Below are positions 1 through 64,000 of a stretch of DNA of 64,000 nt, one piece after another. Origin of the DNA: Meghimatium bilineatum (taxonomy: Eukaryota; Mollusca; Gastropoda; Stylommatophora; Philomycidae); NCBI GenBank assembly GCA_034231615.1, contig CM067304.1, positions 21,076,589 to 21,140,588 on the forward strand. Direction: 5' to 3'. Within the stretch, counting starts at the first letter, position 1, and the number at the start of each line of letters is the position of its first letter. The notes under the pieces were generated by a model that did not search any database, was not told the origin of the DNA, and worked only from the letters and a program-made list of their open reading frames with translations. The translations under genes were made by a program, and so were the position numbers.

Positions 1-59
1 GCAGCTTTTAGCGTAGCTATTCTTGTAGTCTTTATTTATAGCCCCTGATGTATGCTTAA

Positions 60-190
60 TGAAGTGTTATGCACTGCCAACTTACAAGGTCTGTTGCAGC
101 TGGATTTTTTCACTGACCTAGTTTACATCAGGATATTCACATCTTCTCTGCCGATTAACTCACATTTCATACTCAAATGGAACACAATCA
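60..190 (+). repeat. Direct repeat, copy 1 (second copy about 690-830)
   Basis: A roughly 115-bp block containing TTCACTGACC, a CATCTT tract and CTCACATTTCA..CTCAAATGGAACACA recurs about 630 bp downstream at 690-830 in the same orientation with scattered mismatches. The two copies bracket a LINE tail. I do not recognise the unit and see no coding capacity in it. Confidence 0.6.
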
Positions 191-199
191 ATCAAGTGC

Positions 200-645
200 C
201 ATGCTGAGTGGTGTAGGCAATCGTGCTTCTCCACAACTCTCTGTCTCTTGTGTTGTTAATAAGTTCAGTTGGTGACTTCTTTTTGTGCCACAGTGACAGC
301 CCATTCAGAAATTTATCTTTTTATCTTCCTCTGTCTCTTCTCCCTCTGATCTTTCCAATGGTTATCAAATATTCAAGTTTTACATTTCTCCCTAAAAATC
401 TTTATTGTCAGTTTCTAATTTTTTCTATAATTTGCTGTTATACTCAAGCATCTCTGAGAACTTCTATATTAATTTTCTTGGCTGTCCATGAAATTTCATA
501 ATTCTTCATAAAAACCACATCTCAGTTGCCTCCAGCTTAGCTTAGACACTTATGTTTGCTGTCCATACTTCGCTTCCATAAAGAAGGATTGGCTCATATA
601 ACATCCCAGCACTTGAACTCACTTGAAAAATGATTCTAGGCACAT
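200..645 (-). mobile_element. LINE-D 3' fragment (RTE-like reverse transcriptase C-terminus)
   Basis: Read on the minus strand, this block translates with stops and shifts into the end of a non-LTR reverse transcriptase: an ATEMWFLWRIMK-like stretch, a FLGRNVKLEYL segment and the terminal ELWRSTIAYTTQHGT. The same terminal motif closes the fragments at 14877-14950 and 20800-21220, which defines the family here. It is truncated and non-functional. Confidence 0.65.
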
Positions 646-1315
646 TACTCCTGTAGTTTGCCGTTGCTTTCAGGAGGAAATCCATTTAAAGAATGGAACA
701 CACATTATAATAACTTGCAAGGCTGTTGCAGCGAGATGTTTTTCACTGACCAAGTTTACATGTCAGGAAATTCACATCTTTCTCTCCCAATTAACTCACA
801 TTTCACACTCGAATGGAACACAGATTATAATAAATCTATTATAAAACACTTCCTTAGCTTATTAATACTTCTTTGATGTAGTACATTCACAGGGAAAATA
901 ATAAATGGTAAAACACAACTGAATGTGTCTCTTTATATGTCAGAAATATGTTAGCTTGCATTTTTTATAATAGTTTTGATGAACCAGTCTTTTTCTAGTA
1001 GTTCTTCGTCAATGATTATTGTAGGTTGAGTTCATTTCTTTTGATATTCATTATTTTTGTATTATTTGCATTGGGAAAATTATTTTGTGCCTCACTATGA
1101 TGTTTTACTGATATAATCATATGTTCTAAACCTCTGGGGCTTTTTTTATATTAGGGAGGTATCATCTGCATATCTAATTTCTGGAATCTCATGCCCTCTG
1201 ATATGAAGAGGTTGAAAGTATTCTTAATGTGGGTCTTCTCGTACATTTTGCATTTTGTTTTCTTCATATATATTGCACAAGTGTGGTGTGAGGATACTGA
1301 GAACTGTTCATCATA

Positions 1316-1478
1316 TTCTTCTTCTTCATCATTCATTCTCAAACTCCTGCTCGATCTCCCTTGTAGCAAGACCATTGTCCTACTAGATTTCTAGCAGGAT
1401 GTAGTCCAGAGAATGGAAATGCGTTGTGTCGCTGTTTTATTTGCACCAATGGCCCAACACATCCGTCTTTGGCTGGTG
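1316..1478 (-). mobile_element. SINE-A copy
   Basis: A copy of the most frequent short repeat in the window (about 150-165 bp). On its sense strand it runs from GATGTGTYGGGCCATTGGCG through CTACATCCTGCTGGAAAT and ACCATTGTCCTGCTACAAG to GTTTGAGAATGAACGCTGAA followed by a short (GAA)n tail. Other copies lie near 2.8, 3.5, 3.8, 22.6, 25.3, 34.7, 56.0 and 61.9 kb. I see no clear tRNA promoter in it. Confidence 0.75.
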
Positions 1479-1754
1479 TTTATCATATAAAGTAGTGCAT
1501 AATCAGGATCTTAATATAAATGTGAAGACTATTCGCTGTATGGCTCAAAACCTAGAAAATGACAAAACACTGCATATAAACTGCAGAAATTTATGAAATT
1601 TATACATTTTCTTTCAGGTCCCTGAGGAACATAAAGCTGCAACTGTCACTCTCCAACAAGTTCTGTGCCTCTCTGCCCTCTTCATCTATGCCCAGGAGAT
1701 CCTATATCATTTGGTCTCTTCCTCAGCTGTTCCTTTTTTCAGGTATATAATTGC

Positions 1755-2230
1755 TTAGGAAGATTACCAAACATTAGGTGGCAGGACAAGATAAGAAATA
1801 AAGAGTTTAATGGACTAAGTTTGGTGGACACTCAGACAGAATACTAAACACTAGATTGCAGGATAAGATATGAAAATATTTGGAGACAAACAGATAAACA
1901 CGTGGACACCCAGATAGAATACTAAACATTAGGTTGCAGGACAAAGTAAGAAATGAAGAAAACAGGAAATGAACAGACAAGTATCTGGTGGACACTCAGA
2001 TTAAGAAAAGAAAATGGAGATTGGTTTGGGCACACGCTCAGAAAACTAGTAAATAACACAGCTAGAACAGAAATGACTGGAACCAACATGGGAAAAAGGG
2101 AACAGTGAGGACATAGGAACACAAAGAGACGAGAGAGATCATGTCAAGACTTGACAGAGATGGGAATTACATGGAATGAAGCTGAGAACATATCCAAGGA
2201 CAGAGATAACTGGAAAAACCAAGAACTTGA
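1755..2230 (+). mobile_element. RTE-like LINE fragment with internal triplication
   Basis: The plus strand encodes NIRWQDKIRNKE, the conserved stretch near the end of an RTE-like reverse transcriptase. The block beginning ACTAAACATTAG-GTTGCAGGACAAG occurs three times in tandem (about 1768, 1844 and 1920). It is followed by the tail coding for the RWxxGHTLRK region and a short (GATT)n run near 2230. A related fragment lies at 59960-60310. It is inactive. Confidence 0.55.
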
Positions 2231-2260
2231 TTGATTGATTTAAGTTATTCTTCCACTTAC

Positions 2261-2349
2261 CCAGCAACTATTGTGGATCCAAATGATTGCACAGCACACA
2301 ACACTCCACCTCTGGCAAAGTTTAGATTATAGGGCTTGCCTATTCTGGC
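2261..2349 (-). CDS. FBXW8: FBXW8 exon 4 (start of the WD40 part)
   Basis: On the minus strand a polypyrimidine-rich acceptor (ending TCTCTGTCAG) precedes 89 coding bases, and a consensus GTAAGT donor follows. The reading frame continues exon 3 in phase 0 and gives RIGKPYNLNF and GGVLCAVQSFGSTIVAG. This is the entry into the first WD40 blade, equivalent to the VLCDVHSHDGVVIAGY part of vertebrate FBXW8. The exon leaves a phase-2 junction. No following exon is convincing in bases 1-2260, so the remaining WD40 repeats, which bind substrate and stabilise the CUL7 complex, should lie beyond the left edge. Assignment to FBXW8 rests mainly on exons 1-3. Confidence 0.75.
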
Positions 2350-2782
2350 CTGACAGAGAAATAGAGAAATAGCATTCAAATCTTTCTCACATTGATTTTA
2401 CAACCAGGAAATCACCCATATGTAGGAACTGGAACCAAAATATATCACAAAAACAGTGTTACTATTAGTCAAGCTGTGTTAATTTTAGTCAAGTTGTATT
2501 ACTATTGGTTGGTTGGTTAGTTGTTGATTCAGCGGTCCATGAACACATGCCCTTTGACCATTACTATTAGTCAAGTTGTGGTGCTATTAGTCAAGTTGTG
2601 TTACCATTAGTCAAGTTAATAACACTAAGTCTTTTTCACCTTGATTTTGCAGTTTGGGAACCATTCATGTCTAGAAACTGCACAAATTGAACATAGAATA
2701 TCACTAACATGTTAACAGCATAAAAAATCATTCAAAAATCAAGTATTAGTCTAAAAATCATTATTTCAACTAGGAAATTCCA

Positions 2783-2932
2783 CTGAAGATAGATGTGTCA
2801 GGCCATTTGAGCAAATAAAACAGTGACACAACGCAATACCATTCGTTTGAAACCTGCTGGAAAACTAGCAGGACCATTGTCCTGCTAGAAGAGAGAACAG
2901 GAGTTTGAGAATGAAAACTGAAGAAGAAGAAT
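2783..2932 (+). mobile_element. SINE-A copy
   Basis: Sense-strand copy from GATGTGTCAGGCCATTTGAG to the GAAGAAGAAGAA tail at about 2920-2932. It lies between FBXW8 exons 4 and 3, within intron 3. It is moderately diverged from the copies at 25.3 and 34.7 kb. Confidence 0.75.
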
Positions 2933-3173
2933 CAGGAAATTGGAATATAAAGTCTCTTCACATAACCAATTCTCAAATCTGCACCTATCCAGTTTTTCAT
3001 TTCATTCAACCCACCTTCCTTGTCCCCTCTGAGTAGGAGACTTCTTCTCAAAGCATTGCCCACCGCTGAAAGCTGGAGTCTCCTAGGTAAAGCTTCAGAA
3101 AAAACCTCCCCATTGCACATAGGAACTAAGGGCTAATTACTAATAATTAATGGGGATTGATATAACAACCCAC

Positions 3174-3338
3174 CTTCCAATTTGCTATCAAAAGTCTCTT
3201 TTCCTGTACATGCTGCCGAACAATGCCCTTCCAGTCTTGACCTACACTAACATGAAGGTCAGTGTCATAGCCTAAACTGTGGCAGATTTTACACCACAAA
3301 AGTTCATCATCTGCCAAATTTCTCCAACTGTGACTGAC
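3174..3338 (-). CDS. FBXW8: FBXW8 exon 3 (end of F-box and linker)
   Basis: A minus-strand exon of 165 bases (55 codons, phase 0 at both ends), with a pyrimidine-rich acceptor upstream (TTTCTTTTCCTC..GATAG) and donor GTGGGT. It encodes VSHSWRNLADDELLWCKICH and, further on, DWKGIVRQHV and LLIANWK. The SHSW..LADDELLW segment is the second half of an F-box and matches VSKTWKVIAEDEVLW of vertebrate FBXW8, and NWK matches the link before the WD40 domain. With exon 2 it completes the F-box that binds SKP1. Confidence 0.88.
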
Positions 3339-3481
3339 CTATCAATGCATGAAAACAGAAATTTAGCCAACAAAAAAAGAGGAAAAGAAACTAGTAAAAA
3401 ATTAATGAAATATCTTAATCGTGATACATACACTAACAGATGATGGAAGATGGGAAACACAATTCCATAAACAAATGAAAC

Positions 3482-3616
3482 TGAATGTGTCGAGCCATTG
3501 GCACAAATAAAATGGTGATGCAGAGCATTTCTGTTCTCTAGATTACATCCTGCTGGAAATCTAGTACCATTGTCCTATTACAAGAGAGATCCAGCGGAAA
3601 TTTGAGAACAAATGGA
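3482..3616 (+). mobile_element. SINE-A copy, 3' truncated
   Basis: A diverged plus-strand SINE-A that keeps the ATCCTGCTGGAAATCTAGTA and TACAAGAGAGATCCAGCGG landmarks but lacks a clear GAA tail. It lies in FBXW8 intron 2. Confidence 0.65.
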
Positions 3617-3756
3617 ACAAAAAAAATCTCATCAACAAAGGCTGTCCAAACTGACTAATGTCCATGTCAAAATTATCCTCAGACTACAGAGCACATCATG
3701 CGGATATGTCGACTCTTTGATGACCTGAAGACTCTTTTTGTGTGTGCATGTGTTAC

Positions 3757-3891
3757 GAAACTCCTGCAGGATATCTCTTGTAGCAGGACAATGGTCCTAC
3801 TAGATTTGCTCATTTGCAGGATGTAGCTCAGAGAACAGAAATGCATTGTATCACTATTTTAATTTACCAATGGTCCAACACATTGACTGAT
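3757..3891 (-). mobile_element. SINE-A copy
   Basis: A minus-strand SINE-A: AAACTCCTGCAGGATATCTC, TTGTAGCAGGACAATGGTCC and CAGGATGTAGCTCAGAGAAC are all present in reverse order. With the copy at 3482 it forms a loose inverted pair about 140 bp apart. Confidence 0.65.
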
Positions 3892-4008
3892 TTGACGAAA
3901 AGTCTGATATTGTTAACCTAATGTTGGTATGAAGATTAAATTTATGATTTTAGTTTCCATTCGGATAGATGTGTGTTTCCAGATTAGCTCAAGTTCATAA
4001 TTTACATA

Positions 4009-4749
4009 CGAGGCGTGTTCAAATGAAAACGGGACTTGTGGATTTATTTAAAAAGTATCATACGCAATTTAATATTTTCAACGGAATTGAACAAAGCAAC
4101 CACTTGTGAATAAGAATGCACCTGGGTTCATCAGAAAAAATCTCCGTATGCATTTAGGCAAGCATCCCACTGTTTAGGTAGACGTCGAATGCCGTCCGAG
4201 AAAAAGTTGCGTGGCTGTTCTCTGAACCATGTGGTCACCGCTGTCTTCACGTCTGCGTCGCTGTTGAATCGCTGTCCCTTTAGTGCTTTCTTCAACGGTC
4301 CGAACAAATGGAAATCACACGGGGATAAATCGGGACTATAGGCTGGGTGATGAAGAACTTCCCAATTCTTCTTTGCCAATGTTTCCTGCACAATTTTTGC
4401 GACGTGCGGACGAGCGTTGTCCGCAACATACGCACCCACTCCATCACTCTGGTCCTCGACAAACATTTGTCACCATATGCTGCCTTCATTCTCCGATGAA
4501 TGTCTACTGCTTGACATCCTTCAAATGAAAGAAACTGGATCACAGCACGCTGATTCACTTTGGACGGGTTCGGAATCACACCCGCCATATTGTTAACAGT
4601 CTTCTGCAGCACATATGCATGCTGGGAAGATGAACACGTGACCGTATGTAAATTATTGGATACTCATTACTAGTGCAAAATGTCATCAATATCAGTGCGC
4701 TCTATCACGCGTGGTGTAACAAGTCCCGTTTTCATTTGAACACGCCTCG
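4009..4749 (-). mobile_element. Internally deleted mariner-type transposon with perfect TIRs and TA target site
   Basis: A 741-bp element bounded by perfect 31-bp inverted repeats (CGAGGCGTGTTCAAATGAAA.. at 4009-4039, its complement at 4719-4749) and flanked by TA at 4007-4008 and 4750-4751. The minus strand encodes the two ends of a mariner transposase. The helix-turn-helix end is at 4612-4440 (RAVIQFLSFEGCQAVDIHRR, SRTRVMEWV). The catalytic end is at 4430-4131 (ADNARPHVAKIVQETL, HPAYSPDLSPCDFHLFGPLK). The middle, including the first catalytic Asp, is deleted and the two parts are in different frames. The second and third catalytic Asp (DNARPH, SPCD) remain. It cannot self-transpose but could be mobilised in trans. 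Confidence 0.93.
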
Positions 4750-5148
4750 TAGTTTGCTGTTTGAATTCATGTCTGTTTAAAATCAGAAGCATATTTTTGT
4801 TCAGATAAAATATTTTATGTAATTTTCTCTTTACTGAAACAAACTATGGTATAATATGATATATAACATAAAAGGGGAAATAACTGAAAGTAATAAAACA
4901 GAATAAAGGAGCAATCTATTGTTTATTTGTTCGTTAAGTATGGAATTAAAACTTCTTTAAGCAGAGGCACGCCTTTCCATCTTGTTTAACAGTAATAAAG
5001 TACTTTGATGTATTTTTTTTTGTGAAGTACTTTATGTTAGACGTCTCATGAGGTAATTCTAGATTAATTTTTTTTATTCAATATTTTTATTCATATTGTG
5101 TTCTTGTTAAAGGCCCCATTGTGTCAACAACATAGAAAATGTCTCTGT

Positions 5149-5282
5149 TTCTTTGTTACCTCTAATATTTTATGATAGCTCGTCCAGACAAAACCAAAAT
5201 GGACACCATTGTCCGATGGTTGAAAAGTCTGTGTCTCAAAAAGAGAGGTAAACTCGTAACTACCTACCTACCTACCTATTTT
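5149..5282 (+). mobile_element. SINE-E copy with (CTAC)n tail
   Basis: The sequence from TCTTTGTTACCTCTAATATT through GGTTGAAAAGTCTGTG to AAGAGAGGTAAACTCGTAAC ends in CTACCTACCTACCTA. The same unit with the same kind of tail occurs at 60469-60598, so this is a short interspersed repeat rather than plain microsatellite flank. Confidence 0.6.
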
Positions 5283-5524
5283 TTAATTTACATTTATAAT
5301 TTCTTATCATTTACATTCATTACTTATATGCATTAATAGTGCTTTAGTAGATGTAGCATTTTTATCTCATCCCCGGTGTTATCACTTCCTGTTTGTGTTA
5401 CTGTTGAACTTTCCTCTTTGTTGGATATCCTCTGGTACTTTGATTATTATACTTTAACTAATCTGATTTGATTAACTATTGAGGTGACATATTCTATCCA
5501 GAGCATAGTTCTGATCTAATACAA

Positions 5525-5850
5525 AATTATTTAGGTTTAGGTTTGTTGATCATCGTCTTCACACACAGGACATATCCATAGGTGCTCCAACCTCCGCTTC
5601 AATAAATCTCTTAGGGTTTAACTTACTGATGGTTCTTGTTCTGTGTGGGTGAGTGTTTTGTTTGAAATGTTGTGATCTGTTCTCTCTGTGCTTCCAATCC
5701 TTATTCCTGAACCACTTCTCGATGTTGACTCATGCTCATTGACCTCAAAACCCTCCCATTGTGCAGACTCTCGACACCTATAGCATTGAGTATATCTACT
5801 CTGTCCATAGATTGTCCAACCTGCTATAGCAGCAGAACCAGTCAACTTGT
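5525..5850 (-). mobile_element. LINE 3' fragment (C-terminal Cys/His region)
   Basis: This block is similar to those at 23705-23960 and 24890-25090 (shared CTCCGCTTCAATAAATCTCT, GATGGTTC..GTTCTGTGT). In mollusc non-LTR elements such sequence follows the RNase H domain and encodes a degenerate Cys/His segment. Here it carries only short interrupted frames. Assignment to one LINE family is uncertain. Confidence 0.4.
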
Positions 5851-6693
5851 CGACTCACTCCTTTCCCTCCACACCTGCATGTCTGGAAACATAGATGGAT
5901 ACTATGATTGCAGTCTAACCCCATTGATTAGTGCCTACCTGTGTGATTATTTCCCTTGCCTATGTTTATCAGTTTATGTTTATCATTCATTAATTTAAAT
6001 ATAATTATATTTAGAGTTAGGGTTAGTTATATTTTACATAACTAAAAAATGAATATTTCAATTAATAATTGATTATTTATTGATATAATACTTAGATTAA
6101 TTAACCAGAAAATACATAGGTAGCACTAATAGGAAACAGGAACAAAAACGGCGGTTGGACTGTGATCATAGTACCTATAGATTTCTTCTTTCGTTCACTT
6201 GAAACATGTCTATATATGTAATTCTGTCTCCTTAATAAAACTCACTGTCTTTTGTAGTTCATACAGTGTCCCATAGAGCTTTGATTCCAGTGTTGTTTCC
6301 TCTGGCCAATATGTCTGCCTCAGCGTTTCATGCTCAGAACACTCTTGAAGTATATGTTTGGCACTCTGTGCTGCCTGTCCACATGTACACATGGCCGTGT
6401 TGCCAATCTTGAACTTTGTATACATGTGACTGCGGAGTCAGTTGTGTCCTGTTCTGAGACATAGAATTATAACTTGCTCTGATCTGTTCATAATGTGATA
6501 GTCATCTTGTGTTGGTATTTGTGGCTTTCTTATTGACTTGATCATCTGTTTTTTCTGATGGTAGGTGATTGGTATATCTGGTTGGTCTTCGGCAGCACCT
6601 TCCTTAGCCAGTTGGTCTGCTTTTTCATTTCATGGTATTCCACAGTGAGAGGGTATCGACTGCATGGTTACCCTATACTGGTAAGACAATTCG

Positions 6694-7092
6694 CTAAGTA
6701 GTTTTTTCAAGTCTGTTAGTTTTCCAGACTGGAGAGCTTGAAGCACTGACCTTGCATCTGTCAGGAATACCACAGGCTGTAGGCCAGAGTTGGAGTTCAA
6801 CAGTTTTTTTAGCTGCCACACTAATTGCCTGGATTTCTGCATCATAATTATTGCAGAATTTTCCTGTCTGTGTTCTGATTGTGTCTCTAGGTTTGTGTAG
6901 ATATTCTATATATACACCTGCACCCCCATTGCTCACAGCATTCTGTGCTGACCCATCTGTGTACACTCTGACCCATATATCTTGTGGATATTCCTCATCC
7001 AGGAAACTGAGGGTGACTGTCATTCGCTGCACACTGTTCTGTTCGTCCTCGCTTAGTATTCCTTTCACATGGGTCTGAATGTATATCGGCAT
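6694..7092 (-). pseudogene. LINE-A RNase H domain
   Basis: The minus strand encodes DIWVRVYTDGSAQNAVSNGG, the first catalytic Asp region of RNase HI, and NYDAEIQAISVAAKK with the catalytic Glu. In the overlapping frame at 6845-6630 follow PVVFLTDARSVLQAL (third Asp) and MQSIPSHCGIP (the His region). The domain is split by a frameshift near 6780. In the intact element it would degrade the RNA template during target-primed reverse transcription. Confidence 0.85.
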
Positions 7093-7107
7093 TCCAGGTC
7101 TTTCACT

Positions 7108-8034
7108 CTACGGGGTTTGTTCTGGTACAGACCTTAAGGGGCTGTCAACTTCAGGTAGGTCTGTAAGTTGTCTGCAGAGTCGTTTAGCTTGATTGATAAA
7201 GCTGCTCCTTTTCAGTCGCCCCATTGCTAGATTTTGGAATCTTTCCTTCATTGGATGACTTGGCATACACTGAAACTTTTCTGCTTGAATTAGTACTTTT
7301 GTGTCTCTGCATTCGCCAAGTGTTTGCATTCTTCCCATTTTCTGCATCTCTGCTATGGGTGTTGATTTCATTGCTCCCAACATTATTCTACATGCCTGGT
7401 TTTGCACTTTATCTAGATCTTGTAATGTGGTGTTTGATGCAGGACACCATGCAGTTGAACCATATTCCAGGTGTGGTCTTATGCCTTGCTGGTAAACTTT
7501 ACTGAGTATATTCCCATTGGCTCCCCATGTGGTTCCACTTAGTTTTCTCAGGATAGCTAACTTCCTCCTGGCTTTTGTTGTTGCTTTGTTTATGTGCTGC
7601 TTCCATGTCAGCTTATCATCAAAAGTAACTCTGAGGTATGCTGGTTGTTTGTCTTCTTTCAAGAGCTCTCCATCTATCTTGATATGACCAGCTTTTTGTT
7701 TTGGTGAGAGGGTAAAGAGTGTAGTGCTGCACTTATCTGTGTTAATGCTGATGCACGATCTATTTGCCCATAAGGTTAGGGCATCGATAGCTCTTTGTAT
7801 TTGTTTAGTGGCCACTGTTGCATGTTCTTCCATGCACCAGATCACCAGGTCGTCTACTAGGTCATTGATGTAAACCAAGAAAAGTGTGGGTGACAGGACT
7901 CCTCCTTGGGGGACTCCATGACGCAGTAGAACTTTCTTGCTCTTGCAACCATCTAATTGTACCCTGGCTCTTCTATTATGCAGGTATGCTTTTACCCATT
8001 TGTACATTCTTGAGCTAACCCTGCAATTTCGCAA
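7108..8034 (-). pseudogene. LINE-A reverse transcriptase, C-terminal half, with deleted active site
   Basis: A 308-codon minus-strand frame. It contains MYKWVKAYLHNRRARVQLDG, HGVPQGGVLSPTLFLVYINDL, the thumb segment and GTTWGANGNILSKVYQQGIR. After YINDL the sequence goes directly to VDDLVIWC. Other copies have a spacer and then YADDL, so a short in-frame deletion has removed the base of the catalytic YxDD hairpin. The adjoining N-terminal half is at 9077-8085. Confidence 0.88.
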
Positions 8035-8084
8035 TTTCTTTAGGAGTCCTTCTTTCCAGACCTTATCAAATGCTTTCCTGAGGT

Positions 8085-9077
8085 CTATCCATGCTGCAAG
8101 TACCAGTTTCTTTTCTTGGAAGGCATCCTCAATTTCTTGGGAGAGGTAAGTTGCCTGATCTTCAGTAGAGTAGCACTGTCTGAAACCTGCTTTCTGTGAT
8201 ACCAGAAGTTTTCACTTTCAAGGTACCACTGCATCCTAAGATTGATAATAAGTTCCATTGTTTTACATAGACAGCTTGTGAGGCTGATGGGCCTGTAGTT
8301 GGAGACTGTGTTGCCATCTTTTCCTGATTTGAGGAGTGGTATCATTATTGCTTCTCTCTCGAAGTGAACGAAAGAAGAAGAAGAAGAAGAAATTATTGCT
8401 TCTCTCCACGCCTGTGGTACATTACCTGTGGACCAGCTTGTGTTAAAGATCTGCAGCAGCTTTGCTCTTGCTGCAATTCCCAGGTTTCTAATCATTTCAT
8501 TGGACACTCCATCAGCTCCAGGGGACTTTTTCATTTTCAATTTGGATATTGCATGCTCCAGTTCTCTCATTGTGATTGGTGCCTCCATGACTTCAGGTAT
8601 AGGTTCGCCTTGTCCAATGTTTTGCTGGTTCTCTCGAACTTCTTGTTGTTTGTCTGGGCTGACTTTGACGTTATTGTCTTCTGCAAAGGAATCTGCAAAG
8701 TAATCAGCTGCATGTTTACCTGTTAAAATGTTTCTATCTTTATAAAGTGTGATCCTGGTATTTCTCCCTGTACCTTCATCATTTAGTTGTTTTACAAGTT
8801 TCCATAATTTCCTAGTATCTCTTTCTAGGTTCAGCGACTGTTTTTTCTTTCCAGCTGCTCCGTCTGGCTTGTAACTTGGCTCTTTGAAATTTAGCCTTTG
8901 TTTGCTGATATTTGTTGTGATGTTCTTGGCTAGGTCTGTTCTCAGCCTGCTGTCTAGATGTTTCCATCTCATTTTGCAGCTTTTCCAGTTCATCATTCCA
9001 GTAGGGTTTGTAGCTTTTGCGTGTCCCCCTGGGTATGGTTTTACTAGCAGCATGTAGTATACATCTATTAAATTCAC
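8085..9077 (-). pseudogene. LINE-A reverse transcriptase, N-terminal half
   Basis: The minus-strand frame contains the post-endonuclease linker, LKMKKSPGADGVSNEMI and DGNTVSNYRPISLTSCLCK, the canonical finger motifs of non-LTR reverse transcriptases. The frame is disturbed at 8392-8359 by a 33-bp self-derived insertion that reads ISSSSSSFVHFE, and shifts again after the NLRMQWYLESEN segment. Confidence 0.85.
8359..8391 (+). mobile_element. 33-bp LINE-A 3'-end micro-insertion with 15-bp TSD
   Basis: The duplication ATTATTGCTTCTCTC occurs at 8344-8358 and 8392-8406. The 33 bases between are TCGAAGTGAACGAAAG plus a (GAA)n run, which is the 3' terminus of LINE-A itself (compare 6183-6204 on the minus strand). 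It reads as an extremely 5'-truncated retrotransposition of the same family into its own coding region, in opposite orientation. Confidence 0.85.
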
Positions 9078-9131
9078 TCACTGCTCTATTGATGTCTTTG
9101 TCCAAGTTCATGTCCTTAGCTAGAACACTGG

Positions 9132-10046
9132 TTAAATGATGGTACATTTTCCAGTCTGCCCTTTTATAGTTCCACCTAGTGAGCGTGCTGCTATCCTTGG
9201 TAAATTCATTGTGGATTTCCAGAAATACTGGTCTGTGGTCACTACCTCCAAGCTGCTTTCCAATGACACGTGTGATGTTCCATTCCAAGCCTGGTGAGTG
9301 GAATGCCAGGTCTGGTGTAGAGGTGGTGTGCCATACTCTCGAGTAGAAGGTTGGTGAGTCTGCTGGCTGGTTAATAAGGATGAGATTATTTTCATCCTGC
9401 CAGCTCTCAAGTTCCTCACCTCTCTTGTCGATATGATTGTAGCCCCAGCTCTGAAGTCACCAAACACCATACGTCTCTCTTTGTCTGGAATTGTGTCTAG
9501 TGCCAATGGTTTATCATTTGGGCAGTAGTAGTTCAGGAGATGGAATTCTGCACTGTCTGTTTTTAGGTGGAGCATCTGGTATTCTGCCCCTTCCATATAT
9601 ACTTCCAGCTGACATGCGCTGATATTGTTTTTAACAAGTGTCAGAATTCCACCCTTTCGCCTGTCCTTTCTGTCAGACCGGTAGCCTCTGATTTTGAAGG
9701 CTATGTCACTGCTGAGGTGTGTTTCTTGGATACAGCATATACTAACTTGTTCTTCACTGAGGACATTTTCAAGTTCCAATTTTTTGCTGTATCCATCTCT
9801 TTTACTGTTGACACCCTCAGCATTCCAGTGCATTATTTTTATTGGTCGTTTGTTTGTTTGGCCAGTAGCTCTATTCCCTTGCCTCCTGGCTCCTCGGGGC
9901 AATTGAGAAGGACTTCCAGTAACTGAGGTTGGGCCCTTTCGAGGTATAGGGCCCGGCACCGTCCCTGCCTGAACGTCCGCCACAGGGCAGGCACCATAAC
10001 TTTTTATAGATACAGACATGTTTCCATTGTGTTTTGTGCATGGCAT
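9132..10046 (-). pseudogene. LINE-A apurinic-like endonuclease domain
   Basis: The minus strand encodes IKIMHWNAEGVNSKRDG and VSICCIQETHLSSDIAFKIR (catalytic Glu), then RRKGGILTLVKNN and ERRMVFGDF. After GDF the frame shifts. The distal motif GGSDHRPVFLEIH, with the catalytic Asp/His pair, is in another frame at 9288-8812. The enzyme would nick target DNA to start reverse transcription. The start at 10046 is followed by a Pro-rich leader matched by the copy at 29.3 kb. Confidence 0.88.
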
Positions 10047-10364
10047 CCTGATTATCTGTGCGCCTTTTGGCTGGATGCCTCCGTCTTCAGCACTCTGCTT
10101 ACTGAGGCAGGACTATGGTCCTACTCGAGTGGGACTGCCCGACCAGTCTTAGTTTACAGCCCCTGATGGCTGAACTAAGCCCCCATCACCTCTGCACGGT
10201 GCTGGTCTCGATGGGGTACCTATAGATGAAAGTGATTTTGCTCAGTAAGACATACTTCTAAGCCCTCTCCAATGACTCCACCCATCACATATGTACTGCA
10301 CATTTGTCTTTGTCAGACAGACAAAATGATTTACTTTGCTTGACAATCATACAAAACTAGTTAC

Positions 10365-10469
10365 CTGTGAACAGCAACATAAGGATTTCATATCAAGGTG
10401 CTGAAATATTTTGATAGCAACTTCCCGAGGTAAAGTAGAATCAAAAAATGGAATTTCATTTATTTCATC
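10365..10469 (-). CDS. FBXW8: FBXW8 exon 2 (first half of F-box)
   Basis: A 105-base minus-strand exon (35 codons, phase 0 both ends), with acceptor TTTAATTGCAG and donor GTAACT. It encodes DEINEIPFFDSTLPREVAIK and IFQHLDMKSLCCCSQ. The LPxEvAixIFxxLDxxxLxxCxQ pattern is the N-terminal half of an F-box. The preceding NEIPFFD is a distinctive match to NDVPFFD just before the F-box of vertebrate FBXW8, so this exon carries most of the identification. The product is the substrate-recognition subunit of a SKP1-CUL7-ROC1 ubiquitin ligase. Confidence 0.9.
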
Positions 10470-12129
10470 CTGCAATTAAAGACAGACATAATAAGTATAA
10501 ATACTAAAACACATTAATATCACATCAAACATTTTTATTCTACCTAAACTTCTGCATATTAGTAGAATGCAATCAGAAATGTGTCATGGTTTACAGATTG
10601 ACAAGACTTAAAATGTACCTGTCGCAGGTATGTATCATGTGGAGGTGTTTCAATGATCTTGGCTATTTAATATTTTCTAAACCTCAGAATCACATGAGAA
10701 CAGTATGCATTCTTTTGTATCCCACTGACTTAGTTAATTTAGTCTCAGAGAGCCATTGAAAGGCTATTGTAATATTCTAACTGTATGGAAGTTTGTTGTT
10801 TCAATCAGAGGACATTCTACTTTTTCTTTTGTTATTCATCTATATCTAATTTAATGCAATCCTATTCCAAATCCTATCTAATCTAATTTAATATAATCCT
10901 ATTCCAAATCCTAATCTAATCTTATTTAATCTATATAACTATCTATCTATTTTATCCTATCCTATCCATCCATCCATCTATTGTCATTTCCATGTGCCAT
11001 TAAGCTTCGCAAGGAGAAATTGGAGCTGTCTGTCTTTGACCATTTGGGTCATACTGAAAATGGTCAGTATTTGTCTCTTTAAGGTTTCTTTTATTGTCTC
11101 CACCCATCTAGTTCTTGGTCTTCATTGTGCCTTGTATCCCGATTGCTGTTGCATGCATGAAGTGCTGGTAGAGTTGGTTTGATTCTCATGCTGTAGCCAA
11201 ACCACCTAGTTTTCTGTCACTCGATGTAGTCTTGAATTAAAATGGTGTTTATTTCTTTCCCGATATCTTAATTTCTCTGTCTGTCTATTCTGGTAACATT
11301 TATACTTTCCTCAAACATCTCATTTCACACACTGTGATATTTTTTCGCTAGTGTCTTTGTCAGTGCTATGTTTTACATAAATATAAAATGCAAATAGATA
11401 AAAACAAATACATCATCCATCCATATCCCATCATTCACAGGGGAACTAAATTGGATGTGTCAACACACAAAGTTCTACATCCATTTCTATCTTCAGTGAT
11501 GCGGATGAGGGTGGAAAAATTTTAACTGTCTAGTCTTTGATGTCTGCCCATAATTTCCTTGTGTCCCCTCTGATTCTTCCACATTTGACTGTTCATGCAA
11601 GACAGATTTTGATTTTGACCTGAAATGAGGTCAGCTTACATATCAAAACCATAACAGACTATATAAAGTTAATAATGTTACTATAATATTAACTATCAAA
11701 ATACACAAAATAATGTAGAAACTAAATAATAATAATAAACACAATAAAAAAAACTTTGTTGGACATCCTCTAACATTTTGATTACTTATACATATCAAAA
11801 CCATGCAATTTTTCACAGTACTATAAAAATAAGTGATTCTTGCAAACATCTCTACTATATTTCTTATGTACACATTTGTTTTATGCACTCTATAGGAAAT
11901 GTGCAAAATTCATCTATAACACTAGTATTTGAAGGCTTGTATCTCTCCATGTTTGTAGTGAGTGACTCGCACATTCACACAGCCTTAAAAGAAATCACTG
12001 GGGCTAGTAAGTTATAAATTCTTATCTCTACTCTAAACTTATATTATTTTACAAATTAAATTTAAACTTGATATTAGCACTCTAAACTTATTTTGTTTTA
12101 TCAAATTAAATTTAGTCTTGATATTAGCA

Positions 12130-12345
12130 GCTGATGGAGCATGTGGTCTTATGCTAGAGCATCGCCCTCATAACCCTGCGGTCCAGGGTTCAAATCCAAG
12201 GTTGTGACAAGGATTTTTGTCTTTCGGAGGTGTAATAAAACATTATTCCTGTACACATCATGGCAACAGCTATGGCAAAGCTGTCTTTATTTCGACAGTC
12301 AAAAAAGCCTCCCTGCACTCCTTAACAGGAAAACAAGCAGTAATG
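12130..12345 (+). mobile_element. tRNA-derived SINE-like repeat in FBXW8 intron 1
   Basis: The sequence GGTCCAGGGTTCAAATCCAA is a good RNA polymerase III B box and tRNA T-arm, preceded by GCTAGAGCATCGCCCTCATAA, which resembles a D-arm remnant and a CAT anticodon loop. The D-loop and acceptor stem do not pair as in a functional tRNA, and a non-tRNA body follows (to about 12345). I therefore call it a tRNA-derived SINE, not a tRNA gene. Confidence 0.5.
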
Positions 12346-12481
12346 AAAGTTTAAGTTTTATTAGCAGCTAAGACTAAGACTATCTCCAACTAATTTGATC
12401 CTTATCTTATTTTTTTTAAATACATCCAACACACGCTACTAGACTAAATATACCAATGACAAACAATAGCTAATAACTAAC

Positions 12482-13030
12482 CAGATCTGCTATAAAAATA
12501 TCCAAGATATTTCTTCTTGCTTGACTTTCTTCTTGCAGCTGTGAAGTCATGTTACTATGCTCTTCTTTCACCTTCTTTCCACTAGAATCTGACAAACCAC
12601 TGCTAAAATACTTTCTTTTTGTAAAAGATATCGCTCCTTGTTTTGTGTCTTTCTTGCGATTCTTTGTAGTCGTTCTGTGTTTTTTCGGTGCTTCGTTTAA
12701 GAATTGAGTCAGAATTTTGAAGGGGTAATACTCAACATAATCCGATGTGTTACTCCCAGTGACACACAACCTATCATTACTATCGTCTGCATCCTGGCTA
12801 GTATCGTCAATAACATGATTATTTATATCAACTTTGGCTCCTAAACGCAAAAATATGTCTTCACTGTCGGCGACAGTGTCTCCATCTCCTTCTTTGCTAC
12901 TACTAGTAGACGTAGTAGTAGTACGATTTTCGAGGATTGTTGATAATTCAAATTCTGTTAAGTATTTATGATGCTGTAGTTCGTTCTTCCACTCCTCGCG
13001 AAATTTTTCAAGATCATTCGGTCCTGCCAT
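12482..13030 (-). CDS. FBXW8: FBXW8 exon 1 (N-terminal region)
   Basis: A minus-strand open exon of 549 bases (183 codons) from ATG at 13030 to the donor GTTAGT after 12482. The protein begins with NDLEKFREEWKNEL, comparable to LDEFRRRWQEEL at the N-terminus of vertebrate FBXW8. A Ser/Thr/Asp-rich low-complexity stretch and a Lys/Arg-rich patch (about residues 117-135) follow. It ends with NILDIFIADL, matching LVDQLIRDL just before the F-box. It joins exon 2 in phase 0. The middle is poorly conserved, as expected for this family. The start is supported by homology of the first residues rather than by a promoter I can see. Confidence 0.85.
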
Positions 13031-13292
13031 AATAAATTCTTAAAATATTATACCATGTCAAATATCAACAGTTGATATATAATTCGTCTAAATTAAATTA
13101 CTGTAAACAACAAAACTGCAAACATAAACTGCAATTTAGTTTAGAGTAGTCTCTCTTTGTGAGGCAACATCCGTTCTACTCAACTAATATAAACAAAATG
13201 TTCATATAATTTATTTCAAATACAGCAGCATTTATTAAGAAAACAGGACTTGCTGTGTAGACATGTCAAACTGCGAACGAGAAGAAGACACT

Positions 13293-13350
13293 AATTGAAT
13301 TTTCAAAAGTGGATGTAACAAATGGTCATCATCATTTGTGATGGACACAC
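13293..13350 (+). mobile_element. LINE-E 3'-end fragment (about 56 bp)
   Basis: AATTGAATTTTCAAAAGTGG and ATGTAACAAATGGTCATCAT followed by TTGTGATGGACA are nearly identical to the 3' end of the zinc-finger-tailed LINE at 33883-34480 (minus strand there). It is an ultra-short 5'-truncated copy between FBXW8 and ALKBH4. Confidence 0.65.
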
Positions 13351-13859
13351 ATTGGGATGACCAAAACGTGTTGTATTATATACCACGGGGGTTATGGTTC
13401 GGCACCACACTATTAACTACACTCGTGAATTCGTTATGGCTGGATTACCAGAATGCGATGTCTATTATTATTTGATGGTTAAAATCTCAGATATAACCAA
13501 ATTCGCGCCCGTGTTTACTGGGGCCAGAAAGAGGAGTAAAGAATGGTGCCATTATTACCCGCCACTCATGTTGTAAGAGAAGACGAAGCAAGTCTTGCGC
13601 TCTCGTGGGTTGTTTCATCCCAAAAAGAGAAAATTACGCAAAAAAATGTGGGAAAAAGTGTTCCCTCTCCGGAAAAGATCAGAAGAATGCGTAATCAGCA
13701 ACTGACTGAGACAATGAGCTTATACACTTTTAGATGGCTGATGGAACAGCAAGCAGAGCATATATGAGAATGTCCCCAGTGATGTGACGCTTGTTGCTAA
13801 TCAAGAATCAATGATGTGTTTGGCCGATAAACGTAGATATCGCAGTTAAGATGAAAGCT

Positions 13860-13937
13860 ATGACACAATACACATGGTAAAGCAAAATAAATTAAACTGG
13901 TTACTAGAAAAACTTACCGTACCTATGAATAAAAAAA
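13860..13937 (+). repeat. Repeat shared with 22755-22815
   Basis: TGGTAAAGCAAAATAAATTAA, ACTGGTTACTAGAAAAAC and TTACCGTACCTATGAATAAA recur with few changes at about 22755-22815 inside a different insertion. The unit is short and non-coding, and its family is unknown. Confidence 0.5.
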
Positions 13938-14874
13938 AGCAATCAATCAATAAACCCGTAACCCTTCAGGGATGTAGGGGTACCACATTTGATGCTTCAG
14001 CATACAGAGTCCTCCAGCGAATTCCATCCTCAGAGAAGCAGATGAGTGTGGCAATATCAATATCTTGTCCTGTCCATTCCTTGATGTTGTTTGTCCGTGC
14101 CTTTATTTGTACTCCTCTGCTTCTTCCACCCTTGACAGTTCCCTGCAGTATTGTTTTTGACAAGGAATCATGCTTGCATACATGTCCGAACCATGCTAAT
14201 TTTCGTCGTTTCGAAAAACAATGATTCCTGATTCTTACGTACACATTGGTTTTATGTTCCCTATAGGAAATTCGTAGAACTCTTCTGTAGCATTTGTACT
14301 CGAAAGCCTGTAATCTTCTCTCCATGTTCGCAGTGAGTGTCCAACTCACACAACCATACAGCACAACAGAAAGTACCAGCGACTTATACAGTTTGATTTT
14401 CACTCCAACACTGATGTTGCTTTTCCAAATCACCGTTAGCCTTGACAAGGACGCTAAAGCCATCTCCAGCCTTCTTTTTAGTTCTGCTTTGCATTTACCA
14501 TCGCTGCATATACTGGATCCGAGGTATTTGAAGATATTCATCACCAATTCAAGCTTATGTCCATTCATCATATTAGTCTAGTTTTCTGTGCCTCTGCTGT
14601 TAACCAAGATTGTGCTCTTATCTGTATTGATTTCCATTCCGTACTTGCTGGTAACTTTTTCCAACTTTGCTGTTAACTCTTGCAATGCTTGTTCTGACCC
14701 AGCTATAAGATCTAAACCATCAGCGAAACGCAAGTTGCAAATAGGGCGAACTCGATCGATATAGGCGTGTTGTAATATCTTTTTTATGATGTGCTCTAAG
14801 TATATTTTGAAAAGTACTGGGGACATTATGCATCCCTGTCGAACTTCCACATTTGTTTTGAAGAAAACCACATA
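13938..14874 (-). mobile_element. LINE-C (RTE-like) 5'-truncated copy
   Basis: The minus strand encodes the reverse transcriptase palm to C-terminus: [91 protein letters not shown] and NIKEWTGQDI. It ends in a (TTGA)n-type tail near 13940. The catalytic FADD reads FADG, one of several signs that it is dead. Other copies of the family lie at 45430 and 48648. The coding frame is split at about 14580. Confidence 0.85.
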
Positions 14875-14876
14875 CT

Positions 14877-14950
14877 GTGGACAGAGAACTGTGGAGAGCC
14901 ATGATCGCCCACGCCGGCCAGCATGGCACATGATGATGATTGATGAGTAA
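14877..14950 (+). mobile_element. LINE-D 3' terminus
   Basis: AGAGAACTGTGGAGAGCCAT and GATCGCCCACGCC..CATGGCACATGATGATGATT encode the [15 protein letters not shown] end of LINE-D, followed by a GAT-rich tail. It abuts the 5' truncation point of LINE-C. Confidence 0.6.
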
Positions 14951-15096
14951 TGTCGAGTTTGTGTTGGGGTGGGGTGGGTGGGTTTAGGGAAAGGAAATAT
15001 ACAAGAAGGATCAACATTTGAAAGCGCATGGAATGAATGTGGAACGAAATATAGACATAAACATATATATACATCCACACATACATATATATAGGC

Positions 15097-15100
<4 letters not shown>

Positions 15101-15191
<91 letters not shown>
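15101..15191. repeat. (AT)n microsatellite
   Basis: A pure AT dinucleotide run of about 90 bp. It gives spurious Tyr-Ile open frames on both strands that should not be annotated as proteins. Confidence 0.98.
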
Positions 15192-15194
<3 letters not shown>

Positions 15195-15496
15195 GTATAC
15201 ACACATCAAGAGTTTAGAAATAAATATATAACAAAATGGACACATAGATGCGTGAATGATGCCCATACAAAATGCGCAGGCATGTAAATGTTTCCACACA
15301 TAGGAAAGGGCTCACACCAGAATAGGCATACATATAGACACATAATGGAAATACGTGCATTAACATAAACAAGCACTCACATAAATATATATACATAAAT
15401 ATAAACATGATGTGTTAAAAATTATTCTTAGTTGATCCAAACACAAATTTAAGCGTTCACAGGGAACTGCTTGAACATCAAGTAATAATCAATAGG

Positions 15497-15498
<2 letters not shown>

Positions 15499-15585
<87 letters not shown>
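15499..15585. repeat. (AT)n microsatellite
   Basis: A second pure AT run of about 87 bp, some 310 bp after the first. The DNA between holds only short interrupted frames and AT-rich low-complexity sequence. Confidence 0.98.
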
Positions 15586-15586
<1 letters not shown>

Positions 15587-15589
15587 CTT

Positions 15590-16105
15590 CACGTGCCTTT
15601 ATGAGACTGTCTAATATCTGGTCGAAATCAATTAGCACACGCACGAAAATATGCTTATATAATTCATGCGTTATTCTGGTGCTATCATATGGATGTGAGA
15701 GCTGGAAAAGCTCTTTATCTTCAGAAAAGAAATTACTGAGTTTCGAGAACAAATGTCTTCGTAGGATAACTAACACACATTGGAATGAATTCAAATCGAA
15801 TGATAAAATCAAAGAAGAGACACATCAAAATTTCATCACAGATGTTATCAGAAATCGCCGTTGGTCTTATATCGGGCATGTCATATGCGCAGACATCAAC
15901 AGAATACACCACCATTCTCTTTAATGGATACCTACAGATAAAAGAGCCAGGGCTAGACCAAAAGAAACACTCCGAAGAACAATACTTAGAGAAAGTAAAA
16001 CAATAAATATTCATACTATTCAAAAACTGCACAGAATAGTTTTGAACAGACAGAATTGGAGAGATCTGACCTCTGCGCTAACTTCAGCGCAAAAGGAAAA
16101 TTAAT
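15590..16105 (+). mobile_element. RTE-like LINE C-terminal fragment
   Basis: The plus strand encodes TKICLYNSCVILVLSYGCES, KLLSFENKCLRRITNTHWNE and a NRRWSYIGHVICAD segment. This is the YGCESW / CLRRI / RRWxxxGHV signature of the C-terminal part of RTE-like reverse transcriptases. It is 5' truncated right at the AT microsatellite, and frameshifted after 15924. Confidence 0.75.
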
Positions 16106-16287
16106 GAATATATAGGGCCCATTCAATATAAGAATTGTGATTTTTTTCTTTCGGAATTGGAGTCTTTCCAAAATAATGAGTGGTAACTGTTACAACTCTC
16201 GTAGAAAGGCGTGGCGTGAATGGCGATTTACAAACATAATCTTAAATCTACTTGTACTACAGCTGGATCAATCTCACTGTGTGAAAA

Positions 16288-16404
16288 ATGAGCTATTCAG
16301 AAATTGTTCGACCAATAGGCACTAAGCCAAGAGACTGTGGTTGTAAAGGAATACGTTCTTGTCGATTATGTACACCTCCAACCGACGGTACAGAACACAC
16401 TTTA
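16288..16404 (+). CDS. ALKBH4: ALKBH4 exon 1
   Basis: ATG at 16288 opens 39 codons ending at a GTAAGT donor (phase 0). The peptide contains PRDCGCKGIRSCRLC, which matches the diagnostic ECGCKGIRTCLIC motif at the N-terminus of ALKBH4, a Cys-rich sequence special to this AlkB homologue. ALKBH4 is an Fe(II)/2-oxoglutarate dioxygenase reported to demethylate Lys84 of actin and linked to actomyosin function. The gene is divergent from FBXW8, whose start lies 3.3 kb upstream on the other strand. No CpG island or TATA box is obvious just upstream. Confidence 0.92.
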
Positions 16405-16702
16405 GTAAGTAAAAAAAGACAAAAATCAGTCTTCAGTCTCTATTCTAGACAGTAGTTGTAAAACAACTAACAATAAAAACGACGACGTTTAGACTCAAAA
16501 GTCTTCATTGTTCTATTCGCATTATAATACTTATCTTTGAGTCAGGAATATAACAATTAGAGTAAAATGATAAAACAGTATGATACTAGTTGTTTTGGTA
16601 TCGCTACTATGGTCACGAGGGAGTGTATAATACTGTATAATAGTTTGTTACTTGTACATCAGAGCTGTTTCAGATTATCAGTCATAGCTTTTTGTGGGAA
16701 AG

Positions 16703-16830
16703 GGTGGGGGGATTTAAGTGTGCACTAAAAATATTGGCAATGTTTTGCGAGCGAAGCGAATACCCACCTTTTTTCCTAGAAAAAAAAACCCAATGGTTTT
16801 AGGCATTTATTTAACTCATGCCCCCTCAAG
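16703..16830 (+). repeat. Direct repeat in ALKBH4 intron 1, copy 1 (copy 2 at 17400-17525)
   Basis: A block with a G-run, GATTTAAGTGTGCACTAAAA, AGCGAATACCCACCTTTTTT and ATTTAACTCATGCCCCCTCA recurs about 700 bp later, ending 35 bp before exon 2. The two copies differ by small indels. No terminal repeats, target duplication or coding potential is visible in the DNA between them. Confidence 0.75.
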
Positions 16831-17560
16831 ACAGTTTTGCAGAGTATGTTGTGTTTTCTGGAGATTGTTCACTGGGGCTGTCAAAATATGTTTTTTAAAT
16901 AGTCTACAGGGGCACATTTTGGTGTCATCAATAGTCAAAAGGTCATATCAATCTTATGTCCATTTTTTGTAAATGGCCAAGGACACTGACTCCGGCTATT
17001 TGACTAGCAAAATAATCAGATTCTGGATTTATTGCTGACATCTCCCACTTTTGCTTGGTATTAATAACAAAGCTATTCCCCATTTAGAAATACCTGATTT
17101 CACTTTGACAAAAACTAGTCATGACTGGACATAGAATGATTTGTACACATTTTCGAACAAAACCAGTATCTAGTTGGAGTAGACATTTCCCAAAGTCGTT
17201 TTTGAGAAAAATACTTCTGTGCTAAGACATGGATTAAACCTAATGTAGAATCTAGATAATATAATTCATAACTATGTGATTCAGAAAAAAAGGATACTTC
17301 TAGCCAAATATCAAATTTAACTTTGTACAGGTAGGCCCATATTTCACATATGAATATTTTTTAAATATTTTCAAAGTAATGAATTGTGTTTGTTAGTATG
17401 GGGAGGGGGGGGGGGGAGATTTAAGTGTGCACTAAAAATATAGGCAATGTTTTGTGAACAAAGCGAATACCCACCTTTTTTCCTAGAAAAAAACTAGGTA
17501 TGTATTTAACTCATGCCCCCTCAAGATTCTATTATCACCATATGTTTTTACATATTTCAG

Positions 17561-17992
17561 ACACCAGAAAGTTCATTTATCTACCAATACTGCATACATT
17601 GCAAAAAAGCATGGCATATGGATCCTGTATCATCACAACAAGGTTCTGACTCATTGAATGTAAATATAGATCCTGACAAGAACTGTGATGTTATGAACAG
17701 TCATAAGAACTGCACACCTATCAGATCACCTTATTCTGACCAGGATAGTGTCAGTGGAAGAATATCTGCTGGAAATGGTTTCAGAAAACAGGGAGAGCAT
17801 ATGAATTCTGACTTTGAAGTGAATGATGATGTCATAAAGTCAAGATGTAGTCATGAGAATGCAAGCCATGTAATTGACTTTGAAGGGATTATGATTATCC
17901 AGGAGTTTGTTACAGAAGAGGAAGAAGATTTCTTGAACACTGCTATAACTAATTGTCAGTTTGTAAACTCCCAGTCAGGACGAAGGAAACAG
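17561..17992 (+). CDS. ALKBH4: ALKBH4 exon 2
   Basis: Acceptor ACATATTTCAG is followed by 144 codons in phase 0, then donor GTAACA. The exon encodes ESSFIYQYCIHCKKAWHMDP (compare KTYRFIYCSDTGWAVG in the human protein). A Ser/Asp/Asn-rich insert of about 80 residues follows, then VIDFEGIMIIQEFVTEEEED and VNSQSGRRKQ. FEG..II.EFVT.EEE and SQSGRRKQ are hallmark ALKBH4 sequences leading into the dioxygenase core. The poorly conserved insert makes the predicted protein 351 residues against about 300 in vertebrates. Splice sites at both ends look good, so I take the insert as real. Confidence 0.9.
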
Positions 17993-18659
17993 GTAACATT
18001 CTATTAATATTCATTTTATAAGTTGTTTCGATCGGCAGAAAAGTCTAATATCCACATTGTGCAATTATACTTTGAGAAGAAGTCTCCTATTTAGAGGGGA
18101 TAAATTCTAAGGGCTGTGTGGCTTTTCTACCTTTCCGCAACATTCAAAGTTGAAGTCATGAGGTTTAGTTCCCCTGTCAAGTATCTTTATCTGTTAGAGG
18201 TGCCCATAGCAATCCAGCTCTGGGCCATGGTCATTGGAATTATACCAGCTATGCAATCCCACCATCCAAGAGGGTTCTCTGTGCAGGGCTAATGTATTTG
18301 TCTGAATCTGAGCTCTGCAATGAAATTGTCACAGAGTTACTTTTCACCACACGTGCCACCTGTTCATAGCCGAGGCACCATGTACATGTTGGCAGCTAGC
18401 ATCATGGTCAGAGCTGGAGCTAATTTTGCCCCCCCCCCCCCTCACCACTATGTGTAATGCTGGGTTATCTGAATACTGCACCACAAAGGGAATAATAATT
18501 GTACAGGTGAAATGCTGAGGGGCTTCAAAAGAGGAAAACCTCACTATATTGGCATGTCATTTACTGAGAGTTTAATGTTTAGAGATGCATTTCACGTCTT
18601 TACATTATGCTCTTATTGCTGCTGTTTGTTGCCAGTACATGGTCTTGATGATTCTTAAA

Positions 18660-20295
18660 TCCTTACTATCAATGTTCAAATTCTCTAGCATTTATATAAC
18701 ATTCTCTTGATTCTTCTTCTTGATTAGAAACTGGCTTTAAAGTACGCAGGACATTCCCATAAGTGCTCCGGTCCAGCAGCCATCCCAGTGTATGTAGACA
18801 CAGAGTCCCGGTCAGGTGTTGATTGTGTGATCTTCGGGACTTTCCAAAAAATTTACTTTTCCTTCCCTCACATCTAGATACTCCCATTTCTAATATTCTC
18901 TGTATGTGTACGTTCTCAGCCTCATTGACATCATCTGCATCTTAAAATGAATTTATTACTGCTTTCATTAAGTCTACTTTATCTCTTCTCAGCAATGTGC
19001 CATCTATCACCATATTGCCTGCCAATAAGTCGGCTCTCTCGTTTCCTCTGACCCCAGCATGACCAGGGCAGTATATCCATGTAATGCTCTGGACAACTGA
19101 GTTGTTCAATAAGTCCCACTCTTTCGTTTCTTAGCATGCATTTTTCTATCTTGCACAACATGCTTTGAGAGTCTGTAAGTATTACTGAGTGTGTTGATGT
19201 ATCAGTTATCAACCAATTAAGAGCTGCTGTAACTCCCTCTATCTCCATCCTCATGCTCAATGTGACAGTAGAATATGCTGAAGATTTCTCAACCAACTTC
19301 ACGCCATTTCTGTAGGCAACAAAACCCCAACCACTTTTATTTGAGTTTATGTTAACATCTATGTATATATTTATGTCTTGTGGTTCCGAGTGTAGTCGGG
19401 CGAGTTCGTACACTGTATCCTGAGCCCTGACGTCCGTCCATTTCGACACGCTTTATCTAGTTGTATTATAACTTTAGTAAGTGATTTCTTTTCAGTGTCT
19501 ACCTCCACCCATTCACTGTCCTTTCCTATTTCTTCTAATTCACATACTCTTCGCAGTGTGTCTTCAGCCTCTGCTATCCATGATCTGCCACGCTTGATTC
19601 GTTTTCCCTTTGACTCATCTAGACATTGCTGTAATGGGTGGTGGTTGTATTCTGACACTGTAAGGTACGACCTGACCTGTGTTACCTAATGTCACACTCT
19701 AATGCTGGGGAGATCAAGCAGAAATCTCATAGCAGAGATGGGTGTATCTCTAGTACACCCCAGTACCGCTCTCTCTAGATTGTTGGAAGAGCAACTTATT
19801 CTCATTGCCTCATTTTGGACTTTTCCCAGTCTATCGACTTGTGTCTGTGACAAAGTTAGTAGGCAGAGGCCATAATCTATGACAGATAGCACCATCACTT
19901 GCAGAAGCAGAAAAAGTGTCCATTGCTGCATGTCGAAGGTCTTCATAACCTTGATAACACTGATCCCTTTTTTAGCCTTCTGTTTGTGACGTGTTCGTTG
20001 AATGAGAGACTTCTATCAAAGATTATCCTAAGATATTTAAGGTCCTTTTCTCTTTTAATGAATGAGCCCATGCAACTAACAGCCGGCAGTGTGTCATTGA
20101 CCAGATTATTATTTAAGGAGTACCAGACGAAATTTGCTTTCGAGAAATTGATCACAGCGTTGTATGTTCTGCACCACATCGACAATTGATCTAGTCCATT
20201 CTGTACACTGTCAGCGATATCTGTTCTGTTCCTGCCCATGTTGTATAGTAGGATATCATCAGCGTATGTTAGAACTCTACAATTGCTGGTAGTTT
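18660..20295 (-). mobile_element. LINE-B, Nimbus/I-like element, 5' truncated
   Basis: Minus-strand order: reverse transcriptase palm (RVLTYADDILLYNMGRNRTD), thumb (WCRTYNAVINFSKANFVWYS, DLKYLRIIFDRSLSFNEHVT, TRDTPISAMRFLLDLPS), RNase H (19449-18979: NIYIDVNINSNKSGWGFVAY, THSVILTDSQSML, WIYCPGHAGVRGNERADLL across shifts), then a Cys/His tail to about 18660. A second, more decayed copy of the last 700 bp is at 63240-64000. It sits in ALKBH4 intron 2 in antisense orientation. Confidence 0.85.
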
Positions 20296-20296
20296 G

Positions 20297-21220
20297 CAAT
20301 TGTATAACATCATTATGTTTAACTTTATCAAATGCTTTTATGTAGTCTATAAAACAGAGGAACAGATCTGTTTTTACCTCTATAGACCTCTCTATTAGTG
20401 TTCTAAAAATATGTATAGCATTGTTGGTACCTTTGCCTTCTACAAAACCACATTGTTCTGGACTTATTTCTGTTTTTATTTTGTTTCTCACTCTCTTCAT
20501 GATGATTCTGAGAAGTATTTTTGTTATTTAGCTCATAAGGCTGATTGTACAGTGTTCTTCACATTCGGTGGTCCCTGGTTTTTTTAGGTAAGGCTTTAAA
20601 TATGGATATCATTAAGTCATCGGGTATGTGTCCGCTATTATTATATATGTCATTCAGCAATTTTGTGATTACTTCAACTCCAAAGTCACCTAAAGCTACT
20701 AATTACTCTAATGTGATATTGTCTGGTCTTGGGGCTTTGTCATATTTCATGTGTCTAAAAACAATATTCAGAAAAATGAAAAATATATTGTGTAATATAA
20801 GCTTGTCATTAGAGATGAGGAAGAGAGTTCTGCAGTGCTATATGACCCCTATACTAACATATGGATGCAAGTCATGGACAAACAGGAAAGTAGAAAATTA
20901 GAGGAAATAGAGATGTGGTTCTACAGAAAAATGCTAAGAATGCCATGGACTACCAGAAAAAATAATGTGAAGGAGTTGAAAGAGTCAAATGTGAAATGGA
21001 CCTTAATCAATAATATAAGAAAAAGACAATCTTCATTTTTTGGCCACATGTTTGGAGAACACAGTCACAACAGGAAAGATTGATGGCAACAGAGAAAATA
21101 TTAGACAGTTTGACGGCATGGCAGGTAAACAATAACGATCTTGATACATAATGCTGGAGATAGAAAGCTGTGGAGAGCCATGATCGCCTACACCAGACGG
21201 CATGGCACCTGATGATGATG
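20297..21220. mobile_element. LINE-D copy with inverted 5' part (twin-priming structure)
   Basis: The left part (20297 to about 20770) is on the minus strand: KYDKAP.PDNITLE, VALGDFGVEVITKLLNDIYN, SPEQCGFVEGKGTNNAIHIF and FLCFIDYIKAFDKVKHND. The right part (about 20770-21220) is the downstream portion of the same kind of reverse transcriptase on the plus strand: MRKRVLQCYMTPILTYGCKS, RKLEEIEMWFYRKMLRMPWT and [15 protein letters not shown]-like end, then a GAT tail. An inverted upstream segment joined to a sense 3' segment is the classic product of twin priming. Confidence 0.75.
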
Positions 21221-22039
21221 ACATATGCTCTGGAAGCTGACCAGTGTCAAATTGTTAATGAACTATGAGGCAATCAAATAAGTTTCAGAGACACATAGTG
21301 ATCTAGACTGATCCAGTACATAATTCAGGTTGGGTCAATACAGACTAACCTGTAAGGCAGCAGATGAATAAGAAGAAAAACATAAGAAATTTAGACATGC
21401 AGTGACAATAATTTTTTCACAGGTAATACGTTGTGAGTCTATCCTCCAATTTTCCTTAGTCGCCTGCTACAACATGCATGGAAAGAAGACAGTGCACTGT
21501 AAGTCCAGTCCTCGGTCGCCACACTGTTGCATAATGGTTAGTTTGATAGACCAATAGTGAAAACCTTCAACTATCCTGTGTTGATGTATCCAGAGTGGCA
21601 CCACTGAGGGGTTATTGGTTTAATGTTATGTAAAGTAATGTTGGATGTGGAGACTGCGATAAATAAGGAATCGGGGCTACAATTGAGAGATTTTCATATT
21701 AAATGTGGCATAAGTAGGACCTGCACTTACATGGAGTGTGTTTAATCATAAAGTCAGAGAAACCATCAGCAAGCAGAAGGGTATAGATATCACACTTCAA
21801 CTGAGTACCACGCATTGCACATAACTCCGTAGCTTCAAGTCACCTCCGAAAAATCAATTTTATAAATAAGATGTCACGAGCAGGATTCAAGTCATCACTT
21901 TATAAGACATTCTATGTATGTGCCTGCCTTAAACTGGGCCTCTCTTCATTCACTCTAGTATGACAGCTTAGTTCCCAAAAACAGGTCTGAAAGCCTTACC
22001 AGTGGCCACCAGACCAACCACCTTTATATTCGTCTTGTT

Positions 22040-22190
22040 TTATTCTCAAACTCCTACTGATTAGCAGGATGCAGGAATGTGTTATGCCATGGTTTACAGC
22101 TTAACTTCGATATCTATGACTTTCAGTCTGACACATCTGACTTCCACATGACTTTTTTGTCACTTTGAACTATGGAATGGGGGTAGGTGG
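22040..22190 (-). mobile_element. SINE-B copy
   Basis: TTCTCAAACTCCTACTGATT, GCAGGATGCAGGAATGTGTT and TCAGTCTGACACATCTGACT recur, diverged, at about 54555-54790, 60905-61140 (same orientation), and 24380-24510 and 61545-61690 (opposite). The 3' end resembles SINE-A, but the body differs, so I treat it as a second related family. Confidence 0.55.
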
Positions 22191-22613
22191 AGACAGCCAA
22201 TTCCTCTCCCCCCTTCCAAATCTTATCAGTCACCTCTTAGATCATGCATATAAGGTAAGTCACAGAGTTGTTAATGTTTGCAGACATGGAGAAACAGATA
22301 CAGGCCTTCCAACACAAGTTTTACAGATGAATTCTATGCATTTTCTATAGAGAGCATACGACAAATGTTTAAGTAAGAAATAAAATAGAGATGCATACAA
22401 AACCTCAAGAACCATTACTTTAATAAAATGACAAAAAACTGCATAATTTGGACAAGTTTGAAGCAAGAGGACTGGAACACTAGAGGACACTGTGTATTAA
22501 TCCATGCAATGTAGTACCACTGGCTAGTTATTGCTTATGATAACTTAGATTGTACTATTGTTTACATAGATTAAAGTCAAAACCTTAGTCAAAATCAACA
22601 TTTAATATAAAAT

Positions 22614-23122
22614 AAAATGATAATGCATTTCTGTTCTCTGGGCTACATCCTGCTGGAAATGTAGTCATTGTCCTGCTACAAGAGAGATATAAATAACCAA
22701 ATGGTCGGAGGGTGTCTGACAAAGTGGAGGGTGCCGCATTAACTGAACGAACAAATGGTTAAGCAAAATAAATTAAACAGGTTACTAGAAAAACTTACCG
22801 TACTATGAATAAAAATAGATAAAAAAGTGTATTAAAAACATACAATAAAACTAAACAAGACAATTCTTCATGTATCGGCCCAAATGGGACCTTTTTCAAG
22901 AAACTAATAACGTATAAACTAAACAAAACCACAAAAAATTGACCAAGCCATGTTTCTCTTAAGCAGTAACGTTATGTTTCTATGTAAACAATAGTTTACA
23001 TAAGAGAAACATGGCTTGGTCAATTCAGTTATCAATTTTCCTGTTTAGTTTTATTGTATGATTTTTATATACTTTTTTTTTATCTACAAGAGAGATCCTG
23101 TGGGAGAATGAACAGAAAGAAA
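22614..23122 (+). mobile_element. SINE-A copy split by an insertion at 22689-23083
   Basis: SINE-A sequence runs to CTACAAGAGAGAT (22676-22688), and the same 13 bases reappear at 23084-23096 followed by the SINE 3' part. The intervening 395 bp is therefore an insertion with a 13-bp target duplication. The SINE lies just upstream of ALKBH4 exon 3, whose acceptor is about 50 bp further on. Confidence 0.8.
22689..23083. mobile_element. Foldback-type insertion inside a SINE
   Basis: The inserted DNA contains long inverted repeats. ACCAAGCCATGTTTCTCTTA (about 22943-22962) pairs with TAAGAGAAACATGGCTTGGT (about 23001-23020) around a 40-bp loop. Further out, ACATACAATAAAACTAAACA pairs with TGTTTAGTTTTATTGTATGA. 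The left part also carries the repeat seen at 13860. No coding frame is visible. It resembles a snap-back MITE, but the 13-bp duplication is unusual for a DNA transposon. Confidence 0.65.
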
Positions 23123-23169
23123 AAAGTCATAACTAATAGGATTTTCTTTGTTTTTTTCCACTGTTTCAG

Positions 23170-23676
23170 GATTATGGACCAAAGGTAAATTTCAAGAAAC
23201 AAAAGCTGAGAACTGCAAACTTTACAGGTCTTCCATCCTATAGCCGTTTTATTTATGAGCGTATGAAAACTCACCCATATCTCTGTGACTTTGAGCCAGT
23301 CGAGCTGTGTAACCTGGAATATTGTCAGACACGAGGGGCTCACATTGATGCTCATTTTGATGATGATTGGTTATGGGGTGAGCGGTTAGTGACACTGAAT
23401 CTGATTTCAGATTCTAATTTAACCTTCACCTTAGATTCTGATCCAGGATTGGCTATTAAAGTTCCTCTCTTGCGACGATCATTGATCGTTGTGTCATCTG
23501 CTGCCAGGTACACATGGAAGCACAGTATTCTGCCAGAAGACATCATAGAACAGAGAATAGCAATGACTTTTAGAGAACTGTCAATGGAATTCACAACTGG
23601 TGGCATTAAAGAACACGAAGGAGGCGAGTTGTTAAAAATAGCGCTCTCATTCAAAGGAAATGTTGTCAACAGTTGA
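23170..23676 (+). CDS. ALKBH4: ALKBH4 exon 3 (catalytic domain)
   Basis: Acceptor CACTGTTTCAG is followed by 168 codons and TGA at 23674-23676. The exon holds the double-stranded beta-helix of the dioxygenase: DYGPKVNFKKQKLRT, FEPVELCNLEYCQTRGAHI, then the Fe-binding HxD in DAHFDDDWLWGERLV (His245, Asp247), the distal Fe-binding His in RYTWKHSI (His301), and the 2-oxoglutarate-binding Arg region QRIAMTFRELS (Arg312, Arg318). All catalytic residues are intact, and the end ELLKIALSFKG matches ELLRIALSFQG of the human protein. Total length is 351 residues. I see no AATAAA close behind the stop. Confidence 0.95.
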   Translation, partial: DYGPKVNFKKQKLRTANFTGLPSYSRFIYERMKTHPYLCDFEPVELCNLEYCQTRGAHIDAHFDDDWLWGERLVTLNLISDSNLTFTLDSDPGLAIKVPLLRRSLIVVSSAARYTWKHSILPEDIIEQRIAMTFRELSMEFTTGGIKEHEGGELLKIALSFKGNVVNS

Positions 23677-23704
23677 GACAAGTTTGTGCTAGTGTAAATT
23701 TAAG

Positions 23705-23960
23705 GAATGGTTTAGGTTTAAGTATGTTGATTTATCATCTTCAGACATAAGTGCACAGATCTCCGCTTCAGTAAATCTCTCAAGGTTTAGCGGATGATGG
23801 TTCAGGTTCTGTGTTGGTTGAGTGTTCTCTGTGGGCCATGTCAATTCTCACTCCTAATTCATAAAATCCTGATACTGATTCATACTCATGAACCTAAAAA
23901 TTCTTTGATCATGCAGACTCATGAAGAGCATTGAGTATGTCTGCTTGTTCATTTGCCACC
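23705..23960 (-). mobile_element. LINE 3' fragment
   Basis: Shares TTTAGGTTTAAGTATGTTGA..ATCTTCAGACATA and CTCCGCTTCAGTAAATCTCT with the fragment at 5525-5850. It lies immediately after the ALKBH4 stop codon, so the ALKBH4 3' UTR may run into it. Confidence 0.4.
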
Positions 23961-24379
23961 AAACTTTTATGTTCAGGGTTAAAGATAAGCATGATTTTTA
24001 CACAGTGAGGCCCATTTTTTAGCCCTCTCAAATGACACTACCCATTGCCTACAAACGTCACCTGTTTTGACTTTCTGAATAATCCTCATTGAGTCACTCA
24101 GTAAACATGCATGGGGGAATAGGCATAAGATTTTAGCTAGTTTAGTGTTGGCTTTACAACAAACACCTCTATCAGTAGACTACTTTTTGTTACAGTACTA
24201 CTCGTATTTCACAGAAAATTCATAAGCCTGTTATTGCAACCAAAGAATAGTAGTTACTATCATACATAAAATGCCTGAGTGTTGATGGGACCCGAAAGGG
24301 GATCAAGGAATAGCAACACAAAGACCTGTCATAAGAGTCAACTAAGGAAGTATTAACTGTTCCATCCAATAGATCACAG

Positions 24380-24510
24380 CAATCTAAATGCTATGAAGTC
24401 AGATGTGTCAGGCCAAAAGATGCATTTCTCACAGTCAAGCTGTATATGACAGAAAGCGCATTCCATTCTTCAGACTACACCCTACTCACCAGGAGGAGTT
24501 TATGAATGAA
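24380..24510 (+). mobile_element. SINE-B copy
   Basis: GTCAGATGTGTCAGGCCAAA, GCATTCCATTCTTCAGACTA and ACTCACCAGGAGGAGTTTAT are SINE-B landmarks in plus orientation. A truncated pogo-like MITE follows. Confidence 0.5.
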
Positions 24511-24534
24511 CTCAGAAGTAGAAACATAAAAGAG

Positions 24535-24677
24535 GCAAAATATGGTATGCAATAATAGAAATTCGCTATTAACAATACAAACAATATCGAATAAATATAA
24601 TTGAGAATTTAAAAAAAGTGTTGTTGATATATAAGGACATTTGTTATAAAAGCATGTGCTATAGAGGGATTCCACTG
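24535..24677 (-). mobile_element. Pogo-like MITE, truncated copy
   Basis: The end TAGAGGGATTCCACTG followed by TA matches the inverted-repeat end of the element at 25566-25738. The bodies align in reverse orientation (GAAATTCGCTATTAACAATA against TACTGTAAATAGCAAATTTC). The other terminus is missing next to the SINE-B copy. Confidence 0.6.
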
Positions 24678-24889
24678 TATATGTTTTCTAAATATCTATT
24701 TCACAAAATAAATATAGAAATAAAAATATGAAATATTTATTTGCTGTTGTTTTTATGAAGTTGCTTATAAGTACTAGAATAAGAATATTGGTCACAAGAA
24801 TACAGACTTTTGAAAATAAATGTTGTCAATGAGTATTGCATTTCCATTTTACAGAAAATAAAACCAAAATACATGTGAGAAACATAATA

Positions 24890-25090
24890 AATACTCTTGC
24901 AGGTGAACAAGAACATCTTCTAGCAGTGGTGAAACATCACAAACTTAAGTTTGTTAATCGCTGGATCATAATTATTGCACTCTGGACATGTCCAGAGGTG
25001 CTCCGGTCTTCACTTTGATGAATCCACCATTAAACGGTGACAATTCCAGTTCCCTGTTGGTTGACATTTTTCTAAACCCAAAATAGCACA
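24890..25090 (-). mobile_element. LINE 3' fragment
   Basis: Contains GGACATGTCCAGAGGTGCTC, CGGTGACAATTCCAGTTCCC and TGTTGGTTGACA, shared with 5525-5850 and 37890-37950. It continues into a degenerate RNase H His-region (CTGCTCTCTCATTCTCTTGA at about 25262), all on the minus strand. Confidence 0.45.
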
Positions 25091-25300
25091 CTCATTTTGG
25101 CATTGTAATATTTCAAGCTCAGTTAATTTATTCTGGACATGGAAAAGGAATCTTTACCCTTATTATATAAAGTTTCATGTGTTGTTTCTCATAAGGAATT
25201 TTCAATGTCAGCACTGTCATTTGCTCTACCTCCTGATACAGTAGCAGTGTAAGCCAGTCAATCTGCTCTCTCATTCTCTTGAACACCTTACGTACCACCG

Positions 25301-25447
25301 AAGATGGATGTGTCGGGCCATTGGCGCAAATAAATCGGCAACACAACGCATTTCCATTTTCTGGACTACATCCTGCTGGAAATCTAGTTGGACTATTGTC
25401 CTGCTACAAGAGAGATCAGTGGGAGTTTAAGAATAAACGCTGAAGAA
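25301..25447 (+). mobile_element. SINE-A copy, well preserved
   Basis: A nearly consensus copy from CGAAGATGGATGTGTCGGGC through ACTACATCCTGCTGGAAATC to AATAAACGCTGAAGAAGAA. It is inserted in LINE tail sequence. Confidence 0.85.
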
Positions 25448-25850
25448 GAACACCTTAAGTGGTTTGACCATGTGATGAGGCATGATTTCCTTTCCACAAT
25501 TATCATGCAGGGGACAGTTGAGGAAGCAAGAAGAGGAGAACAAAAGAAAGCATAGATTGATAATACAGTGGAATCCCTCTCTACTGCATCATTTTATAAG
25601 AAATTTCCCTATTTAACACTTTTCAAAATCCACAATTATATTTATTCTCTATTGTTTGTACTGTAAATAGCAAATTTCTACTATTACATACATATATTTT
25701 GTCGGTCCAGACCAAGTTGTTATAACTGAATTCCACTGTATTAAAGACTGGACAGGATTAAGATTCTCCATACTTAAAGAAGGAACTGAGAACATAGAGG
25801 ATGGGTCAAAAGGTATGAGCTGAATCAGCAACCAACCAACCAGAATATAG
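25447..25850 (+). mobile_element. LINE-C-like 3' fragment split by a MITE
   Basis: The plus strand reads HLKWFDHVMRHDFLSTIIMQ then GTVEEARRGEQKKAWIDNT. After the pogo-like MITE at 25566-25738 it resumes with KDWTGLRFSILK and ends at about 25850 with AACCAACCAACCAG. It has the WFxHVxRxDxLxxTIxQGTVE signature of the LINE-C C-terminus. Confidence 0.7.
25566..25738. mobile_element. Pogo/Tigger-like MITE with TA target site
   Basis: A 173-bp element with termini CAGTGGAATCCC..GAATTCCACTG and TA on both sides (25564-25565, 25739-25740). The CAGT start and TA duplication are typical of pogo-type elements. It is non-coding and interrupts a LINE fragment whose frame resumes after it. Confidence 0.8.
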
Positions 25851-26489
25851 AAGCATAGCAGGAGTTTTGTGCTAATGTTTCCAGAGTGGCAATTTATTAA
25901 AGGTAGATCATGCCTTTTATTCAGGTAGTTGGTTTCAATAATCTGTGACAGCCTTCATATATGTCGACAGCAGTGAATGCGTATTGACTCAACACTGAGA
26001 CAGTTTCCACCCAGTGTTCTTAGACTTTCAGGTCAAAACATGTCCCTGGATGGCAGTCTCTGTGGAGATGGTAGCCAGGGAGTTGGGCTTGAGTCAACTA
26101 TGTCAATCTTGCACGAGGTGTTCCGCTGCCAGTGAACTCATCTCTTGTAATTAGACATATTGTACATGTGCCCATTGGGTACTAAAATTTTCTCTCCACG
26201 AGCATGATCCCAGTATAGAAAAGCAACGACAATAGAATTGGGCCCAGGTTCTATCATTCACTGACATCTTGAACAAGTCTGAGTCTCAGCACATTTTGTA
26301 GGAACACCAGTACTAAAAATTTGTTCTTGAGCTGAACAAAACTATAGTTCCGATTTCCTTTTAGCATTTTATCTTTCTGTTTGCACAAAGTGCTGTCTCT
26401 AGCAGTGTTTCCCTCTCATTGTGTTATCTTTTCGACTTTCACTAGTTGTCTTGATAGATACCCATTTCATGACAATTGCATTGCCCCCA

Positions 26490-26735
26490 TGCCAGAGTAG
26501 GACTGTCTTGCATCACTATGTGTTGAAAGTGATGCTGTTCGTGTTGGCACAGGTGTCGGAGATATTGCTTGTATTTTGCAGTCAATTCACATTCATCTGC
26601 AGCTTCCACATTAATGGACAAGATCCCAAAAGTGTTTGCCAGAAAGAGCATGAGCCGCTGTACTTCTGTTTCAGGGTGCACCACGAGGTATTTTTGGATC
26701 TTGGTTCTGCTAACTTTTGGTCCACCAAGAACAAT
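26490..26735 (-). repeat. Inverted repeat partner of 27130-27345
   Basis: On the minus strand this block (TTAGCAGAACCAAGATCC, TACCTCGTGGTGCACCCTGA, CAATATCTCCGACACC) aligns with the plus strand of 27130-27345 (TTAGCAGATAACCAAGATCC, TACCTCCACGCGGTGCACCC, CAATATCTCCGACACCACCA). The 80-codon minus frame EVQRLMLFLANTFGILSINV is preserved only in this copy. The family is unknown. Confidence 0.65.
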
Positions 26736-26809
26736 TAGGCACCCTTAGCCTCAGGTCACCTGAGGCCCCCCCCCCCCCCAGATAGAATAGCTCAGCTAAG
26801 ACACGTAAA

Positions 26810-26920
26810 TCTTGGAACAGGGTAAAGAAATTTTGTTAAATACTGTAAACACACACATAAAAATCAACTTTGCTACCAAAATGCCTTTATCAAGACTACA
26901 TACACAACAAAAAATTAGTA
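26810..26920 (+). repeat. Repeat shared with 48396-48500
   Basis: CTTGGAACAGGGTAA, AAACACACACATAAAAATCAA and ACCAAAATGCCTTTAT..AGACTACATACACA recur as CTTGGAACAGGGTAATTTAG, AAACACACATAATCACACG and ACCAAAAGGCCTTTATTCAG at 48396-48500. It may be the terminus of an unrecognised element. A run of C immediately precedes it (26767-26781). Confidence 0.6.
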
Positions 26921-27349
26921 AGAAGACACTAGGTGCCCAGTCTCCCCCCACTAAATATTAACGGTATGCATGCTAATTGAAAATCAACAGGCCTAAATGC
27001 ACAAGACCTGCAATCCTTGGCAACTGATCAATAGGCATGGAGAACTATGACATCCGCGCTATGTGACAAACTTGGCAAAAGAGGAACTGAATGACTGATG
27101 TTAATGGGGTGCAAAGGGAACGCATTGCTCTAGGCGGACCCAGGGTTAGCAGATAACCAAGATCCCAAATGTACCTCCACGCGGTGCACCCTGGAAACAA
27201 ATACAGCAGCTCGAGCTGATTCTGGCCAAATCATTTGGGGATCGTGTCCGAGAATGTGGAGGTAGCAGATGGAAAGAGATTTGACTGTGCAAGAGACAGA
27301 CAATATCTCCGACACCACCAGCATCACCACATATAGCGACACTGTCGAC

Positions 27350-28340
27350 ATACAGGGAAGCTAGTCAGTCCAGTCCGAACATTGGAGGGGCGGCCAATGT
27401 AAAATGCACGTAAAGGTAGATGCATGGCGAGAGACAAATAGATTTCATACCGAGTACAATGAAAGGGCAGAACAGCGCTAGAGGGCAGCGCGAACTGCAA
27501 ATAGAAAGTGAAAAGTCCCTAGGAAAGGGGAACTACAAGCTCCGTCAGCTCGAGACGAGCTTCTAGTTACCTGTGTTCCTTACAGGCAGAGACCCAGACC
27601 CATTCATTGGCGTTTGGTAAAGCAAGAAGACCTAATCCAACTCTAATGTCGAGCCTTCCTAAACCGGAAATATGCTCGCGAAGAGAAAGGGTTCCGTACC
27701 CGATGGGCTCAGGCACAAAAGGGACAACGATTTAGCCCTGGCCCAACTCTACTGTCAGGTTTTCCTATACCGGAAATACACTTGAAGAGAGAAAGGGTTC
27801 AGTACCTGATGGCTCAGGCGCTATTGGGACAAGGACGCTCAGCTCGAGAACGCCTTGCTCTCAAACGCGTGGTGTGAGACTCGAACTTGGACAAGGGGTA
27901 CACGATATCGGTGAATGACACCTCGGCTAAGATGGCGAAAGAGCCAGGGTCCAACTCCTCTGTTGAGTTCTTCCCCTTAAGGAACCAGCTCACGGATGAG
28001 AAACGGTTCAGTACCCAATGGGCGCAGGCACAGCACGCCCAATTACACGAGGCAAGTTCATAGACAGTGGAACACCTCGTGAGAGTCAGACGAGAGAAAA
28101 AATCGTCTGGGCGAAGAGTCGCCACTACGCGTGCCTGGAGACATATATAGAGGCTGTCACAGGCTAAGGGTAGCCCACCCGAATTGTCAAGGCATGCCGA
28201 ACGTAATCAAGGTGGCGCAACGTAATCACGCTCCCGGCGGAAACCGCACGGATATCCGTGATGGTTACAATAGGCGGCGCTGATATCCCCCATGTGTCCA
28301 TTGACTGGCAGCATCAAAGCGAGTATGAGCCGCTATAAGC
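27350..28340. other. GC-rich unidentified block with about 80-bp repeats
   Basis: This kilobase is visibly richer in G and C than its surroundings. It contains three degenerate units starting CAACTCTAATGTCGAGCCTT (27639), CAACTCTACTGTCAGGTTTT (27743) and CAACTCCTCTGTTGAGTTCT (27952), each reaching ..GGTTCMGTACCYGATGGGC-TCAGGC. A 103-codon frame lies on the minus strand (28125-27814) and crosses the third unit, but I recognise no domain. Transposon debris or a lost gene are both possible. A run of G ends the area at 28389-28400. Confidence 0.5.
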
Positions 28341-28555
28341 TCAGGTTGCTGGAGTGGGGTCACTGACACCACTCCAGGAACATGCCAGGGGGGGGGGGGG
28401 TGGGGTTAGAGGGTTGGGTAGGGTAAATGGGGGAATTATGGATATTAGAACAATAGAGAGCAATGTTCTTAAATCACCATCCCTGAGTGAGAGGTGCCTT
28501 AGATCACAAGAAATAAACCATAGAGGAGGATAATGAATACCTGGCAACAAAGAAA

Positions 28556-28625
28556 TTATTTTTTTTAAATTTGTCCTCTGGCTTCCTACTTATATTTACT
28601 TGTATAAACAATTATTCGAAGCAAA
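28556..28625 (+). repeat. Direct repeat, copy 1 (copy 2 at 28940-29005)
   Basis: TTTGTCCTCTGGCTTCCTAC followed by TTATATTTACTTGTATAAA occurs again at about 28955-28995 with one mismatch. The 330 bp between holds no clear gene, and the arrangement resembles a local duplication or the ends of a small insertion. Confidence 0.7.
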
Positions 28626-29494
28626 ATTGTATTGTCTATATATGTTATCCATGTTTACAAGAAGACCTATCGGTCCTTGTATAACTAATACGGATATTAT
28701 GTTATATGTTTGTTGTTACTGAGGATATTTCAATACCTGTACGGGATGTTTGTTGTTGTTGTAATAGTCCTTGTTTCGATCGGTCCGTTCTGGTGACTGT
28801 GCACGGTTTGAATGGCTTGATGAAATCGCATCTTTTTTTTGGAGATGCTGTTAGTCAAGTACGGAAGAACGCGTGTTCAATAGTTGCTAGGCGATTTGGT
28901 GCCATTGAACGGACTGGTTCAATTCCCGTTAGTTTCAAGAATTTAAAAAAAAAATTGTCCTCTGGCTTCCTACTTATATTTATTTGTATAAAGAAATTAT
29001 CCTACGAGAGGGGAACTCTACCTCAAAACCCCGGGCGGATGGTGCTCATTAACCCTGTTAGGCAAGCTTTCTAGGAGAAGGAAAACTCTAAAATTAAACC
29101 TCCACTGCCCTGTGGACAATCCTTGGATGGACAAGGGCTAGGGAAACACATCCTGACTCAAAAGTAAGATGGAGACACTGGACCGAAAGGTACAAAATAG
29201 TCCAGCCATGGCATGACTGCCAAGGCTGAAAACCACAGTGTCACGCAATGACTTCACATGTCAAATAAAAGGTTACAGATGATTCGTTTTGGTGCTTCAT
29301 CTGTGGAATCCCGTCAGGCGGATCAAGTGCCGGGCTCTAAGCCTCGAAGGAGCCCACCCTCAGCGACTGGTGGTACCTCTGTCTCAATTTGTGGAGCTAT
29401 TTCAGAGGATATCAGAGGAAAAAAACTACTGGTTCACAAAAATCACATATAGATCATGATGCAGACAAAGACAAAAATAAGCACTTAACAAATA

Positions 29495-30316
29495 TTGCAG
29501 TGGAATGCAGAGGGTGTGTACAATAAAAAGACTGCACTTGCAAACCGATTACACACAGAGGAAATCGACATAGCATTCATACAGGAAACACACCTCACAA
29601 ACAACAATAGATTCAACATCCGAGGATATCAAACATTAAGGAACGATAGAGAAAAGAGACATAAAGGAGGAGTTCTTATACTTGTGAAAAACAATATCTT
29701 TGCCTCTGAAATTCGAGTAGACACAGAAGAACAGTCTGAAATCATTGGAACCTGTCTAACCCTTCCAACTAAAGAGGTCACAGTATATAACTATTACTGT
29801 CCACAAGATAAGAGCCTATCGCCACACACAATTAACACAGAAAAAGATAACTGTCTTGTGATTGGTGACTTCAATAGCCACTCACAGAGTTGGGGATATA
29901 CAGAACAAGATACTAGAGGAGAAGAAGTGAAAGACTGGCAGTGCGAGGTGAAACTTCAACTGCTTAATGAACCTGAAGACCACCCAACTTTCTACTCTAG
30001 AAGATGGCACACCACCTCAACCCCTGACCTAGCCTTTGCAACAGATGCTTTAGCAAAAATAACGTACAGGGAAGTACTGGAGCAGCTTGGTGGAAGTGAC
30101 CATCGCCCCATCAAACTCACCATTGACATTAACCATACCCCTGCTGGCCCCACAACCACACCCAGATGGAACTTCAAGAAAGCAAACTGGAGTAAGTATG
30201 CTGACCTGACAGACAAACTCACAAAAACCTTAAATCCAAGGATTAAAAACATGAACAAAACTGCACAACTCCTGGCTTCTGCACTTCTCCAAGCAAACCA
30301 TACCAAGAGGTGCTAG
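29495..30316 (+). pseudogene. LINE-A copy 2 endonuclease
   Basis: A 273-codon frame with the full AP-endonuclease motif series: LQWNAEGVYNKK (the first codons lie just upstream of the first ATG), DIAFIQETHLTNNN, RHKGGVLILVKNNIF, CLVIGDFNSHSQSWGY, DLAFATDA and QLGGSDHRPIKLT. It is better preserved than the copy at 10046. It ends by frameshift at HTKRC, after which the linker continues in another frame at 30323-30707. Confidence 0.9.
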
Positions 30317-31045
30317 GAAAAATTACAAACCGTACTGGTCTGACGAACTCAATGAGTTGGAGAAAGAAGTGTCAGAGGCCAGAGACACAGCAGAAAAAAG
30401 CCCATCCACAGAAAACAACATATCACTAAAAGCTGCTGTAGCCAAACTAAGAAAAACAACAATTACAAACACAAGGAAAGGCTGGCATGAAAAAACAGAA
30501 ATTTTAAACTTTGACAAAGAGGGAAGAAAACTATGGAAAATAACAAAAATGCTCAACAACGAAGATAACAAAACAGCACCAGTAGCTATAGAGAATGGCG
30601 GAGATGTGCTCACAGGAAAGAAGGCTGCAAATCACTTTATACAGCATTACCAAAGTACTGCCTGCCACAAAGTCGATGAAAATAAGAGAAGAGAAGTAAG
30701 AAAATAACTACGGAATATCGAAAAAGAGATCAGCAAAGATAAACAAGATGTCATGAATATTCCATTCACGATCAACGAACTAAATGAAGAACTAGCAGTA
30801 TTAAAACTTAGGAAATCACCTGGCCCAGATGATACCAAATGAACTGCTAATTCACATCGGACCATCAGCAAAAAAGAAATTAATAAAAATTTTTAACAAC
30901 TGTTGGGATAGAGGTGTGGAAAACCGCCATAATGATACCCATCCTCAAGAAAGGCAAGCCAAAAAATAAGGTGGACAGCTATCGCCCAATAAGTCTGACC
31001 AGCTGTGTTTGCAAACTAATGGAGTGCCTGGTAAACAAAAGAATG

Positions 31046-32721
31046 GATAAAAGATTTCCTCTGCTACCGCACTGCAAGAGTAAAAGTAGATGGTAAACTA
31101 AGCAAACATGTATTACTCTCCAACAAGGAGTACCTCAAGGAGGAGTGATCTCTCCTACCCTCTTCCTAGTATTCATTAATATGGGAGAGAAACTGTCACA
31201 TCATATTTCAAAGGCCCTTCATGCAGATGACTTTGCTGCCTGGAGTGCGGCAGGTAACCTATCCACTGCAAAAAACAATGCAGACTGCACTTGACACCTT
31301 AAGTGAATGGGCATCTGACTGGGGAGTCCAGATCAACCTCTCCAAAACTGTGACAACCATCTTCTAACTTTCAAACCACCAAGAAAAAGCAAATCTTAAA
31401 ATAAATGGAAGTGAGCTAGCTCATGTGGAGAACCCTACATATCTAGGGGTCACACTAGACAAGCGACTCACTTGGAAACCACACCTAATAACCACTGAGC
31501 AAAAAGCAACCAGGAGGCTATCCTTGATGAAGAAACTTGCAGGAACAAGCTGGGGAGCAAATGGAAATATTCTCAGAAAAGTCTACATGGGTACAGTCAG
31601 ACCGGTAGTAGAATATGGAACGACAGCCTGGGCATCAGCATCAAAAACAAATACTGATCGCCTATCTAAAGTACAAAATGCAGGACTTCGACTTATCTCT
31701 GGAGGGATGAAATCCACTCCAATCCATGCAATGGAAAAACATGCAAACATCCGCCCACTGGATGAAAGAAGAGAAGAAAGAGTGCTTCTTCAAAGGGAAA
31801 AAATTAAGAACATGCCAAACCATCCGATGCATGCACAAATTTCTAGATCAACCACAAGCAGGTTGAAGAGAACCAGCTTCTGTCACATCTCCAGATATCC
31901 ATGAACAACATAAAGAAATCCTCACAAACCTCCCAAATGAAATTGAAACACTAACAGACTTTGAAGAGCCAGGAAATAGTCTTCAGAATGTCTCCATAAT
32001 AACACAGGTTCCTGGAATAATTAATAAGGAATACCAAACTCCACCTCAACTAAAAGCATTGACACTGGAGATGATAGAAAAAAAATACAATCCCAAGGAT
32101 TGGACACATGTCTACACAGATGGATCGGCAGAAGGAGCAGTAAGGAATGGAGGAGGTGGAATTTTTATAAGACTCAAAGATGGGAAGACAATATCAAAAG
32201 CTTTTCCAATTTCATAATAACTTCTCTAATTACTTCTCTAATTTTAGAGCAGAAGCAGTTGCACTCCATCAAGCACTGAAAGCCTTCACCGAACCAGGAC
32301 TGCCAAGACCAAAGAAGATAGTCATATTCACAGATTGCAGATCCCTAAAAACAATAATCCGCAACACATACACAGCAAAGTGGAAGAAAGAAATGGAAGG
32401 GGAATACGAACATGATGCAATACATCTCCTCCAAAAATATCAACAGACCACAATATTTCGCCTTAGAACAGGCCACTGCAGACTGTTGGGTCACCTTTAT
32501 CGATTAAGGATCTCATACACAGATGAATGTCCATGTGGATCTGGAACCCAGACTCCGGAACACATACTTCAGGACTGTCCAACATACAAAGAGCAGAGAC
32601 AGCAGACCTGGCCAGAGGATACCGACTTGAGGCAAAAGCTATGGGGCAGCCGCTCTGACCTGGAGAAGACAGTGGACGTCTTGACGATAGGCCTGATGGT
32701 ATAGCATGACCACAGAAGAAG
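31046..32721 (+). mobile_element. Nested 5'-truncated LINE-A-like element with 13-bp TSD
   Basis: The duplication AAACAAAAGAATG is at 31033-31045 and 32722-32734. The insert starts within a reverse transcriptase (CKSKSRW, QQGVPQGGVISPTLFLVFIN, LHADDFAAW). It continues with the thumb (NPTYLGVTLDKRLTWKPHLI, GTSWGANGNILRKVYMGTVR), RNase H (WTHVYTDGSAEGAVRNGGGG, NFRAEAVALHQAL, KKIVIFTDCRSL) and a Cys tail (DECPCGSGTQTPEHILQDC), and ends CCACAGAAGAAG. It interrupts the host element exactly between the NKRM codons and MWFLEKN. Confidence 0.88.
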
Positions 32722-32731
32722 AAACAAAAGA

Positions 32732-33169
32732 ATGATGTGGTTCCTAGAAAAAAATAAAATCCTGCTAAATCAGCAAGCTGGCTTCAGAAAGTGTAGATCA
32801 ACTGAAGACCAGATTACACTAATTGCCCAGGAAGTAGAGGATGCTTTCCAGGAAAAAAAGCAGACATCAGTGGTGTGGGTAGATATGGAAAAAGCCTTTG
32901 ATTGTGTATGGAAAGATGGACTCCTCCTTAAACTACAACAAAACAAAGTGACAGGGCGCATGTATTACTGGATAAAAAACTACCTGCACAACCGAAAAGC
33001 AGCAGTGAAGCTTGAAATGAAGCACAGCAGAAAGAAACTCTTTAAGCATGGAGTACCACAGGGAGATGTTCAATCCCACACTCTATTCCTTATATTCATG
33101 AATGACATTGACCAAATTCTCTCGCGTAAAGTAAATGCTGCAATGTATGCAGACGATCTGGTGCAGTGA
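32732..33169 (+). pseudogene. LINE-A copy 2 reverse transcriptase palm
   Basis: Encodes LLNQQAGFRKCRSTEDQITL, VVWVDMEKAFDCVWKDGLL, KHGVPQGDVQSHTLFLIFMN and NAAMYADDLVQ followed by a stop. The catalytic Asp of DMEKAFD and both Asp of YADD are intact here, unlike copy 1. The thumb continues out of frame to about 33850. Confidence 0.85.
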
Positions 33170-33882
33170 AGAGAGCATAGGCACAACAAAAATAAGGTTA
33201 CAAGAAACTATGGACAATTTGGCCAAGTGGACAGACCAATGGGCCATGTCTATCAATGCCCAAAAAACTACCTATACCATCTTCAGCATGTCCACCAAAC
33301 CACAGAAAATCCTACTAACCATAAATGGTCAAACATTGCCTAAAGATGAGACACCCACATACCTTGAAGTCACTTTTGATCCAAGACTTACATGAAAACA
33401 GCACATAGACAAGTGCCAAACAAAAGGTACAATGAGGACAGCACTCCTCAAATAATTGGCTGGAACAGATTGGGGTGCAAATGGAAAAATTCTAAGTAGA
33501 GCATATACAGGTTACGTAAGAACAGCTTTGGAATATGGAATGTCAGCATGGGGGACTGCAGCCAAGAGTAACACTCAAAAGATCTCAAAGATACAAAACC
33601 GCAATCTCAGAATTATAACAGGAGGTATGAATACTTCCCGAATCACAGAAATGGAAACATGCACAGGTTTGCCATCAATGGAAGAAAGAAGAAATGAAAA
33701 AATCCTCACACAGTATGCAAAGTTCAAATGTTTGGAGAGTCATCAAATGAACCAAAGACTAAGCAGACCTACAAAAGAGTGACTCAAAAGAGGTAGCTTT
33801 CTACACTCCGCTAAACAGCTCCAGAAATCACTCACAGATACAGACCTACAAAACCTAAAACCACTAAACACCTTTAACACAT

Positions 33883-34480
33883 GTTGTTGTTGTTATTTGT
33901 CCATCACAAGTGATGATGACCATTTGTTACATCCACTTTTGAAAATTCAATTTTAGTTATGTCCTTGATTATGAGTTCGTAGATGGCTAATGAGCCCTAT
34001 TCGAGCTGTAAATTTCCTTGGACAGTTTGGACATGGAATGATGACTGTAGACGGATCTTTGTCTATCCGTGACTGAAATGAAGCTGCTCTCCGCTGTTGA
34101 GCTGCTTCATTTCTTTTCTTTTCACAAGATGATGCGCTCTTTTTTATTTTAGAACCCATGTAGATCTATTTTGTGCAAGTTCTTCCCATGTATCGTGGTC
34201 TATTTCAAAGGCTTTCAATTAGTTTTTTAACGAGTCCTTGTAGCGCTTCCTTTGGCCACCTTGAGATAGTATACCCTTCTCTAGCTCACCATAGAGAAGT
34301 ATCTTTGGCAGACGATGGTCTGGCATACGCACCAAATGACCTGCCCAACGAATCTGTGTCTGCATCAGGATCGTGTCATTGCTTGGGATACCAGCTCTAT
34401 CAAGGGAAGTGGTATCTGGAATCTTGTCTTGCCATCTGATGTTCATAACTTTTCTTAGACAATTTGTATGAAAATGATTG
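33883..34480 (-). mobile_element. LINE-E, 5'-truncated insertion with 33-bp TSD
   Basis: The host sequence AAAACCTAAAACCACTAAAC plus 13 more bases is duplicated at 33850-33882 and 34481-34513. The insert on the minus strand encodes NIRWQDKIPDTTSLDRAGIP, QIRWAGHLVRMPDHRLPK, QGGQRKRYKDSLKN, then CPNCPRKFTARIGLISHLRT, a C2H2 zinc finger at the C-terminus, and ends in (CAA)n. This is the tail of a non-LTR element widespread in aquatic animals. Confidence 0.9.
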
Positions 34481-34706
34481 AAAACCTAAAACCACTAAAC
34501 ACCTTTAACACATACCCAACATGGGACAGGAAAAATTTCCCAAGAATTATGGACAATATACCAAGCATTATTTCGAAAACAGAAACTACTATAAAAGTAC
34601 TGAAGGAGACAACCAAGAATCACATACAGAAAGCATACACAAAGGATATATGGACACATGTATATACAGATGGATCAGTGAAAGAGGCAGTATTAGATGG
34701 AGGATC

Positions 34707-34870
34707 CCCGCCGAAGACGGATGTGTCGGGCCATTGGCGCAATTAAAACGGCGACACAACGCATTTCCATTCTCTGGACTACATCCTGCTGGAAATATAG
34801 TAGGACCACTTTCCTGTTACAAGAGATATCCCGCGGGAGATTGAGAATGAACGCTGAAGAAGAAAGAAGA
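34707..34870 (+). mobile_element. SINE-A copy with 12-bp TSD
   Basis: AGATGGAGGATC is duplicated at 34695-34706 and 34871-34882, around 164 bp of near-consensus SINE-A ending AACGCTGAAGAAGAAAGAAG. It lies inside the RNase H domain of LINE-A copy 2, and so fixes the exact ends of the SINE. Confidence 0.92.
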
Positions 34871-34967
34871 AGATGGAGGATCAGGAATATATATAGTAAC
34901 ACCAGATGGAAAAGAAATAGAGAAATCCATACCCACAGGCAAACATTCCACAAATTTCAAAGCAAAA

Positions 34968-35300
34968 ATGGAAGCCATAATAGAGGCAGCCAAAATGCTC
35001 ATGAATTGGTTGCCGAGTCACAACAGGCATCTAGTTTTTCTAACGGATGCAAAGTCAGTGTTGCAGGCATTGAAAGATTCAAAGAACACGAGCATGAATA
35101 AATTTACGGCCTGCTTACTACATCTCAGCAGTACTACCAAAGAAACAGTACTGCAGTGGATCCAAGGTCACTGTGGCATACCTGGAAATGAAAAAGCTGA
35201 TCTCCTGGCAAGGAAAGGGTATTCACTGAAAGAAATAGAAAATGATAATATGTACTATGAATGTAAGACCATGTTAAAAGCAGAATATAAGAAAAAGTGA
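34968..35300 (+). pseudogene. LINE-A copy 2 RNase H (C-terminal part)
   Basis: Encodes FKAKMEAIIEAAKMLMNWL (catalytic Glu), NRHLVFLTDAKSVLQALKDS (Asp) and QWIQGHCGIPGNEKADLLAR (His, Asp). The final Cys/His segment at 35307-35627 reads TIIFRLRTGHNRLRSHMF and CNCVLSLETAEHILHACQLY. The N-terminal β-strand with YTDGS lies upstream of the SINE at 34640-34700. Confidence 0.85.
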
Positions 35301-35659
35301 AAGCAAATGCACCCAACTGCAGAACCAAATGACCCCTACCACCAAATGTCATTCAAGGAACAAACCATCATCTTCAGACTACGAACTGGTCACAACAGAC
35401 TGAGAAGTCACATGTTCCGAAAGCTGAAGATTGGTGAGACAGACCTTTGCAACTGTGTACTGAGCCTAGAGACTGCAGAACACATTCTTCATGCCTGTCA
35501 ACTCTACCAAGAAGAGAGGGAGAAAATATGGCCTACTGAGACGGCACTGCTTCCAGACTTGAGGGGTTCCATGGATGACCTGAAGCGAATCACACAATTC
35601 ATTGAAGCTATTGGCGCTATAACCTGATATCTGACTGAAGTAGAAGAAGATTGTACCTT

Positions 35660-36475
35660 GTAGGAGTCCAGCTGTACTACTTCCATGTTTAATATCAAAT
35701 TTTCAGAATATAAGCCTTGATGTCTCATCAATCCCTGTGTCTGCATCCATCAGGCGCTTGTGAAGCAGTTTCAGTACATCTCCCCCCATTCCATTATCAA
35801 CTCCCCATCTGCTGATGCATTTGATGAAAGTTTGTCTGCTCTCTCATTACATCAAATCAACATACTAAAAACAAAAATAATCACATACATGCAGAAATAA
35901 ATGATATCACACACAGTTACATACAGAAATAAATAAATGATAAAACAGCTACAGAAAAAAAATAATGACACACAAAGTTACAGAAACAAGCATACAGAGC
36001 TACATACAGAAACAATAATACACAATGTTACATACAGAAAGAAACAAACAACTATAAATGGAACAATTCTAGGTATTTTATTTCACAGAAACTGCAAAAT
36101 GTAAACTTGCATTATTGCCTAACAAGAAGTGATAATTAAAAATGTAGCTGATATGCAAATTTCAGAAAAATCAATCACAATTGCCAGACAAGCAATCTGT
36201 TTAACACTTTCCCTGCCACAACTTTTTAAACCAAGTGTTTCCCATTGCCGTTTCATATGCTTTTAAGTTATCATGAGTTTTGTCAGTGATCATTAAAACG
36301 ACAGTAAACTGAGTAGTTCCTACTACGGTACAAAATATGTTGAATCGACTTTGTCATAGAAAACTTTTAACTATTGGTCGGAAAGAATTCAAGTCAAACA
36401 AGCAAGATAAGATACAAAACAGCAATATGTTAATACATTAAATACATACTTATTAAATAATACATTAAATAAGAA
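35660..36475. other. Gene-free AT-rich stretch with cryptic simple repeats
   Basis: I see no exon or element ends here. From about 35870 to 36055 the sequence is a cryptic repeat of CACA-GTTACATACAGAAATAA-like units. At 36204 TTAACACTTTCCCTGCCA resembles the left end of the piggyBac-like MITE at 37287, but I found no matching right end. Confidence 0.5.
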
Positions 36476-36715
36476 GAAAATGATGGACATATCAGACATG
36501 CACTTAGAATGAATGAAAACAGACTGCCACAAGCACTAAAATGGGTACCAGATGGAAAAAGAAAAGAGGAAGACCAAGAGAGACTCTTCACAGAACAACC
36601 ATCAAAGATGGTATGACTATGGTTTCAACAACATTCAAGAATTTCACACAATAGCATCACAGCACTCTAACTGGAGGGCTCTGGTTTCTACTCTATCCGG
36701 CATTGAAGAAACATA
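36476..36715 (+). mobile_element. RTE-like LINE tail fragment (related piece at 37170-37262)
   Basis: The plus strand encodes KWVPDGKRKRGRPRETLHRT with upstream RMNENRLPQAL. The piece at 37170-37262 repeats it as KWVPDGKIKRGRPRENLYRT. The GKRxRGRPR motif before a conserved Trp-rich end marks the C-terminus of a RTE-like or related LINE. The two pieces are about 560 bp apart and both are truncated. Confidence 0.65.
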
Positions 36716-37286
36716 GATAGAAGTTGAATTATTTATGAACCAGTGTCATAGCAGTCAATTTTCCTGCAAGTGCTCAGCTGCCTAGACAGTGGCTGATAAG
36801 AAACCGCTTGACCAGCATTGCCTACCACACATTTGTTCAGTAGTGATGGCACCATCCCTCAACCCATTCCCAGAGCATGGAACCCTGGTATCCTACTTCC
36901 TGATGGCTGGGTGTACCATGGTAGTAATTTTAAAATCAAACCATGACTGAGTGAACTCGAAACCTGTATCTGATGGTCGGTGAATGATGTGAACATTTCA
37001 CTATCACTGCCGTTGTGTTGTGTGATGCATCGCAGAAACAAATTGTTCACCAATTTGTCAAGTCTGTGGCCATCATGCCTCTTATCACATGACTTATCCA
37101 TGTTGCCTCTGCACACAAAAAAAGTTCCTGTAGGCTTATAGTTCAAGGACGCAGAGAGGATTGTACCTTGGCAATAAAATGGGTACCAGATGGCAAAATA
37201 AAAAGAGGAAGACCAAGAGAGAATCTCTACAGAACAACCATCAAAGATAACACCTCTGAAAGATAAAACATAATCCTTATTGTAAT

Positions 37287-37755
37287 TTAACACTTTGCTG
37301 ACCAGCCATCTACAAGGGCGATGGTAATTTTTTTGACATCAATACCAAGGTATGTAAAAATCTGTATAAAATATAACTCACAACACAGTGCGTTCAATTT
37401 TTTTCATGAATGCTTGCATTTTTTTTAATGAATTTGAAAGTTCCAGAGTTATTTCAAGAACTAAATCCTACTTATTATAATGCTGGGTGGGGATTTACAT
37501 TACTTTCTGTGCATCGCAAAAACTAACCTTCCATAATTATGGATTTTTATCAGAATAAAGAATAACACAGATAGTCTGTATTTTATGTGTACTGCCATTT
37601 TGGAATGACATATTATCCCAGATAAGTTATTCTTGATTACCCTATCATTATGGTTGCCATATTTCTTAAGTATCATAACAGTTTCAACAAAGTTGGTCAC
37701 CAAGGGTGTGTAACGGAAATTCAATAACGATCAAATTTGGTCAATAAAGTGTTAA
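37287..37755. mobile_element. PiggyBac-like MITE with TTAA target sites
   Basis: TTAA at 37287-37290 and 37752-37755 encloses 461 bp. The ends are near-perfect inverted repeats: CACTTTGCTGACCA and, from the other side, CACTTTATTGACCA. The interior has no transposase frame. TTAA duplication plus a CACTTT/CCCTTT-like terminus suggests piggyBac-type mobilisation. Confidence 0.75.
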
Positions 37756-37849
37756 ACCCAAGCTATCACACTTGTTAAGATTACTGCTCTACCATTTTCG
37801 ACGAAGTCTCCTAGTTAACCTGGATTTAACCATTTTAGGGGTTAGTTAG

Positions 37850-38185
37850 TCAAGAGATCATCATCACTGAGCACGGGATATATCCATTTCCCCCTGAGTA
37901 TATCCACAATCACATGACTGACAGTTCCAGTTCTCTGTTGGTTGACAAACATTTCTTGCCAACCATAATAATGTTCATTTCTTACCAACCACAATAATAT
38001 TCATTTCTTGCCAAGCTCCTTTATTCTGACATGGAAAAGGAATGGCCATCTTCATTTGATCTCAAAGTTTCTCTCAGAGTTCAATATGTCAGCACAATCC
38101 ATTGCCCTGCCACTCGATAAAAACCTTATAATCTATCAGCTCTCTCATTGCCTTGAACACCAGAATGACCAGGCACAAAAATCCT
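37850..38185 (-). mobile_element. LINE RNase H / tail fragment
   Basis: On the minus strand the bases around 38125-38172 read VPGHSGVQGNERADRL, the His/Asp region of LINE RNase H. Downstream the degenerate Cys/His tail is shared with 5525 and 24890 (GACAGTTCCAGTTCTCTGTT). It is fragmentary. Confidence 0.65.
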
Positions 38186-38370
38186 ACTCTGATTTCTGAC
38201 CTCCCCACATCATCAAGTTACTGTTCATGAATCCTATTTTACTGTCCAATGGCAGAGCAGAGACTGTACACAGGCGTACCTTCACATACATACAGACAAG
38301 GAACACCCATTGCATTCCGAAATACAGAAAGTTAAAGGTAGCAGATTTAAGATAGGGAATTCGTGTATGG

Positions 38371-38376
38371 GACGTG
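38371..38376 (+). other. Left 6-bp target-site duplication GACGTG of the 6-kb element
   Basis: GACGTG immediately precedes AGTAGTTATATACGC. The same six bases follow the other terminus at 44362-44367. Confidence 0.9.
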
Positions 38377-38408
38377 AGTAGTTATATACGCATGAATGGG
38401 GCCGTTTT

Positions 38409-38898
38409 GCGCACCAATGCGCAACATTTAGATGGCTCAAAGAAGAAAGTATTGTTGCGCTGCACACCAATGCGCAACATTTAGATGGCTCAAAGAAGAA
38501 AGTATTGTTGCGCACCAATGCGCAACATTTAGATGGCTCAAAGAAGAAAGTATTGTTGCGCACCAATGCGCAACATTTAGATGGCTCAAAGAAGAAAGTA
38601 TTGTTGCGCACCAATGCGCAACATTTAGATGGCTCAAAGAAGAAAGTATTGTTGCGCACCAATGCGCAACATTTAGATGGCTCAAAGAAGAAAGTATTGT
38701 TGCGCACCAATGCGCAACATTTAGATGGCTCAAAGAAGAAAGTATTGTTGCGCTGCGCACCAATGCGCAACATTTAGATGGCTCAAAGAAGAAAGTATTG
38801 TTGCGCACCAATGCGCAACATTTAGATGGCTCAAAGAAGAAAGTATTGTTGCGCACCAATGCGCAACATTTAGATGGTTCAAAGAAGAAAGTATTGGT
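38409..38898. repeat. Left iteron array: 10 copies of a 48-bp unit
   Basis: The unit is GCGCACCAATGCGCAACATT / TAGATGGCTCAAAGAAGAAA / GTATTGTT. Each junction forms the palindrome TTGCGCA-CCAA-TGCGCAA (7-bp arms, 4-base loop). Copies are almost identical, and two carry a short GCTGC/GCTGCA interruption. Because 48 is divisible by three, the array gives long open frames on both strands (ATFRWLKEESIVAHQC repeated). I do not consider these real proteins. Confidence 0.95.
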
Positions 38899-38929
38899 GT
38901 GCTGCTCAGCAACACACCCGATTGTCGAA

Positions 38930-39070
38930 TCAGCCAGTAGGATGGTCGAAGGCGGCGCGAGATACCCCACCCGGGCCCGATCGGTACCCCCACCGTTGGT
39001 GGGGGTCCGGGCGCGCGGATCACGGGGGAGGTGGGGCGGGACCCACACGCTGGGGTATTTTTCCGCTGAA
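38930..39070. other. GC-rich block with stem-loop in the 6-kb element
   Basis: Sharply GC-rich compared with the rest of the element. It includes the perfect 9-bp hairpin ACCCCCACC-GTT-GGTGGGGGT at 38986-39006. Being subterminal and beside the iterons, it could be a protein-binding or replication site, but nothing in the sequence proves this. Confidence 0.55.
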
Positions 39071-39099
39071 AATTTTCCACTGCGCTATTTAGCTATGGT

Positions 39100-41970
39100 T
39101 TAAACCGGTCAAAGAACTAGTATTGGTACTGCTATTATGTGTGAAGTATGTGTTAGAGAATTAAAATGTGTGTGTGTATGGTGGGTGTCTGAAACTCCCC
39201 ATTTTTCTCTGTGTTGGTGTGTTGAATAAAAAAATAATTTTCCGCTGGCTTATCTCCCACCCTTTCCCCTCGTGTGTCGGTTCTTAACATGAAATGACTT
39301 TATCTGTTTAGTGGTCATACGGTTTTCCACTGAAACTTTTCCAGTGTTTTTAGGTACAAGGTGATACATCAAGGTCAATATCAGTGAACTTTGTAACAAT
39401 TTTTTTAACCTGTGATTCACCTTTAGACTGATAATCCAAGATAAAGAAAATGACACATACATCAGCTGACCTTGTGTCGACCTCAACATTCTAATTATGA
39501 AACTTTTCCACACCAGTTATTTTGTCTCGTTCAGATTAGTGGACTATCGCACCCACATTTAAACCAGGCTTTGTATTGGTTTATTTATAAAACATGCGTG
39601 TGTGGTGTCTAATGAATGGGCGTGAAATGGTGTTTCCATATAAATTAAACCAAGAAACAAGAAAGTTAACGCGGGCAACGAAATATATGAAAAACCTGGT
39701 TTAAATATATGTGTATGTAGCAATCTTTATATAAATACACATTGAAAATAAAACTAACAAATCTATTTAACTAAAGCCGGTAACATAACGAAGGACTAGG
39801 GCAGGTAATCTGAACAGCTGCAAATCATTAAAGTCCGCTGTATCTCAATTTAGTACGTGGTCAGTGCCTGGAAGCACAGTGGGTTGTAATTAATCAGATT
39901 ACGGAAAGCCTGGTTCGCTCAGAAACTGGTGTGCGCGGTTCGTTTCTTTAAACCGAAAGTTAAGATTATTCTCTCTTCTCTCTCTCTCGCTCTACATATG
40001 TGGTACTTTATAAGCAGAGAAAGATTTTGGCTACTAACACAATCTGTTGTATTTAGACAATTATTTTTAAAATAAAGCATATTATCAGTAATATTATAAA
40101 CTATTATTATATACAAATAATGGTATGTATAAGCACGCGTATTTCGATGTGTCATATAGACATCACAAAACGTGTTTTATAAATAAACACACACAATGCG
40201 TGTTTATTGTGTGGCATCGATGACACAAAATCAGAAGGGGAAAAATAAAAGTGTTCTTCCGCTGTTTGTAAACTTAACTGTACAGGGGTTCACGCACCTT
40301 AATAAATGCGAGTGGCTTTTATTTTGTTTGGTGTCGAATAAAATAACGATAATTAAAATAAGTGTTTAGCTTTAATGTGTTAAACAGTCCCTTTTTGGTT
40401 TTGTAGTAGCAGAAGTCGGCTGTTCCACAACGACTGATAGGAGATAATATTTAACATTTACGGTCGATGTTGGTCATACCAGAAAGGCACCTAAGGGTTA
40501 ACAACAACGTACCAATTGACCTGTAAATGTACTGAAACATCTGAAACATGTTTCTAACCGGTGAAACAACAACATTTCACAACATTATTCTTGGGTAGTT
40601 GGATCAAGCGTTTAATCCTCGCTGCGTTTATAGACAACAGCAGACACATACACACACAACTCACATTCTTATTTCGCCACCATTTTATCGGATGAGTAGC
40701 AAGCATATTTGTATCCTAATAGTTTCTATAACAATTCTAGCATTACCAGATGGGACTTATCTTACTCGGCTTGGGAACAAAATACCATCTGTAGATTCTT
40801 CAGGTGTCATATTTTGCATTTCTGTAATTATTCGCTTGTTTGATTATTCCCTTCAATTCAGTTTGCTTTCAGACCAATAGTATCAGCTAATGTACAGTTT
40901 TCTTTTGTTGTTTTAAGTATATGTTAACCGCATATATTCTTACATTCTGACTGTAGTTACATAACCATTAATAGTCGTGTCAGCTATTTATGTTGCTGAC
41001 ATTCATGATTTCTATTAAATTGTGCATTTGCTGTTACTCTATGCCACTTGAGCATTTTAAATTTTCTTTTTTGACACCAACATTTTCAGCTAGCGGTACG
41101 TTACAGGAGTAACTGCAGTTCCAACGCACAGTCCCTTGTGGGCGTAACTAAAGTTTTAACTCACAGCACTCTACAGGTGTAACTACGTGTTTAACCACCA
41201 GTGGCTTACAGAATCAAATGTTTTTATCATAATTTTTTTATTTGGTGGTTTTGGATGGTGATAATTGTAAAAGTGATATTATGCATAGCGGGGTTAGTGG
41301 ATTAAGGTTTTGTTGTCACCTTTGTCTACCATTGTTGTAACTCCTTTTTACATTTTATATTTCAATATGTGGCAATTTGAGCAAATTTTTGTAGCGTAAA
41401 TAGTCATAGCACGCCAGTTGTGTTCCGTGTGGGCTGACTGAAGCTTGTTTGTGGGTGTTGATAACTTGTACAGCCTCTGTACTTGTAGCTTGATGTTGAC
41501 ACATGGGCGTTATATACATAAGTAGAAACATAACCAGGATGTGGGATACATCTCTAGGGTACAGAAATACCTCCAGGTGGTTGTATACATTTCATAATTT
41601 CATGGGTTGTATTAGCTTTTGTCCTATTAGTAAGGAAGGTCCGACCCGGTCTTCTTATTACTAACAACATAAAACATTCGGGTCTGTGAAAAAGAGACAA
41701 AATATTACATACTAAAAAAGAAAACTCGGTTGGTTGTCGTGGTGTGACATCATCGGAATCGGGTAAGGGGCAACTGGTGAAAATAAGGGAATATACTAAT
41801 ATTGTCATATTAATGCGTATCTTATATAATCAATAAGTTTTATGTTAATAAACCCAACTAACACAAGTTAACTGACACACCTGATTATATACATAACACA
41901 ACATTTAGTACAACATAGAGACAAACTATAATTACAACGAAGATAATAAAAATCATATTTATTTACACAG
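39100..41970. other. Interior of the 6-kb element, weakly coding
   Basis: AT-rich DNA without a convincing gene. A plus-strand frame from ATG 40692 begins MSSKHICILIVSITILALPDG, which looks like a signal peptide, and stays open to 40880. A possible donor (CAG/GTGTCA) lies at about 40802. It could be the first exon of a small secreted protein or chance. Imperfect repeats of a GTAACTnnnGTTTTAACnCACAG type lie at 41105-41210. Confidence 0.35.
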
Positions 41971-41973
41971 CCA

Positions 41974-43229
41974 TTAATCTAAAAAATTTGGGTGTGCCGG
42001 TGATTGATACACCCCCACATCACAACACAAACAACGTTCTTCCCGTGTCACCAACCACTCAGTATGCCATACAGTTCGGCGCCGCACTCGCTCACGGAAA
42101 TAGCGCCGTATAGCCGGCTGGATCAACAATATTAAGTCTTCGTGGGTCACGTCCGTGATGAGAACCGATCCAAGCTGGTGGTCTATAACCTCATCGGCTG
42201 GCATTAAACAGGAGTGTGCCAATTGATTCGGCTGCTCCTCAAGGCAACCACGGCAGTGTCGTGTCCTATCATCAAACAAGGACAACCACACCCCTTCAAG
42301 GACTGAGCGGGCTGATCGGGTCTGTAATAGAAACAATAAAACATGATATAGAAAACAAGATTTTTTTTTTTCAATCTCTGTGTTCTTCTGGCCAGCTTAC
42401 CTAACCATACAAGATAATATATTGATACATATTAATAAATCAACCATTAACATTACATGACAGTAGGCCAAAAATCAACGACCAAACCTGAAATATATTT
42501 CATTATTATTATTTTTCCAACCACCGAGTTCTGTTGTCTTGTTGACCTGACCATACACAAATTATATATTGAAGTATATTAACACAACAGGCAAAAGACC
42601 AAAATACGATGTCGAAACCTAAAGATAAATTTTATGTTTATTTTTTCAAACCCCTTCAAGGACTGAGCGGGCTGCTCGGGTCTGTAATAGAAACAATAAA
42701 ACATGATATAGAAAACATGATATTTTTTTCAATCTCTGTGTTCTTCTGGCCAGCTTACCTAACCATACAAGATAATATATTGATACATATTAATAAATCA
42801 ACCATTAACATTACATGACAGTAGGCCAAAAATCAATGACCAAACCTGAAATATATTTCATTATTATTATTTTTTCCAACCGCCGAGTTCTGTTGTCTTG
42901 TTGACCTTACCATACACAAATTATATATTGATGTATATTAACACAACAGGCAAAAGACCAAAATACGATGTCGAAACCTAAAGATAAATTTTATGTTTAT
43001 TTTTCAAGCTCTGTGTTCTTCTGTCCATCTTACCTGACCATACAAAATGATATATTGATATATATTAATAAATCAACCATTAACATTACATTACAGCAGG
43101 CCAAAAAATCAACGACAAAACCTAAAATATATTTCATTATTATTTTTTTCAAGTGATCATACACAAATTATATATTGATACACATTATCACAACAGACAA
43201 AAAGACTTACATTTGTGTTGGTGGCCATT
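41974..43229 (-). CDS. Small spliced gene of the 6-kb element; Cys/His-rich protein
   Basis: Exon 1 (43229-43212) is ATG plus five codons (MATNTN) with a perfect GTAAGT donor. Exon 2 (42321-41974) follows acceptor TTTCTATTACAG in phase 0 and runs 115 codons to TAA, giving a 121-residue product. It contains RTRHCRGCLEEQPNQLAHSC, a C-x2-C-x9-H-x-C arrangement that could bind zinc. A basic patch (RRYFRERVRRR) and a second Cys cluster (ERCLCCDVGVY) follow. A TATA box lies about 85 bp before the ATG. The intron contains about 360-bp repeats. I do not recognise the family. It may be a DNA-binding or regulatory protein of the element. Confidence 0.6.
42285..43200. repeat. Two and a half tandem copies of a roughly 360-bp unit
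   Basis: CCCCTTCAAGGACTGAGCGG begins copies at 42290 and 42651. Both contain ACATGATATAGAAAACA, CAATCTCTGTGTTCTTCTGG and TCGAAACCTAAAGATAAATT in order. A third partial copy starts near 43005. Each full copy includes the splice acceptor and first codons of exon 2 of the small gene, so the duplication has copied an exon start. Confidence 0.9.
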
Positions 43230-43312
43230 GCGTGTAAATGGGAAATGTCAGTATTGTTTGGTGTCCGTTTGGTTAAGTTGTATGAATGGTATGGTTTAAT
43301 GTTATAGTTGGC

Positions 43313-43319
43313 TTTTATA
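43313..43319 (-). promoter_or_regulatory. TATA box of the element's spliced gene
   Basis: On the minus strand CCTTATAAAAGCC lies about 85 bp upstream of the ATG at 43229, a normal spacing for a core promoter with a short 5' UTR. Confidence 0.55.
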
Positions 43320-44183
43320 AGGGTGTGGATAAAGAGGCTATGAGCAGTGGAACCCCCACGTTATCGGACATACTTGACCGTGATTAATTATAAAACCAAG
43401 TGATACGATAGATACCTCTTAATGGGACTGGTAATGGTTTATGTAGTCGTACTAAGACACCTGATGTAAACTACAACTGAAATGGCACTGAACCAGGGGG
43501 TGTTGCTGGGTAAGTTTACGACCTATAGAAGCTTTCGTATGCACTTGCATTATAAAGCACTAACGGCCATGACGATACACAACCAGCATTTTAGAGATAA
43601 AGAGGACTAGGATACCGTTAACACCTGGGTGTTATCGTCTAGGCGGTGACCAAGACATATCGTAAACCGGAAACCCACGATAGCTATCGCACAGAGCGAT
43701 GGCTAATGATTTATTTGATCGTACTAAGGATAGTGGTATAAACTACGAAAAAACACTCTGAGACGAGCGCTGTACTATAGGTGCACATCTAGCGCACCAC
43801 GACTAGAGCCCACAGTTCTCAGTCCCAAAGGTCTCAACACAGAAAGATGAAGAACCCACTGAGAAAATGCCAGAGAAAGTCGAAGTGAGACCTAAGAACA
43901 CACTGATGATGCCTAAGACCCCACTACTTCAACATAGGCAGACATCTAAAAGAACAAAAAGTAAAACAAGGGACAAAAGTCTGATTTGGGATAAGTGGTA
44001 GAAAAAACTGTAGAAGGCAACGTACAATTACACAACAACTTGTCGCTTGTTTAAACTAATATGATACTAATATATTACATTAATAAACAAAATAAAATAA
44101 TAAAACCACAACGATGTTGTTGTATTTTATCTGTATTTATGTATTTGTGTGTGTGTGACTATATGTAAAAAAAAAAAGATTGC

Positions 44184-44331
44184 TCATTGGTGCGCAACAA
44201 TACTTTCTTCTTTGAGCCATCTAAATGTTGCGCAGCGCAACAATACTTTCTTCTTTGAGCCATCTAAATGTTGCGCAGCGCAACAATACTTTCTTCTTTG
44301 AGCCATCTAAATGTTGCGCATTGGTGCGCAA
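44184..44331. repeat. Right iteron array: 3 copies
   Basis: Three inverted copies of the left iteron. Two junctions lack the CCAAT of the 48-bp unit, giving a 43-bp spacing. The outermost copy has the full TTGCGCACCAATGCGCAA palindrome. Confidence 0.92.
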
Positions 44332-44361
44332 AACGGCCCCATTCATGCGTATATAACTACT

Positions 44362-44367
44362 GACGTG
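44362..44367 (+). other. Right 6-bp target-site duplication GACGTG
   Basis: GACGTG follows ..GTATATAACTACT and is then followed by CTGAGGATGTC of the host LINE. Confidence 0.9.
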
Positions 44368-45429
44368 CTGAGGATGTCATACAAAGCGTGTGCAGATTGC
44401 AAGATGTGGCAGTAGTTGCTGAATGGATAGGTCTACTCACGGATTTTGAAACTTGTTTGAGAGTAGTAATAACACTTAGCAGGGAATGCAGAGAATTGTG
44501 TCTCATGGCTGTGGAGCAAGAGGTGCAGGCTTTGGTCAGTGAGAATTTCAAAAAGGGGGATGTTATTATATACACTGATGGATCTGTGATTAGACATGTT
44601 CACAGTGCTTGGGCCTTCACAACTCATTGCACAGGTAAAACAATCAGGAAGGAAAGTAGGGCCTTTGCTGTGACTATGAGTAGCATGACCATGGAGATTA
44701 TGGCAGTGACCAGGGCATTTGAGTGGGTAGGCACACAGAAGGTAACACTTGGCTGCACACTATGTGACTCTATGAGTATGATTAGGAAGGTACAAGTGGG
44801 TCTAGTTTGCGAACAGTAGATTGAGACCTTGAGAAAGGCGAGGTTGAAAGTAGTTACATTTATTTTCATGCCAGGACAAGTGGATGGTTGAGGTAATGAA
44901 ATAGCAGATTAACGAACCAGGCAAAATTGTGGCACAGAGCAATGGGGCAATGGATCGAACTGAATATTTGAACTCCATAAGAGAGTGAGACTAGTGTGGA
45001 TGATGATTCTTTTTCAATGACCAGGATTAAAGAACAGGGTTTTAAATGCCATGGTACTAGAAGTGAATATTTTGGAAGGCGCAGAAGAATGATAGTCTAC
45101 CAGCAGAGGACCAGTACTTTCAGCAGAAGTGTAATGGCGGATACACTAAGAGAGAGAGATCGAAGCAACTATGGACATGCCTAGTTTGCAGTGATGATGA
45201 TCCAGTGACTAACTAACAACACAAATACATCCTGTTTGTATTTTCCTGATCATGCTCACTGAGTTGCTGAGAATGTAGATATGAGTTGCACTCTGTGTGT
45301 CCATCCAGTTCAAGGCCCTGGTCACCGCCATAATTTCCATTGTCATGCTACTTGTAGTTACAGAGAACACTTCTCTCTAATAGTCTTTTCTATACGCTGC
45401 GCTGGGAAATCTCATGAACTACACTACAA

Positions 45430-45785
45430 CAGAACCATTAGTGTATATAATAATGTGTACGTAAGAAATAAATTAGAGATGTGTGCAGGTGTTCAGGAGC
45501 CATTGCTTTCAATAGTGAAACAACGAAAACTAGCATGGTTCGGACATGTATGCAGGCAAGATTCCTTGTCAAAAACAATACTGCAGGGAACTGTCGAGGG
45601 TGGAAGAAGCAGAGGAGGACATATAAAGGAATGGACAGACAACATTAAGGAATGGACAGGGCAAGATATTTCCAAACTCATCCACATCGCAGAGGATAGA
45701 ATTCTCTGGAGGACTCTGTGTGCTGAGGCATCCAATGTGGTACCCCTACGACCCTGAAGGGTTATGGGTTTATTGATTGATTGAT
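45430..45785 (+). mobile_element. LINE-C 3' fragment
   Basis: The plus strand encodes NNVYVRNKLEMCAGVQEPLL, KQRKLAWFGHVCRQDSLSKT, GTVEGGRSRGGHIKEW and RTLCAEASNVVPLRP, ending in (TTGA)n at 45770-45788. It is the best preserved LINE-C tail in the window. Confidence 0.88.
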
Positions 45786-45949
45786 TGATAACAATATTAC
45801 AATTCTTTGAATTCTCACTTATCAATGCCTGAACCTCAGATTCTACTGCTTTTTGACAGAAGTCATACTTCAATGATCATACTGATCAAATCATTTCAAG
45901 GGCAAGAAAAGGTCTTGTATCTAAGACAGTAATGGCTGCTGCTCAGAGT

Positions 45950-46380
45950 GAATAGAGGCTACTATTTTTTCTATACAAAGGATGAGTTGTTTCTGTGATG
46001 GAATATACATTAACAATTATGACTCTCAGCCAAATGCAGACTGAAAGGTTGGATAAGATCCAGAATGAGGGGATGCATGTCATTCGAGAGACACATCTAT
46101 AACAATGCGATTCTTACTTGACTGTCCAACTATGGAACATAGACTACAGTTGTGCCTAGCAAGGGCCTACCTCCAAGTCAGCTCTGATAAAGAGCATCCA
46201 CTGCATACTGAACTACAGTGTGAAAAGTAGTAGACAAAATGAGGAAGTTATACAAACTGTGTGCTCACTGGGTAATGTGGTACATAGTGCAGAATGGATA
46301 AATGTTCCAGCAGATTGCCATACTTTCTTTTTGGGTAGTAATACCTCTCAATAGAGAATGTAAGTAGAGGTGTTCTATTT
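45950..46380 (+). mobile_element. LINE-B thumb fragment
   Basis: With shifts, the plus strand reads TLTIMTLSQMQTERLDKIQN-like sequence, TMRFLLDCPTMEHRLQLCLA and RAYLQVSSDKEHPLHTELQ, then HSAEWINVPADC. This corresponds to the region where the other LINE-B copy received the 6-kb element. Confidence 0.7.
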
Positions 46381-46384
46381 TGGG

Positions 46385-48110
46385 GTGTTGGAATCTGAAC
46401 TCTAAAAGGGAGTTAACCCGTTAAAATATTCTATCCTGTTAAGGGGTAAACTCCCCTTTAGGATACCCATTACCCCTAAAATGAGTCAAGTCCATGTTTA
46501 CTGTGATGAAAGAACCACATTTTCATTCACATTTCTTCCTGAAAACATTTGTGGTGATTGTATCTGAGATCTCAAATGAACCTGAATCCAATGTTTTTAG
46601 CGTGTGTTCACTCTTAATTAACATGAATGATTTAGGCTGAATAGTGTACATACGCTGTGCTACAGTTAAAGTTGCACTATATAGACCTAGAACATCTGTT
46701 TTCAGCATTCATTAGATTTGGATGGGCTTCCTTAGCTTGTGACAGCCTTCCAATCTGGAAAATTAGATCAAATAATCACAATAGTGATAAATTGTACATG
46801 GATATACATCTCAATATAAGCGCAAGAATAAATTTTTTTCTTCTGCGGTCAATTTTATTTTTTCATGACATCCAGTCCAATATTGGTCATATATAGAGAT
46901 ACTTTGTTTTAGGTCATTGTGGCTCCTTCACAATTTGTTCTGGAAGGACACTTCTGTGAGTATAATAATAAATAACAATAACCAGTCAATCAGAGTTTGT
47001 TGTTCCCTTCAGAATGCCACAGAGCATAATGATCAGTCGTCTTTGACAGATTTTAATATGATTATGATTGGCCCTTGATTAGTTGATTCAGTTATTTTCT
47101 GCATTGAATTCTGTGGTCATGTTAGATTGTCAAACACATCATCAAAGTTCACTGTCTTCTTCAGGTCAGAGAGGTTACCCCATAGCTTTTTCAAGATGGT
47201 ACCTCAGTGTATATGACCAGATAGCAAAAACTGGTGTGTCATTTCATCTTGGCCGATCCAATAAATATACATGACTTTAATTAGCACTTACTTTTACAGG
47301 CTACCATGGACCAAATAAAGTGTTCTTAGGTTATCATAATTTTCAGAATTGAAACTGGGACCAACAATATTACCTAACACCACAAAGGTTACAACTGGAA
47401 CAAACTAATGTTGCCAAATTATATGTTCTGCACATAGATCTAGTTGTTTTTTACTACATTGGTTGCCAAAAATGACTCCAGTGGAATCGCTCTATAGCAT
47501 TTCCCTTTTCAACAATTTTCCCCATCAAGATCACACCTTGATGCTCCTCACGTGCTGGCATAGGTAACACAGCATGGGCAGATTTCATGTCGGGTCTGAA
47601 TGTTGACTCACTTGCTCCCATGGAGGAGTGTGGGGGTGGATGAGGAATCGTGTATATTATTAGGCTAAATGATGTAGAATCATTACAAAGCAATAAAAAA
47701 TTAAAGAACAAAACACAAAGTTAGGCCAGAACTTTAAAATATTCAAAAAAAAACTAAAAATCATTCTTCAATGACTACCTTCCCACTGTGGTATTACTTG
47801 AAATAAGAAAGCTGATGCCCTGGCAAAAATGGAACAATTGAGTTGCCGTACAGTAAGGCCAAAACACTACTTCACAGCCATTATACATCTCAGTGGAAGA
47901 ACGATGAATATTGATCAAAAACTAGACCCCACACACTAACTTCATAGACACCAACAGAACATCATCTTTCAACTTAGAACTGGAGGCAAGCATACCTGTA
48001 CCGGATCAGGGTCACCTACACAAATTAATGATCAGGAATACAGACAGGAATACTGAAACGGGAATACACTCCTGAATATGTACTCACTGCACAAAACTGA
48101 AATCTAATGG
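46385..48110. other. Gene-free intergenic stretch
   Basis: I find no supported exon. Near 46390-46490 there is a set of short repeats (AGGGAGTTAACC, AAGGGGTAAACTCCCC). At 47815-48060 the plus strand faintly reads like a decayed LINE RNase H tail (RTPHTNFIDTNRTSSFNLEL). Otherwise it is low-complexity AT-rich DNA. Confidence 0.4.
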
Positions 48111-48117
48111 GTAAAGC

Positions 48118-48395
48118 TTGAGGAGCACAGTAGCCTAGTTGATAGTAAGATTGCTTGTTATGAACGGGTTACAGAATGCCAAGTTCGAAACCACATCCAG
48201 ACATACAAAAATCTGGGTTGTGATGTCTCGCTTGACATTACCACTCCTCCAGTCAACTCAGTTGTAATTGAATAACTCACATGAGTTAGGGAAGTAAAGA
48301 GTGACCCCGCCTAATAACTGCTGCAGCTTAGTACATGAAGAGTTATCTTCATCCCCAACGGCAGGTTACTGCCATGAGATCTACCTTTAAAGCTT
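48118..48395 (+). mobile_element. SINE-C (tRNA-derived) copy
   Basis: A box TAGCCTAGTTGATAG at 48131-48145 and B box AGTTCGAAACC at 48182-48192 form a tRNA-like head. The body (CTACCACTCCTCCAGTCAAC..) and the end CATGAAGAGTTATCTTCATC / CAACGGCAGGTTACTGCCAT are shared with the reverse copy at 57900-58205 and a fragment at 62855-62945. Confidence 0.82.
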
Positions 48396-48647
48396 GGAAC
48401 AGGGTAATTTAGTTTTTCTAATCACTGGAAACACACATAATCACACGCGCAAATCAAAGTTCGACCAAAAGGCCTTTATTCAGATTATATACACATTAAA
48501 CATATATGTATTAATATACATAAATTTAAAAAAACCAGCAAGCAGGACTGACTGGGTTATGCCACTGAGTCAACCCATGTGCCTATATCATATGTCAGCA
48601 GCAAGAACATTCCACGAGAATGGAAGCATGCTGACAATAGGCCTATT

Positions 48648-49262
48648 CAATCAATCAATAAACCCATAACCCTTCAGGGTCATAGGGGTACCACATTGGA
48701 TGCCTCAGCACACAGAGTCCTCCAGTGAATTCTATCCTCAGCGATGTGGATGAATGTGGAAATATCTAGCCCTGTCCATTCCTTGATGTTGTCTGTCCAT
48801 GTCTTTATTTGGCCTCCTCTGCTTCTTCCACCCTCGACAGTTCCCTGCAGTATTGTTTTTGACAAGGAATCGTGCCTGCATACATGTCCGAACCATGCTA
48901 GTTTTCGTTGTTTCACTATTGAAAGCAATGGCTCCTGGACACCTGCACACATCTCTACTTTATTTCTTACGTACACATTGGTCTAATGTTCCCTATAGGA
49001 AATTCGTAGAATTCTTCTGTAGCATTTTGTTTGTTATTTAAGTAGGGGTTTATGCCTCATATGGTCGAGGCCCGCCTCTTTCAACCTAGGACTGGTGTCC
49101 ATATTGGTTATATCGAGGCGTTTTTGTAGCATTTATACAAAAAGCCTGCAGTAATGATTACTGAGTAATCTCTCCATGTCCGGAGTGAGTGTCCAACTCT
49201 CACAACCATACAACACATCAGAAAGCACCAGCGACATATACAGTTTGATTTTCACTCCAACA
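48648..49262 (-). mobile_element. LINE-C 5'-truncated copy with 7-bp TSD
   Basis: The minus strand encodes NVYVRNKVEMCAGVQEPLL and RKLAWFGHVCRHDSLSKTI.., upstream of which the frame is broken by a 97-bp insertion. The (TTGA)n tail is at 48648-48660. GCCTATT occurs on both sides (48641-48647, 49263-49269). Confidence 0.85.
49028..49124. mobile_element. 97-bp insertion in LINE-C with 10-bp TSD
   Basis: TGTAGCATTT is duplicated at 49018-49027 and 49125-49134. Compared with the copy at 13938-14874, the 97 bases between are extra. They contain TATGGTCGAGGCCCGCCTCT and end TATATCGAGGCGTTT. No inverted ends are visible. The family is unknown, possibly a truncated SINE. Confidence 0.75.
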
Positions 49263-49949
49263 GCCTATTAAAAAACGTAAATTCGAATAGTGGGCCTACT
49301 TCTGAATACTTGATTTAAGAATAAAATTAATAATAGATAGGAACAGTAATTCACTTAGCCGATCTTACCGATCTACCTTCCTTCAATTCGAAAAGTTAAA
49401 CCAGAAGTGTTTCTCTCTGCAACTATATCCCTTATTACTCGTGTCTTATTCCTATGTTCTTCCCCAATTATGCGTGAAAACAACGCTAATATTATATCAG
49501 TAAATTACTGGTACTGTTACCGAGTAACAGCTACTAACTGTCAGTTGTCCTGCACTAGTAGACAAAGATTAGATTTGTTTTGGCCTACGGCCATATTGAA
49601 TTTGGTAAAGCGGAAGGTCGTGAAGGCATGCGCAATAGAATGAACAACAGGGATTGTGTATAAGCAGAAATGGAGTAAATGTGACCACAAATAATTAATG
49701 AAGTTTTTCATATTTTTTCTAGACTATTTATTTTGTTCATATTTAAATGTGACACTAGCATATCAATTCATGAGCGTGTTGTGAAGGGATATTTTCTTAT
49801 CCCGTGTAATATAAACTGGCAAGTTTTCGTTGTTAGGTACCAGAGATGTACCCCGGCCCCGGAAAAGTGATGATTCCTGTCGAAGATAAATCAAAGTACA
49901 TTCGGTTACTCAACCCCTAGCATCATTTATTATGCCTTGACTTGCAAAC

Positions 49950-50041
49950 ATGCCAAAGTGTGAGATTTCCACGAAGATAATACCTGCAGTGTCTGCATGG
50001 TCTCTAATCATCGTGTGTACATCTCTGTACTTCGTATTTGT
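49950..50041 (+). CDS. ZDHHC5/8-type palmitoyltransferase exon 1
   Basis: ATG at 49950 followed by 92 coding bases and a GTAAGT donor (phase 2). The peptide MPKCEISTKIIPAVSAWSLI continues IVCTSLYFVFV, a first transmembrane helix. Length and position match the N-termini of ZDHHC5 and ZDHHC8 (MP...KYIPVA..TLFFVFTC). The following exon joins in phase as V-YLTEEYSYAF. Upstream (49265-49949) I see no other gene and no clear TATA box. The first exon is small, so on its own the call would be weak. The frame match with exon 2 supports it. Confidence 0.75.
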
Positions 50042-51189
50042 GTAAGTTTCCGCAATCATTTGCTGCATTGTAGTTTTTACTTACTTAGTACTTACTTTTT
50101 AAGTTTATAGTTTAAATTTTATACTCTTCAGTTTTCATTTATTATCATGTTACAATCATCATACCTTTGTAACATTTCTTGTATCTTACTTTACTACTCA
50201 CCGAATATCATAACACTGAGATATCTTAATAACTATATGGCAACATAATTAAATTAATAGCAAAGGCCATACTCATACTACAGAAATGATGATATACCGC
50301 CTAGTAAACTATTATAACAACTATAGATCCTAATAATATGTTATTATTAGACTTGTTCAATGATGACCGTACAGCTCAACTGGGAGATGTGTCCTGATTA
50401 ATGAGCCTGTGCTTTCCTGGAATTTTCCACGGCACTTAGAGCATGTGTGGGAGGAGTTTGTGGGATATTGAGTCACTCTTGCCTTTCTTTAAGCATGTTT
50501 CTGTTATGCAGCATCATGTCTGAGGTTCTCTGTAACTGTTGTGCCACTCTTGAAACAACAATCAGATTTATCTTGTGGAAGACTTTCATGAATTTGTATT
50601 TATGTTGAAGTGAACAGTGATGCCTTAAAATGATTTTTCTGTCCTCCGGTCTTGCAGAAGCCAGTCAGAAGTTCTCCATATAGCAGCTTTTTTAAAATGA
50701 CAATGATCTTTCATGGGGACCATTTGTCCTGAAGGTTGCACCTTAATTTACATTGTGCGTATGCTTATAGTTTTAGATTTAATCAGTGCTTCATTGTCTG
50801 GTATTTTATCCCACCAATAGATGAGTATCTTATGAAGGAAGATGGATTTGGATTAGGCTTCTAACATTTCTGGTTTATACTGTCCATGTTTCACAGGCAC
50901 ATAGAAGTGATACTACTGCTGCCTGGTAAATTATTATAACTATGATAATGTATTATTGTCACTGATTACTATAACTAATATCACAAATAAATAGCAAAAA
51001 TACCACAGTAAAGTAATGCCAATGAAAAATAACTTTCTTATCTGATCCCTGGAATTCCAAGTGTTCACTCTTTCTTCCCTGTGCCAGGAGGTGGCAGATG
51101 CATGTCTTTTCAGCCGTGTTGTCTATACAAAGGATATTAGTAGGGGTTTGGTGGTAACAGTTGTTTTCGTAGGTCTTGTAATGCAGGGC

Positions 51190-52330
51190 ATTCAATAAGG
51201 TGGAGTTTTACTGTTTCCTCCTCTTGTCTGTTGCAGTGGTTGAAGTTTGTGTATGGTCTGCTGTAATTCTTTTTAGATGTTTGATAAGTTGTACATGTGT
51301 TGTTTGTTGCCTAAACATTACGGCTTGATCTGTGCGGTGAAGCCTATTTATGCTGTTGTGTGGATTTGGTTGGAACATGTCTGCATATAGTACACATGCG
51401 CTTTTGATCCAGCGGTCCATCCATTGTTATTAACAGTTGTTGCAGATAATGTGTTTAGCTGTTCTCAGTTTGATGGCTATTCCTGGTAGGGGCATACTTT
51501 ACCCTTTTTTGCCATTTTATCAGCACTTTCATTCCCGCTGATACCTGTGTTTCCTGGTATCCACTGCAGTGTAGTATTGATACCATAGGGTGTAAGTATG
51601 TTTGTAGCTTGAAGTATGTTGCTTATGGTTTTTCTGCTGTTTGATTCCAGTTTTCAAGGACTTGTAGAGCAGACTTAATATTACTAGTCTTTTTTGGACA
51701 TGTTGCATCATTTGTATATTTGGTGGTGATGTGTGAGAGTGTTTCTGATATTGCTTTCACCTCTTCATCATAGTTGCTGCAGAATTTTCCACAAGGAGCA
51801 GATAACTATTGATGTTTTGTTGGGGAGGACTATGAGAGAGCCAAATCCTGCATTGATGGTGGCTATGAAGGTTGATCCATCTGTGTATTCATGGATCCAG
51901 TCCTTGGGGTAGGAGTCGATAGTCTCTAGTGCACTGGACTTTAAAGTGTTTTGGTTTGTTGCCTTGATTACTTGTCAATTAGTGTAGTGTTTATTTGGGG
52001 CAGTAGGAATGCATTTTGTGGGATATTTGATACTCTTTCAGATTTCTATCGATCTTCAGGAAGGTGATGTTTCTTGTTTAGTTCTTCTGCTAGCTGTAGT
52101 GGGTTTTTTTTTAGTCTTGCTTTGCGTGTCCATTTGTTGACTACTTCTTTGTTAGGATGGTTTTGTGGGTATCATTTTTATCATTAAAAAGCTTCTATAG
52201 TTGCCTATCCTCTTCTAATGTCTATTGGCTCTATGTTTGCATCAATTTCACAGACCACTGTTGATCTAATTCTGCCACTAATGAATCGGAGAGCCTAGTT
52301 CTATACTGTTCAATTGTGTGCAAGAGCGTT
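51190..52330 (-). mobile_element. LINE-G 3' part (thumb, RNase H, tail)
   Basis: Minus-strand fragments include WIHEYTDGSTFIATINAGFG (RNase H), a GISGNESADKMAKKG-like run at about 51540-51500, and the tail AVMFRQQTTHVQLIKHLKRI. It probably belongs with the reverse transcriptase block at 53215-54560. The 880 bp between shows no LINE similarity that I can see. Confidence 0.6.
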
Positions 52331-53214
52331 TTAACCCTTTCAATCGCAGCCATTCAGGAAAAACTTTGGGCTTAATCCCCAGGACAAGGGGAATAAATCT
52401 GCACAAATCAGAAGTTATTGTGCAAGAAAATAAATATAAAATACAATTTGTGATCAATTTTTATTATTAAAAGTCTGATTAACAGATGAATGGAAGTACT
52501 GATCTGTGAATGCCATGTAAGATAAGTTTACTTGTCATGTAACGTGATAGGAAAAAAGGAGCACCAGTTTCAGCTTCATTTACTTGTGTCAATTTGTTTG
52601 CTGATAAATGTTCAAATGAAAGCTGCAAAGCCACACAACATGACAACATTCTGTAACTGTTAACTACTCATGTTTAGTTCACATAAAGAATGCCCCAGAT
52701 ATCTGGGGAAACAGCTTTCCAAAATGGATCTTGTTTTTCAGAAAATGTTGATACTGGCATACACAACATTCTGCGCATACCCCGAAAGAATGATTCTGTG
52801 CATGTTTGCTATTTTGGCATAACTATTTCATTTATTGAGTTATTGATTTCAAATTCAGTGGCAATATATTATAAGTGGATGCTGGATATGGTGGTGTTTG
52901 TTTGTGTGTTTCAGTGGGACTACAAACATAGACAATAACAAACAACCACACGTACATAATTACTTACAGTTTCCTGATAGGTCTAGTCCACTCACAGAGC
53001 CAAGGATGATGAGAGCCAGAAAACCCGGAATACTGACAAAATTTACATTGCTATTATTATTAAATATTATCAAAATTTCCATTATTTTAACTTAATCTAC
53101 AGAAACTAACACACTGAAGCCTTCAAAATCTCATTTGATCGAATCAGTATCCAAGAAGAAAAGGCCTACATGAATAATGGCTTTTGAAAGCGAAATAAAC
53201 AATGTGGCTTGGTT

Positions 53215-54560
53215 TCCTAACATAAACAGACCAAATTTTCTATAGAGAAAGGAAATATGTGACATATGCCACTGGTAGATGGTTGCAAGTTAAGCAAATC
53301 AGGGAGATCATTTATAAAGACTAAGAACAGAATACAGTTAAGGACTGAGCCTTGGCATAGCCCTCCTTCAAGTGTGCATTTGGATAATAGTTTGTTGTTC
53401 ACTGCAATTTGTATTGTCTATCACTTAAGTAGTTCTTATTGGAAGTCTGTGGTCTGGTGGTAGATAATCAAACTTCGTCATTCTATTTGTATAATAGTCC
53501 CTTTTTCCATATCTTGTCATAAGCTTGCTGTAGGTCTATAAAGACAGCAGTTGTACTCTTCCCTTGCTGAAAATTGTCCTTCACATTCTGGGTGAAGAAA
53601 AAGAGTTGGTCTTCAGTCCTTGATCCTCTTTGGAAGCCTGCTTGAGAGTTGTTGAGGAATACTGAACCTTCCAGCCACCAGTATAATACATTGTTCTTCA
53701 AGTTTACTGATGTTGAAAGTCAAAGAGATTGGATGAAAGCTTTTTATGTCATCTTCAGGCTTATCCTGCTTCAATATTGGCATCACAATAGGTCTTCCAG
53801 ACTGTTGGTAGAGTTCCACTTTGCCAAGTTTTATTTATAAGCTCTGTTTTTCCTTTGGTTCCTAGGTGGTGGATCATCTAATTGGATATTTTATCAGGAC
53901 CTGTTGCTTTTCTTGGCTGTAGTTTCTTTAGCAATCTGAAGTTCTTAAATGGTGAAGTTTTCATCAAAGAGTACAGTGTTTGCTGGTTTTGATCTTTCTT
54001 TAGATTTTAGAATCTTCCCAGTTGTATTGTCTAGTACTTTCCTGCGGGAGGTTTTGTTGATGCTTGAAAATTGTTTGTTGAAACTGCTTTGGCTGTGTCT
54101 TCTACTAGTACCTGGTTTACAGTGCACAGTGATTTTGAGTTTGTGTATTTGTATAAATAACCCTAAAAGGTTATTTGGTCCTTTTTCTATCAGTGCAAAA
54201 ACTAAGCTTATTACAAGTGTCTGACCATTTTTGTTATTTTGCATGCTTTGTTTTTAGTCGGATCAGTGCAGTTAGTTTATTATATTTTGTTTTGTTTGCA
54301 TGTGTAGGGATCTTCTCTTTTTTGCAAGTTCTTAAAGTTTCTTTGTGTCCAGAATGGGCTATATTTCTTCCTGCATCCTTTTGGATTGCTCTGTGGGCTG
54401 CATTTAGTATGATTGCAGTGATGTTTTTGTATACAGTATTTATGTCTTTTTCTTTGTCATCAAGAATTATGAGGTCCTGTCTTTTTTCTTTACTAAATTT
54501 TTTACAGCACTGCTTGGAGCCTAGGTTTGGAGCCTATTCGATCTTCTCAAACTTTTTCAA
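53215..54560 (-). mobile_element. LINE-G reverse transcriptase part
   Basis: The minus strand reads HSQSSFNKQFSSINKTSRRK, VMPILKQDKPEDDIKSFHPI, NNSQAGFQRGSRTEDQLFFF, TTAVFIDLQQAYDKIWKKGL, then GGLCQGSVLNCILFLVFIND. These are the successive motifs of an I/Jockey-like reverse transcriptase, with shifts. It lies in intron 1 of the palmitoyltransferase gene, antisense. Confidence 0.8.
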
Positions 54561-54790
54561 TTAGCAGGATGTAGTCTGGGAAAAGGCATGCATTGTGTCA
54601 TGGTTTATATCTTTGCTACAATATCTGCTCCTTTTGGCCAGACACATCCAACTTCAGCGTGACTTCTGGATTACTTTGACTCTGTATGGGATGAGACAGC
54701 CCATAACATCCTTAGTAGCCTCTTACGACAGGAATGGAATGTAAACAGTATTTCTATTCTAATCTCTTTTGAGTCCTGACAACACACAGG
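54555..54790 (-). mobile_element. SINE-B copy
   Basis: AGCAGGATGTAGTCTGGGAA, GTGTCATGGTTTATATC, GCCAGACACATCCAACTTCA and GGGATGAGACAGCCCATAAC are SINE-B landmarks also present at 60905-61140. Confidence 0.6.
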
Positions 54791-54937
54791 CTGGACAAGT
54801 CATTAATGTGGAAGTCTGAAAGTGAACAAAGACTTCCATGCATACACATTTGTTATATGTAATTTCCTAAGGATTATCCTAAAACATACAAAACTATGTC
54901 TAACTCTCATGAAGGTCTCATAAATTCACAGCTCTAG

Positions 54938-55053
54938 GTACCTCACAGAAGAGTACAGCTATGCCTTCCCAATTGTGCAGGGACTCATCACCATTTTTAT
55001 GATGCTCAACTTATGCCTGTCAACTTTCATGGATCCTGGTATATTTCCAAGAG
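54938..55053 (+). CDS. ZDHHC5/8-type palmitoyltransferase exon 2
   Basis: Acceptor ACAGCTCTAG at 54936-54937 is chosen over the CACAG at 54948 because only the former keeps frame with exon 1. The 116 bases encode YLTEEYSYAFPIVQGLITIF and MMLNLCLSTFMDPGIFPR, the second transmembrane helix and the conserved DPG motif, before donor GTGAGA. STFMDPGIFPR is nearly identical to ATFMDPGIFPR of ZDHHC5/8. Confidence 0.88.
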
Positions 55054-55089
55054 GTGAGAATTTTTTAAAAAGTTCTCTTGGTGGTGGTT

Positions 55090-55340
55090 TATTGGAGATG
55101 CAAACGCATACTGGGATCTCCGTAGCGTAAGCTGTCCACCTTGTGTTCAAGAGGTCAGGTGCTAATCCGGCTCTTGTGTACAAAGTGGATTTTTGTGTGA
55201 AGATTCTAGGGGATTATTGCTTGAAGCTACGGAGTTAGGTATTATGAGTGGTACTCTTGGTTGGCAGTATGCTGCTGTGTTGAGATGTTCATATGGGGAA
55301 ACCTGTGTACAATAAAGTCAATCCTCTACACTTTTTGGGC
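55090..55340 (+). mobile_element. SINE-D copy
   Basis: Shares TTGTGTTCAAGAGGTCAGG, GGGATTATTGCTTGAAGCTA, GCTGCTGTGTTGAGA and GTACAATAAAGTCAATCCTC with 59720-59960. The start (CTCCGTAGCGTAAGCTG..GGTGCTAATCCGG) looks like a decayed tRNA head. Confidence 0.65.
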
Positions 55341-55369
55341 CCTTTGATTGCGAAAATGTGTGAGAGGGC

Positions 55370-55665
55370 CTTGTGGGAAAGTAAGTGAATATGTGAGGTG
55401 GCTTATGGGGAAATAAGTAAATATAAGAAATGACTTGTGAGTAAGTACAGACGTTTATGTTTAAGTAACTAAATATGTGATGTAGCTTATATATAAGTAA
55501 GTAAATATGTGAGGTGGTTTATGGGGAAGTAAATATGTGAGGTGGTTTATGGGGAAGTAAATATATGAATGTGGTGGCTTATTAGGAAGTCAGTAAATAT
55601 GCATAGCGCCTTATGGGAAAATAATTAAATATGTGAGGTGTCTTTTGGAAAGTAAATTTATCAAA
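55370..55665 (+). repeat. Degenerate minisatellite
   Basis: About eight imperfect copies of a 30-40-bp unit, GTAAATATGTGAGGTGGTTTATGGGGAA with variants. It lies in the intron between palmitoyltransferase exons 2 and 3. Confidence 0.8.
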
Positions 55666-55927
55666 TACTACATATACAGGGTGTCTATAAAGTCTCTGTG
55701 CACTATTTACATTGTTGGTGACATTACATTTTGGGTATTCTTCCAAAAACTGTTTCACGTCATTGATGGACCATAAATGAAGAAATGCTTCTGCTCATGT
55801 CAATTGCATGTTGGGTAAAGTGACTCATAACACAAAAAAGTTGTCCTGCTACATGAGACATGCAGCGGGAGTTTGAGAACAAGCATTAAAGAAAATATCT
55901 GGATAATCAGCAAGTCTTTGGCATTCA

Positions 55928-56092
55928 TTCTCAGATTTCCACTGGACCTCTCTTGTTGCAGGACAATAGACAATGTAGCAGGACAAATTTCCAGCAGCAT
56001 GTAGTCCAGAGAATGCAGAGAATGAAATTGCATTGTGGCGTCGTTTTATTTGCGTCAATGGCACAACACATCCGTCTTTGGCTGGCCTCAGA
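55928..56092 (-). mobile_element. SINE-A copy, with a second SINE-A end at 55842-55892 in opposite orientation
   Basis: TCTCTTGTTGCAGGACAATA, TTTCCAGCAGCATGTAGTCC and CATCCGTCTTTGGCTGGCC mark the minus-strand copy. Just before it, TCCTGCTACATGAGACATGC..GGGAGTTTGAGAAC is a plus-strand SINE-A 3' end, so two copies are head to tail in inverted arrangement. Confidence 0.7.
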
Positions 56093-56119
56093 AATATCAA
56101 AGACGAACAAACTGTAAAC

Positions 56120-56520
56120 ATAAAAATACATGTAGAGATAGTAAGAAGTAGATCATTACCAATATCTTGAGTACTTAATCACAAATGATGGTAGATGTGA
56201 AACAAGTTAAAAAGAGAGTAGGAATGGTTAAACATACTTTCGAAATAAGAATAAATCTAACAAAGAGGTTCTAACAACACTTTGTATGAAGAAAAAAAAC
56301 TATTACAGAAAATAAAAATCAAACAAAGTATTTTGGACATTTTAAAAGCACATTGTTGGAGGCCTTACATGAAGGTAGAATTGTGGGGGGAACAGGTAGA
56401 CAAAGATACCGGTGGAAGGAAAACATCTTCATATGGACAGGATACAGTCAAGCAAGACAAGAGGTAGAGGATGTTGGAGGTCCATGCAGCAATCTTCAAT
56501 GTTGATGATGATTTGAACTG
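56120..56520 (+). mobile_element. RTE-like LINE fragment
   Basis: With shifts and stops, the plus strand reads YLSTxITNDGRCETS, RNKNKSNKEVLTTLCMKKKN and TRGRGCWRSMQQSSMLMMI. This is the EYLGT..DGRCE region followed by the GRKTWRSM..DDD end of a RTE-like element. Confidence 0.5.
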
Positions 56521-56706
56521 AGCTCCTCCTGAGGAATGGTCTCATCTTATATACCTATTGAATTGGAGGTCCATGCAACTAATCTTCAATGTGATGATTA
56601 TTCAAGCTGATGTCCTCTGAGGAATTGCAGCATCTTATATATCTTTTGAATTGTTTTTAATTCAATGTTATTAGACTTTTTTTATAGTTCTGTCTTTAAT
56701 TTACAG

Positions 56707-56864
56707 CCCCAGACGACGAAGCCAAAGATGATGACTTCCGTTCGCCGTTATATAAAAATATTGAAATACGTGGTGTCTCAACACGCATGAAATGGTGCAC
56801 AACATGTCAATTCTACCGCCCTCCTCGCAGTTCTCACTGTAGTTCCTGTGACAACTGCATCGAT
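56707..56864 (+). CDS. ZDHHC5/8-type palmitoyltransferase exon 3 (Cys-rich domain)
   Basis: Acceptor TTAATTTACAG precedes 158 bases in phase 1, with donor GTGAGT. The exon encodes [40 protein letters not shown] and [12 protein letters not shown], the zinc-binding DHHC cysteine-rich domain minus its catalytic end. [17 protein letters not shown] is a close match to KEDDFRAPLYKNVDVRG of ZDHHC8. Confidence 0.95.
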
Positions 56865-57369
56865 GTGAGTTTGTTTAATATAATAACATTGTATAGTTAT
56901 AAACATTCTGTAGATATAAATTAGTACCTCACGGTGAGTGGCAGCCGCTTTCCATTGGGAAGGCAGAGATCTTATTTGATTCTCCCAATCCTGTCTAGCT
57001 CAGTATGCCTCCTCCACATGTCTGTTTTTGTACATCACCCTGGACAACAAACTTGACTGGTCTGCTGAACTACATGAAGCTGCTCAGCAAGGGGACATCC
57101 TCCCCTACTACTATACACACAACTGCTGATGGAGAAGGTGGAAGATTGTATTATCGACAACAGCTTCGAAGCCAGGAGTTGGAAAGGCCTTGCATTGATC
57201 TGATGGCACATCAAGGGCGGTAACAGCTCAGAAAGCAATGGCAAATACTGAGATGTATACAATGTCCAGAGACAAATAATGACCACAAATAATCTTTAAG
57301 AGTTTGGCAGCGGGTCCCCCAGATAGGACAGACCCTAATTAACTGAAAAATCTATGGCAATGGGCAAAC

Positions 57370-57800
57370 AGAAAAACAACATTACAACTAATAAGAAGCT
57401 ATATCTTTACAGTGGCAACATATCGTTGTGATAACTGGGCAATGACATCTGCAATGGAAAAGAAAATATCAGCATTCAAATGATATGTTATAGAAAGGTC
57501 CTAAGAATATCATGGACAGAAAGACGAACCAGCACAGACATCGCAAAGACCTGAACATAGAAGACTGGCTCCTCAAAATTATTTAAAAAACCACAAGCTG
57601 ACATATTTCAAACATAAATAAACAAATGGTTTAGAAAGATTATAATCACGGAGGAAAAGTTGGAGGGAAAGAGAACAAGAAGCAGACCGAGATGGACACA
57701 TAACATTGAAGATCTTCTGAATATGACACAAAAAGCTGAGCAGCTTGCACATGACAGGGACACTTACAGGGTGGTGGTAAGAGCAATGTTCTGTAAAGGA
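57370..57800 (+). mobile_element. RTE-like LINE C-terminal fragment
   Basis: Decayed frames read SYIFTVATYRCDNWAMTSAM, then MEGKRTRSRPRWTHNIEDLL and NMTQKAEQLAHDRDTYRVVV, the usual end of RTE-like LINEs (GKRxRSRPRxxWxDNI, AxDRxxYR). It lies in the last visible intron of the palmitoyltransferase gene. Confidence 0.7.
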
Positions 57801-57899
57801 CACCTCATATATATATATTTATGGAGATGTAAAAGTTATATCAATAGATTAAACATTCTATTAATATATAAATTCTATTCCTATCAACATATTTATGGT

Positions 57900-58205
57900 A
57901 TGGTAAAAAGGTAGGTCCCATGACATCTACCGTCGGGGATGAAGATAACTCTTAATGTACTAAGCCTCAGCAACTATTAGGTGGGGTGGCCAGTTCCCTT
58001 CCTTGCTGTTTTTACCTCCTCTAATTCATGCGCCAGGTACTCATTTACAGCTAAGTCGACTGGAGGAGTGGTAGTGTCAAGTAAAAAAAAATCACCTCAA
58101 CTCGGATTTTTGTGTGTCCGGATGTGGTTTCGAACCTGGCATGCTGTAACCCGATGATAGCAAGCAAGCTCACTATCATCTAGGCTACCGCACTCCTCCA
58201 TTTGG
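57900..58205 (-). mobile_element. SINE-C (tRNA-derived) copy
   Basis: A reverse copy with B box GGTTCGAAACC (complement at 58127-58139) and A box GGTAGCCTAGATGATAG (complement at 58174-58190). It aligns over almost its full length with 48118-48395, including CTACCACTCCTCCAGTCGAC and the AGAGTTATCTTCATCCCC end. Confidence 0.85.
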
Positions 58206-58339
58206 TATGGAAGTGACCTCAAATATTGATGCCTCATTTTAATTATTTTTTTGCTTAAGAAATAATGGATCAAGGAAATAAAAATGGATCAATGTCTTAC
58301 TCCTTCTCATTAGAAACGCTACAGCATAAACTACAGTGT

Positions 58340-58990
58340 GTCATGTGATGTATTCTCTCCAGAACGTTGTCTTCCCAAAGAACTCCCTGAACCCTTGTCT
58401 TGGGCGATGCTGCTTGCATTTTGCAACAATGTATTCATGTTATCTTTAGTCATCAGTCCATCGTCTTCTTGGTCTGCCTTTCCATCTCATCCCAGGTGCT
58501 CTACCCTCCATTATTTATCTTTCTAAACAGTTGTGTCTCTTTATATGACCAAACAGGTGTAGTTTTCTTTTTGTTATTGTATTTAGTAACCAACACTCTG
58601 GAATCTTCAATGTGTTTATAATATCTGAGTTTCTCTTTTTTTCCCTTCCGTGATATTCTAAGTATCCTTCTGTAGCATTTTATCTCAAAGGCGTTGATCT
58701 TGCAGCTGTTTTGCTTAGGATCCATGTTTCACAGCCATATGTTGCAACTGGAAAAATAAAAGTTCATAGCATTAGCAGTTTTGTTTCTATTTTGCTGTTT
58801 TTCCATGTTTTTTCAACCATGTTATTTTACAATATGCCATTTCCATATCTCTGTCATGTCTCCTACATCATTGATGTTTGCTCCTAAGTATTCAAATTAA
58901 TCCACACATTCTATCTCTGTATTGTCTATTCTGATTTTTGTGTGTTATATCTGTTGACATGATTTTTGTTTCTTCTGTGTTTAACCTTAG
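58340..58990 (-). mobile_element. RTE-like LINE fragment
   Basis: The minus strand encodes LRLNTEETKIMSTD, FEYLGANINDVGDMTE, NMDPKQNSCKINAFEIKCYR and RILRISRKGKKEKLRY, the NTEKTK / EYLG / FEIKCYRRILRI series of RTE-like C-termini. Several shifts are present. Confidence 0.7.
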
Positions 58991-58994
58991 GCAT

Positions 58995-59600
58995 GCAGTG
59001 TTTACAATTACGTAATTTCTCTCCTGCCGCTGACCGCCACGGAATTCGTATTTGCACATATAAATAAAGAATTAAATTCTGCATATATTGGTTTGTGTGT
59101 GTAAATACGAGATGTGTGAGAAAGTGATAAAGACAGATTTAGACCTATCTAGATCTAGCCTATTGTATTTTTGATCGATCGAAATCTGTTGAATATTATA
59201 TATTTTACATAATGAAAACCCTGTGGAACCATGTGGTCTATAATGATTTCACTGAATATACGATGAAATAAAAGTATATAAAATTCGATTCACTGTCATG
59301 TCACTTCACCTTTATGCGGATGGCTAGAGATTGCCCGGATTTCAATGACATAATCACATGATATCGCCTAATGCCATTTTATGAACAGAAACAGGATGTT
59401 AAATAAAATACCTACTTGAGTTACCGCTCAAAAAAATTACAAATCTTTCTTTTTTTTTAAATTCAGGTTTAACACGGGTTTAAGTTTAACATACCGGGCA
59501 TCGAATTTCGCCGTCCGAAATCATGATATGACACAATTTGGGCTAAATGTGTCGCCCGAATTGTAAACACAGCGTGGTAAAGGTTAAATATAAGTTTTGT
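58995..59600. other. AT-rich stretch without recognised gene
   Basis: Contains a weak inverted pair (GTGTTTACAATT near 59000 and AATTGTAAACAC near 59560) without matching flanking duplications. I see no supported exon, and no palmitoyltransferase exon between 56865 and 60642. Confidence 0.4.
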
Positions 59601-59719
59601 GATTTGCTGTATTTCTTTGTGTTTTTTATTAGTTGTTCCAATCCCATTATATCATTTGAAAGAAGCACAGTATTAAACTACAGGCTTTTGTAAATAACTG
59701 CTTAAGAAGAATACTAAAC

Positions 59720-60310
59720 AGGGGGCTCTCTGTTGTAGTGTTTAAGCCATTTACTTTGTGTTCAACAGGTGGTTGGTTCTAATCACACTTGTGACACTTA
59801 TAATGTGGCACTTTTCAGAGATCCCTTGGGATTATCGCTTGAAGCTACTGAGTTATGATGTGTTGAGTGGTACACTGCATGCATTGTGCTGCTTTGTTGA
59901 GAGGAATGACATTCATACTGGGTAACCTGAGTATAATAAAGTCAGTTCTCTGCCTTTTTCAACTAAACATTGGGTGTCAGGACAAGATGAGAAGTGAAAA
60001 GATCTGAAGATGAACAGACTGCGATCTGAGGAACACCCAGATTAAGGAGAGAAAGTGGTGATTGAATTGTCACACGCACAGAAAACCAGTAAAAGATATA
60101 TCTTGAAGATAATTTACTTGGAACCAGCAGGGAAAAATGAATGGGGAACCTGCAGCACAGAGAAGAGAGACTATGAGAATTTTGACAGAGATGATAATTA
60201 CATGGGATCCCCCATCGATGCCAACTCCTTGAAGTGGAGGTGGGGCTTAGTTCAGCCAACAGAGGCTGGGAACTAAGATTGGTTGTTCAATCTCTGTCAT
60301 CGAGCCGGCC
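59720..60310 (+). mobile_element. SINE-D copy followed by an RTE-like LINE tail
   Basis: 59720-59960 is SINE-D (TTGTGTTCAACAGGTGGTTG, ATAATAAAGTCAGTTCTC). From 59962 to 60310 the sequence ACTAAACATTGGGTGTCAGG, ACAAGATGAG..GAACACCC, TTAGTTCAGCCAACAGAGGC matches the LINE fragment at 1755-2230 and continues to its 3' end. Confidence 0.6.
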
Positions 60311-60468
60311 TGCCAAAAAAGAGCTGGTGGTGAAGTAGGAGATACCAGGCAGAGAGGCACACCAGCAACCATGGTATCACCATATATATTATTAATTTCA
60401 ACATTATATTTGTATCATGATGTTAAGTTAATAACATTGCACTAAATCTATACTAATAGATACACAGG

Positions 60469-60598
60469 GTCTTTGTTACCTCTAATATTTTATGGTAGTG
60501 TGTCCTGATATAACCTAATTGGACTCTGTCCGCTGGTTGAAAGGGGCATGCCTCTCCAAAAGAGAGGCAAACTCATTAACTACCTACCATATTTGTAT
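60469..60598 (+). mobile_element. SINE-E copy
   Basis: TCTTTGTTACCTCTAATATT to AGAGAGGCAAACTCATTAAC and CTACCTACC. It is the partner of 5149-5282. Confidence 0.6.
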
Positions 60599-60642
60599 CA
60601 TAATTGTTACATTTCATAAATTTATATTTCTTTTCTCCATAG

Positions 60643-60815
60643 ACTTTTGACCATCACTGTCCATGGCTGAACAATTGCATTGGTCGCAGAAATTACCGTT
60701 ACTTTGTAACATTTTTGTTAACATTATGTATACACATAATCACCATATTTGGGCAGTGCGTATTTTATATAATGCGGCACAGCGAGAACTTAATGTGGCC
60801 AGGTCCCATTGTTGC
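60643..60815 (+). CDS. ZDHHC5/8-type palmitoyltransferase exon 4 (catalytic DHHC)
   Basis: Acceptor TTTTCTCCATAG starts a phase-0 exon encoding [20 protein letters not shown], then [20 protein letters not shown] and a short extracellular-side stretch [18 protein letters not shown] (residues 125-128 of the assembled product) carries the catalytic Cys that forms the acyl intermediate, and the following helix is the third transmembrane segment. ZDHHC5/8 enzymes act at the plasma membrane and have a long C-terminal tail, which here lies outside the window or unseen. The donor is uncertain: GTATCC at 60816 is the best candidate, and the frame stays open beyond it. Confidence 0.88.
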
Positions 60816-60904
60816 GTATCCTTTTTGTTATATTGGCATAACATATTGTAATATACATTGTATGTTTGTATTTAAATTGTTTTTAATCCATCTTCATTTG
60901 TGAT

Positions 60905-61180
60905 CATTCTCAAAACTCCTGCAGGGTAAATGGGGTCTGGTGAGCGGATGAGTTGTGCCATGGTTTGTTGCGTAGCTTTCTTACATTCACCTTTCAGCCT
61001 GACACGTCTGACTTCAGCATGGCTTATTGATCACTTTGCTTTGACCCTCTATGAGATGGGACAGCTCTCATCACCCAAAAACCTCTAGTCATCTCTTATA
61101 ACATGCATGATGGGTAACGGTACTATTCTTTGCTCCTCTCTCGGGCCCTGGCAACACATGGACATTGAATCCACCACAAA
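60905..61180 (-). mobile_element. SINE-B copy
   Basis: TTCTCAAAACTCCTGCAGGG, TGCCATGGTTTGTTGCG, CAGCCTGACACGTCTGACTT, TGAGATGGGACAGCTCTCAT and CTTATAACATGCATGATGGG. It is the most complete SINE-B and defines about 240 bp of it. A plus-strand copy lies at 61545-61690. Confidence 0.65.
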
Positions 61181-61867
61181 GGATAAGTAACTAATTGTTA
61201 GTCTTGGTAAAAATCTAATAAATAAGTACAAATAGTAATACATTCATAAAAAACAGTCATTGATGTTCCGGAAGTTGCATCTTTGTCAAGAAACATCAGC
61301 AAAGGAAGATGGAAAGATCTTACACAACATATCATTCCAGTTCTATAGGAAGAATAGAACTAGAGACAAAGAAGTGGAGCAAAATAAAAAACCCTGCTTT
61401 GTGCATAGAAGTGCATACACAATTCATGAGATACAGAGTCAGAAAATGTGCAAGCAAAAATAGAAGACCTGTGTTGCCGGAGCCCAAAATGGCAGCAAAG
61501 AATAGAAACATTGTTTACTTTCCGTGCATGTCATGAAAGGTGACTAAGGAGGTTTATGTCATGTTAAAGTGACCCAGAAGCCATGCTGAATGGTGCGGAT
61601 ATTGAAGCAAAGCTGTAAACTATGACAAAGCATTCCATTCTCTGAACATCCTGCTAATCTGCAGGAGTTTGAGAATGAATGTAGAAGATCTATATGGGAG
61701 ACTACGAAAGATCGGAAGGCTGCCACTGGCTAGGAAACCCACACACTGTACAAATTAATGCTGAAATTGGATTATCTGGTGCAAAAAGGTGCAAACGTAG
61801 CAGTTGTGGTACAATAGCAACAGCAGAGCATTTGAGATCTGGCTCATGTCACATGAAAATTTGTGCT

Positions 61868-62031
61868 GGTTCATTTCTTCTTCAGCGTTAATTCTCAAAC
61901 TCCTGTTGGCTCTCTCTTTAACAGACCATGGTCTTATATTTCCAGAAGGATGTAGTTCAGAGAATAGAAATACGTTGTGTTGCCATTTTATTTGCACCAA
62001 TGTCCAGATACATCTGTCTTCATCAGAATGC
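61868..62031 (-). mobile_element. SINE-A copy
   Basis: TTCTTCTTCAGCGTTAATTC, CTCAAACTCCTGTTGGCTCT, AGAAGGATGTAGTTCAGAGA and CATCTGTCTTCATC are present in reverse order relative to the sense copies. Confidence 0.75.
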
Positions 62032-62854
62032 TGGTTCATTTAGAGAAAGCACAAAAAAAACATGAGAATGCATCACGAAAAGTTGCCTGTACAAGCATAT
62101 AACTGATCAGGGTACAAAGCCTGAGGAAGACCACAGAAAAGATGGATAGAAAACATCAGGGACATCCTGAACAGACACAGCTGAGGCCACACATCTGGCT
62201 TTAGAACTCAAGCTCGAGCTTCAATCATCCCTACACTTAACGGCAAGAGTGGATCACAAACCACCTGGGGATAAACAATAGACAAAATAAAACATCATTT
62301 TTATCTGTCCTTGGTATCCTCCTTATTCTTCTCTAAAACCATATTTCTGCTATTTTCACATAATGAAAAAGAAATTATAACTAGAGCATTATTTTTTTTT
62401 ATCTACTTGGAGATCATGGTGACTAGTTTACCAGAACTGCGGTCTCCACTATTTTTTGATGGTTAAAAAACTCTGATATAACCAGATTACACTGCTATTT
62501 GCGGATGAAAGAAGCGTTTCTCATGATAAGCGATACATTTTACTTTGATGATATATTGTATAGAATGTTATCTTAAAGTCTTATGATCATAGAGTAAAAT
62601 CTATTTCTGTTAAATGGAAACTTTTCTTTAACTGAAATATTTTCCACTCCCGTGATTTTTCAACTGAAAAATAAGTTAAATTCCCCTAGATTAAGCAGAC
62701 AACTGTCTAACACAATGAAAAATATGCCATTATGCTGAAATTTCCAATGTTCAAAATGATAATAGATAATGGATTTTAAGGAGACCAATAGCCTTCACAC
62801 AAATAGATCAAACAATTCTACACATCTTTGTAAAGAGATAAGAAATGGAGGGGG

Positions 62855-62945
62855 CTCTACGGCTTAGTACATGAAGCATTATCTTCCTCTCCAGCTGCAG
62901 GTTTCTGTGATTGGACCTAGCTTTACACAGAAAATGGTGTTATTT
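62855..62945 (+). mobile_element. SINE-C 3' fragment
   Basis: GGCTTAGTACATGAAGCATT, ATCTTCCTCTCCAGCTGCAG and GGACCTAGCTTT correspond to the last 80 bp of SINE-C. Confidence 0.55.
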
Positions 62946-63099
62946 AGTCCACTGAGTGAAGACATGAATGAAACAAGAAAAGTGTATTTGCATATTATTT
63001 CCAGGGTGTCGAGGTCATCCCAGCATTATTTACTGAAGTAATTTTCTAGGCAATATAAATATGTTCAGTAAGTTGCCATTACTTCTGAATGGTCTTGAT

Positions 63100-63180
63100 G
63101 TACAGTTGGCTTTGACGGGGTTTAAACCTGGTATCTTGGCCACCTGTGACGCGCTCTGTACCTCTCCACCATAGAGCCAG
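63100..63180 (-). mobile_element. tRNA-like SINE head
   Basis: On the minus strand CAGGTTTAAACCCC resembles a B box, and GGTGGAGAGGTACAGAGCGCG a D-arm region. The stems do not close as in a functional tRNA. I interpret it as a tRNA-derived repeat. Confidence 0.35.
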
Positions 63181-63239
63181 CAAAGTGTAATACTTTGTAA
63201 ATATAATAAACTATAATAAGTTGTGTAAATCTGTACTAA

Positions 63240-64000
63240 CCCAGACTTCCTCATACACTGAAGAGAACTCTAGATTAGAAACTAGCAGCACAGCACGTGG
63301 GACACTCCCATTAGTGCTTCATTCCAGGCAGCCATCCTAGTGTATTTAGACTCAGTCCTGATCAGGTGTTGATTGTGTGATCTTCAGGACTTTTGTTTCC
63401 CCCCCCCCCCCCAAAAAATTACCTTTTCTTCCCTCCCCTCTAGATACTACTATTTCTGACATTCTCTGTATGTGTACATTCTCAGTCATCTTCAAATGAA
63501 TTTATTACTGCCTTGATCAAGTCTGTTTGATTTCTTCTCAGCATTGTGTTGTCTATCGTCGTATTGCCTGCCAATATGTCGGAGCTCTCATTTCCTCTGA
63601 CCGCAGCATGACCAGGGCAGTATATCCATGTAATGCTCTGGACAATTTAGTTGTTCAATAACACAAATTCCTTTCTGAGCATGCATTTTTCTATCTTGCG
63701 CAGCATGCTTTGAGAGTCTGTGAGTATTACAGAATATGTTGTTGTATCAGTTATCAACCAATTAAGTGCTGTAACTCCCTTTATCTCCATCCTCATGCTC
63801 AATGTGACAGTACTCCACTGAGTATGCAGAAGATTTATCAACCAACTTCACACCGTTTCTGTAGGCAACAAAGAGAACTCATGCACATAAACACGCTGTC
63901 ACTCTTTAAGGTATACACATTTTTATTGCACTGATGAGCGCACGATCATCACTATAATTTGTATTATAATGTGATTGATTCTTGATTAGAAACTAGCCTC
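63240..64000 (-). mobile_element. LINE-B second copy (RNase H and tail), runs off the window
   Basis: Aligns with 18700-19330: GGTGTTGATTGTGTGATCTT, CATGACCAGGGCAGTATATC (WIYCPGHA), CTTTGAGAGTCTGTGAGTAT. The minus strand includes TYSVILTDSQSMLRKIEKCM and TVTLSMRMEIKGV. A run of C at 63400-63411 is inside it. It is more decayed than the first copy. Confidence 0.8.

Follow-up and report, generated by a model that had tools for sequence, protein, structure and literature searches.

The window analysed here, a stretch of 64,000 nucleotides of the Meghimatium bilineatum genome (contig CM067304.1), contains a 5,985-bp element (positions 38377-44361) that is real, recently moved selfish DNA without machinery of its own as far as tested. 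The machinery it uses is evidently borrowed from a larger transposon of the same genome that resembles a virus. With a probability of roughly 80%, we regard it as a non-autonomous Polinton/Maverick satellite of resident Polintons, which the helper would insert and copy and which would form palindromes by snap-back replication. The window copy itself is one-armed, apparently consisting of one arm followed by the last arrays and the terminal inverted repeat (TIR) of the other arm (Table 1).

Table 1. Features of the element and its target site, in window coordinates
Feature	Position	Strand	Details
Target site duplication (TSD), left copy	38371..38376	.	GACGTG
Left TIR	38377..38463	+	87 bp, perfect; first letters AGTAGTTATATACGC; integrase-bearing copies have the same terminus
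Left subterminal array	38407..38896	+	10.0 copies x 48 bp, 95% matches; palindromic core TGTTGCGC..GCGCAACA
Stretch shared with right end of autonomous C1:126.9 Polinton	38556..40147	.	93%; sequence comparison
GC-rich block	38950..39060	.	folding no better than shuffles
AATAAA poly(A) signal	41958..41963	-	just 3' of the p121 stop
p121 exon 2, coding	41974..42321	-	115 aa + stop (41974-41976); C-x2-C ... H-x-C motif
p121 intron	42322..43210	-	358-bp tandem duplication repeating the acceptor and exon start
p121 exon 1, coding	43211..43228	-	MATNTN, ATG at 43228; followed by GTAAGT donor
TATA box of p121	43313..43319	-	
Unfolded version of A-type fold-back hairpin	43855..43889	+	CCCACT..AGTGAG; palindrome-centre comparison
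Segment near the centre of other copies	43971..44187	.	in the window copy the right end adjoins directly
Right subterminal array	44192..44320	-	3.0 copies x 43 bp, 100% matches
Right TIR	44275..44361	-	87 bp, perfect pair
TSD, right copy	44362..44367	.	GACGTG

The perfect inverted termini and the hexamer on both sides, as described in the first-pass annotation, proved exact to the coordinate, and the iteron arrays claimed inside both ends were found. The element starts with AGTAGT and reads AG..CT at its termini, and the 48-bp unit of the left array is present also inside both ends of an autonomous copy (C1:126.9). The GC-rich block had been taken for a hairpin; as a special hairpin it was ruled out, with a folding z of -0.50 against dinucleotide shuffles, 57 of 200 of which folded equally well. 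The reported absence of a transposase, integrase or polymerase held within the searches made: none of 12 Polinton ORF pieces matched inside the element and exon 2 of its gene, p121, matched no Pfam family at E ≤ 1. Searches of the element against phage records gave no match, no Rfam family or tRNA was found in it, and a DNA pattern of the array had 0 matches in IMG/VR. An empty-site search with the joined flanks gave matches on each side (left 326-585, right from 802) and none spanning the junction.

The autonomous C1:126.9 copy, 15.4 kb long and with the same termini, encodes a packaging-type ATPase, a retroviral-type integrase, an adenain-like protease and a family-B polymerase (PolB). Domain matches were obtained to Adeno_IVa2, rve plus chromo, and Peptidase_C5. 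The polymerase ORF was recognised via homologues, often with PF03175; direct Pfam, PHROGs and PDB searches gave no recognition of it. Two helper ORF pieces appear capsid-like by inspection, with no library match, and neither matched anything in the window element or the 9.9 kb searched of its relative C3. Polinton termini begin 5'-AG, as do those of the window element, which further resembles Polintons/Mavericks in its TIRs, its 6-bp TSD and its autonomous relatives with these four genes in the same genome. The 6-bp target duplication of Polintons is given in an excerpt of PMC10045372. Because it has the same ends, a 6-bp TSD and a same-ended coding copy of 15.4 kb, the window copy is probably a non-autonomous Polinton moved in trans, and sharing both termini and subterminal DNA with a coding copy of the same genome marks it as a derivative of a resident Polinton. 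It lacks PolB and integrase, both of which C1:126.9 has, and is therefore a non-autonomous relative rather than an autonomous Polinton. The earlier inference of a non-autonomous or satellite element using a Polinton-type integrase in trans is thus supported by the same-ended coding copies and the 6-bp TSD.

The first-pass annotation had proposed searching the genome for other copies, including larger same-ended ones with integrase or polymerase, and tabulating their TSDs, and each of these was productive. The 19-bp terminus (two degenerate positions) has 215 exact copies (110 + 105) in the 1.6-Gb genome, far beyond chance, with 0 for the reversed control, and C1:126.9 is an example of the larger coding copies. 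Of 16 end pairs, 11 had a TSD of exactly 6 bp, and exact duplications of any other length between 3 and 12 bp were absent; of the remaining five pairs, one was shifted by 3 bp, one matched at 5/6 positions and three had none. Arranging 201 of the 215 termini (the inner right end at C9:28360392 was left out) gave 92 end pairs, of which 27 contained integrase, 29 p121, 0 both and 36 neither among the matches listed (Fisher one-sided p 3.5e-6 for the separation). This table used 94 of 133 p121 matches, weak fragments being left out, and all 113 listed integrase matches, scored out of 636 candidates, so that integrase absences are not exhaustive. Polymerase was present in 18/27 integrase pairs vs 0/29 p121 pairs (37 of 48 polymerase matches used). 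Frames were stop-free in 92 of the 113 integrase matches listed and in 42 of the 48 polymerase matches.

The TATA-driven spliced gene predicted in the first pass was likewise recovered (TATA 43319, ATG 43228, GTAAGT donor), with an acceptor conserved in other copies; its product has 121 aa. Exon 1 and the donor were identical in 23/30 fetched copies (in the other 7 the exact string was absent within the fetched 1.5 kb), and the acceptor AG was retained in 29/30. Among 133 genome matches, the best 73 were uninterrupted over at least 114 residues. A dN/dS of 0.28 (codon bootstrap 0.16-0.52) was obtained from the 19 different exons represented in the 30 best matches, a sample biased to intact copies; the accompanying neutral simulation took sequences as independent and thereby overcounted shared changes. 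By these sequence comparisons, p121 looks to be under selection. PHROGs gave nothing useful for p121, PDB two weak rows only (E 0.06 and 0.49), and a search of 5.8 billion proteins with the single sequence and with a 15-row alignment found no homologue. In IMG/VR, 7 stretches fitted a pattern from the alignment, none of them confirmed, and AlphaFold on the window exon alone gave a pLDDT of 38, too low to use. As a guess, p121 might bind nucleic acid as a regulator of the arrays or the helper.

The family could instead comprise plain deletion derivatives, with p121 a functionless passenger and the palindromes conferring no replication advantage, and copies holding fragments of helper genes only (C4, C8:56.25 and C1:3.68) are in line with this. 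We consider it rather improbable, given the dN/dS and the conserved splicing, and given that p121 elements with paired ends (29) are about as numerous as integrase elements (27, among the matches listed).

p121 is present twice, divergently, in 23/29 gene-bearing elements. The window alone could not reveal that its element, short and one-armed, belongs to a family in which most gene-bearing members have the gene in two mirror-ordered copies. C3 (C3:13594960-13608100) is a 13,141-bp palindrome with arms 99.6-99.8% identical and the TSD CAAGTG; it is the one p121 palindrome read end to end, and for the others symmetry was judged from paired genes, arm pieces of 3.3 kb and the centres. The long non-helper copies that were read through both arms, four in number, are all giant palindromes (C3 with p121; C4, C25:97 and C8:56.25 without), and three short ones (C22, C20 and C1:3.68) are not palindromic. 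The single-gene elements (window, C1:3.68, C1:111.3, C14:16.5, C7:53 and C20:15.94) could be one-armed deletions or palindrome progenitors.

A hairpin axis of one of four kinds was found at 14 of the 22 centres read, and none by the score used at the other 8. The centre loops are asymmetric, and several loci share them. At C7:45, the centre corresponds to window 43855-43889, after which the sequence reads back, and this axis is a visible fold-back scar. The signature of snap-back, a palindrome with an asymmetric loop at the fold-back site, is seen in the relatives and not in the one-armed window copy. Arms of the same locus were nearer each other than any other locus in 8 of 11 cases, with the exceptions of C8:56.94, C8:33 and C8:60.8; in six B-type loci, the arms differed by 0-0.22% vs 0.93-4.18% between loci. 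These comparisons used local alignment and a repeat-poor segment, global alignment being misled by tandem-repeat copy number.

Near-identity of arms within most loci could also arise by chromosomal gene conversion, as in sex-chromosome palindromes, instead of snap-back replication. The decayed p121 pair at C20:51404124/51412442, where no symmetry axis was found, has three stops vs none, as if inactive arms drift, and the C7:45 scar speaks against conversion as well, leaving it a minor possibility. Long palindromes are also a known class of sequencing or assembly artefact from fold-back chimeric reads, but this origin is very improbable here, since C3, C4, C25:97 and C8:56.25 are each bounded by an exactly repeated 6-bp TSD, outside which the two flanks differ, and asymmetric centre loops are common to several loci.

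The long, internally repeated ends of the window element resemble those of Foldback elements. An independent cut-and-paste transposon (IS3EU, GingerRoot, Dada or Foldback type) with coincidental 6-bp duplications is nevertheless largely refuted and hardly credible: IS3EU and GingerRoot also usually give 6-bp duplications, but copies with Polinton integrase and polymerase share the termini of the window element, whose AG..CT differs from the TA..TA of IS3EU and the TA..TA or TG..CA of IS3EU/GingerRoot (excerpt of PMC10045372). Ginger1 and Ginger2 have TSDs of 4 or 5 bp rather than 6 (excerpts of PMC2836005 and PMC10045372), and a Dada element would be expected to have a Dada transposase in same-ended copies, in which an rve integrase was recorded here. 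Galileo shares the long, internally repetitive inverted repeats but uses a P-element-type transposase (excerpt of PMC3573991), whereas the relatives here have a retroviral-type integrase and PolB.

The satellite reading does set the element apart from a typical Polinton/Maverick, in that none of the Polinton genes tested for was found in the window copy and in that it has p121, which most gene-bearing relatives hold in mirrored duplicate. Virophages, like other satellites of giant viruses, are similar in helper dependence and possible residence in host genomes; however, the two capsid-like helper ORF pieces led to no capsid gene in the window copy or the 9.9 kb of C3 searched, and the helper here resembles a transposon and shares its genome with the satellite. 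The kalilo element of Neurospora is a protein-primed linear plasmid. A kalilo deletion derivative with hairpin and duplex DNA (Vierula and Bertrand 1992, by its title as cited in PMC11071308) offers a likeness, although it is a fungal mitochondrial plasmid rather than a family of genomic elements that has a conserved gene of its own. At the level of titles and the starts of abstracts, a full-text literature search returned no description of palindromic Polintons, which is no proof of absence in print, and nothing usable emerged when inverted duplication in adenoviruses was sought as a precedent.

We propose that the helper integrase would insert the satellite DNA and that the protein-primed helper polymerase would copy it, starting at the TIR. 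The growing or displaced strand may fold on a small internal hairpin and copy itself into a palindrome, and such snap-back replication by the helper polymerase is the presumed source of the palindromes. The palindrome may then alternate with a one-armed hairpin form, and both arms would therefore be re-made each round from one template. The size of about 13-15 kb might fit a packaging limit of the helper. It is possible, though doubtful, that these elements represent a new animal subviral class: extrachromosomal one-armed hairpin Polinton satellites, copied to helper-length palindromes and packaged in helper capsids, with their own gene managing or taxing the helper.

Polintons are regarded as endogenous viruses, and their replication in animals is known mainly from their genes. 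In this genome, many stop-free helper genes coexist with a matching population of dependent elements, suggesting a satellite that lives off a transposon and has a conserved gene of its own. The anatomy of the dependent elements looks like a record of replication errors, as shown by the fold-back scar, the four axis types and the lasting similarity between arms, and the protein-primed strand-displacement replication of animal Polintons therefore becomes testable from sequence.

The window element carries the perfect 87-bp terminal inverted repeats (TIRs) flanked on both sides by GACGTG that the first-pass annotation had described, and its TATA-driven spliced gene was likewise recovered on the minus strand, with TATA box, donor, two exons and poly(A) signal. 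The gene encodes a 121-aa product, here called p121. Its intron contains a 358-bp tandem duplication (42290-43004), in which the acceptor site and the beginning of exon 2 recur, giving a decoy exon that stops shortly after its start. The window copy is among the shorter family members.

Features of the window and best inverted blocks of three long copies elsewhere in the genome
Feature	Location	Strand	Details
Element	38377-44361		5,985 bp
Left array	just inside left end		10 x 48 bp
Right array	just inside right end		3 x 43 bp
p121 TATA box	43319	-	
p121 exon 1		-	six codons, then GTAAGT donor
p121 exon 2	42321 to stop at 41974	-	115 codons, poly(A) signal after
LINE-like fragment	7108-10112	-	ORF reading: endonuclease, reverse transcriptase
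LINE-like fragment	29489-33169	+	ORF reading: endonuclease, reverse transcriptase
LINE-like fragment	13966-15213	-	ORF reading: endonuclease, reverse transcriptase
LINE-like fragment	18979-20527	-	ORF reading: endonuclease, reverse transcriptase
Best inverted block	C4		6.2 kb, 99.4%
Best inverted block	C25:97		4.1 kb, 99.4%
Best inverted block	C8:56.25		3.6 kb, 96.6%

Elsewhere in the window, an RNase H-like ORF lies in the right flank of the element (44388-44819; Pfam E 0.00019, below cut-off). Open stretches at 17510-18007 and 23140-23676 (+) look exonic and could belong to a gene for a 2OG-Fe(II) oxygenase, possibly ALKBH4; the second has a below-cut-off match to PF13532 (E 0.0019). Additionally, two long AT dinucleotide arrays (15100-15199 and 15499-15585) are separated by 300 bp, and a degenerate tandem array of 28- to 32-bp units (AAGTAAATATGTGAGG..) occupies 55354-55655.

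The expected further genome copies were found: the terminus AGTAGTTATATASGSATGA had 110 forward and 105 reverse matches in the host assembly (1.61 Gb, 32 contigs), versus 0 for the reversed control. In that assembly the window lies at C7:21076589-21140588. From lists of 100, 100 and 89 rows, 201 distinct ends were joined into 92 convergent pairs with ends at most 25 kb apart. Target site duplications (TSDs) were exact in 11 of the 16 end pairs read, and all 11 were exactly 6 bp, in line with the length first proposed. The duplication was offset by 3 bp in the C7:68 pair (copies are named by contig and Mb position), matched at 5/6 positions in C23:59.80, and was absent in C21:47, C20:15.94 and C1:3.68. 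According to PMC10045372, Polintons make 6-bp TSDs, which agrees with the M. bilineatum family, whereas the 4-5 bp of Ginger elements disagrees; 6-bp TSDs are likewise made by IS3EU and GingerRoot, but these have TA..TA termini (occasionally TG..CA in GingerRoot). At C9:28360392 and 28360643, the right terminus is doubled, 251 bp apart, with a TSD match at the outer one only. The right ends C1:3684016 (L041) and C1:3950041 (L046), 266 kb apart, have the same 15 bases directly outside them, suggesting that a segment of the chromosome was duplicated.

Larger copies with the same termini encode the enzymes that the first reading had sought in trans. The autonomous copy, C1:126940773-126956147 (15,375 bp, TSD ATCGGT; read as two separate pieces), contains an integrase ORF with rve (7e-15) and chromodomain (3e-7) matches, and ORFs matching Adeno_IVa2 (E 5e-5) and the adenovirus endoprotease (4e-5). 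Its 945-aa ORF has 1913 homologues, and many of the 120 listed carry PF03175 DNA polymerase B. The nearest named relatives listed are all molluscan (Bradybaena, a land snail, 60%; Pomacea, 52%; Littorina, 48%), in keeping with a gastropod host, and metagenome proteins likewise match at 60-61%. We read two further ORFs as capsid protein; a library search with both gave no match. None of 12 ORF pieces of this helper was found in the window copy, consistent with the reported absence of integrase and polymerase, and window 38556-40147 matches the right end of the helper at 93%. Genome-wide, at least 113 integrase matches were scored (92/113 stop-free; 72/113 at 94% or more, with a second group at 85-91% identity), together with at least 48 polymerase matches (42 without stops).

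Integrase matched in 27 of the 92 pairs (median 15.5 kb) and p121 in 29 (median 13.1 kb), while the other 36 had neither (median 13.6 kb). No pair held both among the matches listed (0/92; Fisher one-sided p 3.5e-6), and polymerase, with 37 matches used, was present in 0/29 p121 pairs vs 18/27 integrase pairs. At least one of the 36 remaining pairs has a polymerase match (C21:55615531-55631112). Among the matches listed, p121 lies less than 20 kb from integrase in three cases, all outside the 92 pairs: two at C16:32.4, and one at C15:9205261-9213492 (gap 7.9 kb), a candidate for co-residence in one element that may represent a p121-carrying helper. The longest copies in the pair table are two adjacent 19-kb integrase-bearing ones (C12:28295861-28315483 and 28325535-28344854). 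Another integrase-bearing pair, C23:68762123-68778616, has two inverted integrases and is perhaps a palindromised helper.

The genome holds 133 matches to p121, many arranged as inverted pairs, and the best 73 are uninterrupted across at least 114 of 121 residues. Of 30 loci, 23 yielded an unaltered exon 1 with its donor, and 29 retained the acceptor AG. For 19 distinct exon sequences from the 30 best matches, mean dN was 0.036 and dS 0.127 (ratio 0.28; codon bootstrap 0.16-0.52), values that are indicative because the sample holds intact copies and paired copies are not independent. All 19 exons stayed stop-free in 0/2000 neutral simulations, which ignore shared ancestry. A C-x2-C ... H-x-C motif is invariant in 15/15 aligned copies, and we read this pattern as probable zinc binding; a regulatory role is speculative. 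No homologues outside the M. bilineatum genome were found in a large protein collection, PDB, PHROGs or IMG/VR with single-sequence and alignment queries.

Two p121 copies, always in the order - then +, were present in 23 of the 29 p121-bearing pairs. The copy at C3:13594960-13608100, whose full length was covered in three pieces, is a 13,141-bp palindrome (TSD CAAGTG) with arms 99.6-99.8% identical around a short asymmetric loop. A largely palindromic structure was also seen in three long copies that have neither p121 nor integrase (C4, C25:97 and C8:56.25). Tested in this way, the autonomous copy had inverted ends of only ~0.5 kb; those of the short C22, C20 and C1:3.68 copies measured 1.2, 0.6 and 0.9 kb.

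A hairpin axis was found in 14 of 22 centres examined (kind A at 2 loci, B at 8, C at 3 and D at 1), with loops of 28-54 bases within the innermost run of ten pairs. The A site in the window (43855-43889, CCCACT..AGTGAG) is unfolded and its sequence runs on; at the C7:45 centre, this sequence is followed by the complement of the preceding DNA, as it is, minus 3 bp, at the C3 centre. The CCCACT and AGTGAG ends pair at 5/6 positions, leaving a mismatch suggestive of primer retention. No axis was scored at eight centres. C8:33 fell just below threshold (85 vs 90); C16:24, C7:69 and C23:60 match the window at that place, the last of them in inverted order at the A site, beyond the scanned range; C8:64, C23:23, C20:51 and C24:69 matched nowhere in the window element.

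Arms were compared over a 911-bp repeat-poor segment at 11 loci. They differed by 0-0.33% at 10 loci vs a median of 2.68% between loci, and at 8 of 11 loci the partner arm was a closer match than any other locus. The exceptions are C8:33 and C8:60.8, for which the mutual distance equals that between own arms, and C8:56.94, whose arms differed by 9.9% on this segment and by 1.1% over 2.2 kb locally aligned. At six B-type loci with one common axis, arms differed by 0-0.22% and loci by 0.93-4.18%; therefore, same-axis arms stayed together while the elements diverged. Snap-back or hairpin replication explains this likeness at once; the alternatives are chromosomal gene conversion and separate fold-back events recurring at the same position.

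The existence of non-autonomous Polintons is, in principle, nothing new. Among the non-subscription papers listed in full-text searches, none was found to describe a satellite lineage that is palindromic, keeps a conserved gene of its own, and has several axes and alike arms. Common termini, 6-bp duplications, a conserved gene, palindromes and one clear scar form the basis of our model, together with a window copy in which no helper genes were found. The helper polymerase would initiate at the TIR, the arrays would serve as recognition or regulatory sites, and the helper integrase would insert the element DNA in trans. Fold-back synthesis would form the palindrome, and its arms would be homogenised through the hairpin form. 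In Neurospora, a deletion derivative of the linear plasmid kalilo reportedly exists in hairpin and duplex DNA forms (Vierula and Bertrand 1992), which provides a precedent for such a mechanism. More speculatively, medians of 13-14 kb vs 15.5 kb for integrase-bearing elements may reflect a packaging limit.
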